Shown piece by piece: positions 1 through 64,000 of a DNA stretch of 64,000 nt; within the stretch, counting starts at the first letter, position 1; each line of letters opens with the position of its first letter. Location: positions 62,001-126,000 of the forward strand of contig JABABU010000027.1 of the NCBI GenBank assembly GCA_014238065.1, written 5' to 3'. The stretch is from Actinomycetota bacterium. Its GTDB lineage: Bacteria; Actinomycetota; Acidimicrobiia; Acidimicrobiales; Poriferisodalaceae. Below the pieces are notes generated by a model, which saw only the letters and a program-made list of their open reading frames with translations, searched no databases and had not been told where the DNA came from. Position numbers and translations under genes: made by a program.

Positions 1-1144
1 ACACAGACACACCGACATCATCTGGCCGTGCGCGCCAGATGAGCTGCAGCGTCTTCTCTATCTGCTCGAGATCCTCACCCGGGTAACCGAACTGAATGAA
101 AAAGGCGATCTTGTAGCCGGCAGCGTGAACCCGATCGGCAGCTTCGATGATCTGCTCGACCTTGGTGCCCTTCTCCATCGCGTCGAGAACTGTCTGCGAG
201 CCAGATTCAGCCCCGATCCAGACGAACGCGGCTCCTGCACGCCCGAACTGCTCTGCAGTGTCACCTTTGACCATGAGGTCGGGTCGACTGAGCGCGTTGA
301 AAGGCCGCACGACGTCATTGGCCTGCATGAGGTCTGCGAACTCCGCGATCCAGCCCGGCTTGAGACCGACGATGTCGTCGGCGAACCAGAGATGATCCGG
401 CGAGTAGAGCTCGTCGAGCATCACGATCTCTTCGACGACGTCTTTGGGTGATCTTGCGTTGTAGCGCTGGCCCCAGATGGGCTTTGCACACCAGTTGCAG
501 TGGTACGGACAGCCGCGAGTCGTCACGAGGTTCACCGAGAAATGACCGTGATGCTCCACCCATACCTCGCGGTACCTGCCCATGTCGATGAGGTCTCGTG
601 CGGGGAATGGCAAGTCGTCAAGGCCCTTCATGTTGCGGCGATCGTCGGTCGACTTGATCGACTGGTCGCCGACGTAGGAAATGCCTGCGACGTCGACGAA
701 CGAGGTTCCGTCCTGCCATCGATCGAGCAGTTCGAGAAGCGTGGCATCGCCCTCGCCGCGGATGACGACCTCGGCTCCCGCTTCGAGGAACAGCGCCACG
801 TTGTCGGTGGCATCGGAGCCACAGACTGCCGTCCGGCACCCGCTATCACTCGCGGCGGCAAGCATTTCGAAAGCCGCGTCGCGCATGTTGAGCAGACACA
901 TCTTCGAGAGATAGTTGAAGTTGTCCTCGAAGATCACAGCCGCTTCTGGCTGATGCTCGGTGAGCATGGCGGTCCACTCCGACGTCGAGTCGGCGAGCAT
1001 CGCGTCGAACAGGACCACTTCGTGGCCGGCGTCCCTTGCCTGGGCCGCAGCGAGCATGGTGCCCAGAGGCGGATAGGGCCGCATGGCCTCGTGGAGCTTC
1101 GGGTCGAACTTCAGAAAGTACGAGTGACCGATGAGCAGCTTCAT
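1..1144 (-). CDS. B12-binding domain radical SAM protein (3' end cut by window)
   Basis: Predicted cobalamin-dependent radical SAM enzyme of the surface-polysaccharide operon; substrate unknown. The first ~140 residues look like a B12-binding Rossmann domain (PPLGTMLAAA, then VVLFDAML). The radical SAM cluster motif CxxxCxxC follows as GCPYHCNWC, with Cys212, Cys216 and Cys219. A later WIGAESGSQ stretch and a GYPGED motif are typical of this superfamily. The ATG start overlaps the stop of the upstream methyltransferase (ATGA), so translation is probably coupled. The frame stays open to the window edge, so the C-terminus is missing. Related proteins methylate or rearrange unactivated carbons; assignment to glycan modification is inferred from context only. 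Confidence 0.85.
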   Translation of the reverse strand, partial: MKLLIGHSYFLKFDPKLHEAMRPYPPLGTMLAAAQARDAGHEVVLFDAMLADSTSEWTAMLTEHQPEAAVIFEDNFNYLSKMCLLNMRDAAFEMLAAASDSGCRTAVCGSDATDNVALFLEAGAEVVIRGEGDATLLELLDRWQDGTSFVDVAGISYVGDQSIKSTDDRRNMKGLDDLPFPARDLIDMGRYREVWVEHHGHFSVNLVTTRGCPYHCNWCAKPIWGQRYNARSPKDVVEEIVMLDELYSPDHLWFADDIVGLKPGWIAEFADLMQANDVVRPFNALSRPDLMVKGDTAEQFGRAGAAFVWIGAESGSQTVLDAMEKGTKVEQIIEAADRVHAAGYKIAFFIQFGYPGEDLEQIEKTLQLIWRARPDDVGVSV

Positions 1145-2040
1145 AGGTCTTGCCTCGTGTCTGCGTGGTGACCAATCGGCGCGACGAGAAGTGGCAGCGT
1201 CGCCAGTTCTCTGCCGGCGCGATACCCAGCGACCTTCCGCCTGATCGAGCGAAGCCCTGTTCCGTCGAGGTCGGTCCTTCGCCATCTGACCCCGCAATCA
1301 GCAAGATCACGATCGGTGAGGAACCCCTTCCCGGCATGGGCCGCAGGTTCCACCCCGAGACTGACGATGTAGTCGCTCATCGATTCGACCATCGCGACCC
1401 CGGCACTCTCCTGCTTGTAGACCGGACTGTCGGCAATCACGATGCGACCACCGAGCCGCAGGATCCGACACGCCTCACTGATCGCCTCACGGAGGGGGAA
1501 GTAGTGAGCTGCCGCGTTGAACACCACCATGTCAGCACTCGCCTCACGCAACGGGATCGCAAGACCATGCGCCCGAGCGACCTGAAACGATTCGGGATAG
1601 TGCCGGCTCGCCGCTAGGCCGTCGTGACCATCGTCGTTGAGATCGAGCGCGAGGAGGCTGTGACCCAGCTCTGCGAGACGTGCGCTCAGCCAACAGTTCC
1701 CCGCCCCGACGTCGACGATGTCGAGGCCATCGCCCTCAATCTGACCGACAAGAGCGCCGAAGGTCAGAGCCCGCCGCGACCACTGGTCGCGGAACTGCCC
1801 GGTGAGATCGTCGTGCGGGAGAGCACGGTAGTACTCGGAACTCGCGCTGGATCTTCCCTCCGCGATGCGCACTGCGGCGTATGTGGATGAGAACTCCTCG
1901 ACACCGGCGAGCATGGTCGCGTCGACGAGCTGAGGAATACCGTTGACGATGGGATAGGTCTCGCCCGAAGCGCTCACGTACGAACTGTCAACCCACGAAA
2001 GCGGCTCGTGGGAGCATGGGGACACGAAGTCGAATGCCAT
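1141..2040 (-). CDS. Class I SAM-dependent methyltransferase with Trm112-like N-terminus
   Basis: A 299-residue protein. Residues ~1-45 resemble a Trm112-like segment (YPIVNGIPQLVD). A Rossmann methyltransferase domain follows, with the SAM-binding motif IVDVGAGNCWLSARL near residue 110, an acidic DLND at the end of strand 2, and VVFNAAAHYF downstream. It sits between two other operon genes, overlapping the radical SAM gene by 4 bases and touching the preceding methyltransferase by one base. Context suggests methylation of a sugar or a carrier-linked intermediate; nothing in the sequence fixes the acceptor. Confidence 0.85.
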   Translation of the reverse strand: MAFDFVSPCSHEPLSWVDSSYVSASGETYPIVNGIPQLVDATMLAGVEEFSSTYAAVRIAEGRSSASSEYYRALPHDDLTGQFRDQWSRRALTFGALVGQIEGDGLDIVDVGAGNCWLSARLAELGHSLLALDLNDDGHDGLAASRHYPESFQVARAHGLAIPLREASADMVVFNAAAHYFPLREAISEACRILRLGGRIVIADSPVYKQESAGVAMVESMSDYIVSLGVEPAAHAGKGFLTDRDLADCGVRWRRTDLDGTGLRSIRRKVAGYRAGRELATLPLLVAPIGHHADTRQDL

Positions 2041-2819
2041 CAGACGCGCTCCAAGACAGCGATCTGATGGTCACCCATGGCAAGTCGGCCGGCAAGGCGT
2101 GCACCGACCGCGTCGACCGACGCCAATGCAGCGCCGATTCGGGGCGCCATCTCCACTGCACGTCGCTGCGCATACGTCGGCAGTGCCCAACCGAGCGCAG
2201 ATGCGTGCCGAAGCCGCCACCTTGCTCCGAGTCGACGGCTGAGCTGACGTGCCGACATGTACCGAACGCTGACACCGGGGTAGCCGTGTTCGATGGTCGG
2301 CTCCTTCGCAAAGCGACGACGCACCCTCGACAGATCTCCGCGGATCAGCCCGGCCATCTGTTCCCATGGAACGACGTGGCCCATCGGTACGAGCACGGCC
2401 ACGCCGCCAACCTCGACACTCTGGGCCAGCTGCTCACCGAAGTCGGCAAGGTCGTCGACACAGCTCACCGCGCCGAAGTTCGAAATCGCCGCCTCGAATT
2501 GTCCCAGTTCAGCTGCCCACGAGCTCTGGTTGAGGTCGCGAACCACGAAGAGCGCAGGAGGGCCGACGCGCTTCTTGGCGATGTCGATCATGCGCGGTGA
2601 AACGTCGATCCCCGTGACGATGGCGCCGCGGGAGGCCATCCACGCGCTGTCGATGCCAGTGCCGCAGCCCACATCCAGCACGCGGGAGCCCGACGAGATC
2701 AGGGGTTCGAGTACCTTGTGCACTCGCCCTCGCAACAACACTCCCAGCCGCGACTGCGCGACCTCGTCGTAGTCAGCAGCAACTCGGTCGAAGGCCGCAC
2801 CGTCGAGTGACGAACTCAC
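2040..2819 (-). CDS. Class I SAM-dependent methyltransferase
   Basis: A 259-residue protein starting at GTG (GTGA overlap with the preceding gene). The motif VLDVGCGTGIDSAWMASRGA binds SAM, followed by GIDVSPRMIDIAKKR, the usual acidic end of strand 2. The C-terminal half is diverged, with no recognised acceptor domain. It is one of two methyltransferases in tandem in this glycan operon. It most likely methylates a sugar or lipid-linked intermediate; the assignment to a substrate is inference only. Confidence 0.85.
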   Translation of the reverse strand: MSSSLDGAAFDRVAADYDEVAQSRLGVLLRGRVHKVLEPLISSGSRVLDVGCGTGIDSAWMASRGAIVTGIDVSPRMIDIAKKRVGPPALFVVRDLNQSSWAAELGQFEAAISNFGAVSCVDDLADFGEQLAQSVEVGGVAVLVPMGHVVPWEQMAGLIRGDLSRVRRRFAKEPTIEHGYPGVSVRYMSARQLSRRLGARWRLRHASALGWALPTYAQRRAVEMAPRIGAALASVDAVGARLAGRLAMGDHQIAVLERV

Positions 2820-3736
2820 AGGGCTCCGTTCCTTCGGAGCCGGTCACGCCAGGCGACTTCGATTCCTGCAGCGTTTCCGACCATATGACCCTTGCAGACG
2901 CTCGGCGAGAACGAAGATTCGTCTGGCTTCGCAACTTCCTCGCGGCGCGAAACGACCCCCTTCAGCTTCTCGATCTTACGGTTCATCTCCCAAGTCTCGA
3001 AGCGATCGAAGATCGAAAGACCCAGCAGCGCCTCGGCGAGTCGCCTCACAGGACCAACTCGCGTTCGAGTCAGCCGGGCACCTTCACCGAAGAGCTGAGC
3101 ATTGGGTAGATGCTTCAGGAGCCAGTCGTTCGCGACGCGCATCTCGTCGAGAAACTCTGCACCGACGATGTCCACCATCTGCGCCAGCTCACGTGCCGTG
3201 TACGACGTCTGTTCGTCGAGCGCGAGCGAGTCGATCGCCACGAGATAGTTCGGGCAGAGGTCGACATGCCGCAACCGTCCGAGGTGCACCATCCCAACGC
3301 ACAAGGCCCTCGCGGTCCACAGCCTTCCTGGCTCCGTGATGACCAGATAGTCGATGTCGTCGTGGTCGGCGACCGAGTCACACGCAAGCCCACCTGTCAC
3401 CGCGATCGAACGAACGAACGGAAGTCGGCCCAGTCTGGCTCCCCAGCGAGCCGCTTCGCACCACATCATCTCGGCGCGGGCGACGCGTTCTGCATGAATC
3501 GGGAGCACTCCAGATCGCCCCGGGAGATGGGCGAGTCCACTGCTCATCTCCAGTCGACCTTCATCGACGAGGCGGTCGAGCGCATCGACGATTTCTTCGC
3601 CGGATGCCGACATCCCGATCAGGAACGTGCGGAGTCGCGTGACTTCGATCGGCATGTCGAAAATGTCTGAATACGCCACCGTCGCAACGACGGCTTCATC
3701 GAGGCTCGATGGTCGAAGTGGATCGGTGATCGTCAT
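2816..3736 (-). CDS. Nucleotidyltransferase-fold protein
   Basis: A 306-residue protein. An N-terminal winged-helix-like segment (VATVAYSDIFDMPIEVTRLR) precedes a nucleotidyltransferase core with VTGGLACDSVADHDDIDYLV, where the DxD pair in DDIDYLV would bind metal. The start was set at ATG 3736 because a good ribosome site (AGGGGA) lies just upstream and the ATG overlaps the previous glycosyltransferase stop (ATGA). A longer reading frame exists upstream but lies inside the neighbouring gene. Related proteins occur in polysaccharide clusters; the reaction here is not established. Confidence 0.7.
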   Translation of the reverse strand: MTITDPLRPSSLDEAVVATVAYSDIFDMPIEVTRLRTFLIGMSASGEEIVDALDRLVDEGRLEMSSGLAHLPGRSGVLPIHAERVARAEMMWCEAARWGARLGRLPFVRSIAVTGGLACDSVADHDDIDYLVITEPGRLWTARALCVGMVHLGRLRHVDLCPNYLVAIDSLALDEQTSYTARELAQMVDIVGAEFLDEMRVANDWLLKHLPNAQLFGEGARLTRTRVGPVRRLAEALLGLSIFDRFETWEMNRKIEKLKGVVSRREEVAKPDESSFSPSVCKGHMVGNAAGIEVAWRDRLRRNGAL

Positions 3737-4770
3737 GACGTTCCCCTGAGCTTGTTGATAGCGCCGTTCACGGCAGCGGCAGTCGCGTCCCACGTGAGAT
3801 GAGCGACGTTCCGTTGTGCGCGTTCTGCAACCTCGTTCGCATGGTCGCGGTTCGCGAGCAGGTCCCCAACTGCAGCAACCGCCTCGGAGACGGATTCGAC
3901 GATCGCGACATCAGGGGCGAGGTGCTCCACCGCAGAAGGAACGGCCGAGCAGACGACTGGTGTCCCTGCGGCAGCGGCTTCGACCACAGGAAGACCGAAC
4001 CCCTCGTGACGAGGAAGCCACACGAACACATCGAGCGCACGGTAGAAACGAGCGAGATCTTCGTCGCTGAGACGCCCGAGATCGTCAACGAATCGAGAGG
4101 TCGGCCGGTCGCTCACACCAAAGACACGTTGAGGCCCGTTCCAGCCGGCAACCACAGCAGACGCGGCACCAGCGGCCACTGCTGTCTCGAGAGTGGCGAG
4201 CACGTCATTTGCGCGCTTGCGCGGAATCGACGAGACCAGCCCGCCGATGAGAGGCGCCGTCACGTCGATCCCGTAGGACCCGAGGCCGAGCAAGCGTCTT
4301 GCTTCGACTCGTTCGACCTCTGCAGCGACGCGGAACCGGTCGTCGATGCCCGGCTCCGCTACAACGATGCGCGCCGGGTCGACCAAGAAGCGCTGCTTGA
4401 CCTCGGCAAGCATCGCCTCACTGTCGACAACCACCATCGACGCCGACTTCGCCAGCGTCGGCAACAATGCTCGATTCGCCCAGCGAGCGCGGCGCGAAAG
4501 CCCTTCGGGGTCAATCAACGGCGCAACATCGTGCAGTGTCACCACATGACGTTGGTGCCTGATCGGCCCGCTCGTCGCAGGGCTCCAGAGCAGCTCACGT
4601 CGGGCTCGTCGTGCCAACAATGTCTGCTCCCAGACCTTGCCGACTGCTCCTCGGGCGAACCGAGGGCGGGGCGCGACTATCAGCGCTTCGTCGAGTCGCG
4701 CCGAGACTTCGACTGCATATCGTCTGAAGCCTCCTGGCTCGGCATGTTGAAACCGACCGTTGACGATCAT
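3733..4770 (-). CDS. Glycosyltransferase, GT4 (GT-B) family
   Basis: A 345-residue GT-B glycosyltransferase. The N-terminal half starts MIVNGRFQHAEPGGFRRYA (acceptor-side loop) and contains HQRHVVTLHDVAPLI. The C-terminal half has the nucleotide-sugar binding segment VFVWLPRHEGFGLPVVEAAA, the E-x7-E-like motif typical of GT4. It transfers a sugar from an NDP-sugar during repeat-unit assembly on the inner membrane face. It is coupled to both neighbours by 4-base overlaps. The donor sugar cannot be read from the sequence. Confidence 0.9.
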   Translation of the reverse strand: MIVNGRFQHAEPGGFRRYAVEVSARLDEALIVAPRPRFARGAVGKVWEQTLLARRARRELLWSPATSGPIRHQRHVVTLHDVAPLIDPEGLSRRARWANRALLPTLAKSASMVVVDSEAMLAEVKQRFLVDPARIVVAEPGIDDRFRVAAEVERVEARRLLGLGSYGIDVTAPLIGGLVSSIPRKRANDVLATLETAVAAGAASAVVAGWNGPQRVFGVSDRPTSRFVDDLGRLSDEDLARFYRALDVFVWLPRHEGFGLPVVEAAAAGTPVVCSAVPSAVEHLAPDVAIVESVSEAVAAVGDLLANRDHANEVAERAQRNVAHLTWDATAAAVNGAINKLRGTS

Positions 4771-5888
4771 CGCATCGCCACGTTCTCGACAACCTCACGG
4801 AGGACATCACCAAAGCGTCGCTCACCAAGGGGGTCGACAGCCGGAGGTGTCGCTCGGGTACCGAGGCCATCTCGAATCACCGTCGCCAGCTGCTCGGCGT
4901 CGCCAAAGTCGTAGAACCAACCATTCACTCCGTCGACCACGTGGTCGAGGAATCCTCTTGCTTCTGGCACCACTGACATGAGGCCGTGAGCTTGGGCCTC
5001 TATCGGCACCAGGCCGAAGTCTTCGGCCGACGTGAGCGCGACGATGGCCGCGTTCCGGTAGGCCCATCTCAGCTGACTGTCGGGGACGTCACCGAGCAGC
5101 CGGAGATTCTTCGGAGCTCGCGAACGCAATCGCTTGAGATCCGGGCCGGCGCCGACCTGCAGGACCTGGATGTCCTGCAGACGCTCTGCGGCGTCAACCA
5201 GCACGTCAAGACGTTTGTATCCGAGCGCCCTGGACGGGCAGAACACGAAGCCGGGGTCGACCCTCGCGATCGGATCGGTCCACGCATCGAGCGTAAGCGA
5301 AGAGCACGGAGGCACAACGGTCGCTGTTTGCCCGAACGCATCGAAGATCTGTCCGGAGATCACGCTGCTGTTGGCGATGATCTCGTCGGCCGCCATCATC
5401 GCCTGTGCATCTCTTCGCCGTGATCCCCGACCCAGCCACTTCGCGGCCGATCGCGCCACCGGGCCGAATCGGTCGAGGTAACGCTCCTGGTCGTGAAGCC
5501 AGCGTGCTGGCGTGTGGCAGTACACCACCTTGCGCCCCGTTGTCTTGACGTGATGGGCGAACCCGCTGCTCGAACAGACGACGACATCGGCGTCGATCAC
5601 CCGACGCTCGAACGCACGCTGGAGCAGAGGGAGCGATGCTCGATGGTGGCGTCGCAGACCGGGCACGGCGTCGATCCCCAGCGGCACGATCGGGTGATCG
5701 CGGAAACCCTGGAACGTTGCTGACGCGTCGTGGAGAGCAGTGTGAATTTCGGCATCGGGAAAGGCACGGGCCATCGAGAGAGCAACGCGCTCGGCTCCAC
5801 CTCGACTGACAAGAAAGTCATGTGCCAGAGCAACCCGGACACCGCCGTTGGTCGCCGTCGAGCGCCACCGTGGATCGATCGCGGTCAC
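4767..5888 (-). CDS. Glycosyltransferase, GT4 (WbaZ-like)
   Basis: A 373-residue GT-B glycosyltransferase. The N-terminus VRVALAHDFLVSRGGAERVA carries the glycine-rich acceptor loop. HTPARWLHDQERYLDRFGP is typical of the WbaZ-type mannosyltransferase group. The C-terminal ALTSAEDFGLVPIEAQAHG is the donor-binding motif. I chose GTG 5888 because it forms a GTGA overlap with the upstream stop, the pattern used by most genes of this operon; an upstream ATG at 5972 would extend into the neighbour. It probably adds one sugar of the repeat unit. Confidence 0.88.
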   Translation of the reverse strand: MTAIDPRWRSTATNGGVRVALAHDFLVSRGGAERVALSMARAFPDAEIHTALHDASATFQGFRDHPIVPLGIDAVPGLRRHHRASLPLLQRAFERRVIDADVVVCSSSGFAHHVKTTGRKVVYCHTPARWLHDQERYLDRFGPVARSAAKWLGRGSRRRDAQAMMAADEIIANSSVISGQIFDAFGQTATVVPPCSSLTLDAWTDPIARVDPGFVFCPSRALGYKRLDVLVDAAERLQDIQVLQVGAGPDLKRLRSRAPKNLRLLGDVPDSQLRWAYRNAAIVALTSAEDFGLVPIEAQAHGLMSVVPEARGFLDHVVDGVNGWFYDFGDAEQLATVIRDGLGTRATPPAVDPLGERRFGDVLREVVENVAMR

Positions 5889-6583
5889 AACATCCCTCCG
5901 ACAACTTCGCGGCACGTATCTGCGAGCGCCGTAGTGGAAGCACCGACGATCGAACGATCGCCAGGCTTCCATCCGTCAACCGAAGTGACGTCGCTGATGG
6001 CGACCGCTAGAGAGACTTCCACGCCTCTCGAGGCCGCAGCCGCGAACAGTGCTGCCCCTTCCATCTCGACTACGTCGGCGCCAGAAGCCAGCACGTCCTC
6101 AACGTCGAGACGGAAGGGAATCGAGGTCGAGTACGTTCGCCCTCGCTGCGCCTGAGTGGCCTCGATGACGCTCGCCGTGAGCGACCTTGAAGCATTCGTT
6201 GACGGAGCGTAGGCAGACGCCACCGCGTCGGAGGTGACAGCCTCATCGACGACGACGAAGGAGCCGGGCACGAGCGCCACATCGTCGCGTTGAACGGCGC
6301 TGGCGATACCCACGGCGACAATCGACGTCACGCCGAGTTCGGCGAGCAGCTCTATCGTGACCGCAGCGACTGCCGGGCCTGGCCCGAGGGGACCCACCGT
6401 CACGACCGACGGGGCACGGCGCGTGGCAACGACTCGACCGAAAGGGCCGGCCATCTCTCGACATCTGCGCGGAAACACATCGGGGTGCATGGCGAGAACA
6501 ATCGCCCGCGGCAACTGAGGCAACGGAATCCCATTGTCGGCAAGATCGGCAAGGTACGCCTTCGCGTCGAGTCCTCGACTCAT
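5885..6583 (-). CDS. Nucleoside phosphorylase / MTAN-like protein
   Basis: A 232-residue protein of the PNP/UDP phosphorylase superfamily. GPLGPGPAVAAVTIELLAELG resembles the phosphate/ribose loop. VVEMEGAALFAAAASRGV is the hallmark MEGA segment that contacts ribose, and AISDVTSVDGW holds the Asp normally used in base recognition. Members cleave N-glycosidic bonds of nucleosides (purine phosphorylase, MTA/SAH nucleosidase, futalosine hydrolase). It is embedded and translationally coupled between two glycosyltransferase genes. A nucleotide- or SAH-recycling role supporting the methyltransferases is possible but is inference. Confidence 0.8.
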   Translation of the reverse strand: MSRGLDAKAYLADLADNGIPLPQLPRAIVLAMHPDVFPRRCREMAGPFGRVVATRRAPSVVTVGPLGPGPAVAAVTIELLAELGVTSIVAVGIASAVQRDDVALVPGSFVVVDEAVTSDAVASAYAPSTNASRSLTASVIEATQAQRGRTYSTSIPFRLDVEDVLASGADVVEMEGAALFAAAASRGVEVSLAVAISDVTSVDGWKPGDRSIVGASTTALADTCREVVGGML

Positions 6584-7746
6584 GATCTAGATCGCTTCGC
6601 GAAGCGTGATGCGGTGTGGGACCGCCATTCTCGGGCGCGCGTCGACAGCGATTCGCGGAGACCAACCCTGCGGCCGTGCCTCGCGTGACGTTCAACCACA
6701 CGCCTGGCCGCTGTATCGGCTCGCGACCCATCGAAGATGTCATCTGCTCGGCAGAGCCGCAGGTCGTTACCTGGCACATCGAAGAGAAGATTCTGCTCGA
6801 GGGGGTGCATCATCGCTCCCCACTCTTGCACGGCATGACGACCCGGCCTGCTGGTGACAGCCCAACCAGTGCTGAAGTCTTCCGGGCCCCGGGTTCCGCG
6901 TAGATCGATCGTGACATCAAGTCCGTTCAATGCACTGACGCGGGGTGCCAGCCACCTGCCATCAGGCTCCATGAACTCGTCGTAGGGAATGAGCTGAGGA
7001 TGATCGAGCCCGTGGAACTGCAGGTCAGCAGGCGCACGCTGGGCCAGTGGCTGTTGAAACGTCGCTGTCGAGGCTTCGAAGTGAACGCCGGCATCTCCGA
7101 AATTCACCGCGTGCGCGTGACGCGACAACAGATACCAACGGTCCTCGGACACCAGAGAACGGACGGCGTCAGGGAACCACTCGTCGTCTTCCAGGGCCGC
7201 GAACGCGCTCGGGAGCTCAACCGACGGCGCATCGGCACCGCCCCGGTGTGATTGCCACTGCTGTGGTGTCCACGCCATGCCGTGGAACCACGGAACCTTG
7301 GCGTAGACGGCATCACTACCGTCGATCATGGGCTCGAAGGGCGTGTGTCGGAAACCGTCGAACCGGGGACTTGACAACGAGATCCCTGCGACGCGCTCGT
7401 CACTGTCGGTGTGTTCGAGCGCGCTCCCGGCAAATCGAAGAAAGTGAGGGCCAACAACAAGGTCATCTTCGAGCAACACCAGTGGACCGAGCTCGTCTAC
7501 GAGATCGCCGCACGCTCTGAAGTGTTCGACAAGGCCGAGATCGTCGCGTTCGATCACCTTCGAAGGACCATGGGTCCAACGGAATTCTCGTGCCAAAGTC
7601 AACGTGTCGTCTCTGCGGCGGCCTCCCCCATCGACCGAAATCACCAACTCGGTTCCGGCGCCGGCAACACAGTTGTCGAGGGACGCGAGCAGCCGGACGA
7701 GAGCAGCCGGACGATCGAAGGTGTTGACAACAACCGCTGGTTTCAC
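6580..7746 (-). CDS. Glycosyltransferase family 2-like
   Basis: A 388-residue GT-A type glycosyltransferase. It opens VKPAVVVNTFDRPAALVRLL, has VISVDGGG in the first nucleotide-binding strand, and LGPLVLLEDDLVVGPHFLRF, whose EDD supplies the DXD-like metal site. The group resembles GNT-I-like/GT2 enzymes. The GTG at 7746 gives the same GTGA overlap with the polymerase gene as elsewhere in the operon. An alternative upstream ATG at 7989 would lie inside the polymerase gene. Donor and acceptor are unknown. Confidence 0.82.
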   Translation of the reverse strand: MKPAVVVNTFDRPAALVRLLASLDNCVAGAGTELVISVDGGGRRRDDTLTLAREFRWTHGPSKVIERDDLGLVEHFRACGDLVDELGPLVLLEDDLVVGPHFLRFAGSALEHTDSDERVAGISLSSPRFDGFRHTPFEPMIDGSDAVYAKVPWFHGMAWTPQQWQSHRGGADAPSVELPSAFAALEDDEWFPDAVRSLVSEDRWYLLSRHAHAVNFGDAGVHFEASTATFQQPLAQRAPADLQFHGLDHPQLIPYDEFMEPDGRWLAPRVSALNGLDVTIDLRGTRGPEDFSTGWAVTSRPGRHAVQEWGAMMHPLEQNLLFDVPGNDLRLCRADDIFDGSRADTAARRVVERHARHGRRVGLRESLSTRAREWRSHTASRFAKRSRS

Positions 7747-9413
7747 GCCGATACTCCAGAGACGATCTGACCCTTGGGCAACCGAGCCCAGAGTCCCGCC
7801 AGAATGCCAAATCCAGCTGCCAATGGCGGAAACATCAGCGGCCACTCGAGCAGGCCTTGAGTGAGTACCGCGACGATCGCCGACCCGATCACCAGTCCTT
7901 CGATGCCGAAGCGGCGCAACCGACGCACAACGTCGATACCGAGAAGCGCGAGCAGTGTCAGAAACGGAACTCCACCCACCACTCCCCAAGCCGACAGCGG
8001 TTCGAGCACGATGTTGTGGGCGTGCGACACCGAGACAGGACGATCCGAGGCGGCGACATCATTCACGACGAACCGCATGTTCGCGGGGCCATGCCCGAAC
8101 ACTGGTCGTTCTGCGAACAGCTCCAGCGACCAACCCCAGATGGCGCGGCGATCCGGCACCGGTCTCGCCCGCACGACGGGTCCGCCTGCTCTAGCCGCCT
8201 TCGAACCGACGACGGTGATCCGACTGGCGGCCTGGGATCCATGCGACTCGAGGAAGAAGGCCTCGCGATCCACAAGCAGATCCCAGATCACGAGGTAGGA
8301 GCCGTCGGGGACCTGCTGGCGAACCTGGACGTTGACCTCAGCCCTCTCACCAGACGCGACGTCGTGGGGCAGGGGCCAGACCTGGGTCAACCACTCATGA
8401 TCTTGCGAGAAGTTTCGCCACCGCGCGGTCAGTACGACCCGGTCGATACCGTTCGCCGGCCATATGTCCCCTGACTTGTTGTGCACGTCGATCGACACAG
8501 TCGTCGTATCGGACAGTGTGAAGTCATCTGGTGGACTGACGTGCGCTTCGAAACGATCAGACCCCACCACGCGATCCTGCAGAGCCGGACTGGCGGCGAA
8601 CGCAACCAGGAGGGCGGAGGTGACAACGGCACTGATGAGCACGAACGAGTGCCGTATGGCAACAGCGATGGCAGCGACGCCTACTCCGACCGCGAGCAAT
8701 CCGGCTCGGCTGGCGGTGAGCGCCACGAGGCACACGAGCCATGCGCCAAGGCAGGCGAGCACAGCGCGAGTTCGTTTCTTCGTCATCGCTGCTGCAGCAA
8801 CGAATCCCACGGCTGCGGGAGCGAAGAACATCGCCGCGATGTTGGCGTGGCTGAAGGGCCGGGTGAGGCGATCCTTCTCACCAAGCAGTGTCACAGTCCC
8901 GCGGTAGCGATCGCCGAGTACGACATCACTGCCTGTGAGATATGCCAACGTAGCCACGGCAGCAGCAAGGATCGAGCCGCATCCGATGGTGAAGAGCAGC
9001 GCTCGACAGTCCTCCCCATCTCGAACGGTGACCGCGACCGCAAAGGCGGTGGCGAAGACGATGAGAATGTCGAACGTTCGCTGGTGAACGACCGCGCTGA
9101 GCTCTGCACCCCATGCCGCAGAGAGAAACGCAACGGTCGCGACAGCGATGGCAGCGGCGACAACGTGGTCCGAGCGGCGCAATACGTGAGATCGCCAGTC
9201 AGTCACGAGCCACCCAAGAGCCCCGGTAGCGGCGACGGCGGCTGCGATGTGGTGTGGACGAAGATTCACGCGTTCGATGCTGAGCACGACGTAGTCGCCG
9301 TCGAAGGCCACAACGAAGCACAGCACCAACAGCGCAGCCGTCGTGACCGCCTGCGGTAGCGCCGATGAGGCGTGGGACGTGACGCTGCCGCGGCTCACGT
9401 CAGTTGCTGTCAC
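7743..9413 (-). CDS. O-antigen ligase / Wzy-like polymerase with extracytoplasmic insertion
   Basis: A multi-pass membrane protein of ~556 residues with about a dozen hydrophobic segments. The Wzy_C/WaaL region includes SHANIAAMFFAPAAVG and, near the C-terminus, FGHGPANMRFVV and SHAHNIVLEPLSAWG, the conserved His-rich part. A soluble block of ~120 residues (about 300-420) containing VSIDVHNKSGDIWPANG, RWRNFSQ and PDGSYLVIWDLLVDR is inserted between membrane segments and looks like an Ig-like sandwich. It should polymerise or ligate polysaccharide on the outer side of the membrane. The start is uncertain: GTG 9413 or GTG 9482. Confidence 0.82.
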   Translation of the reverse strand: MTATDVSRGSVTSHASSALPQAVTTAALLVLCFVVAFDGDYVVLSIERVNLRPHHIAAAVAATGALGWLVTDWRSHVLRRSDHVVAAAIAVATVAFLSAAWGAELSAVVHQRTFDILIVFATAFAVAVTVRDGEDCRALLFTIGCGSILAAAVATLAYLTGSDVVLGDRYRGTVTLLGEKDRLTRPFSHANIAAMFFAPAAVGFVAAAAMTKKRTRAVLACLGAWLVCLVALTASRAGLLAVGVGVAAIAVAIRHSFVLISAVVTSALLVAFAASPALQDRVVGSDRFEAHVSPPDDFTLSDTTTVSIDVHNKSGDIWPANGIDRVVLTARWRNFSQDHEWLTQVWPLPHDVASGERAEVNVQVRQQVPDGSYLVIWDLLVDREAFFLESHGSQAASRITVVGSKAARAGGPVVRARPVPDRRAIWGWSLELFAERPVFGHGPANMRFVVNDVAASDRPVSVSHAHNIVLEPLSAWGVVGGVPFLTLLALLGIDVVRRLRRFGIEGLVIGSAIVAVLTQGLLEWPLMFPPLAAGFGILAGLWARLPKGQIVSGVSA

Positions 9414-9597
9414 GGCGGACCGATCGTCGCCGTGGCGACACCCGCTCGGCTCATCGACATGACGGACCTCTCGTACACACACGCTGCGAGTGACGTCCTC
9501 AAGGTGCTGGACGGATCACTCCCGACGAAGGTAGTCCGGTGCAGTCCCGACTGCGAGATGCTTCCTCGGCTGACATCATCTCTGCGAGGCTTCGCCC

Positions 9598-10803
9598 GTG
9601 ACAACTCGCTCTATCGGATCGAACGCACTCGCTCTTGCCGGGAGCCGCTTCATCTCAGCGACGGGGGCGATCACCGCGTCGGTCATCGCTGCTCGTTCGC
9701 TCGGACCAAGCGGCTTCGGTTCCTTCGTCGCCATCATTGCCCTTGCCTTCGTCGCCAACATCGTCGTGACGTTCGGCACGGACACCCTGGTCGTGCGTGA
9801 AGTTGCAGTCGACCCCGCAACGGAGGAGATCGGTGAGTCGATCGGGCTACAACTCGCCATCGCGTTGCCCTTGATCCTCGCCGCAGCTGTTGCGGTGACA
9901 CTCCGAGCTTCGGGAGCACTCATGATCGCGGCCGTGGGGCTTCTCCCTGGCATCTGGTCGACCACCTCGTTGGCCATTCTCAGAGGGCGAGAACGGATGG
10001 AACTCGCGGCGGTGGCAAACATCGTCGGAGCAGCTGTGGCGGTTGGCGGCGCAGCAATCGCCGCCGCGAACGAAGCTGAGGTCGCCGGCTTCATCGCCAC
10101 ATCTGTCTGCGGTCTGACCGCAACAGCGATCGTGGCAGTCGCTCTGACGCGCCGACTGGTGTCCACGTCGTGGCGTCCTTCACTCAGCACTTGGACGTGG
10201 CGAAGAGCAGCTCCATTCGCATCGATGGTGGCGGCAACCGCGGTGGCATCGAGTTCAGGCGTGCTGGCCCTCGAAGTGTTTGGAGCAGAAGACGCAACCG
10301 GCCACTTCGGCGCCGCGAACCGCATCAGCGAAGGAATGCGTCTTCTTCCCGCTGCATTCTTCGGAGCCGCATTTCCCGCGATGACGCGTTCGGTTCACCT
10401 CACCGAGACCTATTCGAGGACCATCGTCAGGATCACTGTGGCGACAGCGATTCTCATAACCACCGTGGCCCTGGTCGCTCAGCCGATGGTCAACACGATG
10501 TACGGCGGGTTCGACGGCTCGGTCAGACCCCTTCGGGTGCTGTCCATTGGTCTGCTTCCTCTGCTTTTCCGACTGAAATGGTCGTTCGAGTTGATTGCAC
10601 ATGGCGACGAGAAGGCCGCCGCGAACGCATCCATCGTCGCTGCTGCCGTCACCGTTGTTCTGGCCACCACCGCCGCGCTCGTCGGCGGCCCGACGCTCGT
10701 CGCCACCGCCTCGGTCGTCGGCATCGGTGTCCACGCCGTTGTCCTCGGCCTCAAGCGGAGAAAAAACGCAGGCGTCGCCGGTGACTCGGCGCAGCAGCGT
10801 TGA
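9598..10803 (+). CDS. Wzx-like polysaccharide flippase (MATE/MOP superfamily)
   Basis: A 401-residue integral membrane protein with 11-12 predicted helices. It begins GSNALALAGSRFISATGAIT, followed by RSLGPSGFGSFVAIIALAF, the characteristic first two helices of polysaccharide exporters (RxLGpxxfG). FGAANRISEGMRLLPAAFFG marks the start of the second half. It should flip lipid-linked repeat units across the membrane for the divergent polymerase. The GTG start has GCGAGG about 8 bases upstream. Its last ~53 bases overlap the convergent sulfotransferase gene. Confidence 0.88.
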   Translation: MTTRSIGSNALALAGSRFISATGAITASVIAARSLGPSGFGSFVAIIALAFVANIVVTFGTDTLVVREVAVDPATEEIGESIGLQLAIALPLILAAAVAVTLRASGALMIAAVGLLPGIWSTTSLAILRGRERMELAAVANIVGAAVAVGGAAIAAANEAEVAGFIATSVCGLTATAIVAVALTRRLVSTSWRPSLSTWTWRRAAPFASMVAATAVASSSGVLALEVFGAEDATGHFGAANRISEGMRLLPAAFFGAAFPAMTRSVHLTETYSRTIVRITVATAILITTVALVAQPMVNTMYGGFDGSVRPLRVLSIGLLPLLFRLKWSFELIAHGDEKAAANASIVAAAVTVVLATTAALVGGPTLVATASVVGIGVHAVVLGLKRRKNAGVAGDSAQQR

Positions 10804-11374
10804 CATGAGGAAACGCGACATCCGGCACGCTGCGCTCGATGAAGTCGCACAACGGCTGCCAGTCGAGGTTCGATGTCTCGATCCGAAGCAGATCACCTGA
10901 TCGACCTTCGAAGTACTCGCTGACGCCACGATGGTGGGCGTCGTGGACACGGCCGAGTTTTACGGCATCGAAGGTGCGGATGCCGTAGAGCCGTTCATGG
11001 ACATCATTGCCGAGACGTCGGGTTCGACGATCGAGACGAGACAATCCGGGCCCGAACAGCCAGCGCATCGATTCAAGCCATTCATCCTTCGACCGCGTCG
11101 TGTGGATGAACTTCGAGCCAGGACACATCGCGTCGAGTCGGCCGTATAGAAACGGCACCGGATTGTCGGTGAACGCGGTTGCAGTATCGAGATGAGGATG
11201 ACGGTCATCGTGTTGCCCGTCAGCGCTGAACAAGGACATCAACGCAACCGAGGTCGGCGCAGAACGCACTCCGAGAAGTTCGAACGCGCCGTGAAGCGAA
11301 CTCGTCCCTGTCCGCGCCAGCCCGATGCCGAAGATCTTCGGATCTGCCACGCCTTCGTCTGACAGAGATGTCAT
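10751..11374 (-). CDS. Sulfotransferase family protein
   Basis: A 207-residue protein. IFGIGLARTGTSSLHGAFELLG is the 5'-phosphosulfate loop that binds PAPS (RTGTSS), and KFIHTTRSKDEWLESM is the 3'-phosphate-binding segment (TTRxxxEW). It likely sulfates a sugar hydroxyl of the polysaccharide made by this locus, or a lipid carrier. The gene is convergent with the flippase and overlaps its end. Length is at the short side for the family but both cofactor motifs are present. Confidence 0.85.
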   Translation of the reverse strand: MTSLSDEGVADPKIFGIGLARTGTSSLHGAFELLGVRSAPTSVALMSLFSADGQHDDRHPHLDTATAFTDNPVPFLYGRLDAMCPGSKFIHTTRSKDEWLESMRWLFGPGLSRLDRRTRRLGNDVHERLYGIRTFDAVKLGRVHDAHHRGVSEYFEGRSGDLLRIETSNLDWQPLCDFIERSVPDVAFPHVNAAAPSHRRRLRFFSA

Positions 11375-11651
11375 CGACTGAACCTACAGACTTCTTCGAA
11401 AGTGGAACCTGGGCCGAGCGATTGGTCCTCTCATCGTCATGAAGCCGAATGTCATTCTCCGAGTCACATCCGCCTCGGTTGTCGTCCTGCTCGTGAGCGC
11501 TGCGGAGATTCCGAGAGCATCATCTTCGAAGACGACAGCTTCCCATTCGATCTCGAGTTCATCGTCGGCGATGCATCGCTGATCACAGTAACTGCCAGAC
11601 CAATCGCCGTCTCCTGAGAGCGGCGCTAGCGTTGTGATCCGGGAGGACCAC

Positions 11652-12509
11652 TTGACGCTGCAACGATTTGCTGCGACCGACACGGTCGAAGAGATGCTCA
11701 GTGCCTTCGACGACGACGGAGGAATAGTCGTCGAAGGGATGTTCGCCAAAGAGACCATCGAAGCCATGCACCAGGCTGTCCTCGCAACGTCCGCCGGCTT
11801 CGAGCCAGGAGCGGCGACGCAAGGCCTCGGCGAAGAGGGAAAATCGTTCGTCGGCGCACGAACGATCCGGTTCTCCAGCCTCGGAAGGATCTCGCCCGCC
11901 TACTTCGACATACTCGACAACCCTGTGTTCGCAGCACTAGCTGACGCCGTGCTACTACCGAACTGCGGGTCCTACTGGGTCAACACCGGTCAAGCCATGT
12001 TGATCGGCCCAGGAGAGCCGGCACAGGTACTGCACCGCGACGCCAACAATTGGCCCCAGTACATAGAGCCACTGTGGCCAAACTGCCCCGAGGTCACCAT
12101 CAGTGCGATGATCGCCCTCGACGAGGTCACCGAAGAGCTGGGGGCAACTCGCGTCGTCCCGGGCTCGCACAAGTGGCCTGACCTCAAACGTTTCGAGGCC
12201 GATCTCGAAACCGTCCCTGCAGAGATGAGCCCTGGTGACGGCTTCGTCTACAGCGGCAAAGTCCTCCACGGCGGGGGTGCCAATCAGACCAGCGATCAGT
12301 GGCGAAACGCGATGCATCTCAGTTTCGTCGTCGGATGGCTCACGCCAGAAGAAGCCAACGCTCTCGACTACACCACCGAGGAGCTCCAATTTCGGTCGGT
12401 CCGAGTTCAACGAGTGCTGGGGCATCGCTCGTACGACCCTCGCCCGGCCGCAGACGGCGGCGGGTTGTGGCTCAAGCACGTGGCCGCCATCGAAGATCAG
12501 TTCGCGTAG
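11652..12509 (+). CDS. Phytanoyl-CoA dioxygenase (PhyH) family Fe(II)/2OG oxygenase
   Basis: A ~285-residue non-heme iron oxygenase. The facial triad is visible as HRD (His128, Asp130) and the distal His206 in GKVLHGGGANQT, with WRNAMHLSFV supplying the Arg/Ser-type co-substrate contact. I place the start at TTG 11652 because GGGAGG lies 5 bases upstream; GTG 11634 is an alternative. A TAGCGT hexamer upstream could be a -10 box. It hydroxylates an unknown substrate. It lies 3 bases before a second oxygenase and probably forms a two-gene operon with it. Confidence 0.85.
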   Translation: MTLQRFAATDTVEEMLSAFDDDGGIVVEGMFAKETIEAMHQAVLATSAGFEPGAATQGLGEEGKSFVGARTIRFSSLGRISPAYFDILDNPVFAALADAVLLPNCGSYWVNTGQAMLIGPGEPAQVLHRDANNWPQYIEPLWPNCPEVTISAMIALDEVTEELGATRVVPGSHKWPDLKRFEADLETVPAEMSPGDGFVYSGKVLHGGGANQTSDQWRNAMHLSFVVGWLTPEEANALDYTTEELQFRSVRVQRVLGHRSYDPRPAADGGGLWLKHVAAIEDQFA

Positions 12510-12512
12510 ACG

Positions 12513-13520
12513 ATGAACCCAGCGGGTGGGGAGCTGTCGGTTCCGGTGATCGACGTCAGCGCTCTGTTCGACGACACCGACTCAGCGTCGTTCCTCGAAG
12601 TCGCCACCGAAATCGATGCCGCGTGTCGCACCTACGGATTTTTTTCGATTGTCGGGCACGGTGCCGACATGTCGATGTTGGCGAGGCTCGAGAGCGCTGC
12701 CCGAACCTTCTTCGGGCTCACGACTGCTGAGAAGGAGCAGATCGCGATGCCTCTCGGTGGCCTTGCCTGGCGAGGGTGGTTCCCGGCGGGCGGAGAGCTG
12801 ACATCAGGAATACCTGACGGAAAGGAAGGCATTTACTTCGGCACCGAGTTGTCCTCCAGCGATGCCAGAGTCCTCGGAGGACTCCCGTTGCACGGAGCGA
12901 ATCAGTTTCCTGCGAACCCGACCCAACTCGGGCCGTTGGTGCTCGGGTGGCTCGACGAGATGCGCGCCGTCGCCGTCGCCGTCATGCGCGGCATCTCCGT
13001 CGGTCTCGGGCTGAGCCACGAGTTCTTCGAGACCACGCTCACGGCCGATCCCACTGTGCTGTTTCGAATTTTCAGCTATGCGGCTGTTCCATCTGGTCAC
13101 GAAGGCTGGGGCGTGGGAGAACACACCGACTACGGGCTGCTGACGTTGCTCGCCCAGGACGACACCGGAGGCCTCCAAGTACGCATCGGGGACCGATGGA
13201 CGGACATCCCACCGCGCCCAGATGCCATCGTGTGCAACCTCGGCGACATGCTCGAACTGATGACCGGGGGAAAGTACCGCTCGACCCCGCATCGGGTGAT
13301 CAGCCCGACAACTCGCGACCGACTGTCATTTCCCTACTTCTTCGACCCTACGTTCGCGGCCACCGTGACCCCGGTGGTCGACGCTGCCGAAATGGGCGCA
13401 GTGAACGACGAGCGCTGGGATGGCGCTTCACCATTGGCGTTTCAGGGAACCTACGGCGACTACCTCACGGCGAAGGTCGCGAAAGTGTTTCCAGAACTCT
13501 TCGCCTCGCTCGGGTCTTGA
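12513..13520 (+). CDS. Isopenicillin N synthase family Fe(II)/2OG oxygenase
   Basis: A 335-residue oxygenase. The N-terminal DIOX_N region reads VPVIDVSALFDDTDS, with YGFFSIVGHG. The catalytic core has GEHTDYGLLTLLAQDD (His204, Asp206), STPHRV (His260) and RLSFPYFFDP, the RxS pair that binds 2-oxoglutarate. Family members include plant-type dioxygenases and UPF0676 proteins. It follows the PhyH-like gene with only three bases between, suggesting two successive oxidations of one substrate. Confidence 0.88.
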   Translation: MNPAGGELSVPVIDVSALFDDTDSASFLEVATEIDAACRTYGFFSIVGHGADMSMLARLESAARTFFGLTTAEKEQIAMPLGGLAWRGWFPAGGELTSGIPDGKEGIYFGTELSSSDARVLGGLPLHGANQFPANPTQLGPLVLGWLDEMRAVAVAVMRGISVGLGLSHEFFETTLTADPTVLFRIFSYAAVPSGHEGWGVGEHTDYGLLTLLAQDDTGGLQVRIGDRWTDIPPRPDAIVCNLGDMLELMTGGKYRSTPHRVISPTTRDRLSFPYFFDPTFAATVTPVVDAAEMGAVNDERWDGASPLAFQGTYGDYLTAKVAKVFPELFASLGS

Positions 13521-13521
13521 C

Positions 13522-13538
13522 TCTCGAGCGACTCGAGA
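13522..13538 (+). terminator. Hairpin after the oxygenase pair
   Basis: Immediately after the stop codon, TCTCGAG-cga-CTCGAGA forms a perfect 7-bp stem with a 3-base loop between convergent genes. There is no T-run, so terminator activity is an inference from position and symmetry. Confidence 0.45.
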
Positions 13539-13646
13539 CCCGACAATGACGCCATGATCAGCGACCCGAGTGGCGCTCTCGTCGGTCCGGTCGTGGCGGA
13601 TCATCGCGGCTCGCGACTTCGTCCGGGACGAGGATCACGCTCGGAT

Positions 13647-14333
13647 TCACGCCGAAGAAGGGCTGATGACAAACGCTATGACCACGTAGTGAGCCGCGAC
13701 CGCTCCGATCACCAGTAGATGAAAGATCTCGTGGAACCCGAACCATCTCGGGTACGGATTCGGTCGTTCAGTCGCATAGATGACGGCGCCGACCGTGTGA
13801 AGCACCCCTCCGGTGAGCAGCAATCCGAAGCCTGTCACGCCGAGCACTCCCCACAGCAGATGAACGACGGGCGTTATCGCCCAGCCAACAACGATGTAGA
13901 GCGACACGATCAGCCGCCTTGGTAGCGATCGGCGGGTCAGCTGCGTCGCCAGTCCCATCACGGCGCCGGTCCACACCACGACGAGGATGAGGGTCGCGGC
14001 ATTCCTGGGAAGGCTCGACACTGCGATCGGGGTGTAGGTCGCGGCGATGAGGACGAAGATCATCGCATGGTCGAGACGCCTGGCGAAGCCTTCGGCACGC
14101 GTTCCCCATAACACGGTGTGATATGTGCCCGAGACGAGAAACAACCCGATCACGGCCGCGGCATAGATCGCCACAGCAGTCCGCAGTCCTGGTGAGAACA
14201 CAATCACGAGAGGGCACACCACGATCGCGGCCACGGCAGCAATCAAATGAGACCACCCTCGCAACACCGGCCTACGCTCGTCCGTCTGGGTCAGGCTTGC
14301 CTCCACCACACAGACCCTACGCACCCCTGACAC
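13647..14333 (-). CDS. Hemolysin III / PAQR-like membrane protein
   Basis: A 228-residue protein with about seven membrane helices. Family hallmarks are GWSHLIAAVAAI at the start of helix 1, SGTYHTVLWG with the conserved His, LDHAMIFVLIAATYTPIA (Asp-His), and FGFHEIFHLLVIGAVAAHY with the HExxH-like pair. These Ser/His/Asp/His residues form the buried metal site of the PAQR/HlyIII family. Bacterial members are often called hemolysin III but their role is unsettled; lipid hydrolysis or homeostasis is proposed. Confidence 0.85.
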   Translation of the reverse strand: MSGVRRVCVVEASLTQTDERRPVLRGWSHLIAAVAAIVVCPLVIVFSPGLRTAVAIYAAAVIGLFLVSGTYHTVLWGTRAEGFARRLDHAMIFVLIAATYTPIAVSSLPRNAATLILVVVWTGAVMGLATQLTRRSLPRRLIVSLYIVVGWAITPVVHLLWGVLGVTGFGLLLTGGVLHTVGAVIYATERPNPYPRWFGFHEIFHLLVIGAVAAHYVVIAFVISPSSA

Positions 14334-14406
14334 ATCGTTCCGTCAGGCCCCTTCCCACTCAAGACTCGCCACAAAGACGCCGATTCGACCAAGTTCCCGG
14401 AAAGGC

Positions 14407-14874
14407 ATGAAAATGGTTGACTTTGCGAAGAAGGTCCAGAAGAAGGGGGCCGAGATGCTCCTTCCTGGTGAGACAGTGCTCGCCGCGGCACCGATGCAGC
14501 CGGTTGGTTCCTTCGGCAAACAGGTGTCGATGGGCGCCATCGGTGGTCTTGCCGGTGCGGCGATCGGCTCGCGTATGGGCAAGAAGGAGGACGGATCAGT
14601 CGGAGCGGGCGCCAGCGCTGAGTCATTTCCCGGTGGGAACCTCATTCTCGCTGTCACTGATCAGCGAGTGATCGCCTTCGAGCAGAGCTCGATGGGAGGC
14701 AATCCCAAGGCGATCGGCGGTGAGTGGCAGCGTGATCAGGTCTCCGAGCTGTCTCTGGTGAAGAAGAAGTTGACGTATCTCGCAGAGATCAGGTTTGCGG
14801 ACGGTTCAGTGGCTTCCGGCGAGATGGTTCGGGCTGCGAAACCGGACAAGGTTGCAGCCGTCATCAACGGCTGA
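14407..14874 (+). CDS. Small hypothetical protein with glycine-rich helix
   Basis: A 155-residue protein of unknown function. Residues ~35-60 are a Gly/Ala-rich segment (VSMGAIGGLAGAAIGSRMG), possibly membrane associated. The second half, with LAVTDQRVIAFEQSSMGG and a WQRDQVSELSL turn, resembles bacterial PH-like domains that start with a VTDQR/RL strand. It stands alone between convergent and divergent neighbours. No enzyme motif is present. Confidence 0.7.
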   Translation: MKMVDFAKKVQKKGAEMLLPGETVLAAAPMQPVGSFGKQVSMGAIGGLAGAAIGSRMGKKEDGSVGAGASAESFPGGNLILAVTDQRVIAFEQSSMGGNPKAIGGEWQRDQVSELSLVKKKLTYLAEIRFADGSVASGEMVRAAKPDKVAAVING

Positions 14875-14880
14875 CGCGGT

Positions 14881-16158
14881 TCAGGCGCTGCAGCGTCCCT
14901 CATCACTCCGGCGTTTCGGAAGAAGCGACACGATCGCGTACAAGCCCAGCGCCAGGCCGATGAGGCCCGCGTAGTGACTGAGGTCGTGGTAGCTGAAGCT
15001 CTCGATCACGAAACCAGAAGCCAGTCCTGCCATCGCGCCTGCCCCGACCATGAGCAGGTCTGCGGTGCCCTGCACCTCGACTCGTTTCTTGAGCGGTACC
15101 GAGGCGGTGAGGAGCGTACTGGCAGCTACGACACCGAAGCTCCAGCCCAGTCCGATGAAGAACAGTCCGAAGAACACACCCGTGCTGTGCTCTGCGTCGG
15201 TATGGGCCGCCAGTTCGGCGCCAGAGAACAAGATGCCACCGCCCATGGCCACAACGAGCTTTGGGCCGATGACGTCGACGAGCTTTCCGACAACCGGCGC
15301 AAAGAAGTACATCCCGACCATGTGCAGCGAAATCACGAAGCCGACGACTCGCAGTTCGTGGCTACCGTCCTTCATGTGGAGCGGAGTTGCTGTCATCACA
15401 CCGACCATCACGACATGACCGACGATCATCGCTGCGCCGGCCAGCCTCGCGCTCGGGAGCGACCAGATCGTAGACAACGCACTCGTCGTCATTCGGCGCG
15501 GGGTCCCCTCGGCTGTCATACCGCCAGAGAGTTCCAGCGGATCGGGCCGCAACGATCGATTCGTGTAGAACGCGGCAAGCGAGAAGAGAACCATGGCGCA
15601 CAGATACGGACCAGCAAGCTCAGGCAGTCGCAACGCCTCCGCTGCACGCGCACCCTGGTCGAGACCGAGCCATGGCCCGATGGCAGAGCCCCAAGCACCG
15701 GCCCACATGAGCAGCCCGATGGCCTGGGCCCGCGTGCTCTCTGATGCGAGATCAGCAGCGGCGTACCGGCTGGCGAGTGTTCCCGTCTGACCGGCACCGA
15801 TTGCCATGACACCCGGAACGAGGAGCAAGTAGTTATCGGACAATGCGGCGAGCAGACACAACAGAGACCCGGCCAGGCCGACCAGGAATGCCGTCCTGAT
15901 ACCGACTCGTCGACCTTTCCGTGCCATCAGCTTCGCCAGTGGAACAGTGGCAAGCGCGCCCCCGACCGAGACGCAGGCCGCCACGAGCCCGCCGAGCGTA
16001 TCGCTACCCGTGATCTCCTCGCCGAGGATCGCTGCAGCCGCGTACCCACCGGACATCGCAGCTCCGGCTGGAATCACGCCGACCATGAGTACCCGAACGG
16101 TCCGCTTCTGGATGGCCGCCAGCTGATCACGTTCGATCTGAGGTGCGGCTTCGACCAT
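14881..16158 (-). CDS. Major facilitator superfamily transporter
   Basis: A 425-residue protein with twelve hydrophobic segments. The loop between helices 2 and 3 carries AKLMARKGRRVGIR, the MFS A-motif variant (G-K-GRRxG). A central cytoplasmic loop follows FYTNRSLRPDPLE, and a second repeat contains GKLVDVIGPKLV. The start was set at ATG 16158 (MVEAAPQIERD), since the upstream extension is polar and antisense to the intergenic region. It resembles drug/metabolite efflux carriers; the substrate is unknown. Confidence 0.85.
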   Translation of the reverse strand: MVEAAPQIERDQLAAIQKRTVRVLMVGVIPAGAAMSGGYAAAAILGEEITGSDTLGGLVAACVSVGGALATVPLAKLMARKGRRVGIRTAFLVGLAGSLLCLLAALSDNYLLLVPGVMAIGAGQTGTLASRYAAADLASESTRAQAIGLLMWAGAWGSAIGPWLGLDQGARAAEALRLPELAGPYLCAMVLFSLAAFYTNRSLRPDPLELSGGMTAEGTPRRMTTSALSTIWSLPSARLAGAAMIVGHVVMVGVMTATPLHMKDGSHELRVVGFVISLHMVGMYFFAPVVGKLVDVIGPKLVVAMGGGILFSGAELAAHTDAEHSTGVFFGLFFIGLGWSFGVVAASTLLTASVPLKKRVEVQGTADLLMVGAGAMAGLASGFVIESFSYHDLSHYAGLIGLALGLYAIVSLLPKRRSDEGRCSA

Positions 16159-16279
16159 CCGCGCAACGTTACTCCCAGCGGCGTGACTACACGTCTGCCA
16201 ATCGATGGGGAGCCAGACAGTTGTCCTGATGGCCATTCCGGGGTTCTGGGTCGACGATTACGAGTCGTTGTGGTGCATC

Positions 16280-17326
16280 ATGAGCGACGTGGACATCGTC
16301 GAAGCACGGCAGCAATTCAGCCCCGACCACTGCTTTCTCAACACCGCAACTGTCGGGCTCGGAACGCGCGATGCGGCCGAGGCACTTGCGGCCGATCTCG
16401 AACTCTGGCGCTCTGGTCGAGTCGACATCTACTCCTATGACGAGATGATCCACCGCAGCCGGGTGGCCTTCAGCGAACTCGTCGGGGCATCCGACATCGA
16501 TGGCATCGCCATCATGTCGCAGCTCTCGTCGGTGTCAGGGATGGTCGCGGCATCACTGTCACCTGGCGACGAAGTGCTCGCCGCGGAAGAAGACTTCACG
16601 TCATTGCTGTTTCCCTTTCTAGCCAGGGCCGAGGACGGGATTTCGACTCGTGTTGTCCCCCTGGATCACATCATCGAGGCGATCGGCGATCGAACGACGC
16701 TTGTCGCCGTGAGCGCGGTGCAGTCGGCCGATGGCCGGGTGATCGATCTCGATGCGCTCGCCGACACGGCCGATTCCATGGGGGCGATGACATTCATCGA
16801 CTCGACCCACGGGGCCGGATGGCTACCGATGAACGCGGACCGGTTCAGCGTCACCGCGTCGACGGCGTACAAGTGGCTCTGCTGCCCACGCGGTGCGGGC
16901 CTGATGACGATCCGCCCCGACATGCTCGACCGATTCCGCCCGAATGCGGCCAACTGGTACGCAGGCGAACTCCCTTGGGACACGAACTACGGCCCGCCAC
17001 TTCGTCTTGCCCGATCGGCCCGACGCTTCGACATCTCGCCGGCCTGGTCGTCGTGGGCTGCTGCCGCTCCGACGCTCGAGCTCCTGGCAGCAGTCGGAAC
17101 GGAGACGATCCACGCCCACAATCTGGGGCTGGCGAACGCGTTCAGGGAGGGTCTCGGGCTCGAGCCATCGAATTCGGCCATCGTGTCGATGCCCATCGAG
17201 GGCGCGGCCGAGGCACTTGCAGCCGCAGACATCTCCGCCGCGGTCCGGGCGGGTCTGACGCGCCTTTCATTCCATCTCTACAACACGGTCGCTGACGTCG
17301 AAGAGGCGATCGCGGCACTCACATGA
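16280..17326 (+). CDS. Class V aminotransferase-fold PLP enzyme
   Basis: A 348-residue fold-type I PLP enzyme. The start of the fold reads HCFLNTATVGLGTR. The PLP-binding Asp174 lies in FIDSTHGAGWLP, and the Schiff-base Lys198 in TASTAYKWLCCPRGAG. Members act as cysteine desulfurases, isopenicillin epimerases or kynureninase-like lyases; this one lacks an obvious desulfurase Cys loop. ATG 16280 matches the family N-terminus; ATG 16205 is an alternative. It is divergent from the MFS gene. Confidence 0.85.
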   Translation: MSDVDIVEARQQFSPDHCFLNTATVGLGTRDAAEALAADLELWRSGRVDIYSYDEMIHRSRVAFSELVGASDIDGIAIMSQLSSVSGMVAASLSPGDEVLAAEEDFTSLLFPFLARAEDGISTRVVPLDHIIEAIGDRTTLVAVSAVQSADGRVIDLDALADTADSMGAMTFIDSTHGAGWLPMNADRFSVTASTAYKWLCCPRGAGLMTIRPDMLDRFRPNAANWYAGELPWDTNYGPPLRLARSARRFDISPAWSSWAAAAPTLELLAAVGTETIHAHNLGLANAFREGLGLEPSNSAIVSMPIEGAAEALAAADISAAVRAGLTRLSFHLYNTVADVEEAIAALT

Positions 17327-17401
17327 CCTCTGGGCTACAGGCCGAGTCCATCCCAGCATCGAAGCAATGCAGAACGCGTGTCTCGCTGATGACACCCGGG
17401 A

Positions 17402-17432
17402 CCGAATGCCGAGGTCAGACCCCGGCGTTCGG
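17402..17432. terminator. Bidirectional hairpin between convergent genes
   Basis: CCGAATGCCG and CGGCGTTCGG pair over 10 bp (one G-T wobble) with an 11-base loop. The hairpin overlaps the last codons of the leftward molybdenum-enzyme gene and lies after the rightward PLP-enzyme gene. No U-tract is present. Confidence 0.4.
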
Positions 17433-19703
17433 TGTGTGAATCACCGGACTCATTTCCCGGATGCTTCGCCACACCCGCTGAGGTGTCAGCGGGAGGTCGA
17501 TGTGCTCGACACCACGGTTCGACAGGGCGTCGATCACCGCGTTGTGGGCAGCAGCGGTTGCTCCGTTGCAACCATTCTCGCCGATGCCGCGGCTGCCGAT
17601 GATGTTCCGGTCCGACACCGCGTTCATCGTGGCTGTCGTCATCGTGCCCACCTCGACAGCTGAAGGAATCGCGTAGTTCGTGAGCATCGCAGTTTCCGGA
17701 TTGCCGTCGGCATCGAACGACATGAACTCCCACAGTGCCTGCGATACACCCGCTATCGCTCCACCGTGTTGCTGGCCCTGGACGATCTCTGGTTCGAGAA
17801 CGACGCCGCAATCGTCGACGGCGACGTGGTCGATCAGACGGACATGACCAGTGTCGGTGTCGACCTCGACGATGGAAGCGTGAGTTCCATACGGATGTGC
17901 CTCTCCGAATGTCGCGTCGTCGCGAATTGCTTCGAGGCAGCCGCGATCAGTCCCCGACGCGATGGCGGCCCACGTGACCCGCTTCGACGGTACGCCCTTG
18001 ACCGAGAGACCCGCAGCCAACCCGGACTCGGCCGCAACCACGACGATGTCGTCCTCTGCTGCCTCGAGTTCGTTCGCCGCGATGGGGCGTCCGGCCTCGA
18101 CAAGATCGTCGCACGCGTTGAGCAGCGCCGAGGCGAGCACCTGACTCGCTCGTGACCCGCCGGTCGTGAGACCGCGATCGATCGCAGCGGTGTCGGAATC
18201 GACGACGTCGACATCGAGTGGATCGACGCCGAGTCGGGTGCTCACGAGATTGGCCCACGTGGTCAGGTGACCCTGTCCATGCGAGGGCGATCCACACGCA
18301 ATCGACACCCGACCAGAGGCGTGGATCTGCACCACAGCGGAATCAGTCGGGTTGCCACGTCCAGATGTCTGCGAGTAACAGGCGAACCCGATGCCAATCT
18401 CGTGCCGCGCCTCGGCAGATCGTCGTTCGCTCTGTTCACGTCGCCAGTGGTCGCGGCGAACGAGCATCACAGCGTGGTCAAGCGCTTCGACCGGATCAGC
18501 CGAGTCATAGGTGACTTCGCCGGCGGCGGTGAGCGGGAAATCGTCACGCGTGTAGAGGTTGCGCCGTCGAAGTTCGACCGGGTCCATGCCGAGCCGTATC
18601 GCTGCGATGTCGAGCGCTCGCTCTCGAGCGTGGTTCGCTTCGGGCTGACCAGCCCCGCGGTACGCACCGACAGGCGGCGTGTTGGTGAGCACGCTTTTGC
18701 CCTTCCACCTGAACTTCGGTGTGCGATAGAGGCCCGCGGCCTGGCGTCGGACCGACACCAGTAACCCGGCGCCACCATGGGCAGCCGATCCGGCATCGCC
18801 GATGGCCGCGAAGTCCATGCCGACAATGTCGCCGGCACCGGTCAACCCGAGCCGGACAGTCGAGTGGATGTCTCGGCCTTGGGACATGCCGGTGAGATTT
18901 TCGACCCTGCCCTGCAACCACCGCACCGATCGGCCGAGCAGAATCGCTGCCTTGGCGACAACCGTGAACTCGACAGGCAGGGCGACTCGGCCCCCGAAGC
19001 CACCACCGACCGCTGGTGCTCTGACCCGAATCTGTTCAGCCGACAGCCCGACGATGGCGGCGAGTTCGCTTCGCATCCCATGTACGCCCTGCGACGTCGC
19101 CCACACGTCCAATCCTCCGTCGGTGGGAGTGACGACGACACCGTCGTTCTCCATCGGAACCGATGTGAGGCGCGAGTTCCTGACGTGGACTTCCACGATG
19201 ACGTCGGCGCCGACCACGGGATCTTCGGCACCATCGTCAATCTGGTGGACAAGGTTCGTGCCAGCGTCTGGGTACATCGGCGGCGCAGCTTCGGAGCGCT
19301 CCGGCACGACGATCGGTTCGAGCGGAGCGAGTTCGGCGAACACGAATTCGGCAGCGTCCTCGGCAGCTTCTCGTGTCTCGGCGATGACGACCGCCACGGC
19401 CTCGCCCACATGGCGAACCGTGTCCTTCACCAACGGGTAGCGGGTCATCGTCAGCGGAAGCGATGGCACGTGCACCTGGCGTTCGAGGCCGATCGTTTCA
19501 CCCGTGAATACGGCAATGACTCCTTCCATCTGCTCGGCCTCGCTGACGTCGACGGCGACAACGTTCGCGTGAGCCTCTGCCGATCGCACAAAGTGCGCGT
19601 GGAGACAATCGGGTACCTCGAGGTCAGCAACGAACTTCGAAGCACCAATGAGCAGATCAGGATCCTCGAGTCGCATCCCTTTCACTCTCGCGCAGCTGGA
19701 CAC
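17415..19703 (-). CDS. Xanthine dehydrogenase/aldehyde oxidase family molybdenum subunit
   Basis: A 762-residue protein covering the complete large subunit. The N-terminal hammerhead domain contains [18 protein letters not shown]. The molybdopterin domain shows [44 protein letters not shown] and [16 protein letters not shown]; the Glu of the last motif is the catalytic base. It lacks the CoxL AYRCSFR loop, so it belongs to the broader form II group. No FAD or 2Fe-2S subunit genes are adjacent, so the electron-transfer partners must be encoded elsewhere. Substrate unknown (aldehyde or N-heterocycle hydroxylation). Confidence 0.88.
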
Positions 19704-19739
19704 CCGGCGTTAGCCTCATCGCGTCGCAAAGGAGAAACT

Positions 19740-20693
19740 ATGAACGTCGAGACCTACACAGGACTCGGTCTCCACCAGATGTTCGACGAGGAGCGAGTCG
19801 GGCTCACAGTCAACGGACGTGAAAACGCGGAACTGGCCAACGCACTCAACACCGAGGGCGATGCGGCATACCACCCTTGCCCTCAGGCATTCCGCGAGGG
19901 CGACACTTCTCGAGGCACAGTGATCCACCTCGAGGAGTGGACCCAGTCCGACATTTTCGCGAACACCACCCGCGGATTGGCTGTCTACCAACCTGCAGTC
20001 GTTCCGACAGGACCGGCTCCATTGATGGTCTTCAACGACGGACTCTGGTACCTGGACGAAGCCGGATCAGTCCGCGCAGCTGCAGTCCTCGACACACTCA
20101 TCGCACGAGGCGATCTCCCCTCGATGGTTGCGATCTTTCTCATGCCCGGCCGCCCGCAGCCTGACCCATCAAGCACGGCCGACGACTACGACAGCGAGCA
20201 GCATGTCGCAGCAAGCAACCAGCGCCGCCACGAATACGACAGCCTGACCGACGCCTACGTCACCTTCCTCGACGAAGAACTCATTCCCAGTCTGGCCTCG
20301 CAATTCGGATTGGTAATCAGTGACGACCCCGCAGAGCGAGCCATTTGTGGCATCAGCAGCGGCGGCATCAGCGCATTTACCGCCGCCTGGTTCAGACCTG
20401 AGTCGTTCGGAAAGGTGCTCAGTCACTGCGGTTCATTCGTGAACATCCTGGGAGGCCACAATTACCCCTACCTGATTCGTAGTACCGAGCGGAAGCCGAT
20501 CCGCGTGATGCTCACCAGCGGAGAGTTGGACGGCAACATCATCACGGGCAACTGGCCGCTCGCGAACCAGCAGATGGCCGCCGCGCTCGACTTCGCCGGA
20601 TACGACCATCGATTCGAGTTCGGCAGAGGGGGCCACAACCTCCGTCACGGCGGCGCAATTTTCGCCGACTCGTTGCGGTGGCTGTGGCGCTGA
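19740..20693 (+). CDS. Enterochelin-esterase-like serine hydrolase
   Basis: A 317-residue alpha/beta hydrolase of the putative esterase family. [18 protein letters not shown] carries the nucleophile elbow GxSxG, and GHNYPYLIR and [11 protein letters not shown] contain His candidates (the last positioned as the catalytic His). The start is ATG 19740, preceded by AAAGGAG (19728-19734). A TAGCCT hexamer at 19711-19716 is a plausible -10 box. It may hydrolyse ester bonds; substrate unknown. It is divergent from the molybdenum-enzyme gene. Confidence 0.82.
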
Positions 20694-20703
20694 GACCCCA
20701 ACC

Positions 20704-21351
20704 GTGAGCATTCGCGGCACCTACTCGCCGAACTCGGCTGTCATCCGCGCTCTCGCCTACTTCGCGGTTTGCTGGATCATTGCGGGGCTGTCTGGGGTGA
20801 CAGCGACCGTGTTCGGCGAAGCAATTGCGACATCGAGCCAACTCCAATCTGTCGAGTGGTGGATGTCCACGGTCGGATGTCTCACGGTGATCGTCGTCGC
20901 GTACGGCGTGATCTGGCCGAAGGGGACCGTTACTCATGACCGGCGCAGGCACACACCGATGGTCCTTGGTTTCGGGTTGCTGTGGGGCATCTCACAGGGT
21001 CAGCTCTATCTGGCCATTCGCATGGGGGCAGCTGAGATCAACGACAACAGGCTCGTCATCGGCGTTCTCACCTTTGGCGTCATCTCCACCGTCACCGGTC
21101 TCTGGCACGACCGCTACTGGGACCGCTTCGTATCTCCGCCACACAACATCCAAGCGTGGAACGGTCGCAAGGTTGTGTTCTGTCACGTGCCCAACCTCGT
21201 GGTCACGCTGACCTATCTCGCTGTGCACGACAACCACGCGATCTTCGTTGCACTTCAGACGCTCGCCCTGGTTCTCTCGACTTGGTTCATGCATTTCCCA
21301 GCACCCACCTGGCCCCTCGGCCCAGGATCGGGCGAGCCACGCGTCGGCTAG
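20704..21351 (+). CDS. Hypothetical multi-pass membrane protein
   Basis: A 215-residue protein with five or six hydrophobic segments, among them AYFAVCWIIAGLSGVTATVF and CLTVIVVAYGVIWP. It contains His/Trp-rich loops (GLWHDRYWDRF, HDNHAIF). No known catalytic motif is seen. It follows the esterase gene by 10 bases and probably shares its transcript. Its stop codon lies next to the operator at 21353. Confidence 0.65.
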   Translation: MSIRGTYSPNSAVIRALAYFAVCWIIAGLSGVTATVFGEAIATSSQLQSVEWWMSTVGCLTVIVVAYGVIWPKGTVTHDRRRHTPMVLGFGLLWGISQGQLYLAIRMGAAEINDNRLVIGVLTFGVISTVTGLWHDRYWDRFVSPPHNIQAWNGRKVVFCHVPNLVVTLTYLAVHDNHAIFVALQTLALVLSTWFMHFPAPTWPLGPGSGEPRVG

Positions 21352-21352
21352 C

Positions 21353-21377
21353 GTTCCGTTCAGAGGAACGCCGTTTC
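21353..21377 (+). promoter_or_regulatory. IclR-type operator site A
   Basis: GTTCC-N7-GGAAC-N3-GTTTC, 25 bp, oriented toward the decarboxylase/isomerase-like gene whose GTG lies 15 bases downstream. The first and third half-sites are direct repeats 20 bp apart; the first and second form a palindrome. Confidence 0.7.
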
Positions 21378-21392
21378 ACCGGGGAGCATCAC

Positions 21393-22139
21393 GTGCCTGA
21401 CGTCGTTGGATACCGAGCCAAGATCGGTGTGATCGTCCCGTCGACGAACACCGTTGTCGAACACGATCTGAACCGCATTCGGCCCGCAGGTGTCACATTT
21501 CACAGCGGCCGGTTCTTCGTCGAGGCAACCGACCTCAGCAGCGACGAGGCGTTCCTGTACTTTCTCGACCTGATCCGCGACACCATTCCAACCGCCGTTC
21601 GCGACGTGATGACGTGCGAACCGGACCACATCCTCATGGGCATGTCGGCCGAGACCTTCTGGGGCGGCAAAGAGGGAAATGCCGCGTTCGAGGCACGGGT
21701 CAGGGAGATCAGTGGCGACCTTGGCATCACATCTGGTGCTGATGCCTGCAACGCGGCTCTCGAACGTCTCGGCGTCGAGCGCATTGCGTGTATCACTCCG
21801 TATCAAAGTGTCGGCGACGAGCAAGTCCATGGCTACTTCACCGAATGCGGATACGACGTAAAGCGCGTCCACGGCCTGAAGTGCGCGACCGCAACGTCCA
21901 TTGCCGACGTCACTCCGGAGACCATCGTGGACGAACTCCGGAGACTCGACGGCGACGACATCGACGCCATTGTTCAGTGCGGGACGAACCTGTCGATGGT
22001 CGAGGTCGCCGACCAGGCCGAGCGCTGGCTCGGGAAGCCGGTCCTCGCCATCAATGCCGTCTGCCTGTGGCACGCCCTTCGCACGATGGGATTCGACGAT
22101 CAGTTCAGCGGCCATGGGATGATGCTGCGTGAGTTCTGA
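21393..22139 (+). CDS. Maleate isomerase / arylmalonate decarboxylase family protein
   Basis: A 248-residue member of the Asp/Glu/hydantoin racemase superfamily. KIGVIVPSTNTVVEHDL is the conserved opening (PSxNTxxE). LMGMSAETFWGG fills the first catalytic loop, where maleate isomerase has Cys; IVQCGTNLSMVEVAD carries the second-loop Cys. One Cys retained with the other replaced is the pattern of arylmalonate decarboxylase. The start is GTG 21393 with GGGGAG 6 bases upstream. It probably acts on a substituted maleate or malonate. It overlaps the next monooxygenase gene by 11 bases. Confidence 0.8.
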   Translation: MPDVVGYRAKIGVIVPSTNTVVEHDLNRIRPAGVTFHSGRFFVEATDLSSDEAFLYFLDLIRDTIPTAVRDVMTCEPDHILMGMSAETFWGGKEGNAAFEARVREISGDLGITSGADACNAALERLGVERIACITPYQSVGDEQVHGYFTECGYDVKRVHGLKCATATSIADVTPETIVDELRRLDGDDIDAIVQCGTNLSMVEVADQAERWLGKPVLAINAVCLWHALRTMGFDDQFSGHGMMLREF

Positions 22140-23373
22140 CTCGTCGGGTCCGCATGTCGCCGTCATCGGAGCAGGGCCGGTGGGCTGCGTTGCCGCCGCT
22201 GTTCTTGCAGACCTCGATATCCGCGTCACCATCTTCGAGGCCGCGCCACAGCTTCCGCTCGAACTTCGAGCCTCGACGTTTCATCCCGCCACGCTCGAAC
22301 TGCTGACACCCCTCGGGGTGGTTCCCGAAATGATCGAACGCGGCCTCGTCGCCGAACGATTCGCGTACCGCGACCGGCGTCACGGCCTCGTTGCCGAGTT
22401 CGATCTCGGATCGGTGGGCGACGTGACGCGATACCCGTTCAGACTGCAGTGCGAACAGTTCAAGCTGTGCCAGATCTTGCTGGACCGGTTCGCAGCGAAC
22501 GAGGCCGTCGAGGTCCGCTTCTCCATGCCGGTTGCCCGAGTTGACCAGAACGACCACCGGGCGACAGTGCACTTCACCTCTGGCGAGTCAGAAAGCTTCG
22601 ACGCCATCGTGGGCGCCGATGGTGCGGGTAGCAACGTCAGAAAGGCGCTCGACCTCACGTTCGAGGGGATGACCTACGCCGATCGGTATGTCGTCGTGTC
22701 GACGCCGTTCGACATGGCCGTCCATCTCGACGATCTCTCCTACGTCAACTACATCAGTGACCCCGATGAGTGGCTCGTGTTGCTTCGCACGGTCGATCTG
22801 TGGCGAGCGCTGTTTCCAGTCGGCGACGACGAATCGGACGAACAGGCGTTGTCGGACGAGAGTGCTGAACGCCGCCTGCAGAGCGTCGTTTCGCGACCCG
22901 AACGCTACGAGATCGCCCACAGAACGATTTACCAGGTCCATCAGAGGGTCGCGAACGAGTTCCGGGTCGATCGCGCCGTCATCGTGGGCGATGCCGCGCA
23001 CATCAACAACCCACTCGGCGGCATGGGCATGAACGGTGGCGTCCACGACGCGGTGCTGCTCGGACGCGGTCTCGCTGGGCACCTCAACGGTCAGATCACC
23101 AGCCAGCAACTCGACCACTTCGCGACCATTCGACGCGACCTCGCCATCGACTACGTCCGACGCCACACCCATGCGAACGCGGTGAGTCTGGCGGCACCAT
23201 CTGGTGAGGCCAGACAAGCGGCACTCGCCAACATGGCAGTCACTGCCCGCGAACCAGATGAGGCCCGCCAGTACGTCCTCCAGGCTTCGATGATCAAGGC
23301 TCTGTGGTCGATGGAAGCCGAACTCGACAGTGTTCACGCTTGGCCGGACGGGCTCGCGAGACCTCTTTCCTGA
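22129..23373 (+). CDS. FAD-dependent aromatic-type monooxygenase (PheA/TfdB group)
   Basis: A 414-residue class A flavin monooxygenase. HVAVIGAGPVGCVAAAVLAD is the GxGxxG dinucleotide motif, IFEAAPQ the acidic end of strand 2, DAIVGADGAGSNVRKAL the DG motif, and VIVGDAAHINNPLGGMGMNG the GD motif. Such enzymes hydroxylate phenolic or N-heteroaromatic rings using NAD(P)H and O2. The GTG start overlaps the preceding gene, so both are under operator A. A role in hydroxylating a pyrrole- or aromatic-derived intermediate is inferred from context. Confidence 0.88.
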   Translation: MSSDSSGPHVAVIGAGPVGCVAAAVLADLDIRVTIFEAAPQLPLELRASTFHPATLELLTPLGVVPEMIERGLVAERFAYRDRRHGLVAEFDLGSVGDVTRYPFRLQCEQFKLCQILLDRFAANEAVEVRFSMPVARVDQNDHRATVHFTSGESESFDAIVGADGAGSNVRKALDLTFEGMTYADRYVVVSTPFDMAVHLDDLSYVNYISDPDEWLVLLRTVDLWRALFPVGDDESDEQALSDESAERRLQSVVSRPERYEIAHRTIYQVHQRVANEFRVDRAVIVGDAAHINNPLGGMGMNGGVHDAVLLGRGLAGHLNGQITSQQLDHFATIRRDLAIDYVRRHTHANAVSLAAPSGEARQAALANMAVTAREPDEARQYVLQASMIKALWSMEAELDSVHAWPDGLARPLS

Positions 23374-23404
23374 TCTCGTTCACCGGTGCTGTCGGTGCAA
23401 CGGT

Positions 23405-23429
23405 GTTTCGTTGACCGGAACAGTGTTTC
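23405..23429 (+). promoter_or_regulatory. IclR-type operator site B
   Basis: GTTTC-N7-GGAAC-N3-GTTTC, oriented toward the secreted-protein gene at 23480. The N7 spacer contains TTGACC, which serves as the -35 box of an apparent promoter, so a bound regulator would cover the -35. Confidence 0.72.
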
Positions 23430-23439
23430 GTTCTAGCCT
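23411..23439 (+). promoter_or_regulatory. Sigma70-type promoter overlapping operator B
   Basis: TTGACC (23411-23416), a 17-base spacer and TAGCCT (23434-23439) match an actinobacterial housekeeping promoter. The -35 lies between the operator's palindromic half-sites, suggesting direct repression or closely coupled activation. Confidence 0.6.
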
Positions 23440-23479
23440 CACCGCCCAAGCGACCAACGGGTCGAGACGGGGAGTTCCA

Positions 23480-24097
23480 ATGTCGCGCAAAGCAACGTCC
23501 ATCTTCGTACTTGTGATGCTTGCCATTGCCATAACTGGCAGCCCAGCGGCCGCCGATCACGGTGAGGGCCACAACGGTGAGACGATGGTGCTGTCGAACT
23601 CAGAGGGCCTGGAAGACGGCGAAACCCTCACCGTCGAACTCACGAGTTTCCTCCCCGGAGCCACGGTCACAGTCGTCACCTGTTACCGATATCCAGCAGC
23701 AGGACCTTCAGACTGCGAACTCAGCAATTACGGCATGCACACGGCAAGCATCGGCAATGACGGATCGGCGACAATCGAGTACCCCGTGTCACACGTTCCT
23801 GATCGGTGCGATGCCTCGACACCCTGCTTCATCGTTGCCGGCGACGGCATCGGCGCAAACGCCAACTACGCGGCAGTCGAAGTGACCTTTAGTGGTGCAG
23901 TGGCTTCCGAGACCACAGAGGCACCGTCCACCACTGCAGCACCGGCCACCACTGCAGCACCGGCCACGACCGAGTCACCATCGGCTGCCGATGGTGACGA
24001 TGGCGGAACCAACACGGGGCTCATCATCGCGATCATCGCGATCGCGGCAGCCGTCATCGGTGGCGGCGCCTACGTCGCCAAGAGCCGCAAGGGCTGA
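23480..24097 (+). CDS. Secreted neocarzinostatin-like domain protein with C-terminal anchor
   Basis: A 205-residue protein. A signal peptide (SIFVLVMLAIAITGSPAAA) leads into an Ig-like domain (SEGLEDGETLTVELTSFLPG, VVTCYRYP, CDASTPCFIV) with paired cysteines. Its layout resembles the neocarzinostatin/macromomycin family, which binds enediyne chromophores. A TTAAPA-repeat linker follows, then a membrane helix (GLIIAIIAIAAAVIGGGAYV) and a short basic tail, so the domain is displayed outside the cell. The ATG has GGGGAG 5 bases upstream. It is under operator B. Binding of a hydrophobic ligand at the surface is plausible but unproven. Confidence 0.72.
   Translation: MSRKATSIFVLVMLAIAITGSPAAADHGEGHNGETMVLSNSEGLEDGETLTVELTSFLPGATVTVVTCYRYPAAGPSDCELSNYGMHTASIGNDGSATIEYPVSHVPDRCDASTPCFIVAGDGIGANANYAAVEVTFSGAVASETTEAPSTTAAPATTAAPATTESPSAADGDDGGTNTGLIIAIIAIAAAVIGGGAYVAKSRKG
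23930..23965 (+). repeat. Two exact 18-bp tandem units encoding TTAAPA
   Basis: The 18-base unit (ACCACTGCAGCACCGGCC) occurs twice in tandem, in frame, in the Thr/Ala/Pro linker of the anchored protein. Imperfect continuations flank it. Such repeats can vary the length of a cell-wall spacer. Confidence 0.85.
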
Positions 24098-24106
24098 CCG
24101 ACACAA

Positions 24107-25345
24107 GTGCGTCGAATCTGGCCGGCGTACACGCTGATCGCGCTCTTTGCGGCCTCGTGTGGTGACAGCGAGGGCGCTGCCCCGACCTGGCAGGCCCAGT
24201 TCGGAAGCCAGGAGGACGAGACTGCCTTCGCTGTGGCCTCGTTGAACGATGGGAGCGTCGTCACCGCCTTCTCGACAACGGGCTCCATCGGCGAATCGAA
24301 CAACGGCAACCGCGATGTCGTGCTGATGCGCTTAGATTCTTCAGGGGACGAACTGTGGACCGTCCAGTTCGGAGGACCGGCCAACGATTCACCGCTCGGC
24401 GTCTCGGTCTCGAGCGACGGCCACATCTACGTCGGCGGTTACACCGAAGGTGATCTCGCTGGCCCGAACCAAGGGTCAGCAGACGTGTGGGTCGCGCAGT
24501 TCGGCCAGGACGGTGCCGAGCAATGGCGTCGACAGTTCGGCGGCGAGCAGTGGGACCGGGGTTTCGACGTCACGGCCTTCGACGACGGGGTGTACGTGTC
24601 TGGTTACACCGCGAGTGTGCTCGACTCGGCCTCCGACCGCGACGGCTTCGACGGGTTCGCGGCCCGGTTCGAAGCTGATGGGACCCAGAGTTGGATACGA
24701 CAGTTCGGCACCGATAGCACCGATTGGGGACAGGGATCGGCACTCGCTCCCGACGGTGGGATCTATGTCACCGGATACACCGAGGGCGACTTCGGTGGAC
24801 CCAATCTCGGTGACAAGGATGCGTTCGTTGTCCGACTCGGCCCCGACGGCAACCTGATCTGGGTTCGTCAGTTCGGCTCGGAAGGACTCGACTGGACTCA
24901 AGGCGTGGGCACTGCTGACAACGGAGGGGCTCTTGTTGCTGGATCAACCGAAGGCGACGTGGCCGCCGGCAATGCGGGGGGACGGGACGCTCTCGTCGCT
25001 GCCTTCCATGCCGACGGCACCCAGAGGTTCGCCACGCAGTTCGGCACCTCAGAGCTCGACACGGTGTTCGGCGTCAGGCAGGTCGGCGATCGGATCGTGG
25101 CAACGGGGTCGACGGCTGGTTCTTTGCCGGACACGATCGGTGCCGGCGATGCAATGCTGCTATGGCTCGACTCGGAAGGTGAGATCGTCCACAGAACGAT
25201 CATCGGTTCCGCAGCCCTGGACGAAGGGACGGGTCTCGACGTCACCGGGTCCGAATCCTTCGTGTACGTCGGATACACCTACGGCGATGTGGCCGCCAAG
25301 AACGCCGGCGGGGCAGACATCATCATCGGCGTCCTCGCGGGGTAG
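24107..25345 (+). CDS. Lipoprotein with SBBP-type beta-propeller repeats
   Basis: A 412-residue protein. The signal peptide ends in a lipobox (LFAASC, Cys18). It is followed by about seven ~50-residue repeats, each with a W-x-x-QFG core (WQAQFGS, WTVQFGG, WRRQFGG, WIRQFGT, WVRQFGS) and a Y-V-x-G-Y-T-x-G-D strand (YVGGYTEGD, YVTGYTEGD). This is the SBBP beta-propeller repeat. It should be tethered to the outer face of the membrane and may bind a ligand or partner. It starts at GTG, 9 bases after the anchored protein, in the same operon under operator B. Confidence 0.82.
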   Translation: MRRIWPAYTLIALFAASCGDSEGAAPTWQAQFGSQEDETAFAVASLNDGSVVTAFSTTGSIGESNNGNRDVVLMRLDSSGDELWTVQFGGPANDSPLGVSVSSDGHIYVGGYTEGDLAGPNQGSADVWVAQFGQDGAEQWRRQFGGEQWDRGFDVTAFDDGVYVSGYTASVLDSASDRDGFDGFAARFEADGTQSWIRQFGTDSTDWGQGSALAPDGGIYVTGYTEGDFGGPNLGDKDAFVVRLGPDGNLIWVRQFGSEGLDWTQGVGTADNGGALVAGSTEGDVAAGNAGGRDALVAAFHADGTQRFATQFGTSELDTVFGVRQVGDRIVATGSTAGSLPDTIGAGDAMLLWLDSEGEIVHRTIIGSAALDEGTGLDVTGSESFVYVGYTYGDVAAKNAGGADIIIGVLAG

Positions 25346-25372
25346 CTTCATGACGTGGCGGTTGTGAACAGC

Positions 25373-25397
25373 GTTCCGCTGAACGGAACAGCGGCTC
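25373..25397 (+). promoter_or_regulatory. IclR-type operator site C
   Basis: GTTCC-N7-GGAAC-N3-GGCTC: a perfect palindrome core with a degenerate third half-site. It lies 18 bases before the preferred start of the racemase-family gene, about the same distance as site A from its paralogue. Confidence 0.6.
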
Positions 25398-25415
25398 TCC
25401 ATGGCTGAGACGGAC

Positions 25416-26156
25416 ATGTCCGCCGTTGGGCGACGGGGCCGCCTGGGCGTGATCGCGCCCTCGACGAACACCGTCGTCGAACATGATCTGGCCATGATCC
25501 GGCCAGACGGCGTGACCTTCCACACCGGCAGGATGTACATCGAGAACCCCGCGCTCGACAGCGACGAATCCTTCGAGTTGCTGCTTGGTGAGATACGCCA
25601 ATCGATTACCACAGCGATCCGAGACGTCATGACCGCGAAACCGACTCACCTGCTCATGGGAATGAGCGCCGAGACGTTCTGGGGCGGCATCGCAGGGAAC
25701 GCCGCCTTCGAGAAACGGGTGCACGACCAGAGCGGCCTTTCCGTCACAACCGGGGCGCGGTCATGCCGAGATGCGTTGTCAGCGTTCGGTGCCGAACGCA
25801 TCGGAGTGTTCAGCCCATATCAGCCAGTGGCCGACCGACAGGTGTCGGCCTATTTCACCGAAGCCGGATTCGAAGTAGCCGCCGTCACAGGCCTCCGGTG
25901 CGACTCGGCAACGTCCATCGCCGAAGTGCACGAGCCAGAGATCAATCACATCGTGGAGCAGGTTGACGGACCCGATGTCGACGCGATCGTCCAGGTCGGC
26001 ACCAACCTGTCGTTCGTTCGTCAAGCTGCCGCACTCGAGGCGGAACTCGACAAGCCAGTACTGGCCATCAACGTCGCAACCCTGTGGCACGCGCTGCGGA
26101 CGACCGGCATCGACGACCGCATCCACGGGTTCGGGAGGATCCTTGCCGAACACTGA
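25416..26156 (+). CDS. Maleate isomerase / arylmalonate decarboxylase family protein (paralogue)
   Basis: A 246-residue paralogue of the protein at 21393. It shares GVIAPSTNTVVEHDLAMIRP, LLMGMSAETFWGG and ALRTTGIDDRIHGFG. In the second catalytic loop it reads IVQVGTNLSFVRQ: the Cys of the paralogue is Val here, so it may have lost or changed its chemistry. Another Cys lies in GARSCRDAL. The start is set at ATG 25416 because this aligns with the paralogue's N-terminus; ATG 25401 adds five residues. It heads the operon that encodes the LIV-type transporter. Confidence 0.75.
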   Translation: MSAVGRRGRLGVIAPSTNTVVEHDLAMIRPDGVTFHTGRMYIENPALDSDESFELLLGEIRQSITTAIRDVMTAKPTHLLMGMSAETFWGGIAGNAAFEKRVHDQSGLSVTTGARSCRDALSAFGAERIGVFSPYQPVADRQVSAYFTEAGFEVAAVTGLRCDSATSIAEVHEPEINHIVEQVDGPDVDAIVQVGTNLSFVRQAAALEAELDKPVLAINVATLWHALRTTGIDDRIHGFGRILAEH

Positions 26157-27429
26157 CTCCGCACGCGCCACTGGCGAACTACTGATCGACGACATGACAG
26201 ACGCGGAACGCGATCGCGCCCGTAGCGTCGACTCGGTTCTCCCCGCGCTTGCCGCAGCCGCGGCCAGAGCAGACCGACTCGGCGAGTTCCCCGCCGAGCA
26301 CGTCGCAACAGTCTCCGCGGCCGGGTTACTCGGTCTGCTCGTCCCTGAACAATACGGCGGCATGGGGGGCGGGCTTCGTGACCTGTCGGCCGCAACGTTC
26401 GCCATGGCAACGGCATGCGCATCGACGTCACTCGCTTATTTTTTCCAGTGCAGTGGAGCTTCTCGTGGCCTCCTACCCCTCGACGCCATCGAGGCAGGCC
26501 TGTTCCCTGAAGACGACATCGAGTCGGTTCGACACTTCGGCGAACTGGTCCTGCGACGCATGGGTGATGAGGGCCGCTGGGTCGCGAACTTTGCCTCGGA
26601 GTCCGTGCGAACGAAAGGCGCTGCGATCACCATCGCCACAGAAGCCACTCGCACCGACGGCGGATGGGTTCTGAACGGCGTGAAGTCGTTCGGCTGCGCC
26701 ACAGGTGTGGCAGACGACTACCTGGTCACGGCCAAGCTCGACACCGGGGACACTGCCGACCACCTCGCCATCTTCCTCATTCCTCGCGACACGCCAGGTG
26801 TCGGTGAACGCACCAAGTGGGACGCTGTGGGCATGCGCGCCACAGCTACTCACGGCATCGTCCTCGAAAATGCCTTCGTCCCGACCGGTCACGCGCTCAC
26901 GGCCTTCGGCTCGTTCGTGAAGATGACCCAGGTGAGCCGAGGCAGCTTCGTCGGTAACCAGGTAGCGCTGTCGTCGGTGTACATCGGAGCGGCTCAGGCC
27001 GTGTACGACTTCGCCATCGAGTACCTCAGCACCACGACGTATCATGAGTCGAAGGAGGCGATCGGGACGAGTCCCCTTCACAAGCAGCTCATCGGGAAGA
27101 TGCGCGCTCACCTCGACACCGCCTACCTCTGGGCTCGCCGCCAGATCGAACTCGAGACAGCAGTTCCACACATCCTGCCGAAGGACGACGTGGTGGCCAC
27201 ATGGCGGATCGCCAAGGGTGAGATCGCCGACAACTGCTTCCAGGTCGCCGTCCAAGCGTTCAAGGCTTGCGGCACATCGAACACCGGGATGGACGGCATC
27301 ATCTCGCGGTCGCTACGCGACCTCTCGATGGGCCTCGTTCAGGGTTTCCCGGCCGAACGTGGGCGGCTCGAAGCTGCCGAGTACCTGATCGCCGGTCGAG
27401 AAGGCGCACAGTTCGGCACCACAAAATGA
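26143..27429 (+). CDS. Acyl-CoA dehydrogenase superfamily flavoprotein
   Basis: A ~428-residue protein of the acyl-CoA dehydrogenase fold. LVPEQYGGMGGGLRDL is the N-terminal helical signature. WVLNGVKSFGCATGVADDYLV is the beta-domain FAD contact, and VAVQAFKACGTSNTGMDGI the C-terminal helix. The usual catalytic Glu motif (YEGT) is not evident; GFPAERG stands there, so a DszC/HpaB-like flavin monooxygenase is an alternative. TTG 26143 has GGGAGG upstream; ATG 26194 is possible. It belongs to the operator C operon. Confidence 0.8.
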   Translation: MPNTDSARATGELLIDDMTDAERDRARSVDSVLPALAAAAARADRLGEFPAEHVATVSAAGLLGLLVPEQYGGMGGGLRDLSAATFAMATACASTSLAYFFQCSGASRGLLPLDAIEAGLFPEDDIESVRHFGELVLRRMGDEGRWVANFASESVRTKGAAITIATEATRTDGGWVLNGVKSFGCATGVADDYLVTAKLDTGDTADHLAIFLIPRDTPGVGERTKWDAVGMRATATHGIVLENAFVPTGHALTAFGSFVKMTQVSRGSFVGNQVALSSVYIGAAQAVYDFAIEYLSTTTYHESKEAIGTSPLHKQLIGKMRAHLDTAYLWARRQIELETAVPHILPKDDVVATWRIAKGEIADNCFQVAVQAFKACGTSNTGMDGIISRSLRDLSMGLVQGFPAERGRLEAAEYLIAGREGAQFGTTK

Positions 27430-27704
27430 ACCGAATGATCTCTCGACCTTGGTTCGTACCAGGCCTAGCCACCCTCGGCTACCTGGCCGGGTTCAACGAT
27501 GAGGCGCTCCACCTCATCGGCCAGTGGTGGCTCGATCTCGGTCGTTGGGTGCAAACTGCTGTAGTTGTTGTGCTCCTTGGGCTCATCGTCTATCTCGCGG
27601 CAGACCGACTGAAGGAGCGAAGAAGTGCCCACGCCGCAGCTGTCCGTGCGACAGGGGCGTCTCGACCGAACATGCCAACCATCGCCGATGAGGTGTCCAC
27701 ATGA
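27426..27704 (+). CDS. Small membrane protein of the transporter operon
   Basis: A 92-residue protein with one clear membrane helix (WVQTAVVVVLLGLIVYLAA), a weaker N-terminal hydrophobic stretch (WFVPGLATLGYLAGF) and a basic, soluble C-terminus. It is linked by ATGA overlaps to the flavoprotein upstream and the substrate-binding protein downstream. No family recognised. A role as a small subunit or stabiliser of the transporter is a guess from position. Confidence 0.65.
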   Translation: MNRMISRPWFVPGLATLGYLAGFNDEALHLIGQWWLDLGRWVQTAVVVVLLGLIVYLAADRLKERRSAHAAAVRATGASRPNMPTIADEVST

Positions 27705-29059
27705 CCACGCTCACCCGCACCGCGCCGATGTCGGTGCTGATCATCGCGGTAGCTCTGTGTGCTGCTGCCTGCTCACAAGCCGGTGACAGCACCACTTCGA
27801 CGACCACCTCGACCGCTGAAACCACAGCAGCTGGTACAGACGACCTCGTTCGAGCTGGAGCGGACACGCCTGGCGTCACCGACGAGATCATCACCCTCGC
27901 GTTCGTAGTGGTCGACACCTCGAAGGTCGCCGCAGCATTCGGGTGGGACGTGCCAGATGAGGGCGACCGCGTGGCTCAGATCGAGGCGCTCGTCGCTGAC
28001 GCCAACGCCAACGGTGGGATCGCCGGAAGAATGATCGACGCCAAGATCCATGTCTATGACGCCATCACCGACGGCCCAGTCGCCGAAGAGCGTCTCTGCA
28101 ACGCGATCACCCAGGACGACAAGGCTTTCGCGGTGGTGCTTTTCGGCCAGTTCCAAGAGAACGCGAGGCCGTGCTACGCCAACGCCAAGACGCTCATGTT
28201 CGACGCGACGCTGTACCCCATCGACCAGACCGGGTACGACGAACTCGCGCCCTATCTCTGGTCGCCGTTCCTACCGTCCTACGACGACATCGTTTCTGGC
28301 CTCGCCACCGGCCTCATCGACAACGGCTGGTTCGACGAAGCGACTGTCGGCGTCATAGCCATCGAATCCGACCTGAGTCAGCGCGTCTACGACGAGCAAT
28401 TCCTCCCTCGGCTGACCGCAGCCGGCGTCGAGGTCGCGTCGTACAACACCATCGATCCGACCGACGGAACTGCGTTCAACAACGACCAGCTCCAGGCCAT
28501 CGTGAACTTCAAGCAAGCCGGGGTCAACAAGGTCGTCGGGATTGGCGGTTCCCGGCTCGTTTCGTGGTTCATCGATACGTCGATCACGCAGAACTTCGCG
28601 CCCGCCTATGCGATCACCAGCCACGACGCTCCCGAGTTCAACGTCTTCAACTACCCAGAGATGCTCCCCGGCTCGAGCGGAATCTCGGTGCTCCCCGGCT
28701 TCGATGTCAATGACGATCAGTACGCATTCCCCTCCAACGACGCCGAGGCACAATGCCTCGACACGTTCACCGCCGCCGGCCTGCCGTTCGAGAGCCGGGC
28801 GAATGTGAGGAGTGGTCTGTTGTTCTGTGACTCGATCCGACTGCTGACCATCGTCGGCTCTGACCTCGATGAGCTCTCAGCCCAGGGTGTCAGCGAGGCC
28901 ATCTGGCGTCTGGGTGCCGGATTCCAGTCGGCGGCAGCGTACGACGTCACGTTCGAAGAGGGAAGTTATACCGGAGCCAGCGCGTATCACTCGTTCGCTT
29001 TCGACGAGGGCTGTCAATGCATGGCTACGTTCGGCGACACGATGGTCTTTGGCGAGTGA
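27701..29059 (+). CDS. LIV-type ABC transporter substrate-binding lipoprotein
   Basis: A 452-residue lipoprotein: lipobox CAAAC (Cys24), a Thr/Ser-rich linker, then a type I periplasmic-binding fold (ITLAFVVVDTSKVAAAFGWD, RVAQIEALVADANANGGIAG, KTLMFDATLYP, VGVIAIESDLSQ). The pattern NANGGIAGRMID is typical of branched-chain amino acid-type receptors, whose actual ligands are diverse (aromatics, amides, urea). The operon context suggests uptake of the compound degraded by this regulon. The C-terminus holds two Cys (EGCQCMATF). Confidence 0.85.
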   Translation: MTTLTRTAPMSVLIIAVALCAAACSQAGDSTTSTTTSTAETTAAGTDDLVRAGADTPGVTDEIITLAFVVVDTSKVAAAFGWDVPDEGDRVAQIEALVADANANGGIAGRMIDAKIHVYDAITDGPVAEERLCNAITQDDKAFAVVLFGQFQENARPCYANAKTLMFDATLYPIDQTGYDELAPYLWSPFLPSYDDIVSGLATGLIDNGWFDEATVGVIAIESDLSQRVYDEQFLPRLTAAGVEVASYNTIDPTDGTAFNNDQLQAIVNFKQAGVNKVVGIGGSRLVSWFIDTSITQNFAPAYAITSHDAPEFNVFNYPEMLPGSSGISVLPGFDVNDDQYAFPSNDAEAQCLDTFTAAGLPFESRANVRSGLLFCDSIRLLTIVGSDLDELSAQGVSEAIWRLGAGFQSAAAYDVTFEEGSYTGASAYHSFAFDEGCQCMATFGDTMVFGE

Positions 29060-29128
29060 GCGGTCGGTGGCGACACGACACTCGACGAGTGACCGATTCG
29101 TTCGCCACCAGCAGCTGACGGCAATGTC

Positions 29129-31078
29129 GTGACTCGGTTCGGAACATTCGCCCTCGGGCTACATGCCTCGACGGTGGCCATGGTCATCTCCATCCTCGTT
29201 GTCCACCGATCTGACATCAGTGGCGATCTGGGCGCGGTCGACGGCCTCGTTGCCGAGTCGGCCATCTTCGCGGCGGCTGCGCTCGCGGCGGCGGTTGCCG
29301 TTGGTCGCCTTCGTGACATCGTGCCGGCCGGTCTCACCATCTTTGTCGGCGCGATCGTTTCGACCGTCGGCCTCACGCTCATGGCGTGGACCATCGACAT
29401 CACGTGGTTCACCTCGGGAGGCGTCATGGTGGCTGCCGGGGCAGCTCCTGGGCTCGTACTCACGCGAATCCTGATAACGACACACGGCACACGGCACACT
29501 CATCGTCGGCTCGCCGATCGCGTGTGGGCCTCGATCGCACTCGGGGCCGCGACTCCGCTCATCATGGACATGTTGTTCGACATCGCGCCGAGCACGGCGC
29601 TGTGGACGGCGATGGGCGTCTCGTGCCTCGCCGCTGCTTCGCTCGCCCCTCTTGCCCTGTTGCACGACGAAGACGATCATTGCGCCAATTCGATTCGCGC
29701 CTTCGACACCCCATGGATCGTCCGTAGCCGGCTGCTGGCGGTCTCCGCAGGAGGTGCGATCTTCGGCGGTGGGGAGGCGGCCCGACGTCTACTCGAAGGT
29801 GAGTGGCAGCGCAGCCCGACGCAGACCGCTGCCGTGCTCGCCGCGGGACCCCTGGCCGCGGCTGCGGCCACGACACTCGGCCGCTGGTACCACCGCCTCG
29901 ACGACCTCAACGGAAGTCAGCGAGCCGATGCTGTCGGACTTCAGGTGTTCGTGGCAGGGACGGCGGCCACGATCGGCGGACTGTCGTTCACCTACGTCGG
30001 ACTCGTTGTCTCGTGGGCCATTGCGGGAGCTGCCCTTGGGCTCGCGGTTGGCGGCATCGATGCAGCAACGAACTCGTCAGTTCACCCCAGCATGCGACGC
30101 AAGGTCGCAGTTCGGCAGTTGATCGACATTGCCGTCGGGGGCACATTCGCCTCTGTCCTGAACGCGCACGTCATCGGTTCGTGGTCGGATCAATGGAAGA
30201 TCGCCCTCACCGGTGTTCCTCTCGCGCTCGCAGGGTGGGCGATCAGACGGTTCGCAGACCCGGCCAGAACTGAAGACACCGACGAGATGATCGCAACCGC
30301 GACGTCGGTACCGCGCCGAGTACTCAGTTTCGACAACTCACCGATCCCTGCACTCGTAGTCGACTCCCTGGACGTTGCCTACGGATCTGTCCAGGTGCTG
30401 TTCAGTGTCGGTCTCACTGTCGAGGAAGGCCAGATCGTAGCCCTGCTCGGCACCAACGGCGCCGGCAAGACAACTCTGCTGCGAGCTATCTCAGGGCTCG
30501 AGCCCACCATCGGCGGACGAATCATCTACGAGGGACTCGACATCACCCGAACCAGACCGACGTGGCGCGTTGGCATGGGTCTCCATCAGATCGTCGGAGG
30601 GAGCGCAGTTGCCGGTGACCTCACCGTCGCCGAGAATCTACGACTGTTCACCCACCTCGTTCCAGCCGCGGAGCGATCGGCTGCTCTGTCCGAGGCCTAC
30701 GAACTGTTTCCGAGGCTCGCCGAGCGACGCGGTCAGGTGAGCCTGACCTTGTCTGGCGGCGAGAAACAGATGCTCGCCCTCTCGAAGGCGCTGATGCACC
30801 GGCCGCGACTTCTACTGATCGACGAGTTCTCGTTGGGATTGGCACCGACCATCATCGCCGAACTACTTCCCGTCGTTCGTCAGATCGCGGACCGAGGCAC
30901 TGCGATTCTGCTCGTCGAACAATCGGTGAACCTCGCGCTATCGATCGCCGACCATGCCTTCGTCATGGAGAAAGGCTCGATCGGCCACCACGGGCCGGCG
31001 GCCGAGCTGAGGAACCAACCGGATCTCCTCCGGGCCGCTTATCTCGAGGGCCTCCACACGATCGTGGCCGACCACTGA
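29129..31078 (+). CDS. Fusion of MFS-like membrane domain and LivF-type ABC ATPase
   Basis: A 649-residue protein. Residues ~1-385 hold ten or more membrane helices of MFS-like character. Residues ~405-649 form a LivF-type ATPase with Walker A GTNGAGKTT (~440), signature LSGGEKQ (~540), Walker B LLLIDE (~560) and a LVEQSV switch where other ABC proteins have His. It should power import with the permease-ATPase fusion that follows; the stop/start overlap is ATGA. The membrane domain's purpose is unclear: it could be an extra channel or a membrane anchor. Confidence 0.83.
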   Translation: MTRFGTFALGLHASTVAMVISILVVHRSDISGDLGAVDGLVAESAIFAAAALAAAVAVGRLRDIVPAGLTIFVGAIVSTVGLTLMAWTIDITWFTSGGVMVAAGAAPGLVLTRILITTHGTRHTHRRLADRVWASIALGAATPLIMDMLFDIAPSTALWTAMGVSCLAAASLAPLALLHDEDDHCANSIRAFDTPWIVRSRLLAVSAGGAIFGGGEAARRLLEGEWQRSPTQTAAVLAAGPLAAAAATTLGRWYHRLDDLNGSQRADAVGLQVFVAGTAATIGGLSFTYVGLVVSWAIAGAALGLAVGGIDAATNSSVHPSMRRKVAVRQLIDIAVGGTFASVLNAHVIGSWSDQWKIALTGVPLALAGWAIRRFADPARTEDTDEMIATATSVPRRVLSFDNSPIPALVVDSLDVAYGSVQVLFSVGLTVEEGQIVALLGTNGAGKTTLLRAISGLEPTIGGRIIYEGLDITRTRPTWRVGMGLHQIVGGSAVAGDLTVAENLRLFTHLVPAAERSAALSEAYELFPRLAERRGQVSLTLSGGEKQMLALSKALMHRPRLLLIDEFSLGLAPTIIAELLPVVRQIADRGTAILLVEQSVNLALSIADHAFVMEKGSIGHHGPAAELRNQPDLLRAAYLEGLHTIVADH

Positions 31079-33840
31079 TGGGCAGTTATGACGTCTCGTC
31101 GCCACTGGTTCTTCTTGGCCTGATCTTCGGGACCGGCTACTCGCTGCTCGGCATCGGGCTTGTGCTCGCCTATCGATCCAGCGGGTTCATCAACTTCGCG
31201 CACGGGGCGACGGGACTGTTCACGGCTTCAATGATGTCGGTTGTCGTCCGCGACTACGGGGTGCCGTACTGGTTGGGGTTCCTCGGCGCCTTGGTTGCAG
31301 CCGCATGCATCGGGGCCGCGCTCGAAGTGGTGATCGTGAGAAAGCTGAGCGGTTCGCCGAAAGTGTTGGCCATGGTCGCAACGCTCGGCACAGGCCAGGC
31401 ATTGCTACTACTCGCGCTGTCGTTCTCAGGCGGCGGACTCGGAGGCGGCAATTTTCCTCAGCCACCGTGGTTCCCGGATTTCGACCTTGATGCATACGTC
31501 TCACCTTCTGCGACAGCGCTCCTCGTGCTCTCGCCGATTGTGGTCGTCGGGCTCTACCAGTTCCTGCAGCGGTCGAGATTCGGACTGGCGATCCGGGGCG
31601 CAGCATCCAACCCCGACGCGGCCACACTCGCCGGCGCAGATCCGCACTACCTGGCGATGCTCTCATGGGCGCTGGCTGGAGCCATCGCCGCGTTTGCCGC
31701 CATGCTCATCATCCCGAATCAGAGTACCGTCACGCCAGACACGCTCGGCCCCGACTTCATCATCCGAGGTCTCGCCGTCGCCGCGCTCGCTCGATTCGCG
31801 AACCTTCCCGTTGCCCTTGCTGCCGGTCTCGGAATTGGTGTCGCAGAGCAGCTCATCGCAACGAATCCCGACAGTTCCGGCTATTTCGAAGTGCTGCTCT
31901 TCGCTCTGATCTTGGTTGGCGTAGCACGCACGTTCTCTTCGCCACGCGAAGAAACCGAACCGTGGACCACAGTCTCGACAGCAGACCGTCTGCCCGATGA
32001 ATACCTCGACATCTGGCTCATCAGACACCTCGGCTGGGTTGCGGCAGCGGTCGCGTTGGTCGCCGCGATCCTGATACCGATCTGGGCCAGCAACGAGTCG
32101 GCTTTCATCTGCTCGACGGTGCTCGCGTTCGCGATCATCGCGATGTCAATCAGCTTCCTCACAGGACTTGGTGGACAGCTCTCCCTCGGCCAGGTCGGGT
32201 TCGCAGCCATCGGGGCGGTGGCAGCGGTCGAGGTCTCGTCGCGTTTCGGCACACTCATCGGCGCCATGCTGGTGTCAGCGGTCGTGGGCGCTGCTGTTTC
32301 GGCGGCGGTAGGGTTACCGGCTCTCCGGGTCAGGGGGTTGCTCCTCGCCGTGGCGACGCTGGCGTTTGCTCTCGTCACGTCTTCGTGGCTCCTCCGTCAG
32401 GACTGGGCATTCGGCGCTGGTGCTTCGACGCGGCCCATCACTTTGCTCGGGTCCGAACTCGAGACGTCACGCGGGTACTACTACGTGGCGCTCGGATCGT
32501 TCGTGGTCGTCGCCACGCTTGCGACCATCGTTCGCCAATCGTCCATCGGCCGTCACCTCATCGCTGTTCGCGACAACGACAACGCTGCCCGCGTGTTTCA
32601 GATCGCGAGTCGGCGAACGTTGCTCGGTACCTACGCCCTCGCTGGAGCCATCGCCGGGGTCGGCGGCTCAGTGCTGGCGTTCAACAACACGTTCGTGAGT
32701 CGGGCGATATTCACGCCGTCGGCCAGTGTCGACGTCGTTGCGATCGCCGTCGTGGGCGGACTTGGCGAACTCATGGGCCCACTGCTGGGTGCCGCATACC
32801 TGATCGGTATCCCTGAGTTCTTCGACCTCGAACTCTCGGCCCTCGCCGGTCTCAATGCAGCCTGGCTGATTCTGATCCTCGAGCAACCGCGGGGACTGGT
32901 GGGCCTCTTCTCCTCGACGAAGCGCCATGTCATCGATGCCATCGCCCGGCTGCACGGCGTCACGGTCACCGATGACATCGAACCGGTTGCCACTCCCGCC
33001 ACCTCAGCGCTCTCCTTGCAACCGGCGTCAGCACCCCAAGCCGACCAGTCCGGTCAGCCGCTTCTCGAGGTCATCACACTCACCCGAAACTTCGGCGATC
33101 TGATGGCAGTCGACAACGTTACGTTCAAGGTTGCAAGGGGCGAGACACTCGGACTCATCGGTCCGAACGGGGCGGGAAAGACGACGTTGTTCGAGCTCGT
33201 CAGTGGCTTCATCAAGCCCGACGTAGGACGCGTCATCTACGACGGTGCCGACATCACCTCGCTCTCCCCAGAGGCACGTAGCCGACTCGGACTGGTGCGA
33301 TCGTTCCAGAACGCCACGCTGTTCCCTACGATGACCCCCCTTCAGGTCGCGATGATGGCCACCCAAGCGGCCACTCGTCGGCGGCTGGTGCTGGCCGGCG
33401 GGGCCGCTGAGCGCTCGATGGAGAAGTCGGCGACGGAGACACTCGCTGCCTTTGGCCTCGGCGAGATCGCCGACGAGCCGATCTCACAGCTCCCGACAGG
33501 GACAAGACGTCTCGTCGAGCTGGCCGCGAACGTTGCGCTGCAGCCCCGACTCCTCTTGCTCGATGAACCCTCAGCCGGCATCGCGCAGGCCGAGACGGAG
33601 GCACTTGGTGCTGCCATCATGTCGATTCGAGACAGCTTCGACATTACGATCGTCGTGATCGAGCACGACATGCCTCTCCTGACGTCGATCTGTGAACGCA
33701 TGATCGCGCTCGAGGTCGGCGCCATCATCGCCGAAGGCACTCCTCACGAGATCCAGCGCCATGAGGCGGTCGTCAGGAGCTACCTGGGTACCGACACCGA
33801 CGCGATCGCAAAGTCAGGCCCCGTCGACCTCCGCGAATAG
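31078..33840 (+). CDS. LivH-LivM-LivG fusion: ABC permease/permease/ATPase
   Basis: A 920-residue single-chain core of a LIV-type importer. Residues ~1-290 are LivH-like (LAYRSSGFINFAHGATGLF). Residues ~320-605 are LivM-like (FLTGLGGQLSLGQVGFAAIG, AVRDNDNAARVFQI). Residues ~660-905 are LivG-like, with Walker A GPNGAGKTT (~695) and Walker B LLLLDEPSAG. The LivG signature is degenerate (LPTGTRRLVEL in place of LSGGQ), so the LivF domain of the preceding protein may supply the canonical site. The end overlaps the convergent SDR gene by 27 bases. Confidence 0.88.
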   Translation: MGSYDVSSPLVLLGLIFGTGYSLLGIGLVLAYRSSGFINFAHGATGLFTASMMSVVVRDYGVPYWLGFLGALVAAACIGAALEVVIVRKLSGSPKVLAMVATLGTGQALLLLALSFSGGGLGGGNFPQPPWFPDFDLDAYVSPSATALLVLSPIVVVGLYQFLQRSRFGLAIRGAASNPDAATLAGADPHYLAMLSWALAGAIAAFAAMLIIPNQSTVTPDTLGPDFIIRGLAVAALARFANLPVALAAGLGIGVAEQLIATNPDSSGYFEVLLFALILVGVARTFSSPREETEPWTTVSTADRLPDEYLDIWLIRHLGWVAAAVALVAAILIPIWASNESAFICSTVLAFAIIAMSISFLTGLGGQLSLGQVGFAAIGAVAAVEVSSRFGTLIGAMLVSAVVGAAVSAAVGLPALRVRGLLLAVATLAFALVTSSWLLRQDWAFGAGASTRPITLLGSELETSRGYYYVALGSFVVVATLATIVRQSSIGRHLIAVRDNDNAARVFQIASRRTLLGTYALAGAIAGVGGSVLAFNNTFVSRAIFTPSASVDVVAIAVVGGLGELMGPLLGAAYLIGIPEFFDLELSALAGLNAAWLILILEQPRGLVGLFSSTKRHVIDAIARLHGVTVTDDIEPVATPATSALSLQPASAPQADQSGQPLLEVITLTRNFGDLMAVDNVTFKVARGETLGLIGPNGAGKTTLFELVSGFIKPDVGRVIYDGADITSLSPEARSRLGLVRSFQNATLFPTMTPLQVAMMATQAATRRRLVLAGGAAERSMEKSATETLAAFGLGEIADEPISQLPTGTRRLVELAANVALQPRLLLLDEPSAGIAQAETEALGAAIMSIRDSFDITIVVIEHDMPLLTSICERMIALEVGAIIAEGTPHEIQRHEAVVRSYLGTDTDAIAKSGPVDLRE

Positions 33841-34620
33841 ATCGCGCTTGTTGAACGCCGCTGTCATGAATCGGCGGCTCGCCTTGCGGCGTGTCAGCCA
33901 AGCAATCCGTGCCCCGGAAGTGTCGGCGGCGAGCACCTGGTCGGCGAGCCAAGGAGTCACGGTGTGGACGTCATCGCCCAGGATGTTGAAGATCTTTTTC
34001 GCCTTCTCCCATTGCTCGGACGTGAGGTCGTAATCGCCGACCAAAAGGTCCGTCACGACGATTCCTGGCGAGAGCGTGCATATCTGGACCGGCGTGTCGG
34101 CCGTGTCCTTTCGCAGTGCCTTCTGCATGTAACGAACTGCCCGCTTGGTTGAGCCGTATGCGGCCATTCCTGCCTGCGTCGCACCGTCGGAACCGAAGCC
34201 TTCGGTATTCCACAGCTGACCGTGTCCCTGATCGAGCATGTTGGTGATCGCAACCTTCGATGCGAGAAGTGCACCGGTGATGTTGGTGCCCACGACGGCT
34301 TCGATCGCCTCGTCGCTCTGCTTCCACAGCGGTTTACGCTCGATCGACATGCCGGCGTTGTTGATCCACACATCGACGCCACCGAACTTCTCCGAAGCGA
34401 CGTCCCAGACCCCTTGGAGCTGCGACGAGTCGGTCACATGACAGACCGAACCGGCGACACGACCTTCGCCGTAGTAGCCGCCGAGTTCGGTGACAGCAGC
34501 CGCCACCGACGACTCAGACCGCCCGGTGATTGTGACCTGGCACTCTCGTTTCAGAAACTCACGGGCCAGCCCGTTGCCGATTCCTCGGGTTCCGCCCGTG
34601 ATGACGACTCGTTTGCTCAT
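33814..34620 (-). CDS. Short-chain dehydrogenase resembling chlorophyll b reductase (NYC1/NOL)
   Basis: A 268-residue classical SDR: TGGTRGIG (8-15) binds NAD(P), NNAG (87-90), catalytic Tyr155 and Lys159 in AAYGSTKR. Beyond the generic motifs, it shows features I associate with plant NYC1/NOL: LAREFLK, VWINNAG, GFGSDG before the active Tyr, LSPGIVVTDLL, then a FNIL segment and a WLTRRKASRRF-like tail. Those enzymes reduce chlorophyll b to 7-hydroxymethyl chlorophyll a. The match is from memory, not a search. It is the last gene of a leftward operon with a serine hydrolase and a Dabb protein. Confidence 0.75.
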   Translation of the reverse strand: MSKRVVITGGTRGIGNGLAREFLKRECQVTITGRSESSVAAAVTELGGYYGEGRVAGSVCHVTDSSQLQGVWDVASEKFGGVDVWINNAGMSIERKPLWKQSDEAIEAVVGTNITGALLASKVAITNMLDQGHGQLWNTEGFGSDGATQAGMAAYGSTKRAVRYMQKALRKDTADTPVQICTLSPGIVVTDLLVGDYDLTSEQWEKAKKIFNILGDDVHTVTPWLADQVLAADTSGARIAWLTRRKASRRFMTAAFNKRDLFAEVDGA

Positions 34621-34641
34621 GTCTTGGCTCCAGCCACGCCG

Positions 34642-35559
34642 TCAGCGCCTTGTGAAATTCTGTACGCCGCCGTGATCGGCGAACCCATCGAGGGTCTGAC
34701 CGTCCACGAACGTACAGATGATGTCGGCGAGCAGATCGCGCGCCTCGACATCGTCACCGCGCAGATCAGGCTCGAGAAATGCTCGTCCGGTGGTCTCGTC
34801 GATCGGGTCACACATGGTGAAGTGGTTGCCGTCGACCAACTCGATGAGATACGAGTCGTCGTCGTGTCGGTCAATTGCCTCATCGAAGGTTCGGCGTACC
34901 GGATTGTGTTCGCCTTCGTCGGATCGGTAGCGGTCGCGACTGGCGGCGATGACTGCGTCGGACCCACCACATACAAGCAGCACCGGAACCGCCGAGGGCA
35001 CCGCAACCACCGCAGTTTCACCGTGGCCGAGCGCCGTGGCCGTCATCGTGTGAGCGCCGTAGACGGCGACTGATCTGAGCCCGGGAATCCATGCGGGATT
35101 GGTGTTGTGCAAGGCAACTGTTCCGCCTGCCGAGTGTCCGACCAGCGACACTGCTGCGAGATCGCACACGTCAGATCCGACGTCAGCAAGTGCAACGAGG
35201 AGAGGATTGATGGCCGACGCTGAGCATCGTGTTCCGACGACGCCGGGAGCGAGGGCCATCATGTCGAGACCTGGTGTTATGCCAACGCCGGCAGGTCCGA
35301 GTTCACCGATGGTCGAGTAGGTCACAGCACAGTTGCCGGCCTCGACGAGCCGAACCGCCAGCCATCGGTACCCGTCGGGGGCAACGTTGATGCCGGGCAT
35401 GATCAACACTGTCGGACGAGGAGGCTCATCGATGGGTGGCACTTCACCTGTGAGCCGTGCCTCTTCCATTCGTTCGTCGTCCGCGGCGTAAAAGAGCGTG
35501 CCGACTCCTGCCTCGGACTCCGGAGCGTCGAACGCGAAGTGGCGGCCTCTGACGATCAC
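34642..35559 (-). CDS. Serine alpha/beta hydrolase (chlorophyllase-like architecture)
   Basis: A 305-residue hydrolase. TVLIMPGINVAPDGYRWLA provides the oxyanion region, VSLVGHSAGGTVAL holds the nucleophile Ser143, LLVCGGSD a likely acid-strand Asp, and ELVDGNHFTMCD the catalytic His. GTG 35559 was chosen as the start because it overlaps the Dabb stop (GTGA). It precedes the NYC1-like SDR by 21 bases. Removal of phytol or another ester from a tetrapyrrole is an inference from neighbours; a general lipase or dienelactone hydrolase is the alternative. Confidence 0.8.
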   Translation of the reverse strand: MIVRGRHFAFDAPESEAGVGTLFYAADDERMEEARLTGEVPPIDEPPRPTVLIMPGINVAPDGYRWLAVRLVEAGNCAVTYSTIGELGPAGVGITPGLDMMALAPGVVGTRCSASAINPLLVALADVGSDVCDLAAVSLVGHSAGGTVALHNTNPAWIPGLRSVAVYGAHTMTATALGHGETAVVAVPSAVPVLLVCGGSDAVIAASRDRYRSDEGEHNPVRRTFDEAIDRHDDDSYLIELVDGNHFTMCDPIDETTGRAFLEPDLRGDDVEARDLLADIICTFVDGQTLDGFADHGGVQNFTRR

Positions 35560-35843
35560 GAAGCGGCGGTGTAATCGATGGTCGTCGCCGCTGACATCAG
35601 GTCGAGAACAACCGCCCTGACTTCGAGGTGGACCGCATCTGATTCGTAGGCGTGGTAGGCCTCGAGATCTGTCCACGTCGTCGTGAGCGCAATGTCGGCC
35701 GAGTAGGCGCCGGCCAACTCGTTGACATCGACCCGCAGGTCGATCATCCCGTCGACCTTGCCCCTCATCGACTCCATGACGTCTTGGCAGCGTTTGGAAG
35801 TCCGAGGATCGGCGAGGCTGACGAGAACGGTGTGTACATGCAT
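35556..35843 (-). CDS. Dabb (A/B-barrel) domain protein
   Basis: A 95-residue single-domain protein starting MHVHTVLVSLADPRTS, with GMIDLRVDVNELAG, ALTTTWTDLEAYHAYESDAVH and a conserved His-x-E pattern. This is typical of the stress-responsive dimeric A/B-barrel family, which includes EthD-like and heme-degrading relatives. It is first in the leftward operon and shares the divergent region containing operator G. It may bind or process a small hydrophobic intermediate. Confidence 0.78.
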   Translation of the reverse strand: MHVHTVLVSLADPRTSKRCQDVMESMRGKVDGMIDLRVDVNELAGAYSADIALTTTWTDLEAYHAYESDAVHLEVRAVVLDLMSAATTIDYTAAS

Positions 35844-35866
35844 GACGAACTCGTCCTGAACTGCTT

Positions 35867-35891
35867 GTTCCGCTTGGGGGAACAGGGTTTC
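35867..35891 (+). promoter_or_regulatory. IclR-type operator site G
   Basis: GTTCC-N7-GGAAC-N3-GTTTC, one of the two best matches, in the 79-base divergent region. It is oriented toward the rightward lipocalin-like operon, but the palindromic core could also serve the leftward SDR operon. Confidence 0.72.
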
Positions 35892-35910
35892 TCTCGGCGG
35901 ACCAGCAATC

Positions 35911-35916
35911 TACGAT
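35911..35916 (+). promoter_or_regulatory. -10 box giving a probable leaderless transcript
   Basis: TACGAT fits the TANNNT -10 consensus; the expected start of transcription, 7 bases after it, coincides with the GTG start codon at 35923. No ribosome site precedes the GTG, which agrees with leaderless initiation. A -35 would overlap the third half-site of operator G. Confidence 0.5.
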
Positions 35917-35922
35917 GGCCCC

Positions 35923-36381
35923 GTGAACAGCGTCAACCGCGACTACGGACCCGCCAGCCCCCGCCCATACCAGTGCTTCATGGGTCGATGGGAGGGATTG
36001 TGTAAGAGCTTCACGCCTGATGGCCAGTTCCTCGATGCCTCAGCGGTCCACATGGACGTCTATTGGCTCGACGAGCAGACGTGGCACCTCCATGAGCACT
36101 TCGAGAACCTCTACGAGGTCGGCGAGACGACCTACGACACTCCGATCTCGGTCGACGGAAAGCGGTGCTGGGCGACGAGCGACATGATCAACCTGAATGG
36201 CACAGAACTCACGGCCTTCAACTACGTGTTCACGATCGATTCTGCTGTCAGCGGCACCATCGTCTACAACAACCACTACTTCATCGACACCGACACGCGG
36301 CGAATCATCACGCACAAGGTTCGGGACGGCGCCACGCACCTCTTCCAGATCCAGGACTTCGTAAGGATTCAGCGACCATGA
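35923..36381 (+). CDS. Lipocalin-like (GxW) single-domain protein 1
   Basis: A 152-residue protein with one predicted beta-barrel. FMGRWEGLCKSFTPDGQF contains the GxW start motif of calycins. Alternating strands follow (HMDVYWLDEQTWHLHEHFE, AFNYVFTIDS, TIVYNNHYFI). It has no signal peptide, so it is cytoplasmic. Several His/Trp/Tyr residues line the predicted barrel. It heads the rightward operon under operator G. A carrier or enzyme for a tetrapyrrole or similar hydrophobic compound is my inference. Confidence 0.65.
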   Translation: MNSVNRDYGPASPRPYQCFMGRWEGLCKSFTPDGQFLDASAVHMDVYWLDEQTWHLHEHFENLYEVGETTYDTPISVDGKRCWATSDMINLNGTELTAFNYVFTIDSAVSGTIVYNNHYFIDTDTRRIITHKVRDGATHLFQIQDFVRIQRP

Positions 36382-37190
36382 TCGTGCAGAGCAGTTCCCC
36401 TGATGGCACCCACTTCGTCATCGCCATGCAACAGCACACCACGTTCGCTGGACAACTCGCCGCCCACTTCGGCAACGACGACTTCGCGGCCATCGCACCC
36501 GCCGAGCCGATGCAGTTCATCGTCGACAACCACGATGCCGGATGGGCCAACCTCGATACCGAAGCGCCCCAGAGCTCCGAAACCGGTCTTCCCTACAACC
36601 TCACGGCGACACCCTTGCCACAAATCATCAGCACCAGTGCCGGCTCACCGGCACTGAACGAGGAGCACCACCCGTTCTCTGGGATCATCTCGTCGATGCA
36701 CACATACGGGTTGTATACCGGCCGCTACGGACTGTCGGACAAGATCTTCCTCGACGCAATCCCCGCTGACCTTCGGCCAAGCGTCGACGGGATGCTCGCC
36801 GCCGAAAGTGACCGACAGGAGCGTCTCAAGGGCGTGCTGGCCCTCTCTGATCCCGACTATGCCTCGGACGACTTCTTGTTCCACGCATACAAGCAACTGC
36901 AGTTCTTCGACACCCTGTCGCTCTACTTCCACATGACACCGGAGGGCGAACGAGGAGAGGCCGAATTCCTCAACGTTCCACGGTCGGTCGGCGACGACGT
37001 GTCGATCACGGTCACTGAGCTCGGTAACGGTCATTACGATGTGACGCCATTTCCTTTCGACACCGATGGACTCACCGTCGGTACCGAGGGCCGCTATCTC
37101 GCGCCGCAGGAGTCAGGAACACCGCTGCCAGGCGTGCTGGCCACCACTGCTGTCTCCGAACAGGTCGTCACGCTCACCGGCGCTTCATGA
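36378..37190 (+). CDS. DUF3891 family protein
   Basis: A 270-residue protein beginning MIVQSSSPDGTHFVIAMQQH, with HTTFAGQLAAHFG and VDNHDAGW, the His/His-Asp residues of the DUF3891 family, plus HHPFSGIISSMHTYGLYTGRYG. The H...HD pattern suggests a metal-dependent helical (HD-like) fold. Function unknown. It is coupled by ATGA overlaps to lipocalin-like genes on both sides, so it probably acts on the same compound. A hydrolase or de-chelating role would be speculative. Confidence 0.72.
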   Translation: MIVQSSSPDGTHFVIAMQQHTTFAGQLAAHFGNDDFAAIAPAEPMQFIVDNHDAGWANLDTEAPQSSETGLPYNLTATPLPQIISTSAGSPALNEEHHPFSGIISSMHTYGLYTGRYGLSDKIFLDAIPADLRPSVDGMLAAESDRQERLKGVLALSDPDYASDDFLFHAYKQLQFFDTLSLYFHMTPEGERGEAEFLNVPRSVGDDVSITVTELGNGHYDVTPFPFDTDGLTVGTEGRYLAPQESGTPLPGVLATTAVSEQVVTLTGAS

Positions 37191-38116
37191 CCGCGGGCGG
37201 GACAAAGGGCTCCCTTTCCAAGGGCAGTTTCTCCAAGGGAGTCGGCCAGTGGATCGGTGCCGCTGAAGTCTTCGACGGCGACGGCCAGTTCTGCGGACAC
37301 GGACGAGACGAACGCACGGTCGTGGCCGACGACGGCGCGGGAAGCGTGAGCGTCGAAGTCAGCTTCGAGGGGCCCTTCGCACTCGCCGGCAACTACACCA
37401 TCGTCGACGGAGGTGACCACCGGCGTTACGAGGGGCCACTGAATCACGGGTACGCCGAAGTTCTCGGCGATGGCCTCGTCACGGCCAACAACTACTGGCC
37501 TGACCTGGGCCTCTCACAGCGGTTCTTCCTGATGGTGCTACCCGGCAACTCGACACAGCTGTCTCTCGCGCTCATCAGCCGCGGCGACAGAGCCCGCTGG
37601 ACCGTTGCCGGCGAATACCGGCGCCAAGTCGACACAGGAGAGCCAACCCCACTTGCTCATGTGCCGATCGACCCTGGCTCCGTTCGCAACGATGCGACCG
37701 CCGGACGTGGCGAGGTCATGTTTCATCGGGAAGGGCGGTGGGTCGGCGCGCTGACACACCTCGACGGCAACCTCGGCGACCCAAAGAGTGACGACTACAC
37801 CGAAGTCGTAGAGTCGAACGGAGACAGCGTCCACCGCTCGATTCAGGGGAGCCGGTTCGTCGCCGACCACAACTTCATTTCGAACACCGATGGATGGTCG
37901 GAATGGTGTCCGACCGGCGGTGTTGTCGGCAGCGCATCGCTCTGGGGTGGCAGAGCCCGCTCGGGTCAGCTGATCCATCAAGCCAGCGGGCTTCGGGTCT
38001 GGACACGAAACATCACCACACTCGATGGCACGATCAGAGCCGTGGTCGACACCTGGTTCCGTGGCGAGGATCGCATTGGCGCGACGTTCGGCGTGCTGAC
38101 CTTCGAGCCGGCATGA
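37187..38116 (+). CDS. Lipocalin-like (GxW) two-domain protein 2
   Basis: A 309-residue protein with two similar barrels. Domain 1 starts VGQWIGAAEVFDGDG (Trp22); domain 2 starts REGRWVGALTHLDGN. Both have a G-x-W-x-G opening and a DG turn, as in the neighbouring proteins. Domain 1 also has YEGPLNHGYAEV and NNYWPDLGLSQRF, paralleling YLGPD and HYYSP in the related protein at 39582. No signal peptide or enzyme motif is present. Overlaps upstream and downstream genes by ATGA. Confidence 0.65.
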   Translation: MTAGGTKGSLSKGSFSKGVGQWIGAAEVFDGDGQFCGHGRDERTVVADDGAGSVSVEVSFEGPFALAGNYTIVDGGDHRRYEGPLNHGYAEVLGDGLVTANNYWPDLGLSQRFFLMVLPGNSTQLSLALISRGDRARWTVAGEYRRQVDTGEPTPLAHVPIDPGSVRNDATAGRGEVMFHREGRWVGALTHLDGNLGDPKSDDYTEVVESNGDSVHRSIQGSRFVADHNFISNTDGWSEWCPTGGVVGSASLWGGRARSGQLIHQASGLRVWTRNITTLDGTIRAVVDTWFRGEDRIGATFGVLTFEPA

Positions 38117-38790
38117 GCGATGCGACGCCCCGGGACGACTTCGATGGCGCGTGGATGGTCAAGGAATACGTCCACGATCCTGGCGGTGAGCTGATCGGAA
38201 CAGTTTCACAGCGACGCCTCGTCGAACCAGCTGACACCGATCGGTTTCGCGTGACACAGCACTGCTCCGTCTCTGACGAACTCCGCGATCACCCGATGAT
38301 TCGGTTCGAGGGCACGTGGATGTTCGACCTCGCAATCGAAGGAGCACAGCGCCACTACCTCGGCCCTGATGTCATCGGTATGGGAACCCAGTGGGCTCCT
38401 GGAGCAATGACTGGCGTCGGCCAGTGGCCCAGGTTCGGTCACGATTTCGAGTCCTATGCCGTCCTCATCGCCCCAGATCGGCAGCTGACCGGTGGCTTCT
38501 TCTCGACCGCCGGCCAGTCATTCGTTGACATCATCGGCATAGCCGTGCCAGAGGTACTCGGCGTCGAACCGCAGCTGGAACTCACCGCAGGAGCCCCCGA
38601 TCTCGACCGCGACGCCTGGCCCGTTCAGCGGGCCGTTGGGCCCATGCGCATCGGAACAGCACAAGCGACCCCGAACCTACGCCGTCGATGCTGGACGATG
38701 CATGACGTGCTCGGGGGTTCAACCATCACGATCGTCGAGACCGTTGATGCCGGTGGCGTGTCGACCACCATCACCGCTCAGCCGAACTGA
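38113..38790 (+). CDS. Lipocalin-like (GxW) protein 3
   Basis: A 225-residue protein with an opening FDGAWMVKEYVHDPGGEL (GxW) and a strand pattern RHYLGPDVIGMGTQWAPGAM, which matches the YLGPD element of the related protein at 39582. The C-terminal part may be a partial second barrel (RRRCWTMHDVLGGSTITIVE). It ends the rightward operon, one base before the convergent VOC gene. Function inferred only by association. Confidence 0.62.
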   Translation: MSDATPRDDFDGAWMVKEYVHDPGGELIGTVSQRRLVEPADTDRFRVTQHCSVSDELRDHPMIRFEGTWMFDLAIEGAQRHYLGPDVIGMGTQWAPGAMTGVGQWPRFGHDFESYAVLIAPDRQLTGGFFSTAGQSFVDIIGIAVPEVLGVEPQLELTAGAPDLDRDAWPVQRAVGPMRIGTAQATPNLRRRCWTMHDVLGGSTITIVETVDAGGVSTTITAQPN

Positions 38791-38791
38791 C

Positions 38792-39589
38792 TCATCTCGC
38801 CGGCCTGACATCGATCACCACTCCGCCTGGCGAGACCATCCTGTGCGGAGACGCGTCCCGAACGGTGAACCCGACCGCCTGAATCCCTGCCAGATCAGCG
38901 CCTGCAAAGTCGGCACCATCGTGACCGACGAACCTCAACAGCTCGAACCGGATGGGGTCGTTGGCAGCGTTTGCGAACATCACCATCTCGAGTTCGATCG
39001 TGGTATCCGGCAGACACATGAACGCGGCCACTTCTGAGGAGCCGAAAGCCAAGTCCATCCCACGGGTTGCGCCGCGGTCTTCCCACCATGGCGCTTCGGC
39101 AGCTCGATCTGCGACTGCCCACACCAGGCTGTGGATCTGCGAGTGAAGTTCGTCGGCGTTGTCGTCCAGGAGGCTCGCTCGACGACTCGGACTTTCGATG
39201 AGCACGACCGGGACGTGGTCGGGACCCCAGATCGTGACTTGACGCATCGAGAACGGTCCGATGTCGATCGTGGCGATAGGGCCGGGATCGCCCCCGGCGA
39301 CCACGGCTCGCTCGACGCTCTCCTCCATCGCAGTCGTGTAGATGTCGAGACCGCGGGGCCCAAGGTCGTAGCCGGTGAGTCGAGATCCCTCCTTCGCCTC
39401 GCTCAACACCAACTCGGTCGGGTGCCCAGAACCGCGGCCCATCGTGACTGAGTCGGCGTCTGCGGCTTCGACGCCGAAGTCGAACGCCCCGAAGAAGCGG
39501 ACCGTGGCGTCGATGTTGGTGGTCCCGATCACCACATGGCTGGCCGACCCGAACACGGCTGAAGAGCCGACTGGCCACTGCTCAGTCAT
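38792..39589 (-). CDS. VOC (glyoxalase/bleomycin-resistance fold) protein
   Basis: A 265-residue protein of two paired beta-alpha-beta-beta-beta modules: ASHVVIGTTNIDATVRFFGA opens the first, GVVIDVRPA closes the last. The second half contains CLPDTTIELEMVMFAN. Possible metal ligands include His18 in ASHVV and a Glu in ELEMVMF. The VOC fold covers extradiol dioxygenases, glyoxalases and epimerases. It is last in the leftward operon with the Rieske oxygenase and RCC-reductase-like genes, overlapping its predecessor by 8 bases. Confidence 0.78.
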   Translation of the reverse strand: MTEQWPVGSSAVFGSASHVVIGTTNIDATVRFFGAFDFGVEAADADSVTMGRGSGHPTELVLSEAKEGSRLTGYDLGPRGLDIYTTAMEESVERAVVAGGDPGPIATIDIGPFSMRQVTIWGPDHVPVVLIESPSRRASLLDDNADELHSQIHSLVWAVADRAAEAPWWEDRGATRGMDLAFGSSEVAAFMCLPDTTIELEMVMFANAANDPIRFELLRFVGHDGADFAGADLAGIQAVGFTVRDASPHRMVSPGGVVIDVRPAR

Positions 39590-40517
39590 CCGCCGCCCAG
39601 GTCAGCGGGCCGAACACGAAGTCGGTGAGCTGATCACCCCACGAGATCTTCCATGCAACGGCCATCGTGTGATCGCGGTCGATGAAGAACTCGCGACCCT
39701 TCACTTTCCATGGCTCCTTGCAGTGATGTTGGGTCGTGTACAACGCCCTGCCGTACCCAATGGCATTGCCGAACAGGTCGGGCCCCTCGTAGGTGTGGCG
39801 ATTCGAGTTGCGGGTACGCGTGTAGGTGAACCTCCGATCGATGGATCCACCAAGCGTCCAGGTGTGGGTCGCCCGAACGAGGTCGATCGGTTCGTGGCGT
39901 ATGGACACCTCGACTTCACCCTTGCGCTCCTGATCGGGGCCATAGACCTCGCACACGCCTTTCCAACTTCCAGCGGTGCGGTCTGGCAGCACGTGCGGGA
40001 GGGTGGCCATCTCGCGTTCGGCCTCGAGAAACGCGTCGATGCGGGCCTTGGTGTCCGGATTCGTGTCGTAATCGTGAGCGTTCTGGTACACGCCGTTGAA
40101 GACCGAGAACAGTGTCGGGCCCTCGTACAGCAGCGAGGAGTACACCTGGGTGATCCCGTCGGGAAGGATCTGGTTGAGCGTGTTGAGATCGGCTCGCCAC
40201 GCCGGCGAGTAGTAATGCGAGTCGACGATGGAGCCGTACGGATGGCCACCACCGAAGAAGTCGGGGCCGAGGTAGATGCGATTCGCACCCTGGTCGTCGA
40301 CACCGAACGCGAAGTTGTTGATCTCGAATCGGTTACGCAGCGGACCCGTGTTCATGAAGTTGCAGTGCATGTAATAGGTGGTGATGCCGTCCTCAAACAC
40401 TGAGGACCGGTTGACCTTGTTGAAGCCGGTGTGGCCTCCTTCTGCGTCGAACACTGACGGAATGCCGTACCACTCACCGGTGATTCGCTGTTGCCATTCG
40501 CTGACTTCTTCGCTCAC
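39582..40517 (-). CDS. Lipocalin-like (GxW) two-domain protein 4
   Basis: A 311-residue protein with two barrels. Domain 1 opens ITGEWYGIPSVFDAEGGHTG and contains YLGPDFFGGGHPYG and HYYSPAWRADL. Domain 2 opens TAGSWKGVCEVYGPDQER and contains YEGPDLFGNAIGYGRAL. Both repeats share GxW-x-G and a Y-x-G-P-D-x-F-G strand, so a duplication is likely. No signal peptide. It lies directly after an RCC-reductase-like gene in the operator D operon, linking this domain family to the oxygenase genes. Confidence 0.68.
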   Translation of the reverse strand: MSEEVSEWQQRITGEWYGIPSVFDAEGGHTGFNKVNRSSVFEDGITTYYMHCNFMNTGPLRNRFEINNFAFGVDDQGANRIYLGPDFFGGGHPYGSIVDSHYYSPAWRADLNTLNQILPDGITQVYSSLLYEGPTLFSVFNGVYQNAHDYDTNPDTKARIDAFLEAEREMATLPHVLPDRTAGSWKGVCEVYGPDQERKGEVEVSIRHEPIDLVRATHTWTLGGSIDRRFTYTRTRNSNRHTYEGPDLFGNAIGYGRALYTTQHHCKEPWKVKGREFFIDRDHTMAVAWKISWGDQLTDFVFGPLTWAADD

Positions 40518-40518
40518 A

Positions 40519-41232
40519 TCAATTCCCCTCGTCGATGAGACTGGCTTGGATTTCGGCGCTGACCTCTACACCGAGAAGACGGTCGACTTGGGCCCACACC
40601 GGATCGACGTCTGGATTGAAGATCGAACCGCGATTCGCCCGGTCTCTTGCCTCGAGCTGAGCGTCGGTGACACCAGCCATTGCGCTCACCGGAACGCCTT
40701 CGGCAACGAGGGAGAGCCAGTGATCGCGATAGGCATCAACGGTCGCGTCGATCGACGCGAAGGCATCTGCGTCGGCACGGTGAGCCAGCATCCACGCCGA
40801 CATCAACTGCCACTGCCGAGGTGAGAGGTGCGCAGGCGTGAGGCCTTCGAGTTCCAGCGCATCGTCGTGGGCCTCGGTGAGGGGCACGAAGCAGTGATCG
40901 AGGTAGGCCAAGTTCGCGCCAGGGTCGACTCTCGGAATCAAGTCGAGGTGGAACGCATAGTGCTGGCCGGCGTGCACAGAGTCGAGGGTGAAGTGGGGGA
41001 CGGCGCTGTGACGACCGGTGAAGGCGAACATCATGTGGCTGTCGAGGCCGAACGCCTCGACCGTCATCGACACGTACACGACGCGAGCGTCGATTCCCTC
41101 CAGAACTCGATGGACACCGACGTCAGATCCGTCCAACGCCGAGCTCAGCTGACGGTCGAGCGACGTCTCGAGGCCGAGTGTCCGCGCCACGTGGTCGATC
41201 GTTCGGCCGCACAGATTGCCGGGAAGACTCAT
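40519..41232 (-). CDS. Red chlorophyll catabolite reductase-like (FDBR superfamily) protein A
   Basis: A 237-residue protein. VPHFTLDSVHAGQHYAFHL (78-96) followed by DLIPRVDPGANLAYLDHCF resembles the central P-x-F-x-x-[ED] strand and LDL-x-x-R-x-D-L-x-x-x-YL core of plant red chlorophyll catabolite reductase and the bilin reductase superfamily. Asp84 falls where the plant enzyme has a substrate-binding Glu. The C-terminus NPDVDPVWAQVDRLLG also fits. The start is ATG 41232 (ATGA overlap with the oxygenase). The assignment is from remembered family sequences; a structure-based search would test it. Confidence 0.68.
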   Translation of the reverse strand: MSLPGNLCGRTIDHVARTLGLETSLDRQLSSALDGSDVGVHRVLEGIDARVVYVSMTVEAFGLDSHMMFAFTGRHSAVPHFTLDSVHAGQHYAFHLDLIPRVDPGANLAYLDHCFVPLTEAHDDALELEGLTPAHLSPRQWQLMSAWMLAHRADADAFASIDATVDAYRDHWLSLVAEGVPVSAMAGVTDAQLEARDRANRGSIFNPDVDPVWAQVDRLLGVEVSAEIQASLIDEGN

Positions 41233-42371
41233 GTGTCCATCTCTTCGACGGTCGGAAACACCCATGCGTTGGCAAGCTCAGGATCGGAGATTCTCGCGGG
41301 CGAGGCGATCACTGCTGCTGAACGGCGGGCTTGTTCGTCGGTCGGCGTCGGAAGACCCCAGCCCTTGTCGAGTTGAGCTTGACGCCATCGGCGGTAGGCC
41401 AGCTGGATGCCGTCGGATTTCACGTGCAGCTCGGCCGACAGATCGAATGGCAGCAACTCAGGTCGCTGCGACTCGACCGTCGGCTGGTCTTCGTTGAAGA
41501 TCTTCAGCGTGCGTCGAATCGAGTCCTTGTCGGCCCATCCACCGGTGAAGAAGGTCCGGAGCATGATGAACTTCGACGTGGTGTGCGACTCGTCGCGCGG
41601 AACAGCCGCGGTGAAAATACGAATCTCGCCGAGAGGCAACCGGACGATCAACATCGACACGTTCGGGGGATAGAAGCCCGTCGTCGTGGTCACCGGCTTG
41701 CGTTCTTTGTTCTTGCCGATCACCGCCCAGATGCCGGAAGGCACAGGTGGGTGGAGGTCGACCGACGCGGTCACCACTGCCAGATGGTCACCGATGGTGA
41801 GTTCTTCGATCTCGAAGTCGGCGATCTCTGGTTCGTCGGGGTTGCCGAACGAGCCGGCGTGGACGAAGGGCGTGTGCGAGATATCGACGGCGTTCTCAAG
41901 GACTCGGTCGTAGTTGGCGACCCAGTCGAAGTCGCCTTCCACGGCGCGGTAGCCATCGGCTTTCGCGTCGAGCGCCAGATCGAGACCCTCCAACTCCGGC
42001 ATCGGTGGACGCTGGTCTTCGGCAAGGTCGCCGAGAAACACCCACACGAAGCCATAGCGCTCGATACATGGGTAGGTGTCGACCCTGGCCTTTTTCGGAA
42101 TGGCGAGCCCTTCACGATTGGCAGGGATAGACACGCACATGCCGGAACTGTCGTACATCCACCCGTGGTACGGACACTGCACGCAGTTGCTGATGACCGT
42201 GCCACCGGCAAGCGAGCCGCCGCGATGGACACACAGGTCGGACTGCGCGTTGACGGTGCCGTCCTTCGAACGCCACAACACGAGATCGTGGCCGTGAACG
42301 GCGACGGCAACTGGTTTGTCGGCAACGACCGACCCGAACTCGATCGCATACCAGTGGTTCTTGATCAACAT
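41229..42371 (-). CDS. Rieske non-heme iron oxygenase
   Basis: A 380-residue oxygenase alpha subunit. The Rieske centre is Cys47-x-His49 and Cys66-x-x-His69 (DLCVHRGG, CVQCPYHGW). The mononuclear iron site is NAVDISHTPFVH with Asp163 as bridge, His166 and His171. The group includes phthalate/vanillate-type and PaO-type oxygenases. Plant PaO opens the chlorin ring of pheophorbide a; the C-terminal CxxC of PaO is not seen here. It stands between two RCC-reductase-like genes, the same functional pair as in plants. Start ATG 42371 lies 7 bases after the upstream gene. Confidence 0.87.
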   Translation of the reverse strand: MLIKNHWYAIEFGSVVADKPVAVAVHGHDLVLWRSKDGTVNAQSDLCVHRGGSLAGGTVISNCVQCPYHGWMYDSSGMCVSIPANREGLAIPKKARVDTYPCIERYGFVWVFLGDLAEDQRPPMPELEGLDLALDAKADGYRAVEGDFDWVANYDRVLENAVDISHTPFVHAGSFGNPDEPEIADFEIEELTIGDHLAVVTASVDLHPPVPSGIWAVIGKNKERKPVTTTTGFYPPNVSMLIVRLPLGEIRIFTAAVPRDESHTTSKFIMLRTFFTGGWADKDSIRRTLKIFNEDQPTVESQRPELLPFDLSAELHVKSDGIQLAYRRWRQAQLDKGWGLPTPTDEQARRSAAVIASPARISDPELANAWVFPTVEEMDT

Positions 42372-42378
42372 CGTGATG

Positions 42379-43191
42379 TCAGGTTGGTCGAGGGAGTTGA
42401 CGATCGCCACCCCAAAGGGCGGCGACGAGACGGCTGGTGAGGTTGTCACCGAAGAACCGAACGGCCATGACGTTGGCCGGATCGCGCTCAGCGATGTTTC
42501 TACGACGCGTGAGATCGTCGGCGGCCAGCTGGACGCGCCGCTCGGCCGGAACCGGCTCTGCTTCGTCGACGAATGCAAGCCATTGGTCGACCCGCGTATG
42601 CGCGAGCTGGGAGATCTGGTTCAGGCGCTCTTCGCTGTACGTGCGTCCGGGGGTGGTGAAACAGATTGCTGTTTCAGACAGCGCTTGACGAACGTAGAGC
42701 GCTTTCGATGTGAACGGCGCAAGACCCTCATCGGCACGTAACTCGAGGAAGTCGTCGTTCATTGGTTCGAAGTACTTGTCGAGCGAGTCGGTGTCAAGCA
42801 TGAGATCGGATCTGGCGTTGAAGTCGATGTAGAACCACAGGTCGGGCAGAGTTCCCCAGGCAATGCCGAGATGCGGCACGTCGATCTGGGGTCCGAGCCA
42901 CGCCGTGAGGTGCATGTTTGTGAAACCGAGGGTCGGGTTGCCAATCCACGAGTGGACGAGCCAGTCGATCTCCGGGCCGGAGTAGGCGGCCAACCGGCCC
43001 GCCGGATACTCGTTCTCACCGCGGTACGACTCGAGATCGTCGGTGCTCGGGTCGCGGGTGAGTTCGAACCTGGCTCGGATCTTTGTCATGAGTTCTTCGG
43101 TGATCGACCACAACCGCTCGAAGGTGGCCGAAGAGTCAGTTGGTGCACGCTTGTCGAAGATTTCCTCGACGCCTTGAAGTGTCTCTTTCAT
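42379..43191 (-). CDS. Red chlorophyll catabolite reductase-like (FDBR superfamily) protein B
   Basis: A 270-residue protein. Parts I match to plant RCC reductase: LWFYIDFNARSDLML (119-132), a DKYFEPMNDDFLELR helix, PFTSKALYVRQALSETAI (159-176), WLAFVDEAE, and the ending AVRFFGDNLTSRLVAALWG (plant: FGEEVSSRVVHAI). RCC reductase reduces the linear tetrapyrrole made by PaO, with ferredoxin as donor and no cofactor. ATG 43191 has GAGGAG 4 bases upstream; an ATG at 43227 is less likely. It is first in the leftward operon below operator D. The similarity is by inspection. Confidence 0.7.
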   Translation of the reverse strand: MKETLQGVEEIFDKRAPTDSSATFERLWSITEELMTKIRARFELTRDPSTDDLESYRGENEYPAGRLAAYSGPEIDWLVHSWIGNPTLGFTNMHLTAWLGPQIDVPHLGIAWGTLPDLWFYIDFNARSDLMLDTDSLDKYFEPMNDDFLELRADEGLAPFTSKALYVRQALSETAICFTTPGRTYSEERLNQISQLAHTRVDQWLAFVDEAEPVPAERRVQLAADDLTRRRNIAERDPANVMAVRFFGDNLTSRLVAALWGGDRQLPRPT

Positions 43192-43265
43192 CGTCTCCTC
43201 ATGGCCTTCGAGTCCAGTGTTCAACAATCCCAGTATCCAAAAAACCAGTACCCGACAAACTCAGT

Positions 43266-43290
43266 GTTCCGAGGAGCGGAACGATGTTTC
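43266..43290 (+). promoter_or_regulatory. IclR-type operator site D
   Basis: GTTCC-N7-GGAAC-N3-GTTTC in the 155-base divergent region between the RCC-reductase/Rieske operon and the CitE-like gene. Oriented rightward. A further GAAAC 9 bases after the last half-site extends the symmetry. TAGCAT at 43307-43312 is a plausible -10 for the rightward gene. Confidence 0.72.
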
Positions 43291-43346
43291 GTTGGGTGAG
43301 AAACGTTAGCATCGGCCCTCGAACAGGGGTCAGTCGAGCAGGGAAG

Positions 43347-44138
43347 ATGACGAGAAGCAGTCTCTATGTGCCAGGCGATCGGCCCGCACGCTTCGACAAG
43401 GCGCTGGCATCGGGCGCCGACGCCGTCATTCTCGACCTCGAGGACGGTGTTTCAGCCGACAAGAAGACCATCGCTCGGAGCAACGTGTGCTCGTGGCTCG
43501 GCGCCAACGGGACAGCCGCTGCTCTGGTCAGAGTCAACAGCGGAAACACGGGCGACAAGGACATCGAAGCCCTTCGAGCTGTCGGTCTTCCGAGGCTCGT
43601 CGTCCCGAAGGCGACACCAGAGACCTGCGCCATCAAAGGTGCCGTGGTCGTTGCGTTGATCGAAACCGCAGAGGGCGTCGCTCGGATCGACGAGATCGCC
43701 CAGCTGACCCAAGTGAGGCGCATCGCCATCGGCGAGGCCGATCTCGCCGAAGACCTCGGCATGTGGCCATCGCACGACGGCCGAGAGTTCGCAACAATTC
43801 GCGCTCAGATCGTCGTCGCGTCTGCTCACCGAGGCCTCGAGGCGCCGGCTGGACCGGTGCCGACCGACATCGAAGACCTCGAAGCACTCGAAGCGAGTTC
43901 GGATATTCTCCGCAGGACAGGGTTCGGCGGACGCTCGGTGATCCATCCAAGGCAGGTCGAAGTCGTCAACCGGGTATTCGAGCCTTCGACGTCCGAGATC
44001 GAATGGGCGCGCGGGGTCCTCTCGGCAGACCGAGCATCGGGTGGCCAGATCGCTGTCTACGACGGCGGGTTCGTCGACGCCCCGATCGTCGCTCGCGCCC
44101 GCCGGATCCTCGACAGAGTCGGCGAGCCGAACTCGTGA
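43347..44138 (+). CDS. HpcH/HpaI aldolase / citrate lyase beta (CitE-like) protein
   Basis: A 263-residue TIM-barrel lyase. RSSLYVPGDRPARFDKALASG is the typical opening, VILDLEDGVSADKK holds the metal-binding acidic cluster, VALIETAEGVARIDEIA the conserved Glu, AIGEADLAEDLG the second metal site, and GFGGRSVIHPRQVEVVN the CoA/substrate end. Members cleave malyl-, citramalyl- or methylmalyl-CoA-type compounds. The start is ATG 43347 with AGGGAA just upstream. Under operator D, it could split a substituted malyl-CoA at the end of the pathway; stand-alone CitE-like proteins act as such lyases. Confidence 0.86.
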   Translation: MTRSSLYVPGDRPARFDKALASGADAVILDLEDGVSADKKTIARSNVCSWLGANGTAAALVRVNSGNTGDKDIEALRAVGLPRLVVPKATPETCAIKGAVVVALIETAEGVARIDEIAQLTQVRRIAIGEADLAEDLGMWPSHDGREFATIRAQIVVASAHRGLEAPAGPVPTDIEDLEALEASSDILRRTGFGGRSVIHPRQVEVVNRVFEPSTSEIEWARGVLSADRASGGQIAVYDGGFVDAPIVARARRILDRVGEPNS

Positions 44139-44207
44139 AGGGCTACGACAACTTCGTCCACAGCATTGTCACAGTCCCCGATGTCGGGACCGGACTGCTG
44201 AGGGGCG

Positions 44208-45770
44208 TCAGCTGACGAGAGGAGCCGAGGCTCTCCATGATCGGCCCCCAACCAGATCGGTGTTTTTCGAAATCTCTCTGGCCAACGCCCGGATCGGGTG
44301 AAGCGAACCCAGTACAGGCCCACCGTCGGGCGAACGAACGCGCTCAGGAGTGTTGATCGTCCCGTCGTACTCGGACGAGCGCTGCGGTGACCAGAGTGAA
44401 TCGAGCGGCGGGTTGAGGATCATCGACGCCACGTCGTGTTCGGAACTCGAGCAGGCGACGAGGCACAACCGATTCTCGGCCGCACGTTCGCGGATGCCCA
44501 AATCACTCTCCCACCAGTTCGTGGGCTCGTATGAGACCAACGCGATGTGGGCTCCCTCGATCGCGGCCAGCCGGAACGCTTCAGGGAAAAGATGATCATC
44601 GCCGACAAAGAGGGCGACCGTACCGAAAGGGCTGTCCCAAAGCGAAAGCTCGCCGGCGAGATCAGCGTCATCAGCGGTGGCCGATGAGCTGTGGATCTGC
44701 CGTTGCTTGTGCACCACGCCTCGGCTCGACCACACGGAGGCGGTCCGGATTCCCCTGTCAACAGCAGTCGACATCAGATAGACACCGTCGGGAATCGCTT
44801 CGGGCGGCGCGACGCCTTCAGCCAGCACCACCAGCTGCACACCGTCGGCCATCGCATCGACAGCCTGCTCGGTCGAGGTGATTGCGGCTACAACGACATC
44901 CTCTGGAACATTGCCGCTGGGAACGTTCGACCGCGACTGTCCAAGCGGCGCGTACAGGGCAGGCCGACGACCAACGAGTCGGCCGTGGTCGACGGCGCCG
45001 AGATCGACATCAGCCCACACCACTGCCTCACCTGTTCGTGAGGCCTTGGCCAGAATCGTGCCGTCTGGCCCGACGATCTGGCTCTCGCCAGCACCATCGA
45101 GCGCTGTCCGCGGAATCCCGAGCGCTTCACTGAAGACATCGACTTGCTCTACAGGCAGGAGCGGACCGACCTTGTTCGCGGCGACCACGAACACGCCGTT
45201 CTCGACAGCGCGGACAGGAATGTGCAGGGCTGCCTCGTCCAACGCAAACGAGTTGAGGCTGTTCGTGAGCAGCCGTGCGCCTCGCACCGCGTAGCTGCGT
45301 GGCGTCTCAAACGTCACACCGTCCATGCATGCGTACAGCCCGATCGGACCGAATCGAGTCTGGGCCAGGTCGTTGACGCAGTCTCCGCCGACGAGGTGGG
45401 CACGCTCATTGCCCATCAACGTCTGCTTGGGAACGGCTGCAATGACCGTGCCCAGGTCATCGATCAACACGCTGGTGACCGTCACCTCGTCGTCGCGCGG
45501 GGTGGTAACGGTGACGGCAACATGGAGCCCTCCCGCACGCGCTCTTCTTGCGATCGAGCCGAGCCATTCGCCATCCAGCGAGAGGGCGACAGCTCTACAG
45601 TGATCCCGATCGCGGTACACCGAGATGTGATTCGAGAACTCTGGAAGAACCAGGAGATCGACCTCAGACGCGATGGCGTTGTCGATCAACCGAAGACAGC
45701 TGGCGAGGTTCTCGTCGAGATCCTGCGTCGCGGCGAACTGCCCTGCCGCGACACGAAGTCGATCGATCAC
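44208..45770 (-). CDS. Tandem nitrilase-superfamily protein (second domain degenerate)
   Basis: A 520-residue protein. Residues ~1-280 form an intact carbon-nitrogen hydrolase domain with the Glu44-Lys115-Cys148 triad (LVLPEFS, VPKQTLMG, GLYACMDG). Residues ~290-510 repeat the fold (VQLVVLAEGVAPPE, VHKQRQ, TVALFVGDDHLFPEAF) but the nucleophile Cys is Gly. Double nitrilase domains usually hydrolyse amides or carbamoyl groups. It overlaps iclR (GTGA) and is probably co-transcribed with it. Its role could be deamidation of a pathway intermediate. Confidence 0.8.
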   Translation of the reverse strand: MIDRLRVAAGQFAATQDLDENLASCLRLIDNAIASEVDLLVLPEFSNHISVYRDRDHCRAVALSLDGEWLGSIARRARAGGLHVAVTVTTPRDDEVTVTSVLIDDLGTVIAAVPKQTLMGNERAHLVGGDCVNDLAQTRFGPIGLYACMDGVTFETPRSYAVRGARLLTNSLNSFALDEAALHIPVRAVENGVFVVAANKVGPLLPVEQVDVFSEALGIPRTALDGAGESQIVGPDGTILAKASRTGEAVVWADVDLGAVDHGRLVGRRPALYAPLGQSRSNVPSGNVPEDVVVAAITSTEQAVDAMADGVQLVVLAEGVAPPEAIPDGVYLMSTAVDRGIRTASVWSSRGVVHKQRQIHSSSATADDADLAGELSLWDSPFGTVALFVGDDHLFPEAFRLAAIEGAHIALVSYEPTNWWESDLGIRERAAENRLCLVACSSSEHDVASMILNPPLDSLWSPQRSSEYDGTINTPERVRSPDGGPVLGSLHPIRALAREISKNTDLVGGRSWRASAPLVS

Positions 45771-46594
45771 CGATCGGCACCAACTCGGGCACCGAGTTGT
45801 GCCGACAGCTTCCGAGTCGCAGCGACGACCTCTCCGGCCACCATCAGCACCTCATCACGGAAACGATCGACAGGCCCACACACGCTGATGACCGCTATCG
45901 GGGTGTTCGTGTGATCGAGGATCGGAGCCGCCACCGAGCCGGCTCCGGCCTGACGCTCGCCAAGTGACACCGCGTAGCCGCGGTCGAGGATCTCAGCCAG
46001 CTCATCTCGTAATGCTGACTCGTTCACCACGGTGAGGTCGGTCAGCGCATCGAGCGGATGAGCGGCGAGATAGCGATCGATCTCTCCTGGCGCCAGCCAT
46101 GCAAGGAATGCTTTCGACGATGCTCCTGCGTAGAGAGGGAACGAGGCCGCCAGTTGCACGGTCATCTTCACTTCGCGTTGCGGCGTCACCTGATCGACAT
46201 ACACCCTGCGATCTCCGTGCATGACCGACAAGGTTGCGGTCTCGTTGGTTGCAGCAGACAACCCACGCATCGCTTCGAGCGACAGTGAACGAACGTCGAG
46301 TTGATCGAGGTAGGCGGCAGCCAACTGCAACACGGCAGGGCCAAGCGCATAGCGACGGGTCTTCGGGTCGCTGATCACGAGTCCGTGCTCGGCGAGCGAC
46401 GTCACGATGCGGTGAACAACCGCCTTCGAGATGCCGAGGCTCTTCGAGATCTCGGTGATACCGACAGTGCCGTCGGCCTCCGCAAAACAGAACAGCACAT
46501 CGGCAGCCCGTTCGATGGTTGCCACGCTGCGTGAGTTGGGACTGTCAGTCACTCGCGCTCCCATGTCGAGTAGCGATGGTGGCAGCGTAGCCAC
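45767..46594 (-). CDS. IclR family transcriptional regulator
   Basis: A 275-residue regulator. The N-terminal winged helix spans ~25-85: SVATIERAADVLFCFAEADG, then TEISKSLGISKAVVHRIVTSL as the recognition helix. The effector domain follows, with YAGASSKAFLAWL, LDRGYAVSLGERQAG and ISVCGPVDRF, hallmark IclR positions. The start is GTG 46594 or ATG 46564. A copy of the shared operator (site E) lies just upstream, so autoregulation is likely. It is the obvious candidate to recognise all seven sites. Confidence 0.9.
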   Translation of the reverse strand: MATLPPSLLDMGARVTDSPNSRSVATIERAADVLFCFAEADGTVGITEISKSLGISKAVVHRIVTSLAEHGLVISDPKTRRYALGPAVLQLAAAYLDQLDVRSLSLEAMRGLSAATNETATLSVMHGDRRVYVDQVTPQREVKMTVQLAASFPLYAGASSKAFLAWLAPGEIDRYLAAHPLDALTDLTVVNESALRDELAEILDRGYAVSLGERQAGAGSVAAPILDHTNTPIAVISVCGPVDRFRDEVLMVAGEVVAATRKLSAQLGARVGADR

Positions 46595-46606
46595 CCGGCG
46601 AGCGCT

Positions 46607-46631
46607 GTTCCGCCTAGCAAAACATGCTGAT
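46607..46631 (-). promoter_or_regulatory. IclR-type operator site E (autoregulatory)
   Basis: On the minus strand the site overlaps GTTTT-N7-GGAAC-N3-GCTCG, oriented toward iclR. It is the weakest of the sites: two half-sites are clear, the third degenerate. Confidence 0.5.
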
Positions 46632-46699
46632 GACCGTTTGGCAACGCCAGGTCACCGGTGATTGCGGCATCGGTGTCGACAGGTCAGACTGCACAATAT

Positions 46700-46724
46700 G
46701 TTCCACTCACGGAAACGCTGTTCC
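46700..46724 (+). promoter_or_regulatory. IclR-type operator site F
   Basis: GTTCC-N7-GAAAC-N3-GTTCC, oriented toward the CoA-transferase operon, start codon 32 bases downstream. TATGTT (46698-46703) overlaps its left edge and could be the -10, which would make the site a repressor block. Confidence 0.68.
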
Positions 46725-46756
46725 GCTCGGCCGACCATCGGGGCCCGAGAGCGCTC

Positions 46757-47983
46757 GTGACCGCCTACCTCGACAACGGATCGACCGACGCCAGGTCGGG
46801 TCCCCTGACCGACCTGAAGGTGCTCGACATCTCGACGGTTCTGGCAGGGCCATTCGCGGCACAGGTGCTCGGTGACTACGGAGCTGATGTCATCAAGATC
46901 GAGCACCCCACCAAAGGCGACAGCCTGCGTGGCCAGGGGACCCAAGTTCGCGGCGAAGGTCTGTGGTGGAAGATCGTCAACCGCAACAAGCGCAACCTGG
47001 CGCTGTATCTCGGCCATCCCGACGGCGCAGCGATCTTCACCCAACTGGCCGCCACAGCCGACGTCATCATCGAAAACTTCAGACCAGGCACGCTTGAGCG
47101 GTGGGGCCTCGGCTACGACGTGTTGTCGGCCGGCAATCCTGGACTCGTGTTGTGCAGAGTCACCGGCTTCGGGCAAACGGGTCCATACTCAGGCCGGCCG
47201 GCGTTCGGCACCCTCGTCGAGGCAATGAGCGGGTTCGCTCACATGACAGGAGAAGCAGACGGACCTCCGACACTTCCACCATTCGGACTGGCCGACAGTG
47301 TGGCTTCACTGGCGGCAGTGAACGGCATCATGATGGCCATCCACGAGCGCTCGAACAGCGGGAAAGGTCAAGTCATCGATCTGGCGATTCTCGAACCTCT
47401 CGCCGCTGCGCTCGGCCCGCACATCGTCACGTACGACCAGACCGGCTCGATCGTCAGACGCAACGGCAATCGATCCTCGAACAACGCGCCCCGCAACACA
47501 TACAAGACCAGTGACGGTCGTTGGGTCGCGGTGTCGTCGAGCGCCGACTCGATTGCCAGGCGAGCCATGGAACTCGTCGGGCACCCTGAAGTCTGTGACG
47601 AACCGTGGTTCGCCACAGGGGCAGGCAGAGCAGAGCACGCAGACCTGATCGACGACCATGTTGCGGCATGGATCGGTGCCAGACCGCTCAAGCAGGTCAT
47701 CACCGAGTTCGCGGCCGCCGAAGTGGCGTTGGCACCCGTGTACGACGTCGAGCAGTACATGGCCGACGAGCAAGTTGAAGCACGCAACGCCGTCGCCACC
47801 GTTTCCGACCCGATCCTCGGGGAGATCAAGATGCAGAACATCCTGTTCGGCATGTCCGACACGCCTGGCGGCATCCGCCACACGGGCAGGGCCATCGGCG
47901 CCGACACCGACTCGATCCTTGACGAACTCGGCTTCGACACCTCGCACGTCGAAAATCTCCGAGCCGCGGGAGTCATCGCATGA
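46757..47983 (+). CDS. Class III CoA-transferase (CaiB/BaiF family) 1
   Basis: A 408-residue CoA-transferase. KVLDISTVLAGPFAAQVLGDYGADVIKIE is the family opening, with LWWKIVNRNKRNLAL and PFGLADSVASLAAVNG. Asp180 in LADSVA aligns with the catalytic Asp that forms the acyl-anhydride. It moves CoA from a donor thioester to an organic acid. The start is GTG 46757, downstream of operator F; an upstream ATG exists but would place the operator inside the gene. First of six genes with overlapping ends. Confidence 0.88.
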   Translation: MTAYLDNGSTDARSGPLTDLKVLDISTVLAGPFAAQVLGDYGADVIKIEHPTKGDSLRGQGTQVRGEGLWWKIVNRNKRNLALYLGHPDGAAIFTQLAATADVIIENFRPGTLERWGLGYDVLSAGNPGLVLCRVTGFGQTGPYSGRPAFGTLVEAMSGFAHMTGEADGPPTLPPFGLADSVASLAAVNGIMMAIHERSNSGKGQVIDLAILEPLAAALGPHIVTYDQTGSIVRRNGNRSSNNAPRNTYKTSDGRWVAVSSSADSIARRAMELVGHPEVCDEPWFATGAGRAEHADLIDDHVAAWIGARPLKQVITEFAAAEVALAPVYDVEQYMADEQVEARNAVATVSDPILGEIKMQNILFGMSDTPGGIRHTGRAIGADTDSILDELGFDTSHVENLRAAGVIA

Positions 47984-48786
47984 CCGCACGACAGCTACTC
48001 GACGCGCTCGCAGACGCAACGGTGATCGACCTCGGCCGACCGATGCGAAACGGTATGGCGCAATCGCCAAACCACCCGCCGTTTCGACACTGCCTCGATC
48101 GTCGTCACGGCGACAAGGTGCGTAACGACGGAGGATCGGCCGCGGCCGACCTGCTGACGACCGGGTGTCACGTCGGCACCCACGTCGACGCCCTCGCCCA
48201 CGTCAGCCACGACGGCCGACTTCACGGTGGCGTCGACGCATTCGAGGCTCAGTCGGAGGGGGTGTTCCACTCGCTCGGCATCCACGAACTCCCGCCGTTC
48301 GTCGGCCGCGGCATCATGCTCGACATCCCTGCGCTGCTCGGGGTCGCCGTGTGCGAACCCGGGTACGAGATCACGGTGTCCGACCTCGAAGCCGCTGAAG
48401 CTGCTCAATCCACACCCATCGGCGGTGGCGACGCTGTCCTGATCCGCAGTGGCTGGGGCGCTCACTTCGACACAGCCGAGCATTACCGCGGAACGTCGTC
48501 CGGTGTGCCAGGAGTCGGGGAGGCTGGTGCGACCTGGTTGGCTGATCGCGGAGTTGCGCTGGCCGGCGCTGACACCATCGCGTTCGAGTGCCTTCCAGCC
48601 GGCGCCGGCCACGCACTGCTTCCCGCACATCGGGTTCTGCTTGTCGAGGCTGGCATCAACATCATCGAAGCCCTCGATCTCGAAGGCATCTCGGCTTCTG
48701 GAATGCACGAGTTCATGTTCGTGCTCGGCCATCTCTCGATCTACGGGGCTACCGGCGCCCCAGCGCGGCCGCTCGCCATCGCATGA
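47980..48786 (+). CDS. Cyclase-family amidohydrolase (kynurenine formamidase-like)
   Basis: A 268-residue metal-dependent hydrolase. GCHVGTHVDALAHVSHDG is the HxGTHxDxxxH metal motif. Other conserved parts are LDIPALLGV and RSGWGAHFDTAEHYRG. Family members open formamide or lactone rings, e.g. kynurenine formamidase, isatin hydrolase. Isatin hydrolase opens an imide-like ring, so opening of a maleimide or lactam is conceivable here. It overlaps CoA-transferase 1 and the MmgE/PrpD gene (ATGA). Confidence 0.85.
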   Translation: MTARQLLDALADATVIDLGRPMRNGMAQSPNHPPFRHCLDRRHGDKVRNDGGSAAADLLTTGCHVGTHVDALAHVSHDGRLHGGVDAFEAQSEGVFHSLGIHELPPFVGRGIMLDIPALLGVAVCEPGYEITVSDLEAAEAAQSTPIGGGDAVLIRSGWGAHFDTAEHYRGTSSGVPGVGEAGATWLADRGVALAGADTIAFECLPAGAGHALLPAHRVLLVEAGINIIEALDLEGISASGMHEFMFVLGHLSIYGATGAPARPLAIA

Positions 48787-50219
48787 GCGCCCCAACCACC
48801 ACACCGACGATCATCGAGGCACTTGCCACGATGGCGGCTGGCCCTGTGCCATCCGATGTGATCCGTGCGGTCCCTTCCAGGGTGATCGACATCGTCGGCA
48901 TCGCGGCGAGGGCAACCACACTCGACACGAGCGCAGCCGTCGTCGGCTTCTCGATCGACCAACAGACCGCGCCACGGGCGACGGCGATCGGCGCAGAGCC
49001 CGCAATGTCGGCAGCCGAGGCTGCGTTCGTCAACGGCGTCCTCGCACACTCACTCGACTACGACGACACGCATCTTCCTTCGATCCTGCACCCGAGCGCT
49101 TCTGTGGTGCCTGCGGCATTGGCCACCGCAGAGCACGCTGGCGCCGACGGAGCTACCACAGCCGCTGCGATCGCCGTTGGCCTCGAAGTAGCGGTCCGGC
49201 TCGGCATGGGTGGGTACGACACGGAAGGGCGACAATCGATCTATTTCGAGCGTGGCCAACATGCGACGTCGATCTGCGGCGCCATTGGTTCGGCCGCAGC
49301 GGCGGCACGGATCCTGAGCGGAGAGTCCGAGGCGTTCATCGGCCACGCGATGGGCATCGCCGCCAGCATGGCCAGCGGCATCATCGAAGCGAACCGGGCC
49401 GGTGGAACAGTCAAGCGTCTCCACTGCGGGTGGGCAGCACGATCGGGAGTCACCGCGGCACAGTTGGCAATAGCAGGCCTCACCGGGCCCCCGACAGCAA
49501 TCGAAGGGCGGTTCGGCCTCTACTCCGCGTTTCTCGGCGACGAGGGAAACGTCGACGCGACAGTCGACCGGATCGGCGAGCACTGGGAAAGTCAGCGCAT
49601 CTTCATCAAGCCGTACCCCGCGAATCATTTCACGCACACAGCCATCGATGCAGCGATTGCGCTTCGCGAGGCCGGTGTGCGGCCGGATGACATCGCGTCG
49701 GCCACCTTGATGGTCGCAGCGCCGACGGTGCGAACCATCGGCGACCCCCTTCCGACCAAGCAGCGCCCGGAGACCGGATACCAAGCGCAGTTCAGCGGGC
49801 CGTACGCCGTTGCAGCCGGACTGATCGGTGGTGGGGGACTCGGGCTCGGGCTGGCCGACTTCACCGACGCGCTTGCCGTCGATCCACAACACCGCGCGCT
49901 CATGGCGAAGATCAACGTCGTCGGTGACCGCACCCTCGACGAGATCTATCCGTTTCAGTTTCCTTGCCGGCTTCAGGTCACGACCACCGACGGTTCGCAA
50001 CACCAGTGTGACGTGCTCACGAACCGCGGTGGCCCCGAACGGCCCCTGTCGGTCGACGAGCTGGCCCGGAAGTTCTCGGACAACGTCGAAGAACTGCTTC
50101 CTCCAGCCGCGATCGAGCAGCTCACCGAAGGGCTTGCCTCATTCACAACCGTGCCTTCCATCACCAGCGTGCTTTCGCCACTTGGCCGCATCACCACCCG
50201 GATCGAATCGACGGCATGA
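48783..50219 (+). CDS. MmgE/PrpD family protein
   Basis: A 478-residue protein. GVLAHSLDYDDTHLPSILHPSA is the strongly conserved active-site stretch (ahaLDyDDth), followed by GLEVAVRLG, KRLHCGWAARSGVTAA, and KPYPANHFTHTAIDA. The family covers 2-methylcitrate dehydratase, cis-aconitate decarboxylase and iminodisuccinate epimerase. Hydration of a substituted maleate/citraconate would fit the neighbourhood. The start is ATG 48783, in the six-gene operon below operator F. Confidence 0.87.
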   Translation: MSAPTTTPTIIEALATMAAGPVPSDVIRAVPSRVIDIVGIAARATTLDTSAAVVGFSIDQQTAPRATAIGAEPAMSAAEAAFVNGVLAHSLDYDDTHLPSILHPSASVVPAALATAEHAGADGATTAAAIAVGLEVAVRLGMGGYDTEGRQSIYFERGQHATSICGAIGSAAAAARILSGESEAFIGHAMGIAASMASGIIEANRAGGTVKRLHCGWAARSGVTAAQLAIAGLTGPPTAIEGRFGLYSAFLGDEGNVDATVDRIGEHWESQRIFIKPYPANHFTHTAIDAAIALREAGVRPDDIASATLMVAAPTVRTIGDPLPTKQRPETGYQAQFSGPYAVAAGLIGGGGLGLGLADFTDALAVDPQHRALMAKINVVGDRTLDEIYPFQFPCRLQVTTTDGSQHQCDVLTNRGGPERPLSVDELARKFSDNVEELLPPAAIEQLTEGLASFTTVPSITSVLSPLGRITTRIESTA

Positions 50220-51865
50220 CCCTCGACCCCGTGACCCTGGCCGTCCTCCAGGGACGCCTCGAGCAGATCGTCGACGAAATGGATGCCACCCTCTTCCGCT
50301 CGGCATTCAATCCGATCATCGCGGAAGCCCATGACGCTTCGCACGGCATCTACGACGCAACGACAGGGGCGACTGTCGCCCAAGGAAGCGCAGGCCTCCC
50401 CGTGTTCGTCGGTTCGATGGCAGGAGCGGTCGCGCTCACGATCGATGCTGCGAACGCGTCTGGCGGACCGAGCGAAGGCGACATTTGGATCTTCAACGAT
50501 CCATACCGAGGCGGCACGCACCTCAACGACATGAAGCTGGTGCAGCCGTTCTTCGTCGACGGTGACTTGTTCTGCTGGCTCGCATCAGTCGGCCACTACA
50601 CCGACGTCGGTGGCTCTGTGCCAGGCAACTACAACCCCGCGGCCGTCGAAAGCGCTCAGGAGGGCGTGCTGATTCCTCCGATGAAGCTGCGCGATCGAGG
50701 CGTGCTCCGTGACGACGTGGTGAACCTCATCCGGTCGATCTCGCGAGTGCCGGTGAATGCGTACGGCGACCTGCAAGGCCAGCTGAACTCGCTCCATCTC
50801 GGTACCGCCCGGTTCACCACACTCGTCGACGACTTCGGAGCAACGACCGTTGCCGAGGGCTTCTCCGAGCTGACAGCGCGGGCAGCTGAACTGATGCGGA
50901 GCAGGATCGCCGGCCTTCCCGACGGCACATATTCACTCGACGACCATCTGGACAACGATGGCAACACCGACGAACTCATCCAGGTCGCTCTCGACCTCAC
51001 CATCGACGGTGACGAGATGGTCCTCGACTTCTCGCGAACATCAACTGCGGTTGCAGGCCCGGTCAACATCTCGCGATCGACGGCCATCGCCGCCTGCTAC
51101 GTCGCACTGAAGCACATCTTTCTCGACGTCCCCGCAAATGCTGGTTGCCTCGAGCCGATAGACATCAGGATTCCCGACGGGTCGCTCCTCGACGCCACCT
51201 GGCCACGGCCGGTTGCCGGTTACACCGAAACGATCCTGCGAGTCATGGACGTCATGTTCGGTACCCTCGCCGAAGCCGACCCGGCCATCAGCAACGGCTC
51301 CTCATACGGCACCATCAATGCCTTGTCGATCGCCGGCGCAGCCGACCCGGACAACCGCTGGGTGATGTTCACGTTCTACGGCGGCGGGCTTGGCGGTTCG
51401 CCAGTGAGCGACGGTCTCAATCACGGAAACGCTCCCCTGTCGACGGCGACGATTCCTCCTGTCGAAGTGCTCGAAGCGAGCTACCCGGTTCGTTACACCC
51501 GATGGTCGCTTCGACCCGACTCAGGAGGCCACGGCGAGCACCGCGGAGGCCTCGGCGCAGAGTATGAGATTGAATTGCTCGACGAAGCTGCCGACGTGTT
51601 CGTGTTCGGTGATCGTGCCCGAGTCGGCCCTCCCGGCGTGGTCGGGGGCGGCGCGGCGGCGACAAACGACATTCGTTTCATTGTCGACGGCAAGGAGATC
51701 GTGCCCGATCTCGGCTCGAAAGCCATCGGGGTGGTGCTACAACGTGGCGACCGAATCGTGATGTCGACACCAGGTGGGGGCGGCTACGGCAACCGAGCCG
51801 ACCGAACTGACTCCGACATCGAGCGAGACCTCCGCCTCGGCTACGTCACAAAGACCGAACAGTGA
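50216..51865 (+). CDS. hyuB: Hydantoinase B / oxoprolinase beta family protein (HyuB)
   Basis: A 549-residue subunit. LDPVTLAVLQGRLEQIVDEMDATLFRSAF is the family start. It contains NDPYRGGTHLNDMKLVQPFF and RPDSGGHGEHRGGLG, the Gly-rich metal-site segments, and ends PGGGGYG. With HyuA it hydrolyses cyclic amides (hydantoins, 5-oxoproline) with ATP, or carboxylates ketones in related complexes. The gene order B then A is reversed compared with many loci but the pair is intact. A lactam or maleimide substrate is an inference from context. Confidence 0.88.
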   Translation: MTLDPVTLAVLQGRLEQIVDEMDATLFRSAFNPIIAEAHDASHGIYDATTGATVAQGSAGLPVFVGSMAGAVALTIDAANASGGPSEGDIWIFNDPYRGGTHLNDMKLVQPFFVDGDLFCWLASVGHYTDVGGSVPGNYNPAAVESAQEGVLIPPMKLRDRGVLRDDVVNLIRSISRVPVNAYGDLQGQLNSLHLGTARFTTLVDDFGATTVAEGFSELTARAAELMRSRIAGLPDGTYSLDDHLDNDGNTDELIQVALDLTIDGDEMVLDFSRTSTAVAGPVNISRSTAIAACYVALKHIFLDVPANAGCLEPIDIRIPDGSLLDATWPRPVAGYTETILRVMDVMFGTLAEADPAISNGSSYGTINALSIAGAADPDNRWVMFTFYGGGLGGSPVSDGLNHGNAPLSTATIPPVEVLEASYPVRYTRWSLRPDSGGHGEHRGGLGAEYEIELLDEAADVFVFGDRARVGPPGVVGGGAAATNDIRFIVDGKEIVPDLGSKAIGVVLQRGDRIVMSTPGGGGYGNRADRTDSDIERDLRLGYVTKTEQ

Positions 51866-53904
51866 CCAACTCTGCGGGCATCGTGATCGGCATCGATGTC
51901 GGCGGTACGTTCACCGACATCGTCAAGGTCGACGAGGCGACCAGCGAAGTACAGATCGCGAAAGTTCCTTCAACCCGCGGCGACGAAGCGAGCGGATTCC
52001 TCCGAGGCATCACCACTGTCGTCGACGACGTGAGTTCGGTGTCGGCCATCGTCCACGGAACGACGGTCGGCACCAACGCAATCCTCGAACGCAAGGGTGC
52101 AGTGACCGGCATCATCACCACCGCTGGCTTCCGCGATGTGCTCGAGATGCGGCGTCGCGATAGGCCGAGCACATGGGGGCTGTGGGGCCAGTTCGTCCCG
52201 ATCATCGATCGCGATCGCCGCTTCGAAGTCCCTGAGCGCACTGGTGCCGACGGATCGATCGTCGAAGCCGTCGACCTCAGCGCCGTCAGGCAGCGGGCCG
52301 CGGAGTTGCTCGACGCTGGAGCAACAGCGTGCTGCGTGTCGTTCATAAACGCACACGCCAACGCGGACAACGAGCGCGCCGCCGTTGCGGCCGTTCGAAC
52401 GATGTGGCCCAACGCCCACGTCACCAGCGCTGTCGAACTGCTGTCGGAGATCAGGGAGTTCGAGCGGACGTCGACCGCTGCCCTCAACGCCTATCTGCAG
52501 CCTGTCATCGGCGACTACCTCGAACACCTCGAACTCTCTCTCGGCGAACACGGCTTCAATGGCAGCTTCCTCATCGTGCAATCGAACGGCGGAGTGATGA
52601 CGTCGACCGCAGCGAGGGCACTCCCTGTCCGCACAGCACTCAGCGGACCAGCCGCAGGTGTCATCGCCGCCGCGCATCTCGCCGGCGCGGCAGGGCACCA
52701 CAATGTGATCACGTGCGACATGGGTGGCACCAGCTTCGACGTTGCGGTCATCGCCAACGGCGCGACCGTGACCAGCGCTCAGACATCTGTCGATTTCGGC
52801 CTGGTCGTGCGGACACCGATGATCGAGATCTCGACCATCGGTGCCGGTGGCGGCTCGATCGCTTCGGTCGATGAGGGTGGAATCCTCAGGATCGGTCCCG
52901 AGTCGGCAGGTTCAGTCCCTGGCCCTGCCTGCTACGGCCGGGGGAACGATCGACCGACAGTCACGGACGCTCATCTCGTCCTCGGTCGACTGAACGGCGA
53001 TGTGCCCATCGGTGGGCTCGAATGTCTGGATCAGGACGCGGCCGTAGATGCGATCGACCGATACGTCGGGCACCCGCTCGACCTCGACACCGACGAGGCG
53101 GCCGCGGCCGTACTCCGCGTAGCCACTAGCAGGATGGCGGGCGCTATCAGGTTGGTGTCGGTCCAGCGCGGGCACGATCCATCCGAATTCATCGCCATGC
53201 CATTCGGTGGCGCCGGCGCGCTGCACGTATGCGGCTTGCTCGCCGACATCGGACTCTCCGCAGCGCTCATTCCAAAGTACCCGGGTGTCATCAGTGCCTT
53301 CGGAGCGACCATCGCAGACACCAGGCACGACCTCGTCCAGACAGTTGGCCAGACTGTCGCCGCCCTGTCCGGTGACGACCTCGCCGCCAAGCTCGCGGCA
53401 GCCGAAGAGGAGCTCCGGGCCTTCGTTTCCGACGCCGACCTCGTGTTCGACGGCATCGCCGTACGCCACGAACTCGACATGTCTTACGTCGGCCAGACCC
53501 ACACCGTGGTCGTTCCGCTCGATGATGTCGACCAAATCGACTCGACATCGGTTCTCCACGCCTTCGACACCGCCTATCGCGCCACCTATGGACGAACGCT
53601 CGACTCGATCGCGGCGAGGGTCATGTCAGCCCGATCGATCATCGTCGGCCGCCGACCGAAGCTCCAACTCAACAGTTCGGCGCGTGAGACACATAGCGGG
53701 ACCAGGTCGGCTGCTGTCCGTCGAGAGGTCTACTTCGATGGCGCCTGGACATCGACGCCTGTTCTGCAGCGACTCGACCTTCCGACCGGATGGACGGCCG
53801 AAGGGCCAGTCATCCTGGAACAATCCGACGCCACCATCGCCATCGAACCGGGTTTCCGAGCCGCTATCGACGATCACGGCAACGTTATGGTGACCACGAC
53901 ATGA
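51862..53904 (+). CDS. hyuA: Hydantoinase A / oxoprolinase alpha family protein (HyuA)
   Basis: A 680-residue ATPase subunit of the ASKHA fold. Phosphate loops: VIGIDVGGTFTDIVKVD and VITCDMGGTSFDVAVI. It also has VHGTTVGTNAILERKGA, SNGGVMTS and FGGAGALHVCGLL. It activates the amide with ATP for hydrolysis by HyuB. Start GTG overlaps hyuB; it also overlaps the isochorismatase gene. It binds nucleotide in the cytoplasm. Length is normal for the family. Confidence 0.9.
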   Translation: MTNSAGIVIGIDVGGTFTDIVKVDEATSEVQIAKVPSTRGDEASGFLRGITTVVDDVSSVSAIVHGTTVGTNAILERKGAVTGIITTAGFRDVLEMRRRDRPSTWGLWGQFVPIIDRDRRFEVPERTGADGSIVEAVDLSAVRQRAAELLDAGATACCVSFINAHANADNERAAVAAVRTMWPNAHVTSAVELLSEIREFERTSTAALNAYLQPVIGDYLEHLELSLGEHGFNGSFLIVQSNGGVMTSTAARALPVRTALSGPAAGVIAAAHLAGAAGHHNVITCDMGGTSFDVAVIANGATVTSAQTSVDFGLVVRTPMIEISTIGAGGGSIASVDEGGILRIGPESAGSVPGPACYGRGNDRPTVTDAHLVLGRLNGDVPIGGLECLDQDAAVDAIDRYVGHPLDLDTDEAAAAVLRVATSRMAGAIRLVSVQRGHDPSEFIAMPFGGAGALHVCGLLADIGLSAALIPKYPGVISAFGATIADTRHDLVQTVGQTVAALSGDDLAAKLAAAEEELRAFVSDADLVFDGIAVRHELDMSYVGQTHTVVVPLDDVDQIDSTSVLHAFDTAYRATYGRTLDSIAARVMSARSIIVGRRPKLQLNSSARETHSGTRSAAVRREVYFDGAWTSTPVLQRLDLPTGWTAEGPVILEQSDATIAIEPGFRAAIDDHGNVMVTTT

Positions 53905-54491
53905 GCGGCGAGCCTCGGCGGGCCCTCCTCCTCGTCGACCTGCAGAACGACTTCATCCACCGGCAGGGAGCCTACGCTCGGGGCGGAGCCACCTCCAGAG
54001 CCATCGCGGAGGTGTCGTCGCGAGTCGGTCCGCTCGTCGAGGCAGCCAGAGCCGCGGAAGTTCCCATCGTCGCAACTCTGTTCACCCTCGTCCAAACACC
54101 TACCGGACCGTTGATCGGAGACCACCTCGCTCGGCTACGCCCGTTTTTGGCCGCTGGCGACTTCGCTCCCGGGTCGTGGGGTCAGGATGTGGTTGCCGAA
54201 GTCGCCCCGGCCGATGTGACTGTCGAGAAAGTGGCCTACTCGGCCTTTCACCAGAGCCGCCTCGACTTCGTCCTGAGGCAGCTCGGGGTGACCGACTTGA
54301 TGGTCACCGGCATCGTCACGAATGGAGGCGTGGCCTCGACAGTCCGAGCTGCCCATGTTCTCGACTACTCGACTGTGGTCGTCTCCGATGGATGTGCGGC
54401 GTTCTCCGACGAAGCCCACGAGGCGACCATCGCCTCGCTGGCAACAGTCAGCGAGATCACGACAATCGAGGACGCCCGTGCGTCATTCTGA
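53901..54491 (+). CDS. Isochorismatase-fold hydrolase with Cys-to-Gly change
   Basis: A 196-residue protein of the isochorismatase/cysteine hydrolase fold. LLLVDLQNDF gives Asp13 and TVEKVAYSAF gives Lys110. In GIVTNGGVASTVRAA the nucleophile Cys is Gly143. This Gly is also present in true isochorismatases such as EntB, which hydrolyse vinyl ethers rather than amides. So a maleamidase (NicF-like) reaction is unlikely, and ether cleavage or loss of activity is possible. It ends the operon below operator F and overlaps the convergent lyase gene by 9 bases. Confidence 0.8.
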   Translation: MSGEPRRALLLVDLQNDFIHRQGAYARGGATSRAIAEVSSRVGPLVEAARAAEVPIVATLFTLVQTPTGPLIGDHLARLRPFLAAGDFAPGSWGQDVVAEVAPADVTVEKVAYSAFHQSRLDFVLRQLGVTDLMVTGIVTNGGVASTVRAAHVLDYSTVVVSDGCAAFSDEAHEATIASLATVSEITTIEDARASF

Positions 54492-55391
54492 TGTCGCCAC
54501 CGGAAAGCCGCCTGCTTTGGCCACGAGGCTAGGAACCTCATGACCGAGTTCTTCTTCCAGCCAGGTGCTGGTTGCTATGAGGGCATCGAGGTCGAGTCCG
54601 GTGTCGTAGCTCATCTCGTGGAGCATGTAGACGACATCTTCGGTCGGCACGTTGCCCGTGGCGCGAGGAGCGAAGGGGCAACCTCCGACGCCACCGAGGC
54701 TCGAGTCGAACACCTTGACTCCTGCACCGACCGCTGCGCCGATGTTGGCCAGCGCCGTGTTGCGCGTGTTGTGGAAGTGGCCTCGGAGAGCGGCACCCGG
54801 CATGGCCTCAGCCACCAGCCCGAACAACTCGACCACCTGCGACGGAACTCCGACCCCGATGGTGTCAGCCACAACGATTTCGTCAGGCTCGGTGTCGGCG
54901 ATGATTCGGGCGATGTCGGCGATCTTCGAAGAAGCGACTCGTCCTTCAAACGGACACCCGCAGGCAGCCGAAATGGTGACAGCCGTTGCCGCACCCGCAG
55001 CGCGGGCCGTGTCGGAAATCGTTCGCCAGCGAGCGATGGCCTCCTCGATGGTTGCGCCCTGGTTCCGCTGCGAGAAGGTTTCGGTCGCCACGATGACGCC
55101 GTTGATCTCGTCAGCCCCGGCTTCGATAGCCCGTTCGACGCCACGCTGGTTCAACGCCAACGCGCTGTATCTCACGCCGGGCACCCTATCGATGCCGGCC
55201 ATCACGCCTTCACCGTCGGCCATTTTCGGCACTGCCTTCGGGCTGACGAAACTCGCGGCCTCGATACGGGTGTGGCCGGCTGCGGCAAGACGGGAAACCA
55301 GCTCGATCTTGGTGGCCGTACTCAGGTCGGCCGGATCGGCCTGGAGGCCGTCCCGCGGCGACACCTCGACGATCTGAATCCGATTCCCCAT
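54483..55391 (-). CDS. HMG-CoA lyase family protein
   Basis: A 302-residue TIM-barrel lyase. VEVSPRDGLQADPADL binds substrate and metal (DGLQ). SFVSPKAVPKMAD, EINGVIVATETFSQRN, GHFHNTRNTALANIGAA (metal His pair) and GGVGGCPFAPRATGNVPTED with the catalytic Cys are all hallmark segments. It splits 3-hydroxy-3-methylglutaryl-CoA or an analogue into acetyl-CoA and a keto acid. The start is ATG 55391. It is divergent from CoA-transferase 2 with 23 bases between starts, so a shared regulatory region is likely. Confidence 0.9.
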   Translation of the reverse strand: MGNRIQIVEVSPRDGLQADPADLSTATKIELVSRLAAAGHTRIEAASFVSPKAVPKMADGEGVMAGIDRVPGVRYSALALNQRGVERAIEAGADEINGVIVATETFSQRNQGATIEEAIARWRTISDTARAAGAATAVTISAACGCPFEGRVASSKIADIARIIADTEPDEIVVADTIGVGVPSQVVELFGLVAEAMPGAALRGHFHNTRNTALANIGAAVGAGVKVFDSSLGGVGGCPFAPRATGNVPTEDVVYMLHEMSYDTGLDLDALIATSTWLEEELGHEVPSLVAKAGGFPVATSE

Positions 55392-55414
55392 GATGTGAGG
55401 AGCATACTGACGCA

Positions 55415-56611
55415 ATGTCTGGCGCCCTGAGTGACATACGCGTGATCGAAATGGGAACCCTCCTCGCAGGGCCCTTCTGTGGTCAGCTGCTGGCCGACCA
55501 CGGTGCAGAAGTGGTGAAGATCGAACCACCGGGCAACGGCGATCCAATGCGGGTCTGGGGCCAGGAGAAGGCAGAGGGCAAGGGCCTGTGGTGGCCGGTG
55601 GTCGCCCGCGGCAAGAAGTCGGTCACGATCAACCTGCGAGAAGCAGCCGGCCAAGACCTCGTGAAGCAACTCGTCGGCGAGGCAGACATCCTCGTCGAGA
55701 ACTTCCGACCGGGGACAATGGAGCGCTGGGGCCTCGATCCCGAGACGCTCCACGCCATCAACCCGCGTCTCATCATCACCAGGGTCAGCGGCTACGGCCA
55801 GACCGGCCCGTACTCGTCACGACCGGGTTTCGGGGCGATCGGTGAAGCTCTCGGAGGCATCAGGTACACCACCGGCGAATCCGACCGTATGCCATCACGT
55901 ACTGGCATCAGCATCGGCGACTCGCTGACAGCAATGTTCGCCACCATCGGCACCTTGAACGCCCTTCATGCTCGCACCAGAACCGGATCTGGTCAGGTGG
56001 TCGATGCTGCGCTCTACGAATCCGTACTTGCGGTGATGGAGTCGCTGCTGACCGAGTTCCACGTGGCCGGATTCATCCGCGAGCGCACCGGATCTCTCAT
56101 CCCGAACATCGCACCCGCGAACGTCTACCCCACCGCGGATGACAAGATGCACCTGATCTCCGGCAACCAGGACACGGTCTTCCGTCGGCTTGCGGTGGCG
56201 ATGGGGCAACCCGAACTCGGAACCGACGAACGATTTGCGACCCATCTCGGTCGCGGTGACAACCAGTTCGAGCTCGACGACTTGATCAGAGAGTGGTCGG
56301 CAACGCTGACATCGGAGGAACTGCGAGAGGTACTGAACGAAAACGCCGTCCCGAACGGACCGATGTACCGCGCCCCGGAGATGCTCGAAGACGAGCACTT
56401 CGTGGCCAGAGAGGCCATCCGCTGGGTGGAGAGCGACGACTTCGGCGATCTGCCGATGCAGAACGTGGTCCCTAAACTCTCTGACACGCCCGGCAACATC
56501 CGTTGGGCTGGACCACGACTCGGCGAACACAACGCCGAGGTTCTCCGTCACATCCTCGGCCTCGACGACGAGGCCATCGAAGCACTTCGCGCCAAGAACG
56601 TGATCGAATAG
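55415..56611 (+). CDS. Class III CoA-transferase (CaiB/BaiF family) 2
   Basis: A 398-residue CoA-transferase. DIRVIEMGTLLAGPFCGQLL opens it, with HGAEVVKIEPPGNGDPMR, VENFRPGTMERWGLDPETLH and GISIGDSLTAM; Asp169 is the catalytic residue. It may activate the acid that the divergent HMG-CoA-lyase-like enzyme cleaves. The start ATG has GAGGAG upstream. It has the same length as the CoA-transferase at 46757 but is clearly diverged. Confidence 0.9.
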   Translation: MSGALSDIRVIEMGTLLAGPFCGQLLADHGAEVVKIEPPGNGDPMRVWGQEKAEGKGLWWPVVARGKKSVTINLREAAGQDLVKQLVGEADILVENFRPGTMERWGLDPETLHAINPRLIITRVSGYGQTGPYSSRPGFGAIGEALGGIRYTTGESDRMPSRTGISIGDSLTAMFATIGTLNALHARTRTGSGQVVDAALYESVLAVMESLLTEFHVAGFIRERTGSLIPNIAPANVYPTADDKMHLISGNQDTVFRRLAVAMGQPELGTDERFATHLGRGDNQFELDDLIREWSATLTSEELREVLNENAVPNGPMYRAPEMLEDEHFVAREAIRWVESDDFGDLPMQNVVPKLSDTPGNIRWAGPRLGEHNAEVLRHILGLDDEAIEALRAKNVIE

Positions 56612-56616
56612 ACGCC

Positions 56617-57252
56617 ATGACAGACGCACTCGCCGACGACTACCTGAGCGCAGGCTTCAGCGGACGCCTCGGGTTCGGGCAGCGACCAGCGCTGGTCGTC
56701 ATCGACTTCTGCCGCGCCTACCTCGACCCCAAGTCCCCACTTTACGCTGACGTCGAGGACGCCAGAGCATCCAGCGAGCGCATCCTTGATGCAGCACGAT
56801 CGGCCGGAATCCCGATCGCCCACACGAGGGTCGAGTTCCAGCCTGACGGCGCAGACGGCGGCGTGTTTTTCCGAAAAGTCGATGCCCTCAGGTGCTTCGT
56901 CCGTGGAAATCCACTCGGCGAGTATGGCGAAGGGCTCACACCGATCGACGGCGAGACAATCGTCACGAAGCAGTACGCATCGGGCTTCTTCGGGACCTCA
57001 CTAGCTTCGATGCTCACCAGTCGCGGCATCGACACGCTGATTCACACGGGGGTGTCGACCAGTGGCTGCGTCAGAGCAACCGCAGTCGACGCATGCCAAT
57101 ACGGCTTCATCCCCATCGTCGTACGCGAGGCCGTCGGCGACCGCGACGATGCGATTCATGAGTCAAACCTCTTCGACCTCGACGCGAAGTACGCCGACGT
57201 GGTCGGCGAGGCCGATGTGATCTCCTACCTCGCAGGCCCCGCCAGCAGCTAG
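56617..57252 (+). CDS. Isochorismatase family cysteine hydrolase
   Basis: A 211-residue amidohydrolase with a complete triad: Asp30 in ALVVIDFCRAYLD, Lys118 in IVTKQYASGFFGT, and Cys151 in GVSTSGCVRATAVDA. The TSGCVRATAVDA stretch is characteristic of N-carbamoylsarcosine amidase-like proteins. It should hydrolyse a C-N bond in an amide or carbamoyl compound. It lies 5 bases after CoA-transferase 2, in the same operon. This retains the cysteine that the paralogue at 53901 has lost. Confidence 0.86.
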   Translation: MTDALADDYLSAGFSGRLGFGQRPALVVIDFCRAYLDPKSPLYADVEDARASSERILDAARSAGIPIAHTRVEFQPDGADGGVFFRKVDALRCFVRGNPLGEYGEGLTPIDGETIVTKQYASGFFGTSLASMLTSRGIDTLIHTGVSTSGCVRATAVDACQYGFIPIVVREAVGDRDDAIHESNLFDLDAKYADVVGEADVISYLAGPASS

Positions 57253-57524
57253 GCAGGGGCAGCGCACGATCGTGTCAAGGCCTTCGCGGGCCTCGAACCG
57301 ACGAGATCCGTGAACACAACCATCAAGACAACAACTCTCGTCTCTGATGTGCCCTCCGTCAACGGCCAAGACCGGACTGGTCGTGTGACCCGACCGCCCG
57401 CTCGACGAGAAGCGTTTCGACGAGGGAGAACAAGTGTCCCGACCAGTGGATATGGTGGCACCCAGCAACTTCCCCTCAGAGAATCCGGCCGCCTGACCGT
57501 CGCCGGACCAAGGCAGGAGTTGCC

Positions 57525-57893
57525 ATGATCAACGATCATTTTCCGAACCCCATCTTCGAGGGCACGCGTGGACGCGTGCTCTCCGTTCTGTGCGGAGCTT
57601 CAGACAGGCTCTCCGGTGGCCAGATCGCCAGCGAAAGCAGGTCGACGCGATCGACATGCCATGGTGTCCTGCGCGAGCTAGTCGACATCGGCATCGCTCG
57701 TCGGCACGACCATCCATCTGTGACGATGTTTGAGCTCGAGGACAACGCCATCGCTCGGGCCATGGACACCCTGCACGACGAACACGCTCATCGCGAGACG
57801 AAGGCCGCTGCCGTGCTGATTCTGCGTCACGTGCTTCCGGAATGGGCCGGGAAACGCGCTGAGTTGAACTCGATCGCGGCAACTGCTGCATGA
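57525..57893 (+). CDS. Winged-helix transcriptional regulator
   Basis: A 122-residue protein. EGTRGRVLSVLCGASDRLSG, QIASESRSTRSTCHGVLREL and VDIGIARRHDHPSVTMFEL form a helix-turn-helix with a beta wing, as in MarR/ArsR-like small regulators. A C-terminal helix (HAHRETKAAAVLILRHVLPE) could mediate dimerisation. The start ATG has AGGCAGGAG 5 bases upstream. The 272 bases before it carry no recognisable gene, perhaps only its control region. Confidence 0.72.
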   Translation: MINDHFPNPIFEGTRGRVLSVLCGASDRLSGGQIASESRSTRSTCHGVLRELVDIGIARRHDHPSVTMFELEDNAIARAMDTLHDEHAHRETKAAAVLILRHVLPEWAGKRAELNSIAATAA

Positions 57894-57915
57894 CTGACCG
57901 CGCCATGATGCCAAC

Positions 57916-58194
57916 ATGAGCATCAGGCGCGTACATGCGCACATCAAGAACAACCGCGCCGGTGAGGAGATCTACACGGTCACGCCGGCTCGGTTGGCCG
58001 ATGCACGGCAACGGACTCGTGACCGCACCCCTGACCACCGAAACGAGGGCCTGCTCGACCGACGCCGGTTCGGTCTCATGAAGGCCGGTCTGATCAACCC
58101 AAGGTGTGGACTTCCAGATCCCCATCGGCATAGCGCTGACGCAGAACCTTCTTGTCGAACTTGCCAACCGAGGTCTTCGGTACCTCATCGATGA
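57916..58194 (+). pseudogene. Possible N-terminal remnant of a D-2-hydroxyacid dehydrogenase-like gene
   Basis: The frame MSIRRVHAHIKNNRAGEEIY...TVTPARLADARQR resembles the start of some D-isomer-specific hydroxyacid dehydrogenases, but after ~50 residues it becomes low-complexity Arg-rich sequence and runs antisense into the acyl-CoA synthetase gene. No Rossmann GxGxxG follows. It may be a truncated fragment or chance; I am not confident. Confidence 0.25.
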
Positions 58195-59707
58195 ACGTCC
58201 ACCGCTCGGGAAGCCACCACTTGGCGACCTTGTCGCCAAGGAACTCGCGAAGCTCAGACGGCTCGGCATTGGCGCCGTCGACCAGCACGACGCACGACAT
58301 CGGCCGCTCGTCCCATCGCTCGTCAGGCACGCCGACGACGGCCGCTTCGAGAACCGCGGGGTGAGCCATCAGCTCGTTCTCCAGATCGACAGAGCTGATC
58401 CACTCGCCGCCCGACTTGATGACGTCCTTCGCCCTGTCCGAGATCTGGATGAAGCCGTTCGGCTCGATCGAACCAACATCGCCTGTGCAGAGCCAACCGT
58501 CGTGGAACTTCTCGTCGCTCGGGTCGAGGTAGTACGAGCCGGTGATCCACGGTCCACGAATCTCGATCTCGCCCTGGGCCTCACCGTCCCACGGCAGAAC
58601 GACTCCGTCGTCGCTACAGATCCGCACCTGAACACCGGGAAGGATTCGACCGGTCTTCACCCGCCAATCGATCTCGTCATCCGGGTCCGAGGCCATGGGC
58701 GGATGCGCAAGCGCGGCCAGCGGACTCGTCTCGGTCATACCCCATCCCTGCAGGATCGGCACGCCGTAGTTCGACTTGTACGCCTCTATGAGCGCACGCG
58801 GAACGGCCGAGCCGCCGCAGATGATGTAGCGCAACGAGCTCAGATCTGCGTCCGGTTGATTCACGAGCACGTCGTTCAACACCGTCGGTACCGCTCCCGA
58901 AATCGTTGGTCGTGTCTCCGCGATGATCCGCGCAATCGGTTCGGCCTGCAAGAACTGCTGCGGCAAGACCATGTCGGCCCCGACGGCGAATGCGGCATAC
59001 GGAATACCCCATGCATTGGCGTGGAACTGCGGGACGATGAGCAGTACACGATCGCCCTCTGCCACGCCAAGTGTCTGGCGAGCCATCACACCAAACGCGT
59101 GAAGGTAGGTCGAACGATGCGAGTAGGCGACACCCTTGGGGTTACCTGTCGTGCCGCTGGTGTAACACATCGCTGCCGCAGCTCGTTCGTCGAGTTCCGG
59201 ATACCGGAAACCGGGTTTCTGTGCGGCGATGAGCTCCTCATAGTCGATGACATCGCCCAGACCCGAATAGTCGCCCGGGCCACACGAAACGAACAGTTTC
59301 ACGGTCTGGAGCTGATCACGCACCCGCGCCAGGAGTGGCGCAATCGAGCCGTCGACCAGCACGATCTTGTCCTCGGCATGATTGATGACATAGGCAAGCT
59401 GATCGGGGAAAAGGCGAATGTTCAGTGTGTGCAGCACCGCTCCCATGCATGGAACGGCGAGGTAGGCCTCGAGGTGGCGCTGGTTGTTCCACATGAACGT
59501 GCCGACGCGGTCACCTTGCTCGACTCCGAATTTTTCGAGAGCGGCAGCGAGTTGATCGGCCCGATCCGCGACCTCGGCAAAGGTTGCAGTCGCGATGTCG
59601 CCAGGCCCGTTGTAGGTGAGAATTTCGGCGTCGGCGTGAATTCGCCTTCCGTGTTCCATCAGCGCCGCGATAGTGAGCGGGAAGTCCTGCATGGTGCTCT
59701 GGATCAT
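58094..59707 (-). CDS. Acyl-CoA synthetase (AMP-binding, fatty-acid CoA ligase type)
   Basis: A 537-residue adenylate-forming ligase. [20 protein letters not shown] is the P-loop (A3). [15 protein letters not shown] is the acyl site (A5), and [33 protein letters not shown] is the A7-A8 hinge. [11 protein letters not shown] contains the A10 Lys. It activates a medium- or long-chain carboxylate to its CoA ester through an adenylate. An ATG at 59689 is an alternative start. It is leftward, divergent from the DUF1330-like gene. Confidence 0.92.
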
Positions 59708-59854
59708 CCTGTCGAGTCTTGCTCAGTCAATCGGCGCTGTCCATCCGCCGACGACCCACTTGCCACCGTGATCGCAGAGCAACACATCGCTTCGCGTGCT
59801 GGCCGTGCGCGGTGAACCCGGACGCCCGTGATCAGATCTCGAGCATCCGTGAGC

Positions 59855-59860
59855 TAACTT
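59855..59860 (+). promoter_or_regulatory. Putative -10 box upstream of the DUF1330-like gene
   Basis: TAACTT fits TANNNT and lies 31 bases before the AGGGGG ribosome site of the next gene. No convincing -35 was found. Confidence 0.4.
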
Positions 59861-59903
59861 TGGCCCGCACAACATCGATCCAACTCTCCGAGGGGGACCC
59901 CAC

Positions 59904-60203
59904 ATGGCAGTCATCGCTGTGCTCACCTACGACGTCGACGATGCAGACGTTTACAAGACCTACGTACCAGGAAGCCTTGGCACGATCATCCCCAGCATCC
60001 AGAAGCACGGCGGCGCGCCGATCTTCTCCGGTCCCGCCGACACCCGCGAGGGCGGAGCCAAGACAATGCACGTCGGCATCAAGTTCCCCGACGCAGACGC
60101 ATTCGACGCATGGCTGGCCGAGCCCGACTACGCCGAAGCAAAGGCCATCCGCTTGTCATGCACGAGCAACTATCACACCTTCGTGATCGACGCCCTCGGC
60201 TGA
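59904..60203 (+). CDS. DUF1330-like small protein
   Basis: A 99-residue protein, VIAVLTYDVDDADVYKTYVPG then IIPSIQKHGGAPIFSG, with MHVGIKFPDADAFDAWLAE, matching the small alpha-beta DUF1330 fold (dimeric ferredoxin-like barrel related to Dabb). The ATG has AGGGGG 7 bases upstream. Function unknown. It is a separate gene, followed by 148 bases of non-coding sequence. Confidence 0.7.
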   Translation: MAVIAVLTYDVDDADVYKTYVPGSLGTIIPSIQKHGGAPIFSGPADTREGGAKTMHVGIKFPDADAFDAWLAEPDYAEAKAIRLSCTSNYHTFVIDALG

Positions 60204-60339
60204 TCACCTGAATCGTCAGGTCAGACCGCCGCGATCGGTTCGGAGCGGCATCAGTCCGGCCGACGTCATCGTCGACCCCTCGGGACGTACTCGCGACCCA
60301 CGTCGTATCATCCACGAGCGCTTGGTCCGCCGACTGCTC

Positions 60340-60345
60340 TACGAT
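60340..60345 (+). promoter_or_regulatory. -10 box giving a probable leaderless ATG
   Basis: TACGAT is followed after 6 bases by the ATG at 60352, so transcription would start at or next to the start codon. The same hexamer and spacing occur at 35911. No ribosome site is seen. Confidence 0.42.
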
Positions 60346-60351
60346 CCTCCG

Positions 60352-61341
60352 ATGCCTCAGATCAGTCTCGCTCAGATCGAACAGACCACTCGCCGAGCGC
60401 TCGAAGGTCACGGCGCGTCAGCCGGGGTAGCGGGAGCGGTCGCTCACGCCGTCCGAGTCGCCGAGGGAAACAGCAACAAGATCTGCGGGCTGTACTACGT
60501 GGAGAGCTATTGCCGACAGCTCGAATCCGGACGCGTGAAGGGTGATGTCGAGCCAACGGTCATCACTGACAAGCCAGGTGCCGTGCGGGTCGACGCCAAG
60601 CTCGGATTTGCTCAACCTGCGTTCGCGGCCGGCTTCTCCGCCGCTGTCGATGCGGCCCGGGAGAACGGGATCTGCGGCTACTCGATCGAGCGGTCGCACA
60701 CGTGCACCGCAGTTGGCTATTTCACCGAACAATTCGCCAAGGAAGGTCTTCTCGCCATCGGGATGACGAACGCAACCGCCGTCGTGTCGCCTCCAGGTGG
60801 ATCGGAGCGTCTTCTCGGGACGAACCCGATCGCGATGGCTGTCCCCGACGGACAGGGTGGCGTCGCGTTCCAGTTCGACTTCAGCACCAGCGCGATCGCC
60901 CTCGGGAAGATCACGATGGCTGCCGCGGCAGGCGAGTCGATTCCGGAGGGTTGGGCCGTCGACGCCGTGGGGAATCCCACCACTGATCCAAAGGCTGCGC
61001 TGGCCGGTTCACTTCTGTCCGCTGGCGGGCACAAGGGGTTCGGCATCGGTCTTCTCGTCGAGTTGCTGGCTGCCGGCCTCACGGGCGGGCGACTCAGCAC
61101 TGACGTCGCGCCGCTGAAGGCCGCCGATGGACCAGCGCATGCCCTCGGCCAGTTCTACGTCGTGATCGATCCGGGTGCTTACAGCGGTGACGGCTTCTAC
61201 GACCGACTCGCCGCTCTCGCTGCCAACGTCGAAGCACAAGACGGGGCGCGACTGCCGGGCGCGGCAAGAACCACGCCCGACGAAGTCGATGTCGACGACG
61301 CGGCGTGGGACGCCGTCAACGCACTCGCCAGCCGAGGATGA
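60352..61341 (+). CDS. Ldh family (malate/L-lactate/ureidoglycolate-type) dehydrogenase
   Basis: A 329-residue NAD(P)-dependent dehydrogenase of the non-Rossmann Ldh2/MDH2 fold. GICGYSIERSHTCTAVGYF carries the His position, LLAIGMTNATAVVSPPGGSERLLGTNPIAMAVP is the cofactor-binding stretch, and GGHKGFGIGLLVELLAAGLTGG the conserved Lys-Gly motif. It oxidises a 2-hydroxy acid to the keto acid. The start ATG appears leaderless. It overlaps the M24-type gene by ATGA, so the two form an operon. Confidence 0.87.
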   Translation: MPQISLAQIEQTTRRALEGHGASAGVAGAVAHAVRVAEGNSNKICGLYYVESYCRQLESGRVKGDVEPTVITDKPGAVRVDAKLGFAQPAFAAGFSAAVDAARENGICGYSIERSHTCTAVGYFTEQFAKEGLLAIGMTNATAVVSPPGGSERLLGTNPIAMAVPDGQGGVAFQFDFSTSAIALGKITMAAAAGESIPEGWAVDAVGNPTTDPKAALAGSLLSAGGHKGFGIGLLVELLAAGLTGGRLSTDVAPLKAADGPAHALGQFYVVIDPGAYSGDGFYDRLAALAANVEAQDGARLPGAARTTPDEVDVDDAAWDAVNALASRG

Positions 61342-62531
61342 CTTCAGATCCTCAAGCGCCGACGTTGTACTTCTCGACCGAGGAGTTCGCGACCCGACTC
61401 GCCGCAACCCGCGAGGCCATGGAGGCCAGCCGTCTCGACGTCCTCATCGTGCACGATCCGTCGAACATGGCTTGGCTCACCGGATACGACGGATGGTCGT
61501 TCTACACACCCCAGTGCGTGGTCATCGGGCCCGACGGCGATCCGGTGTGGTTCGGCAGGGGCATGGATGCGGCTGGGGCAAAGCGAACGACCTACTTGTC
61601 AGACAACGACATCATCGGGTACGCCGACCACTTCGTCATGTCGACCGAGCGTCACGCCATGGACGACCTCACGGTTCGTCTCACGTCGCGTGGCTGGGCC
61701 GCTGGGCGAATCGGCGTCGAGATGGACAACTACTACTTCTCGGCGAGGGCATTCGCCTGCCTCTCGACCGGACTCCCCAATGCAGAACTCGTCGATGCGA
61801 CGGCACTCGTCAATTGGCGCCGACTGGTGAAGTCGGCGGCCGAGATCGAGTACATGCGAATAGCAGCCCGCATCGTCGAGGGCATGCACAGTCGAATCCT
61901 CGATGTCATCGAGCCTGGGGTCCGAAAGAACGACCTTGTCGCCGAGATCTATCACGCCGGCATCACGGGAACCGAAAGTCATGGTGGCGACTACCCGGCC
62001 ATCGTGCCAATGCTCCCCACCGGGGTCGATGCTTCTGCCGCCCACCTCACTTGGGATGACTCGCCCATGCAGCGCGGCGCGGGGACGTTCTTCGAGATCG
62101 CGGGTGTACACAAGCGCTACCACGTGCCCTTGTGCCGAACGATCTATCTGGGAGAGCCGCCACAGCACTTCTTCGACGCAGAGACAGCGGTGGTTGCCTC
62201 GATCGCGGCAGGTCTCGACGCGGCCCGACCTGGTAACACGTGCCAGGACATGTCCCGAGCGTTCTTGACCGAACTCCGGAGCCACGGCTTCGACAAGGAG
62301 AGCAGAGCCGGCTACTCGATCGGTCTGAGCTACCCCCCCGACTGGGGCGAGCGGAACATCAGCATCAGAGAGGGCGATCACACCGAGTTCCGTCCAGGGA
62401 TGACGATTCACTTCATGCCGGCCCTGTGGCAAGACGACTGGGGCTTGGAGATCACTGAGTCGATCCTGATCACTGGGAGTGGGGCCGAGCCGCTGTGCGA
62501 CGTGCCACGCCAACTGTTCGTGAAGGACTGA
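61338..62531 (+). CDS. M24 (creatinase-fold) protein resembling ectoine hydrolase DoeA
   Basis: A 397-residue protein. The N-terminal creatinase domain has VLIVHDPSNMAWLTGYDGW. The pita-bread domain contains FFEIAGVHKRYHVPLCRTI, GLSYPPDWGERN and MTIHFMPALWQDDWGLEITESIL, segments I associate with DoeA-type ectoine hydrolases. The canonical M24 metal-binding Asp pair is absent, as in DoeA. Ectoine ring opening is plausible, but no other doe gene is near. It overlaps the Ldh-like gene and is followed by an epimerase gene. Confidence 0.8.
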   Translation: MTSDPQAPTLYFSTEEFATRLAATREAMEASRLDVLIVHDPSNMAWLTGYDGWSFYTPQCVVIGPDGDPVWFGRGMDAAGAKRTTYLSDNDIIGYADHFVMSTERHAMDDLTVRLTSRGWAAGRIGVEMDNYYFSARAFACLSTGLPNAELVDATALVNWRRLVKSAAEIEYMRIAARIVEGMHSRILDVIEPGVRKNDLVAEIYHAGITGTESHGGDYPAIVPMLPTGVDASAAHLTWDDSPMQRGAGTFFEIAGVHKRYHVPLCRTIYLGEPPQHFFDAETAVVASIAAGLDAARPGNTCQDMSRAFLTELRSHGFDKESRAGYSIGLSYPPDWGERNISIREGDHTEFRPGMTIHFMPALWQDDWGLEITESILITGSGAEPLCDVPRQLFVKD

Positions 62532-62532
62532 C

Positions 62533-63516
62533 ATGAGCGAAGAACGATTCCTGGTGACCGGTTCGATGGGATGCATCGGCGCATGGGTACTCCGCAATCT
62601 GGTTCGCGACGGCATCGAAGTGCTTGCAACCGATCTGTCGACCGACCCGACAAGGCCATCGCAGGTGATGACCCCCGCCGAGCTTCGGTCGATCCGGTTC
62701 GAACAACTCGACGTCACGGACCCCGACACTGTGCGCTCCGCGGTCGTCGAGAACGGCATCACACACGTCGTTCATCTTGCCGGTCTGCAAGTTCCGTTCT
62801 GCAAGGCCAACCCCACGCTCGGTGCCCAGGTGAACGTGGTCGGCACCGTGAACATCTTCGAGGCAGTCCGTGCCGCACCGGAACAGGTTCGAGGCATGTC
62901 GTACGCCAGCTCGCTCGCGGTGCTCGGGCCTGGCGAGATGTACGCCGACCTACCGATTCGCGACGACGTGCGACTCGCCCCAACGACGCTCTACGGTGCC
63001 TACAAGCAGGCGAACGAGCGCACCGCCAAAGTGTTCTGGGAAGACTGGGGTGTCGGCAGCATCGGTCTTCGTCCCTATGTCGTATACGGGGTCGGACGCG
63101 ATCAGGGTATGACCGCCGATACCGCCAAGGCGATTCTCGCAGCCGCGGCAGAGCGAACCTACGAGATTCGCTTCGGTGGCGAGGTCACGCTGCAGTACGC
63201 CGACGACGTCGCCAAGATGTTCATCGAGTCGGCTCGTGCCGAGCACGAAGGTGCTGCGGTGTGCAATCTGAGGAACACCGTGATCGCGGTCAACGACTTC
63301 GTGTCCAAGCTCGCTCAGCACGTTCCGCATCACCAGGTGACCTACGACTCCGAGAGTTCGCTGGCGTGGCCCGCTGACATCGACGACTCGGGGCTCCGCT
63401 CAATTCTCGGAACGCTTCCCCACACTTCACTCGATGACGCCATGGTCGAGGCGCTCGCGATGTATCGAGACTTGTTGAGAACCGGAAACATCGACCTGGC
63501 ACAGCTCGAGACCTGA
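62533..63516 (+). CDS. NAD-dependent epimerase/dehydratase (extended SDR)
   Basis: A 327-residue extended SDR. FLVTGSMGCIGAWVLRNLV is the GxxGxxG NAD-binding start, ATDLSTDP the acidic strand end, VVHLAGLQVPFCKANP conserved, YGAYKQ the YxxxK catalytic pair (Tyr153/Lys157 region). The substrate may be a nucleotide sugar or another hydroxy/keto compound. It begins two bases after the M24 gene stop and ends just before the convergent DUF2786-like gene. Confidence 0.87.
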   Translation: MSEERFLVTGSMGCIGAWVLRNLVRDGIEVLATDLSTDPTRPSQVMTPAELRSIRFEQLDVTDPDTVRSAVVENGITHVVHLAGLQVPFCKANPTLGAQVNVVGTVNIFEAVRAAPEQVRGMSYASSLAVLGPGEMYADLPIRDDVRLAPTTLYGAYKQANERTAKVFWEDWGVGSIGLRPYVVYGVGRDQGMTADTAKAILAAAAERTYEIRFGGEVTLQYADDVAKMFIESARAEHEGAAVCNLRNTVIAVNDFVSKLAQHVPHHQVTYDSESSLAWPADIDDSGLRSILGTLPHTSLDDAMVEALAMYRDLLRTGNIDLAQLET

Positions 63517-63533
63517 CCCAGCCGAGAGCACGG

Positions 63534-64000
63534 TCAACTCGCGTTTGTGAGGCGAGCTCCACGCGGCCCGAGATCTGCTTTGTCGCCGGCAACTTGACCA
63601 GCGAGAAAGCCGGTGCCATTCGACAGGCTCGGCCGACGAGACGTCGTGCGCGGAAACGCCTCGCGCACCGCGTCGCTCACCTCCATCTCGCGGGAGGCGA
63701 GCACAGGCAGTACGTCCTCGCCGACCTCTTGTGTTGCTTCCGCGGCTGCAATGTCTCGAATGTCGCTGAGTCGCTTCGCAACCCTGGCGCCATAGCCGAT
63801 GAAGAACGCCGCGCGGAACGACTTGAGCCGCGATGGGTCGAGCCCTCCAACCCGTTCGGCTTGCATCATCTCACTGCCGGCCTGGACCAGAAGCGACGTG
63901 TACAGAAGTTCGACCGCCGCGAGATCGTGCTCGAAACCGAACACGGTCGATGTCGTTCTGCCTGACTCGTACACGGCGCGGCACGAGTTCGGTCGCGAGA
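63534..64000 (-). CDS. DUF2786-type protein, C-terminal part (5' end beyond window)
   Basis: The frame is open to the window edge, so the start is missing. It reads PNSCRAVYESGRTTSTVFGFEHDLAAVELL and then LYTSLLVQAGSEMM, FRAAFFIGYGARVAKRLSDI, a stretch typical of the second half of DUF2786/DUF7168 proteins. Function unknown in the family; often found with mobile or phage-linked genes, but nothing of that kind is visible here. The tail is polar and basic. Confidence 0.7.
   Translation of the reverse strand, partial: SRPNSCRAVYESGRTTSTVFGFEHDLAAVELLYTSLLVQAGSEMMQAERVGGLDPSRLKSFRAAFFIGYGARVAKRLSDIRDIAAAEATQEVGEDVLPVLASREMEVSDAVREAFPRTTSRRPSLSNGTGFLAGQVAGDKADLGPRGARLTNAS

What the first reader, a model, noticed from the sequence alone, without database searches (positions are those of the whole stretch)
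33814..43191. Candidate bacterial chlorophyll/tetrapyrrole-opening gene cluster
Within 9.4 kb there is an SDR resembling NYC1/NOL chlorophyll b reductase, a serine hydrolase of chlorophyllase-like architecture, a Rieske oxygenase and two RCC-reductase-like proteins. In plants these functions act in sequence: chlorophyll b reduction, ester removal, ring opening by PaO, reduction by RCCR. The co-occurrence of several independent matches to one pathway in a bacterium, in operons that share an operator, is unlikely to be chance. No SGR-like Mg-dechelatase was recognised; the unknown lipocalin-like or DUF3891 proteins could fill that gap.
Basis: partly seen in the sequence, partly recalled or inferred. 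Interest (0 to 1): 0.95.

Follow-up and report, generated by a model that had tools for sequence, protein, structure and literature searches.

The report
Bacterial regulon for breaking tetrapyrrole pigments
Many soil and water bacteria share an operon built around two relatives of a plant chlorophyll-breakdown enzyme, an oxygenase and many bond-cutting enzymes, which probably lets them feed on chlorophyll-like or bile-like pigments, though no substrate has been shown.

Summary
The 42379-43191 product is a genuine red chlorophyll catabolite reductase (RCCR) family protein (Pfam E 8e-15; Arabidopsis RCCR E 6e-9). The 40519-41232 product is a second, remote member (AlphaFold model Z about 23 to RCCR). 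Between them lies a Rieske oxygenase, but it is VanA-type, not PaO-type. The hydrolase is chlorophyllase-like only at superfamily level, the SDR is generic, and Staygreen was not found (inconclusive).

The unit is larger and widely conserved. In 78 loci, mostly Actinomycetota, RCCR has Rieske in 76, RCCR2 in 75 and a double-barrel DUF3598-fold protein in 75. An IclR-type operator joins these genes to amide and lactam hydrolases, a CoA transferase and a C-C lyase; an ABC importer lies beside them. Two unrelated cyclic-amide-type hydrolases replace each other beside PrpD. This looks like catabolism; no heme oxygenase or phytochrome was found in the window genome.

Best reading: a bacterial regulon that opens or takes up a tetrapyrrole, reduces it with two bilin-reductase-like enzymes, oxidises it to pyrrolinone/maleimide fragments and mineralises these. 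The substrate is unproven; plant RCCR's Glu154 is Ala in 82 of 82 rows, so the reaction is probably not RCCR's own.

The parts
42379..43191 (-). RCC-reductase family protein (RCCR-like, FDBR superfamily)
   Evidence: PF06405 E 7.8e-15; Arabidopsis RCCR 3agb E 6.4e-9, profile E 1.3e-13
41229..42371 (-). Rieske non-heme iron oxygenase, VanA_C type
   Evidence: PF00355 + PF19112; Rieske Cys/His ligands and His166/His171 invariant in 75 of 75 rows
40519..41232 (-). second FDBR/RCCR-superfamily reductase (RCCR2); its start overlaps the end of the Rieske gene by 4 bases
39582..40517 (-). lipoD: double beta-barrel, DUF3598/BFA1 fold; candidate carrier (inferred)
   Evidence: AF2 pLDDT 93; Foldseek 5yvf E 3.7e-9, 2o62 E 1.7e-8; Z 19.1 to both
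38792..39589 (-). VOC-like protein; no Pfam match at E 0.01, name from the sequence only
   Evidence: 0 families; in 2 of 21 loci of the Acidimicrobiia group and 2 of 2 of the L009/L040 group
34642..35676 (-). alpha/beta hydrolase with GHSAGG elbow, PETase/chlorophyllase-like superfamily (start may be further in)
   Evidence: GHSAGG, Asp170 and His215 invariant in 68 of 68 rows; profile hits PET hydrolases E 5.5e-12; 6 of 16 members hit PF07224
33814..34620 (-). short-chain dehydrogenase
   Evidence: PF00106 E 3.2e-37; in 68 of 78 loci
35556..35843 (-). Dabb domain protein
   Evidence: PF07876 E 4.8e-9
35923..36381 (+). lipoA: small conserved protein of unknown family
   Evidence: no Pfam match at E 0.01; in 15 of 21 loci of the Acidimicrobiia group
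36375..37190 (+). DUF3891 protein (start approximate)
   Evidence: PF13030 E 5.8e-33
37187..38116 (+). lipoB: remote relative of lipoD
   Evidence: hhalign 99%, E 7e-18 to lipoD
38113..38790 (+). lipoC: related to the first part of lipoB
   Evidence: hhalign 94% with lipoB over about 120 columns
43347..44138 (+). CitE/RipC-like C-C lyase
   Evidence: RipC model E 2.9e-41, below cut-off; PF03328
44208..45770 (-). nitrilase-superfamily amidase, 520 aa; only the first half matches the domain
   Evidence: PF00795 E 6.4e-35 over 6-260; Cys148 in 70 of 72 rows
45767..46594 (-). IclR-family regulator, likely owner of the operator (binding inferred)
   Evidence: BhcR, PcaR/PobR, KdgR and IclR models, all below cut-off
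46658..47983 (+). CaiB-type CoA transferase 1 (true start may lie further in)
   Evidence: PF02515 E 2.6e-114; succinyl-CoA:mesaconate model E 5e-61, below cut-off
47980..48786 (+). Cyclase-family (kynurenine formamidase-like) hydrolase
   Evidence: PF04199 E 1.9e-29
48777..50219 (+). MmgE/PrpD family protein
   Evidence: PF03972, PF19305
50216..51865 (+). HyuB, caprolactamase-beta-like cyclic amide hydrolase subunit
   Evidence: PF02538 E 2.5e-158; CapB model E 3e-82, below cut-off
51862..53904 (+). HyuA, caprolactamase-alpha-like subunit
   Evidence: PF01968; CapA model E 2e-144, below cut-off
53898..54491 (+). isochorismatase-family amidase; ORFs from 46658 to here overlap end to start, so probably one operon
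   Evidence: PF00857 E 1.8e-40
54483..55547 (-). HMG-CoA-lyase-like protein (no operator site seen; linked by neighbourhood only)
   Evidence: PF00682; PRK05692 model 334 bits, over cut-off 246; in 11 of 21 loci of the Acidimicrobiia group
55415..56611 (+). CaiB-type CoA transferase 2 (no operator site seen; linked by neighbourhood only)
   Evidence: in 10 of 21 loci of the Acidimicrobiia group
21393..22139 (+). Asp/Glu racemase-superfamily (Amdase/EutA-like) enzyme 1
   Evidence: PF17645 E 1.1e-18
22129..23373 (+). FAD-dependent monooxygenase
   Evidence: PF01494 E 3.6e-48; in 47 of 78 loci
25401..26156 (+). Asp/Glu racemase-superfamily enzyme 2
   Evidence: PF17645 E 2e-22
26191..27429 (+). 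acyl-CoA-dehydrogenase-fold protein, probably a flavin monooxygenase (start approximate)
   Evidence: best PDB profile hits 4kcf E 5.9e-37, 3m9v, 5gj7, with 3mxl nitrososynthase and also true acyl-CoA dehydrogenases among the hits; a flavin reductase gene accompanies the operon in 28 of 78 loci
27701..33840 (+). branched-chain-amino-acid-type ABC importer (binding protein + two large fused genes); linked by position
   Evidence: ORFs; PF13458 E 5e-5, below its cut-off; relatives beside other copies of the cluster
43265..43283 (.). operator TGTTCCGAGGAGCGGAACG between RCCR and CitE genes
   Evidence: 1 mismatch; same place in 19 of 19 loci of the Acidimicrobiia group at up to 2 mismatches
35866..35884 (.). 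operator between the SDR-hydrolase-Dabb and lipoA-DUF3891-lipoB-lipoC units
   Evidence: 1 mismatch; also at this promoter in 7 relatives
25372..25390 (.). operator upstream of AspRac2/flavin monooxygenase
   Evidence: 1 mismatch
23404..23422 (.). operator upstream of the neocarzinostatin-like gene
   Evidence: 1 mismatch
46606..46624 (.). operator between IclR and CaiB1
   Evidence: 2 mismatches; same promoter in L009, L010, L012
21352..21370 (.). weaker operator-like site upstream of AspRac1
   Evidence: 3 mismatches

Best explanation
This is an IclR-controlled catabolic regulon for a tetrapyrrole-derived pigment. A macrocycle or an open-chain tetrapyrrole is de-esterified by the alpha/beta hydrolase. 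The Rieske oxygenase oxidises or opens it with O2, as PaO does in plants. Two ferredoxin-bilin-reductase-superfamily enzymes (RCCR-like and RCCR2) then reduce methine bridges or end rings in turn, as PebA and PebB or RCCR do. The DUF3598-fold double barrel probably holds the hydrophobic intermediates. Flavin monooxygenases, SDR and, in other bacteria, aldehyde dehydrogenases cut and oxidise the chain to pyrrolinones/maleimides. HyuAB or an amidohydrolase of the dihydropyrimidinase kind, with the nitrilase, isochorismatase and cyclase proteins, hydrolyse the lactams, imides and amides. CaiB, PrpD, CitE, HMGL and PEP-mutase-family enzymes turn the resulting methylated diacids into central metabolites. 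Shown: families, two folds, gene order, conserved operator sequence. Inferred: the substrate, the order of steps, binding of IclR and every reaction.
For: RCCR is a PF06405 member. RCCR2 has the same fold: Z 22.3-23.0 to RCCR and 15.3-23.4 to bilin reductases, against 4.6 for the first unrelated fold; 44 of 46 Foldseek hits at E<=1e-3 are RCCR, FDBR or CPOX, all tetrapyrrole enzymes. The RCCR2 profile finds the RCCR gene itself in 4 genomes (best E 3.9e-15). In 78 loci: Rieske 76, RCCR2 75, lipoD 75, nitrilase 73, hydrolase 68, SDR 68; 52 share the order RCCR>hydrolase>Rieske>RCCR2>lipoD>SDR. The operator lies before RCCR in 19 of 19 loci of the Acidimicrobiia group. In the 16 loci of two groups where PrpD is seen, 12 carry the amidohydrolase and 4 carry HyuAB, none both and none neither. 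Hematinic acid and maleimides are known small oxidation products of chlorophyll and heme (PMC7318184, abstract and passages). No heme oxygenase or PHY domain was found in the window genome.
Against: No substrate or product is known. I noticed no ferredoxin or Rieske reductase gene in the cluster, though I did not search for them. The importer is of the amino-acid/amide type, whose usual ligands are smaller than a tetrapyrrole (recalled). The residue aligned with plant Glu154 is Ala in 82 of 82 rows. The Asp/Glu-racemase-like proteins lack a cysteine at the first position used by maleate isomerases (signature recalled). Heme oxygenase is present in 14 of 33 genomes with PF06405. In the 54 actinomycete loci the operator at up to 2 mismatches is seen at cluster promoters in only a few. 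L052 holds an RCCR gene without the other core genes. Outer-membrane and other barrels score as well as tetrapyrrole-binding ones against single halves of lipoD.
Confidence: 0.6

Rival explanations
1. A catabolic regulon for another pyrrolic or polycyclic natural compound (for example a di- or tripyrrole pigment) in which the FDBR fold has been re-used on a non-tetrapyrrole.
For: Changed active site in RCCR; small-ligand type importer beside it; the downstream genes would suit any compound giving lactams and methylated diacids.
Against: 44 of 46 structural hits of RCCR2 at E<=1e-3 are RCCR/FDBR/CPOX proteins, and RCCR is nearer to plant RCCR than to any other solved protein.
Confidence: 0.25
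2. A faithful bacterial copy of the plant PaO/phyllobilin pathway starting from chlorophyll, with NYC1-like SDR, chlorophyllase, PaO and RCCR.
For: RCCR with a Rieske oxygenase in 76 of 78 loci; hydrolase family with PF07224 hits in 6 of 16 picked members.
Against: Rieske is VanA type and PaO PF08417 was not found in the genome (control rang in 2 of 14 genomes); SDR generic; Glu154 replaced; no Staygreen in 24 genomes (inconclusive, as no control rang).
Confidence: 0.1
3. Bilin biosynthesis: FDBRs making a chromophore for a phytochrome or other biliprotein from biliverdin.
For: Characterised FDBRs do this (recalled; PMC10151467 abstract); heme oxygenase is found in 14 of 33 genomes.
Against: Heme oxygenase not found in 19 of 33 genomes, including the window's; phytochrome PHY domain in only 2 of 33; operon rich in hydrolases, CoA transferases and lyases.
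Confidence: 0.05

Closest known systems
Plant PaO-RCCR (phyllobilin) pathway of chlorophyll breakdown
   Same: A Rieske oxygenase next to an RCCR-family reductase, with an ester-type hydrolase.
   Different: Oxygenase from the VanA_C group, a second reductase, Glu154 replaced by Ala, no recognised Mg-dechelatase, plus a downstream amide/CoA catabolic part and an IclR-type operator.
Ferredoxin-dependent bilin reductases (PebA/PebB, PcyA, HY2, pre-PcyA)
   Same: Fold and probable chemistry; two reductases, as in the PebA/PebB series.
   Different: No PHY domain in 31 of 33 genomes, heme oxygenase often not found, catabolic neighbourhood; sequence nearer to RCCR than to FDBRs. Rockwell 2023 (PMC10151467; abstract and passages seen) describes bacterial pre-PcyA clusters with heme oxygenase and globins; the words Rieske and actinobacteria do not occur in its main text.
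Bacterial Staygreen (Mg-dechelatase) homologues
   Same: Another plant chlorophyll-breakdown family found in non-photosynthetic bacteria, with unknown physiological role (PMC8531759, passages).
   Different: Not found in the 24 genomes with RCCR that were searched (inconclusive); not part of this operon.
Itaconate/mesaconate and lactam catabolism (RipC, mesaconate CoA-transferase, caprolactamase)
   Same: Related CoA transferases, CitE-type lyase, HyuAB, isochorismatase-type amidase.
   Different: The hits to these NCBIfam equivalog models are below their cut-offs, so these are relatives with probably other substrates, here in one regulon with tetrapyrrole-type reductases.

Membership tests
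RCC reductase family (PF06405), protein 42379-43191 | score above the curated Pfam cut-off | tested here: met
   55.2 bits against 24.9
RCC reductase family (PF06405), protein 42379-43191 | active-site Glu154 of Arabidopsis RCCR (number recalled) | tested here: not met
   Ala in 82 of 82 rows; an invariant Asp (Asp237) lies in the 290/291 region, aligned with Asp290 rather than Asp291
RCC reductase enzyme activity | ferredoxin-dependent reduction of RCC to pFCC | not testable with these tools
   needs assay
FDBR/RCCR superfamily, protein 40519-41232 | FDBR alpha/beta/alpha fold | tested here: met
   AF2 pLDDT 96; Z 23.0 to 2zxk, 23.4 to 6kme
FDBR/RCCR superfamily, protein 40519-41232 | sequence score above Pfam cut-off | tested here: not met
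   window protein has no PF06405 match; 18 of 37 relatives match at E<=0.1, best 2.9e-6
Pheophorbide a oxygenase | PF08417 domain | tested here: not met
   no match in the window protein or the genome; control rang in 2 of 14, over the cut-off in 1
Rieske non-heme oxygenase | Rieske Cys/His motif and two metal-binding His | tested here: met
   75 of 75 rows
Chlorophyllase | PF07224 match | tested here: inconclusive
   window protein none; 6 of 16 picked relatives at E<=0.01, best 1.3e-7, beside PETase, DLH and PAF-AH models
NYC1/NOL chlorophyll b reductase | closer to NYC1/NOL than to other SDRs | not tested
   only generic SDR models matched
Staygreen Mg-dechelatase | PF12638 in the genome | tested here: inconclusive
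   0 of 1 and 0 of 24, but the control genomes did not ring either
DUF3598/BFA1 fold, protein 39582-40517 | double-barrel fold | tested here: met
   Z 19.1 to 2o62 and 5yvf; no Pfam sequence match to it

The most novel reading that the evidence does not exclude
A complete bacterial pathway that opens and mineralises chlorophyll-type or other tetrapyrrole pigments, evolved apart from the plant route by pairing a VanA-type Rieske oxygenase with two RCCR/FDBR-type reductases. It would be used by soil actinomycetes, marine Acidimicrobiia and actinomycetes with genomes of 1.0-1.7 Mb, and would help to explain where the yearly load of chlorophyll breakdown products goes.
Probability: 0.4. Interest if true: 0.95.

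Novelty: new variant of a known kind. Interest (0 to 1): 0.85.

Why it matters
Chlorophyll is made and degraded on a scale of 10^12 kg a year (PMC7318184, introduction passage), yet the listings of my ten paper searches showed no bacterial operon that consumes the open-chain products. A conserved operon in culturable actinomycetes makes the question directly testable. It would also add a new home, catabolism, for the bilin reductase fold, known to me from pigment biosynthesis and plant senescence, and would suggest a role for several families of unknown function.

Tried and rejected
Chance co-occurrence was rejected: order and operator are conserved while RCCR identity falls to about 50%. Bilin biosynthesis for phytochrome was rejected as main reading. 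Lipocalin-like proteins as Mg-dechelatase found no support: lipoD has the DUF3598/BFA1 fold, lipoB is homologous to lipoD and lipoC to lipoB, lipoA to none of them by hhalign. Single halves of lipoD resemble nitrobindin (heme, Z 12.3-12.7), CpeS (bilin, Z 11.2) and UnaG (Z 8.4), which fits a carrier, but outer-membrane barrels reach Z 14.3, so this proves nothing. Maleate isomerase as role of the AspRac proteins was left open: Cys201 in 96 of 103 rows (one gene can appear twice in these rows), but no cysteine at the first expected position (signature recalled). Viral relatives of RCCR2: none confirmed of 31 pattern matches. PADLOC: none for three proteins. Literature: 'RCC reductase' + 'Actinobacteria' 0 papers; RCCR + Rieske + bacterial + operon 0 papers; in the listings of eight further searches (titles and abstract starts, capped lists) I saw no bacterial RCCR catabolic operon. 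I saw abstracts and passages of PMC10151467 and PMC7318184 and passages of PMC8531759; no paper was read whole, and the library holds open-licence papers only.

Rows dropped before counts: translated hits under 60% coverage or with a stop or X were dropped, leaving RCCR 81, RCCR2 76, lipoD 77, Rieske 77, hydrolase 67, nitrilase 71 of 81 loci; the conservation counts rest on these plus the window (Rieske also without three repeat genomes). A7 holds 36 of the 76 RCCR2 loci and A8 29 of 77 lipoD loci (at most 80% identity), each plus the window; A9 holds 15 picked hydrolase loci plus the window. The distance correlations have no housekeeping control.

Full report
What is there. The 42379-43191 protein is over the curated cut-off of Pfam PF06405, RCC_reductase (55.2 bits against 24.9). 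It matches Arabidopsis RCCR in the PDB at E 6.4e-9 alone and 1.3e-13 as a four-member profile, while the nearest bilin reductase scores 0.003. The 40519-41232 protein has no single-sequence match to RCCR. Its profile picks out only RCCR in the PDB (E 0.006), profile-profile comparison with the first protein gives 96%, and 18 of 37 relatives match PF06405 at E 0.1 or better (best 2.9e-6). A search of 298 genomes with the RCCR2 profile also finds the RCCR gene in four of them (best 3.9e-15). Its AlphaFold model (pLDDT 96) has RCCR as best Foldseek hit (1.4e-10), and 44 of 46 hits at E<=1e-3 are RCCR, FDBR or CPOX entries; the other two are a subunit of algal FtsHi motor complexes. VIA-align gives Z 22.3-23.0 for RCCR, 15.3-23.4 for bilin reductases, about 20 for the FtsHi subunit, 11.0-16.4 for coproporphyrinogen oxidase and 4.6 for the first unrelated fold.

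The oxygenase between them, 41229-42371, has Rieske and VanA_C domains. Its best solved relatives are SxtDIOX/SxtT, NdmA, NdmB and dicamba demethylase. PaO (PF08417) was not found in it or in the genome (94.65% complete), with the control ringing in two of 14 genomes. The hydrolase has an invariant GHSAGG elbow (68 of 68 rows) and belongs with PET-hydrolase/cutinase-like enzymes; 6 of 16 picked relatives also match the Chlorophyllase model, and 6 of 16 a PAF-acetylhydrolase model with a better best score. The SDR matches general models only. The lipoD protein (39582-40517) folds as two beta barrels like DUF3598 and BFA1.

Conservation. A scan of genome contigs found 159 stretches encoding relatives of the RCCR-like protein, of which the best 80 were kept. 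Two groups dominate. L010-L030 is called the Acidimicrobiia group here: 17 of 21 titles say Acidimicrobiia, -ales or -aceae, two say only bacterium, one marine group Sva0996 and one Rhodospirillaceae. Another 54 are named actinomycetes (Actinomadura, Nocardia, Streptomyces, Micromonospora, Actinoplanes, Catellatospora, Nonomuraea and others). Single records are titled Deltaproteobacteria, Anaerolineales and Oligoflexaceae. In 78 loci (L009-L089 less three from genomes seen before) RCCR has Rieske nearby in 76, RCCR2 in 75, lipoD in 75, nitrilase in 73, hydrolase in 68, SDR in 68, an Asp/Glu-racemase-like enzyme in 54, aldehyde dehydrogenase in 53, FAD monooxygenase in 47, the acyl-CoA-dehydrogenase-fold protein in 40 and a flavin reductase in 28. 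52 of 78 have exactly RCCR>hydrolase>Rieske>RCCR2>lipoD>SDR. Some loci are cut by contig ends, so misses are upper bounds. L052, a full-length locus, has RCCR alone among these core genes. Pairwise distances of the seven main families correlate at 0.79-0.95, and at 0.56-0.92 inside L031 and later (no housekeeping control), as expected for a unit inherited together.

Regulation. The palindrome TGTTCCGNNNNNCGGAACA occurs with one mismatch at 23404, 25372, 35866 and 43265, and with two at 46606 and 46719. The first five lie before the neocarzinostatin-like gene, AspRac2, the SDR-hydrolase-Dabb/lipoA divergent promoters, the RCCR/CitE divergent promoters and the IclR/CaiB divergent promoters; the last lies inside the listed CaiB ORF, near its start. 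In relatives the site with at most two mismatches stands before RCCR in 19 of 19 loci of the Acidimicrobiia group. Over all 78 loci there are 48 such sites, against 3, 3 and 7 in three shuffles. Among the actinomycetes it is seen at cluster promoters in only a few loci, so their operator may differ. The IclR gene (45767-46594) sits at one site. That it binds the site is inferred. The importer at 27701-33840, the HMG-CoA-lyase-like gene and the second CaiB gene have no site of their own and are linked by position or by conserved neighbourhood.

Function. The operator-linked genes include HyuAB (caprolactamase-like), an isochorismatase-type amidase, a cyclase-family hydrolase, a nitrilase-type amidase, a CaiB transferase, a CitE/RipC-like lyase and PrpD. 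The specific NCBIfam names of these are below their cut-offs, so only the chemistry class is meant; the HMG-CoA-lyase subfamily model is over its cut-off. In the 23 loci of the Acidimicrobiia group and L009/L040, PrpD is seen in 16: 4 of these carry HyuAB and 12 an amidohydrolase, never both and never neither. The window itself carries HyuAB. Pfam names the replacing protein only as Amidohydro_1/3; the kind, dihydropyrimidinase, is my reading of the sequence. Such replacement argues that a cyclic amide or imide is hydrolysed. Maleimides and hematinic acid are known oxidation products of chlorophyll and heme. This set points to catabolism.

Source of the open chain. Of 33 genomes with PF06405, including the window's, heme oxygenase was not found in 19 (the window's among them) and found in 14; the PHY domain was found in 2. 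So the reductases do not generally serve a phytochrome, and where heme oxygenase is missing the linear tetrapyrrole is either made by the Rieske enzyme, by an untested heme-degrading family, or imported. Whether it comes from chlorophyll, heme or phycobilins cannot be told. The residue at plant Glu154 is Ala in 82 of 82 aligned rows. The numbering is recalled, checked only by the F218V difference between 3aga and 3agb. The RCCR2 family has an Asp, invariant in 37 of 37, at the aligned position. The two reductases probably divide labour and differ from plant RCCR in where they reduce.

Gaps. I noticed no ferredoxin, no reductase for the Rieske protein and no dechelatase in the cluster, but did not search for the first two. 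The Staygreen test is inconclusive because its controls did not ring. The importer type usually carries smaller ligands (recalled). Substrate, products and order of steps are inference.

Distribution. PF06405 was seen in 4 of 198 relatives and 3 of 396 genomes drawn from the phylum, the window genome listed in both, and in 11 of 296 from the class of G573 (G573 and G577 were already known from loci). RCCR2 was seen in 13 of 298 relatives, the window genome being the only one of its own family among them, so the cluster is patchy.

Verdict. The better description is a conserved bacterial tetrapyrrole-type catabolic regulon, not the plant pathway in a bacterium.

Noticed in passing
L090, L091, L092, L095, L096: Six actinomycete genomes of only 1.0-1.7 Mb have one to four PF06405 hits each. 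In three of them (L090; L091 with L096; L092) I saw two RCCR and two RCCR2 genes with Rieske and other cluster genes. Small genomes keeping a doubled cluster suggest an important food source.
   Followed up: partly
L052: A Nonomuraea locus has the RCCR-like gene without Rieske, RCCR2 or lipoD within 10 kb.
   Followed up: no
window 23480-25345: An operator-preceded unit codes for a neocarzinostatin-like secreted protein (PF00960, just below its cut-off) and an SBBP beta-propeller protein; relatives lie in the cluster regions of L005 and L009.
   Followed up: partly
L006:12430-13341: PEP-mutase/isocitrate-lyase family lyases lie in or beside the cluster in 18 of 54 actinomycete loci and 4 of 21 loci of the Acidimicrobiia group.
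   Followed up: partly
L009:8626-9966: A luciferase-like monooxygenase (PF00296) sits between the isochorismatase and RCCR genes.
   Followed up: no
Foldseek hits 8xqw_H and 8xks_P of the RCCR2 model: A subunit of the algal Ycf2/Orf2971-FtsHi motor complexes matches the bilin reductase fold (Z about 20), a resemblance not part of this finding.
   Followed up: no
window 11634-13520: Two adjacent iron/2-oxoglutarate-oxygenase-like genes (named from the sequence, not searched) lie outside the regulon.
   Followed up: no

Follow-up and report, generated by a model that had tools for sequence, protein, structure and literature searches.

A syntenic gene cluster in non-photosynthetic Acidimicrobiia with homologues of plant chlorophyll-breakdown enzymes: a probable catabolic pathway for chlorophyll and pheopigments

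The window analysed here is a stretch of 64,000 nucleotides from an Actinomycetota bacterium (class Acidimicrobiia), in which a cluster of about 36 kb (about 21.3-57.3 kb) carries a palindromic operator repeated at its promoter gaps. Its features, with coordinates counted from the start of the window, are as follows.

21353-21369, no strand: left-most operator, where the regulon starts; match to the operator pattern
21420-22139 (start approximate), plus: Amdase/maleate-isomerase-like protein 2, resembling 25401-26156
22129-23373, plus: FAD-binding monooxygenase (PF01494, 165 bits; conserved at 40-67%)
24107-25345, plus: SBBP beta-propeller-repeat protein (PF06739; conserved)
25373-25389, no strand: operator upstream of Amdase 1; match to the operator pattern
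25401-26156, plus: Amdase/maleate-isomerase-like protein, Asp/Glu racemase superfamily (PF17645, 80.4 bits; conserved at 55-73%)
26182-27429, plus: acyl-CoA dehydrogenase family (conserved at 69-81%)
27701-33840, plus: ABC importer, branched-chain-amino-acid type, made up of a binding protein, a LivF fusion and a LivH-M-G fusion
33814-34620, minus: SDR, 268 aa, predicted formyl-chlorophyll(ide)/pheophorbide b reductase (PF00106, 128 bits; NOL/NYC1 clade; WNTEGFGSDG motif)
34642-35559, minus: alpha/beta hydrolase, 305 aa, chlorophyllase/PET-hydrolase-like fold; predicted dephytylation or ester hydrolysis
35556-35843, minus: Dabb protein, optional member (PF07876, 37.2 bits, cut-off 25)
35867-35883, no strand: operator between the SDR operon and the lipocalin-like operon; palindrome GTTCCGCTTGGGGGAAC
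35923-36381, plus: conserved G-x-W protein of 152 aa without a Pfam family, lipocalin-like by eye (identity across clusters 74-80%)
36378-37190, plus: DUF3891 protein (PF13030, 115.8 bits; conserved at 56-70%)
37187-38116, plus: conserved protein of 309 aa without a Pfam family, related to the 311-aa protein
38107-38790, plus: conserved 227-aa protein, no Pfam family
38792-39589, minus: glyoxalase/VOC-like protein (weak), optional
39582-40517, minus: conserved protein of 311 aa without a family (also at 48-50% in two gammaproteobacterial clusters)
40519-41265, minus: second RCCR-superfamily paralogue, p248
41229-42440, minus: Rieske non-haem iron oxygenase of VanA_C type (PF00355, 76.3 bits; PF19112, 98.6 bits); predicted ring-opening, in the PaO position
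42379-43227, minus: red chlorophyll catabolite reductase (RCCR) homologue (PF06405, 55.2 bits, cut-off 24.9)
43251-44138, plus: HpcH/HpaI lyase related to RipC/Ccl and CitE (PF03328; RipC 142 bits, below cut-off)
43266-43282, no strand: operator between the RCCR operon and the HpcH/HpaI gene; pattern match, conserved
44208-45770, minus: carbon-nitrogen hydrolase (amidase; PF00795, 121 bits; 36-37% relatives in gammaproteobacterial clusters)
45767-46594, minus: IclR regulator (PF01614/PF09339), candidate reader of the operator
46607-46623 and 46720-46736, no strand: two operator-like sites between IclR and the CoA transferase; pattern matches
46736-47983, plus: CoA transferase family III (PF02515), akin to succinate-glutarate/mesaconate CoA transferases, below cut-offs
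47980-48786, plus: putative cyclase/hydrolase (PF04199)
48783-50219, plus: MmgE/PrpD family hydratase (PF03972, PF19305)
50216-53904, plus: hydantoinase/oxoprolinase B and A (also in G052; absent from other clusters)
53901-54491, plus: isochorismatase-family amidase 1 (also in G052; absent from other clusters)
54483-55409, minus: HMG-CoA-lyase-like protein (PF00682; PRK05692, 334.8 bits, cut-off 246)
55415-56611, plus: CoA transferase family III no. 2 (conserved at 63-81%)
56617-57252, plus: isochorismatase-family amidase 2 (conserved at 62-78%)

The operator pattern GTTCCGCTNAGCGGAAC has eight matches at up to three mismatches in the window against 0.43 expected, a number reached in none of 100 shuffles, and the site at 35867-35883 recurs in the same gap of most orthologous clusters. 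A first-pass annotation of this DNA had described the SDR operon as divergent from the lipocalin-like operon over an operator, which agrees with the palindrome at 35867-35883 and the start of the next operon at 35923. The true start of the HpcH/HpaI gene probably lies downstream of the operator at 43266-43282. The cluster is syntenic with sharp limits; eight related genomes keep it and most others lack it. Since the same cluster is found within two single-contig genomes (G208 and G273), an assembly artefact is unlikely.

The SDR motifs named in the first-pass annotation were located in the 33814-34620 reading frame: the glycine loop TGGTRGIG from residue 8 with LAREFLK after it, WNTEG from residue 137 running into GFGSDG, YGSTK at residue 155, LSPGIVVTDLL, and FNIL...RRKASRRF. 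The phylogeny it had proposed as a check of NYC1/NOL-like identity also supports that identity, as a single clade (100/100) unites the window SDR and its orthologues with a set of gut Firmicutes SDRs and with NOL/NYC1, apart from 25 generic SDRs taken from the window's own genome. Against the cluster SDRs, NOL/NYC1 score 132-168 bits over their full length, and against generic SDRs 75 bits at most. The motif N-x-[DE]-G-x-G-[SA], in which the canonical catalytic Ser is replaced, is common to the window SDR group and NOL/NYC1; for the fuller family motif, N-x-[DE]-G-[AFY]-G-[SA] plus YxxxK, the window SDR has N-T-E-G-F-G-S and YGSTK. None of the generic paralogues shown carries the Ser-less motif, and a few relatives deviate slightly at the N or D/E position. 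The three plant NOL/NYC1 sequences in the tree, motif and score comparisons are not database entries, and a search of viral contigs for real NOL sequences gave only a match of 36 residues. Tree and motif together rule out a generic SDR identity; judged by sequence, and with plant members not drawn from a database, the protein is a NYC1/NOL family member whose reductase activity is inferred.

The adjoining hydrolase has the GHSAGG elbow reported earlier, from residue 141. A model built using 11 orthologues reached pLDDT 82.7 (a single-sequence model, at only pLDDT 34, was useless), and wheat chlorophyllase (8fjd) heads its VIA structural matches with Z 22.3 across 241 residues, tied with PET hydrolases and cutinases (Z 21.4-22.3). 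The window protein has no match at the Pfam cut-off to the chlorophyllase families PF07224 and PF12740; its orthologue in locus L044 exceeds the PF12740 cut-off (32.5 against 28), and the hydrolase of the Paraglaciecola cluster (L009:728-1765) exceeds that of Pfam Chlorophyllase PF07224 (43.5 against 26). The modelled fold fits a chlorophyllase while being equally close to PET hydrolases and cutinases, and the substrate is inferred. The SDR-hydrolase pair is kept in every SDR-holding Acidimicrobiia cluster examined with enough flanking sequence. The Dabb reading frame, which overlaps that of the hydrolase by 4 nt, occurs in the window and at loci in three further genomes (L003; L002/L044; L047), so that of the three-gene operon claimed previously the pair is conserved and Dabb is not a constant partner.

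The RCCR gene, its remote paralogue and the Rieske gene lie seven kilobases from the SDR, in the same regulon. The match of the RCCR homologue to PF06405 covers profile positions 6-251 of 253, and among solved structures plant RCCR is the closest (E 6e-9 against AtRCCR structures; E 8e-20 in a profile search). Of the two acids that we take to be substrate contacts in AtRCCR, Asp291 aligns with the invariant D249, and Glu154 aligns with A123 and is apparently not conserved; this numbering is an inference based on chain position 175, where 3aga and 3agb differ (Phe/Val). No RCCR was found on plasmids. The paralogue p248 aligns with the RCCR alignment in hhalign (97%, E 1.2e-10), has RCCR as its best PDB match (E 0.024) and has a relative at 49% in a Thiotrichales cluster. 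The Rieske protein carries C-x-H-x(n)-C-x2-H from residue 70 and D..H....H at residue 186. Membership of the PaO family is ruled out by its VanA_C C-terminus (the PF19112 match) and the lack of a match to the PaO C-terminal domain PF08417; its nearest named families are of the O-/N-demethylase, SxtT and methylsterol oxygenase types.

Several further cluster genes are suited to breaking dialkylmaleate-type ring fragments, and gammaproteobacterial clusters additionally encode a hydratase of LeuCD type and a lyase of the PrpB/PEP-mutase family. Even when E values up to 1 were allowed, the PDB yielded no relative of the 311-aa protein, which also shows no detectable relationship to the 152-aa protein. 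No FrhB-family (HCAR-type) domain was seen among the scanned cluster genes.

Across 248 genomes of the order, SDR and RCCR were observed together in nine, RCCR alone in one, SDR alone in none and neither in 238 (Fisher 1e-15, kinship not corrected for). Among Alteromonadaceae, all five RCCR-positive genomes and none of 13 sampled RCCR-negative genomes have the SDR, and both Thiotrichales genomes have the two genes. Chance co-location is ruled out by synteny together with this co-occurrence in three lineages. Turnover of the bacteria's own photosynthetic pigments is likewise ruled out, as no photosynthetic reaction-centre gene (Photo_RC) was detected in 20 cluster genomes by a search that found its positive control.

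The genes observed under a common operator, their homologies and their co-occurrence across phyla make it likely that the cluster serves heterotrophs in catabolising chlorophyll or pheopigments, its pathway being built on homologues of RCCR and NOL and on a Rieske oxygenase outside the PaO family. The strongest evidence, which the first-pass annotation had missed, is the presence of RCCR and the Rieske oxygenase in the SDR's regulon. As inferred, from the substrate through each reaction to their order, the non-photosynthetic Acidimicrobiia bacterium would induce the cluster to take up and degrade chlorophyll or pheopigments of dead algae, under one operator probably read by the IclR regulator. 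The pigment would be taken up and held by the ABC importer and lipocalin-like proteins. The hydrolase and SDR would then act as front-end modifying enzymes, the former cleaving an ester (phytyl or C13-2 methyl) and the latter converting the C7 formyl group of b-type pigments into hydroxymethyl by reduction, which would let all pigment enter an a-type route. The Rieske oxygenase, in the position of plant PaO, may open the macrocycle, and RCCR and its paralogue may reduce the red linear product. Least certain are the last two steps, in which further oxidation would give lactam or maleimide fragments, and amidases, Amdase/maleate-isomerase-like enzymes, CoA transferases, the PrpD-type hydratase and HpcH/HMGL lyases would pass these into central metabolism.

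RCCR and ferredoxin-dependent bilin reductases form one superfamily, with the RCCR profile also matching plastid bilin reductase (E 2e-7) and phytochromobilin synthase (E 0.0018), and bilin reductases are known from heterotrophs (PMC10151467). Since the relatives of RCCR include bilin reductases, the linear substrate could be another bilin, and the cluster might degrade a different tetrapyrrole (haem-derived bilins, phycobilins or bacteriochlorophyll), with the RCCR-type proteins as bilin reductases and the SDR reducing some other tetrapyrrole carbonyl. We consider this unlikely, because plant RCCR scores far better, no role in haem breakdown is known for a NYC1/NOL-type SDR, an ester hydrolase or a Rieske oxygenase, and the Pfam-scanned cluster genes include no haem oxygenase; bacteriochlorophyll remains a possible substrate. 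In plants, pheophorbide linearisation is a detoxification, and the cluster could similarly protect against photosensitising pigments without feeding on them, which would suit the lack of an identified dedicated phytol pathway among the Pfam-scanned genes inside it. To this we also give little credence, as an importer, several amidases, CoA transferases, a hydratase and lyases share the cluster and operator, fitting nutrient use. Recruitment of the SDR, the hydrolase and the RCCR-fold protein to the degradation of an unrelated algal or plant compound (sterol, carotenoid or aromatic) accords with the Rieske protein's nearest named families and with the very large superfamilies of the hydrolase and SDR, but is made very improbable by the almost perfect co-occurrence of chlorophyll-specific RCCR and NYC1/NOL in three separate bacterial lineages.

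Catabolism of chlorophyll or pheopigments, our preferred reading, suggests a bacterial capacity to feed on chlorophyll through a pathway that has until now been resolved in plants alone. Chlorophyll is made and destroyed in vast amounts yearly, and to our knowledge its enzymatic breakdown is known mainly from plants; a literature search limited to open-access papers returned no description of a bacterial chlorophyll-catabolic gene cluster. If the reading is true, RCCR, NOL-like SDR and Rieske genes would serve as markers of pigment turnover by microbes in the sea and in sediments, a role would be offered for bacterial homologues of RCCR and NOL that otherwise lack an explanation, and a bacterial origin of plant chlorophyll-breakdown genes would become testable. 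A named strain with its own cluster, Paraglaciecola hydrolytica S66, makes the question directly approachable. Only tentatively do we extend the proposal to a complete bacterial route from chlorophyll to central metabolism, present in Acidimicrobiia, Alteromonadaceae and Thiotrichales. In it the pigment would be imported, cleaved at its ester, reduced at the formyl group (b to a), opened by the Rieske enzyme and reduced by RCCR-type proteins, and its pyrrole rings would be broken down via dialkylmaleimide/dialkylmaleate; this route may have ties to the origin of the NYC1/NOL and RCCR genes of plants.

Compared with chlorophyll b reductase NYC1/NOL, the cluster SDR shows full-length similarity of 33-38% to the plant sequences used here, which are not database entries, and shares YxxxK and the motif N-x-[DE]-G-x-G-S, in which the catalytic Ser is missing; unlike NYC1 it has no transmembrane extension, and unlike both it sits in a catabolic cluster, its activity being inferred. 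The dialkylmaleate branch of nicotinate fermentation uses dimethylmaleate hydratase and dimethylmalate lyase, to which the LeuCD-type and PrpB/PEP-mutase-family enzymes of the gammaproteobacterial clusters are comparable, whereas Acidimicrobiia use CoA transferase, PrpD, HpcH and HMGL types on an inferred substrate. RCCR (PF06405) is known from plants and some cyanobacteria (PMC2716323), and the bacterial homologue resembles these in its full-domain match above the curated cut-off and in the invariant residue that aligns with Asp291, but differs in the apparent Ala at the Glu154 equivalent, in its conserved neighbourhood and in the remote paralogue adjoining the Rieske gene. Bacterial SGR homologues, whose physiological role is unknown, likewise place a chlorophyll-breakdown family in non-photosynthetic bacteria (PMC8531759); SGR however belongs to another step (Mg removal), and a search without positive control found the SGR-family Mg-dechelatase (PF12638) in none of 16 cluster genomes. 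With the plant PaO/phyllobilin pathway (NYC1/NOL, HCAR, SGR, PPH/CLH, PaO, RCCR) the cluster shares a NYC1/NOL-family reductase, an RCCR homologue, a Rieske oxygenase and a hydrolase whose modelled fold is as close to PET hydrolases and cutinases as to chlorophyllase. It departs from that pathway in its VanA_C-type rather than PaO oxygenase and, within the limits of that same search, in yielding no SGR; and in non-photosynthetic bacteria it gathers its genes under one common operator, adding an RCCR paralogue, an importer, lipocalin-like proteins and ring-fragment genes.

The SDR gene lies on the minus strand in a three-gene operon with a serine hydrolase and a Dabb protein; gene order and motifs are as the first-pass annotation described them. 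The neighbours that decide the context of this SDR–hydrolase locus are a red chlorophyll catabolite reductase (RCCR) homologue, a Rieske oxygenase and p248, a second RCCR-superfamily paralogue.

33814-34620, minus strand: SDR
34642-35559, minus strand: serine hydrolase
35556-35843, minus strand: Dabb protein, adjoining the hydrolase
40519-41265, minus strand: p248, following the Rieske gene; no Pfam family, remote RCCR-superfamily paralogue
41229-42440: Rieske oxygenase, between RCCR and p248; cluster and iron motifs intact
42379-43227, minus strand: RCCR homologue (PF06405, 55.2 bits versus 24.9)

Divergence across an operator, also proposed in that annotation, holds: the opposite operon begins at 35923, and the palindrome GTTCCGCTTGGGGGAAC lies in the gap at 35867. 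Searching the window for GTTCCGCTNAGCGGAAC with ≤3 mismatches returned 8 sites in its 64 kb versus 0.43 expected, a count attained in 0/100 shuffles of the window, and all 8 are confined to 21.3–46.8 kb. Promoter gaps hold the sites at 21353, 23405, 25373, 35867, 43266, 46607 and 46720, the one at 40679 being the sole site inside a gene. Matching palindromes occur at the corresponding gaps of orthologous clusters, with zero mismatches at two gaps in one genome of the order (G052).

Mapping the window's genes onto eight further genomes delimited a sharply bounded conserved block spanning ~21.4–57.25 kb. Conservation does not extend to the MFS and molybdenum-enzyme genes that precede it, nor to the AMP ligase, DUF1330, Ldh2, M24 and epimerase genes that follow. 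The block encodes a branched-chain-amino-acid-type ABC importer, the SDR and hydrolase, RCCR with its paralogue and the Rieske oxygenase, DUF3891, an IclR regulator and four conserved family-less proteins that look lipocalin-like by eye. Its remaining enzymes are an HpcH/HpaI lyase closest to RipC/CitE, an HMG-CoA-lyase-like enzyme, two family III CoA transferases, an MmgE/PrpD hydratase, a PF04199 cyclase, a carbon-nitrogen hydrolase, isochorismatase-family amidases, two Amdase/maleate-isomerase-like proteins, an FAD monooxygenase and an acyl-CoA dehydrogenase. The window genome and G052 share an insertion of hydantoinase A/B and one isochorismatase (50216-54491) that the other clusters lack. 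The importer includes two unusual fusions, LivF with a weakly MFS-like N-terminal membrane region (29129-31078) and LivH-LivM-LivG as one chain (31078-33840). Outside the block lies a phytanoyl-CoA-dioxygenase-family gene with a 2OG-Fe(II) oxygenase gene after it (11634-13520); any connection with phytol is hypothetical.

Pfam and NCBIfam place the SDR among generic classical SDRs and nothing finer, and since the window's genome has 60 SDR matches, family placement required a tree. This combined the catalytic domains of three plant chlorophyll b reductases (NOL of Arabidopsis and of rice, and Arabidopsis NYC1), entered as provisional sequences unverified against a database, with the cluster SDRs, the second Paraglaciecola SDR, gut Firmicutes SDRs and 25 generic SDRs of the window's genome. 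The mutual identities of these provisional plant sequences (82% and 43–45%) agree with the published family average of 48.1% (PMC3541173), and they match cluster SDRs over their full length at 132–168 bits, versus 75 bits for the best generic paralogue. The cluster SDRs form a single clade (97/94) within a 100/100 clade that takes in the provisional plant sequences, the second Paraglaciecola SDR and the gut Firmicutes SDRs, apart from all 25 generics, in agreement with the NYC1/NOL-like assignment originally made from motifs; the plant sequences join the Paraglaciecola SDR with weak support (85/76). The alignment explains that assignment: in NYC1/NOL-type SDRs the classical N-x-[SA]-S gives way to N-x-[DE]-G-x-G-[SA], with one extra residue, which places glycine at the usual catalytic serine position while YxxxK is retained.

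The hydrolase received no family from its own sequence in a Pfam scan. One orthologue (L044) exceeds the cut-off of PF12740, a PETase model, and the Paraglaciecola cluster hydrolase exceeds that of PF07224, Chlorophyllase (43.5 bits, cut-off 26). A structural model built with 11 orthologues (pLDDT 82.7, pTM 0.88) best matched wheat chlorophyllase 8fjd (Z 22.3, 241 residues), followed by PET hydrolases and cutinases (Z 21.4–22.0, ~216 residues), which we count as a tie; in Foldseek alone the latter ranked top. From fold and neighbourhood we favour a predicted ester hydrolase whose substrate would be large and lipophilic, most likely chlorophyll or pheophytin.

The RCCR homologue has the solved Arabidopsis RCCR as its best PDB match, and a profile of 17 members recovered Arabidopsis RCCR at E 8e-20, with plastid bilin reductase (2e-7) and phytochromobilin synthase ranking behind it. 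Profile comparison of p248 with RCCR gave 97% and E 1.2e-10, and its best PDB match is again RCCR (E 0.024), making it a candidate new bilin-type reductase family. The Rieske oxygenase has a VanA_C-type C-terminal half, which rules out membership of the pheophorbide a oxygenase (PaO) family; any correspondence to PaO would be one of function only.

A sample of 248 genomes of the order contained 10 with PF06405, compared with 0/14 control genomes. The window SDR (E ≤1e-30) occurs in 9/248, all nine PF06405-positive; the sole RCCR-positive genome without it (G055) has RCCR, Rieske, p248 and the family-less 311-aa protein (39582-40517, minus strand) and lacks the SDR, hydrolase and their neighbours. 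Genomes outside the order found through the SDR, both Thiotrichales genomes and Paraglaciecola hydrolytica (62, 61 and 58% identity), all carry RCCR. Among 147 Alteromonadaceae, RCCR is present in 5, with two copies each, and the SDR (57–60% identity) in 5/5 of these versus 0/13 sampled RCCR-negative relatives. The association (Fisher, 1e-15 in the order and 1e-4 in Alteromonadaceae) is uncorrected for kinship; the link is repeated in three lineages. G207 and the L005 genome share identical RCCR coordinates, are probably one genome and should not be double-counted. A second NYC1/NOL-like SDR adjoins RCCR in four of the five Alteromonadaceae carriers (L069/L137 Paraglaciecola hydrolytica, L127-L129), a pairing that recalls plant NYC1 and NOL. 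NYC1/NOL-like SDRs also occur in Clostridia/Bacilli MAGs, largely from rumen or ruminant gut (L010-L033), perhaps acting anaerobically on chlorophyll b derivatives from the diet or else on another substrate; RCCR was found in 0/24 gut Firmicutes genomes carrying the more distant SDR (36–43%).

From the observed genes, families, common operator and RCCR–NYC1/NOL link we infer a route whose substrate would be chlorophyll or a pheopigment. The SDR would reduce the C7 formyl group, bringing b-type pigment into the a-type route, the hydrolase would remove phytol or the methyl ester, the Rieske enzyme would open the ring and RCCR would reduce the product. A photosystem of the organism's own appears to be lacking: a search that detected the Synechococcus control found no reaction-centre gene in 20 cluster genomes. 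The Mg-dechelatase SGR was not found in a search that lacked a positive control; pheopigments already free of Mg, which are common in detritus, would not require SGR.

Gammaproteobacterial loci represent a second, independent form of this gene set, with relatives of the Rieske oxygenase (36–37% identity), RCCR (copies at 29–47%), the hydrolase (41%, encoded between the Rieske and RCCR genes), the 311-aa protein (48–50%), p248 (49%) and the amidase (36–37%), and additionally rubredoxin/reductase and MFS genes. Their pathway end differs from that of the window cluster, with Amdase-like proteins, a PrpB/PEP-mutase-family lyase and a LeuCD-type hydratase adjoining RCCR (L130-L138); in three genomes checked, LeuC is an extra copy. 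Hydratase and lyase of these types serve dimethylmaleate degradation in nicotinate fermentation, and the pyrrole rings of chlorophyll are expected to break down to dialkylmaleimides; it is therefore attractive to regard these genes as a candidate dialkylmaleate pathway, inferred from gene content.

RCCR homologues are known from some cyanobacteria (PMC2716323), RCCR with Candidatus Schekmanbacteria sequences forms the outgroup of bilin reductases (PMC10151467), and SGR homologues of unknown role occur in non-photosynthetic bacteria (PMC8531759). As we found no description of a bacterial cluster uniting NYC1/NOL, RCCR and a ring-opening oxygenase in the literature, subscription papers being outside the search, we class the cluster as a bacterial, catabolic form, with inferred substrate and reactions, of the chlorophyll-breakdown pathway known from plants.

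Follow-up and report, generated by a model that had tools for sequence, protein, structure and literature searches.

A tandem two-barrel protein encoded in an actinobacterial genome, here called D, belongs to a family of GxW domain proteins, has a predicted calycin/lipocalin fold, and co-occurs obligately with a red chlorophyll catabolite reductase family protein (RCCR), a divergent RCCR paralogue (R2) and a Rieske oxygenase. The gene cluster, which is conserved in soil and marine actinobacteria, resembles the plant system for dismantling chlorophyll, and the double-barrel protein present in every copy of it probably holds or processes pigment fragments. The specific hypothesis that we tentatively favour, at slightly less than an even chance, is that the genes make up an island dedicated to the catabolism of chlorophyll-type tetrapyrroles in non-phototrophic actinobacteria, in which D, and by homology the related proteins B and C, would bind hydrophobic, phototoxic intermediates.

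The window analysed is a stretch of 64,000 nt from a 3.9 Mb genome, whose nearest named relatives are Acidimicrobiales/Acidimicrobiia MAGs. The genes around D are as follows.

33814..34620, minus strand: SDR, a short-chain dehydrogenase (PF00106, E 3e-37); core member of the cluster
34642..35559, minus strand: HYD, alpha/beta-hydrolase-like, with invariant GHSAGG, Asp240 and His285; core member in soil actinobacteria
35556..35843, minus strand: Dabb-domain protein (PF07876, E 5e-9)
35923..36381, plus strand: A, a single GxW domain, 152 aa; candidate family member, with 16 relatives keeping it at 74-80% identity
36378..37190, plus strand: DUF3891 protein (PF13030, E 5.8e-33); member of the putative A-B-C operon, conserved as part of the block
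37187..38116, plus strand: B, two GxW domains; homologous to D along its full length
38113..38790, plus strand: C, one GxW domain; homologue of D1 and B1
38792..39589, minus strand: VOC, glyoxalase-superfamily-like, with a weak Glyoxalase_6 match; found in a minority of loci
39582..40517, minus strand: D, tandem two-barrel GxW protein (predicted); member of every cluster
40519..41232, minus strand: R2, divergent RCCR paralogue by sequence; the ORF starts at 41265, with a probable ATG at 41232
41229..42371, minus strand: Rieske oxygenase with a VanA_C domain; ATG at 42371
42379..43227, minus strand: RCCR, red chlorophyll catabolite reductase family (PF06405, 55.2 bits against a gathering score of 24.9; PDB 3agb)
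43242..44138, plus strand: HpcH/HpaI lyase, citramalyl-CoA-lyase (RipC)-like
44208..45770, minus strand: nitrilase-superfamily hydrolase (PF00795, E 6e-35); core member

Minus-strand SDR, HYD and Dabb genes lie to the left of A, and minus-strand VOC, D, R2, Rieske and RCCR genes to the right of C. The genes A, DUF3891, B and C are all on the plus strand and overlap by 4 bases at each junction (36378-36381, 37187-37190 and 38113-38116), which suggests that they form one translationally coupled operon. The convergent junction described in an earlier note on this DNA lies where the 3′ ends of C and VOC meet, at 38790/38792.

That note had described six copies of one undescribed, lipocalin-like GxW domain in four genes. 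All six GxW openings are present, one in A, two in B, one in C and two in D, and the Y-x-G-P-D strand reported for several of the domains is found in C, D1 and D2, with the variant YEGPL in B1. The proposal that the six are copies of a single domain held for five of them. In profile-profile comparisons of single domains, D1 paired with B1 (97.8%, E 1e-12), D2 with B2 (96.9%, E 1.5e-10) and B1 with C1 (95.4%, E 2e-8), and further pairs were D2-B1 (91.9%), D1-D2 (83%) and D1-C1 (80%), so that each of D1, D2, B1, B2 and C1 has at least one strong pair linking it to the family; control families from the same loci reached at most 1.4% (E ≥ 0.036). The full-length comparison of B with D gave 98.7% (E 2e-16). 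The domain of A shares the opening motif only, its best comparison being with B1 (9.2%, E 0.0035), and the number of proven copies was, therefore, reduced to five.

Whether the domain is undescribed depends on the level of comparison. No Pfam or NCBIfam model matches at threshold: B, C and D are without a family in these collections, and A has chance-level matches only. A search of PDB sequences with the profiles of D and A gave nothing or noise, and a plasmid search with D gave no match. Below the gathering score, DUF3598 (PF12204), in the form of its DUF3598_N model, matches one of 24 D members (best E 0.018) and four of 16 A members (best E 0.054), and no B or C homologue. The two-barrel architecture, in contrast, is that of already solved structures.

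The AlphaFold2 model of D, built with 24 homologues, is confident (pLDDT 91.3, pTM 0.88) and consists of two modules of about ten strands each, with strands in residues 14-146 and 183-309 and a helix at 154-170. A Foldseek search with this model placed BFA1 of Arabidopsis (5yvf, E 4e-9) first, followed by the DUF3598 protein Npun_R4044 of Nostoc punctiforme (2o62, E 2e-8), both far ahead of the rest. These two proteins match the tandem architecture across both domains of D (TM 0.55 for BFA1 and 0.61/0.69 for 2o62), although identity is only 9-10% with BFA1 and about 10% with 2o62, and 2o62 was not matched in the PDB profile search. The third tier consists of nitrobindin and lipocalins (3wje, 2a13, 2xst and 4imn; prob 0.99-1.0), in which a single domain overlaps one barrel of D at E about 0.01 (0.005-0.015), values that are not significant. 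D is, on the basis of its model, a calycin/lipocalin-superfamily protein of two barrels joined by a helix, and its fold is a known one, the solved structures that resemble it most being those of 2o62 and BFA1. With these two leading the Foldseek list, and with the sub-threshold DUF3598_N matches, D counts either as distantly related to the DUF3598 two-barrel proteins or as their structural twin. By homology to D, B and C are predicted to be barrels as well. The lipocalin-like fold was thus borne out for D but not for A, whose model is poor (pLDDT 57.6) and whose Foldseek list is barrel-like with no entry at E ≤ 0.001. No evident signal peptide was found on reading the D sequence.

The genomic distribution of D provides the second line of evidence. 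When GTDB contigs were searched with D as the query, 30 loci were identified, and R2, Rieske and RCCR adjoin D in all 30, so that the reported proximity of GxW genes to RCCR-like and Rieske genes extends to each of these loci. In the Catellatospora family, 28 of 201 genomes carry D and exactly those 28 carry RCCR, the two genes lying within about 4 kb of one another (P 7e-35). Among 248 genomes of the window's order, D is present in 11 and RCCR in 10, and all 10 RCCR genomes carry D (P 5e-17); both P values treat genomes as independent and ignore shared ancestry. In the one D genome without RCCR (G259), D lies on a truncated contig of 3.5 kb that also bears C, R2 and a partial Rieske gene. Samples of the phylum (397 genomes) and the class (247) contained one further RCCR genome (G513), with D in the same gene run. 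No exception to the D-RCCR linkage was seen in the genome samples examined, and the association appeared exclusive. The earlier note had named two outcomes that would refute it, models lacking a closed barrel and a distribution independent of RCCR-like and Rieske genes; neither check, made with the D model and with these genome samples, refuted it, and its interpretation is partly supported. HYD, SDR and nitrilase usually accompany the four linked genes, and ten soil-actinobacterial loci (L034-L036, L048-L054) share the order nitrilase-RCCR-HYD-Rieske-R2-D-SDR. The A-DUF3891-B-C set is kept or lost as a block and is present in 17 of the 30 loci and in the window; many D loci are without A, B and C, and D itself is retained throughout even where other genes have dropped out. 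The carriers include the cultured soil genera Mumia, Catellatospora and Nonomuraea. One contig labelled Rhodospirillaceae ARS27 (L008) bears an acidimicrobial-type cluster with a D protein 79% identical, possibly a mis-binned MAG or a transfer.

The co-occurrence argues for a shared pathway but does not itself indicate the substrate. Of the roles that D, B and C might play in such a pathway, that of a carrier seems likeliest to us, followed by that of an enzyme and then that of an assembly factor. Some nitrobindins and lipocalins bind haem or bilins; DUF3598 proteins and BFA1 are not known to bind tetrapyrroles, which counts against the favoured reading. One could envision instead that D, and with it B and C, catalyses a Mg-dechelatase-, isomerase- or hydrolase-like step within the barrel. 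Invariant polar and aromatic residues of D outside the fold motif (Tyr102, Tyr103, Trp107, Asp110, Arg257, His264 and Arg275), the constant retention of D where other genes are lost, and the failure of a Staygreen Mg-dechelatase search to find a match in the carriers (a search equally silent in every control genome) would all suit an enzyme. However, none of the close structural matches of D is an enzyme, and we consider this role unlikely. A second alternative is that D assembles or stabilises Rieske, RCCR or R2, as BFA1, the top structural match of D, serves in assembly of the chloroplast ATP synthase. The strict linkage of D to the same three genes is in keeping with this idea, but the fold and the linkage suit a ligand carrier equally well and additional clients would be required for B and C, which makes an assembly role improbable. 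The reading carried forward here is that D, B and C hold or process tetrapyrrole intermediates, most likely as carriers.

The case for a tetrapyrrole substrate draws on RCCR and R2. Besides passing the Pfam gathering score, RCCR matches plant RCCR structures in a profile comparison (E 1e-16), and by sequence it is a true member of its family. R2 of the window is missed by PF06405 at the cut-off and gives no hit to it, and five of 22 R2 homologues match (best E 1.7e-4), but its profile matches that of RCCR (97.0%, E 1e-10) and plant RCCR (E 0.003), which identifies it at the sequence level as a second, divergent RCCR paralogue. In the alignments, the invariant Asp95 of R2 falls in the column of Glu154, which together with Asp291 we take to be the catalytic acids of plant RCCR, whereas RCCR is gapped there; D249 of RCCR adjoins the presumed Asp291 column. 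This is only a hint, and one that depends on the numbering assumed for Glu154, that RCCR and R2 might share the catalytic work. Mumia has a second RCCR gene, at a locus that is separated from the core by about 20 kb and where separate IclR, MmgE, cyclase, CoA-transferase and lyase genes accompany it (L044, G646:C5:171000-190999).

The Rieske protein is less easily reconciled with chlorophyll. Its domains at E ≤ 0.01 are Rieske and VanA_C only, and the C-terminal domain of pheophorbide a oxygenase, PaO (PF08417), is absent from it. Since its C-terminal domain is VanA_C and its nearest PDB relatives are SxtDIOX, SxtT and NdmA, it is not a PaO-family protein, although it could work like PaO despite belonging to a different family. 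HYD was searched against family models and gave no chlorophyllase or pheophytinase match. A resemblance of the SDR to chlorophyll b reductase (NYC1/NOL) is conceivable but is not claimed here. The Rieske and HYD results, together with the lack of a Staygreen match and the frequent absence of A, B and C, speak against a chlorophyll pathway. An alternative is that the cluster acts on something else, be it haem, a bilin, a corrin or a ring that is not a tetrapyrrole, with the RCCR-family enzymes carrying out a different reaction; the VanA_C type of the Rieske protein and the want of PaO, Staygreen and chlorophyllase matches would be expected if this were so. On the other hand, the homology to RCCR is clear, an oxygenase combined with RCCR is the arrangement of plant chlorophyll breakdown, and the known members of the RCCR/FDBR superfamily all act on bilins (PMC10151467). 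We regard a different substrate as a serious possibility but a less than probable one, and retain the chlorophyll-type reading.

If the steps parallel those of the plant PAO/phyllobilin route, HYD would cleave a phytyl or methyl ester, the Rieske oxygenase would open the macrocycle, and RCCR and R2 would reduce the released bilin. D, B and C would be cytosolic barrels that most likely pass intermediates from Rieske to RCCR/R2, or else catalyse a non-redox step. The nitrilase, cyclase, hydantoinase, CoA-transferase, MmgE/PrpD and citramalyl-CoA-lyase-like proteins might then convert monopyrrole or maleimide fragments to central metabolites. Because photosystem reaction-centre proteins are absent from the carriers tested (a control genome was positive), the pigment would come from outside. 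In its fullest form, the hypothesis is that these actinobacteria encode a complete chlorophyll-mineralising route, from ester cleavage through ring opening and maleimide-type fragments to central metabolites, with new tandem calycin barrels shuttling or converting phototoxic intermediates between a VanA-type Rieske protein and the RCCR pair; this we regard as doubtful, though far from negligible. Which substrate is used, how the steps are ordered and what the barrels bind are our inferences.

The plant pathway and the bacterial cluster have in common an RCCR homologue, a Rieske oxygenase, an alpha/beta-hydrolase and an SDR. The bacterial genes differ in being clustered, in the VanA_C type of the Rieske protein, in the second RCCR paralogue and the barrel proteins, and in that Staygreen was not found. 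The pre-PcyA haem-to-bilin clusters of heterotrophic bacteria likewise place FDBR/RCCR-superfamily enzymes in dedicated clusters, but these act after haem oxygenase and with globins, whereas a Rieske protein, a hydrolase and tandem barrels are found here (PMC10151467).

Few pigments on Earth are as abundant as chlorophyll. In the open-access papers covered by our searches, no bacterial gene cluster that takes the chlorophyll ring apart was described. With candidate genes now named, including those of the cultured genera, the question of bacterial chlorophyll breakdown is directly testable; if the hypothesis is true, it would provide the first pathway context for the DUF3598-like barrel family.

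The genes near the core are consistent with the later steps. They encode citramalyl-CoA-lyase-like, CoA-transferase III, putative cyclase, MmgE/PrpD and hydantoinase A/B proteins and an isochorismatase-family amidase, a set that could serve to hydrolyse lactam or maleimide fragments and to use methylated dicarboxylates. In plants and herbivores, mono- and dipyrrolic products of chlorophyll have been reported (PMC7318184). In G513, the neighbouring catabolic genes are contiguous with RCCR-Rieske-R2-D, and in Mumia several of them lie with the other RCCR at the second locus. Within the window, CoA-transferase III, putative cyclase, MmgE/PrpD, hydantoinase B/A and isochorismatase-family genes stand in a row at 46658-54491, and several of them accompany the core at other loci too; the row looks like imide/lactam and methyl-dicarboxylate catabolism.

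Three further observations concern the surroundings of the core. The second half of the 520-aa nitrilase-superfamily protein (44208-45770) is without a Pfam match and is possibly a degenerate second domain. An Amdase-family gene (PF17645; L034, 12502-13380) near the Catellatospora core possibly encodes a maleate-isomerase-like step. Lastly, a branched-chain-amino-acid-type ABC transporter at 29129-33840, in which two permeases and an ATPase are fused in one 920-aa frame, is conserved near the cluster, and a transporter of the branched-chain type stands beside the cluster in 18 listed loci, a few of which are duplicates.
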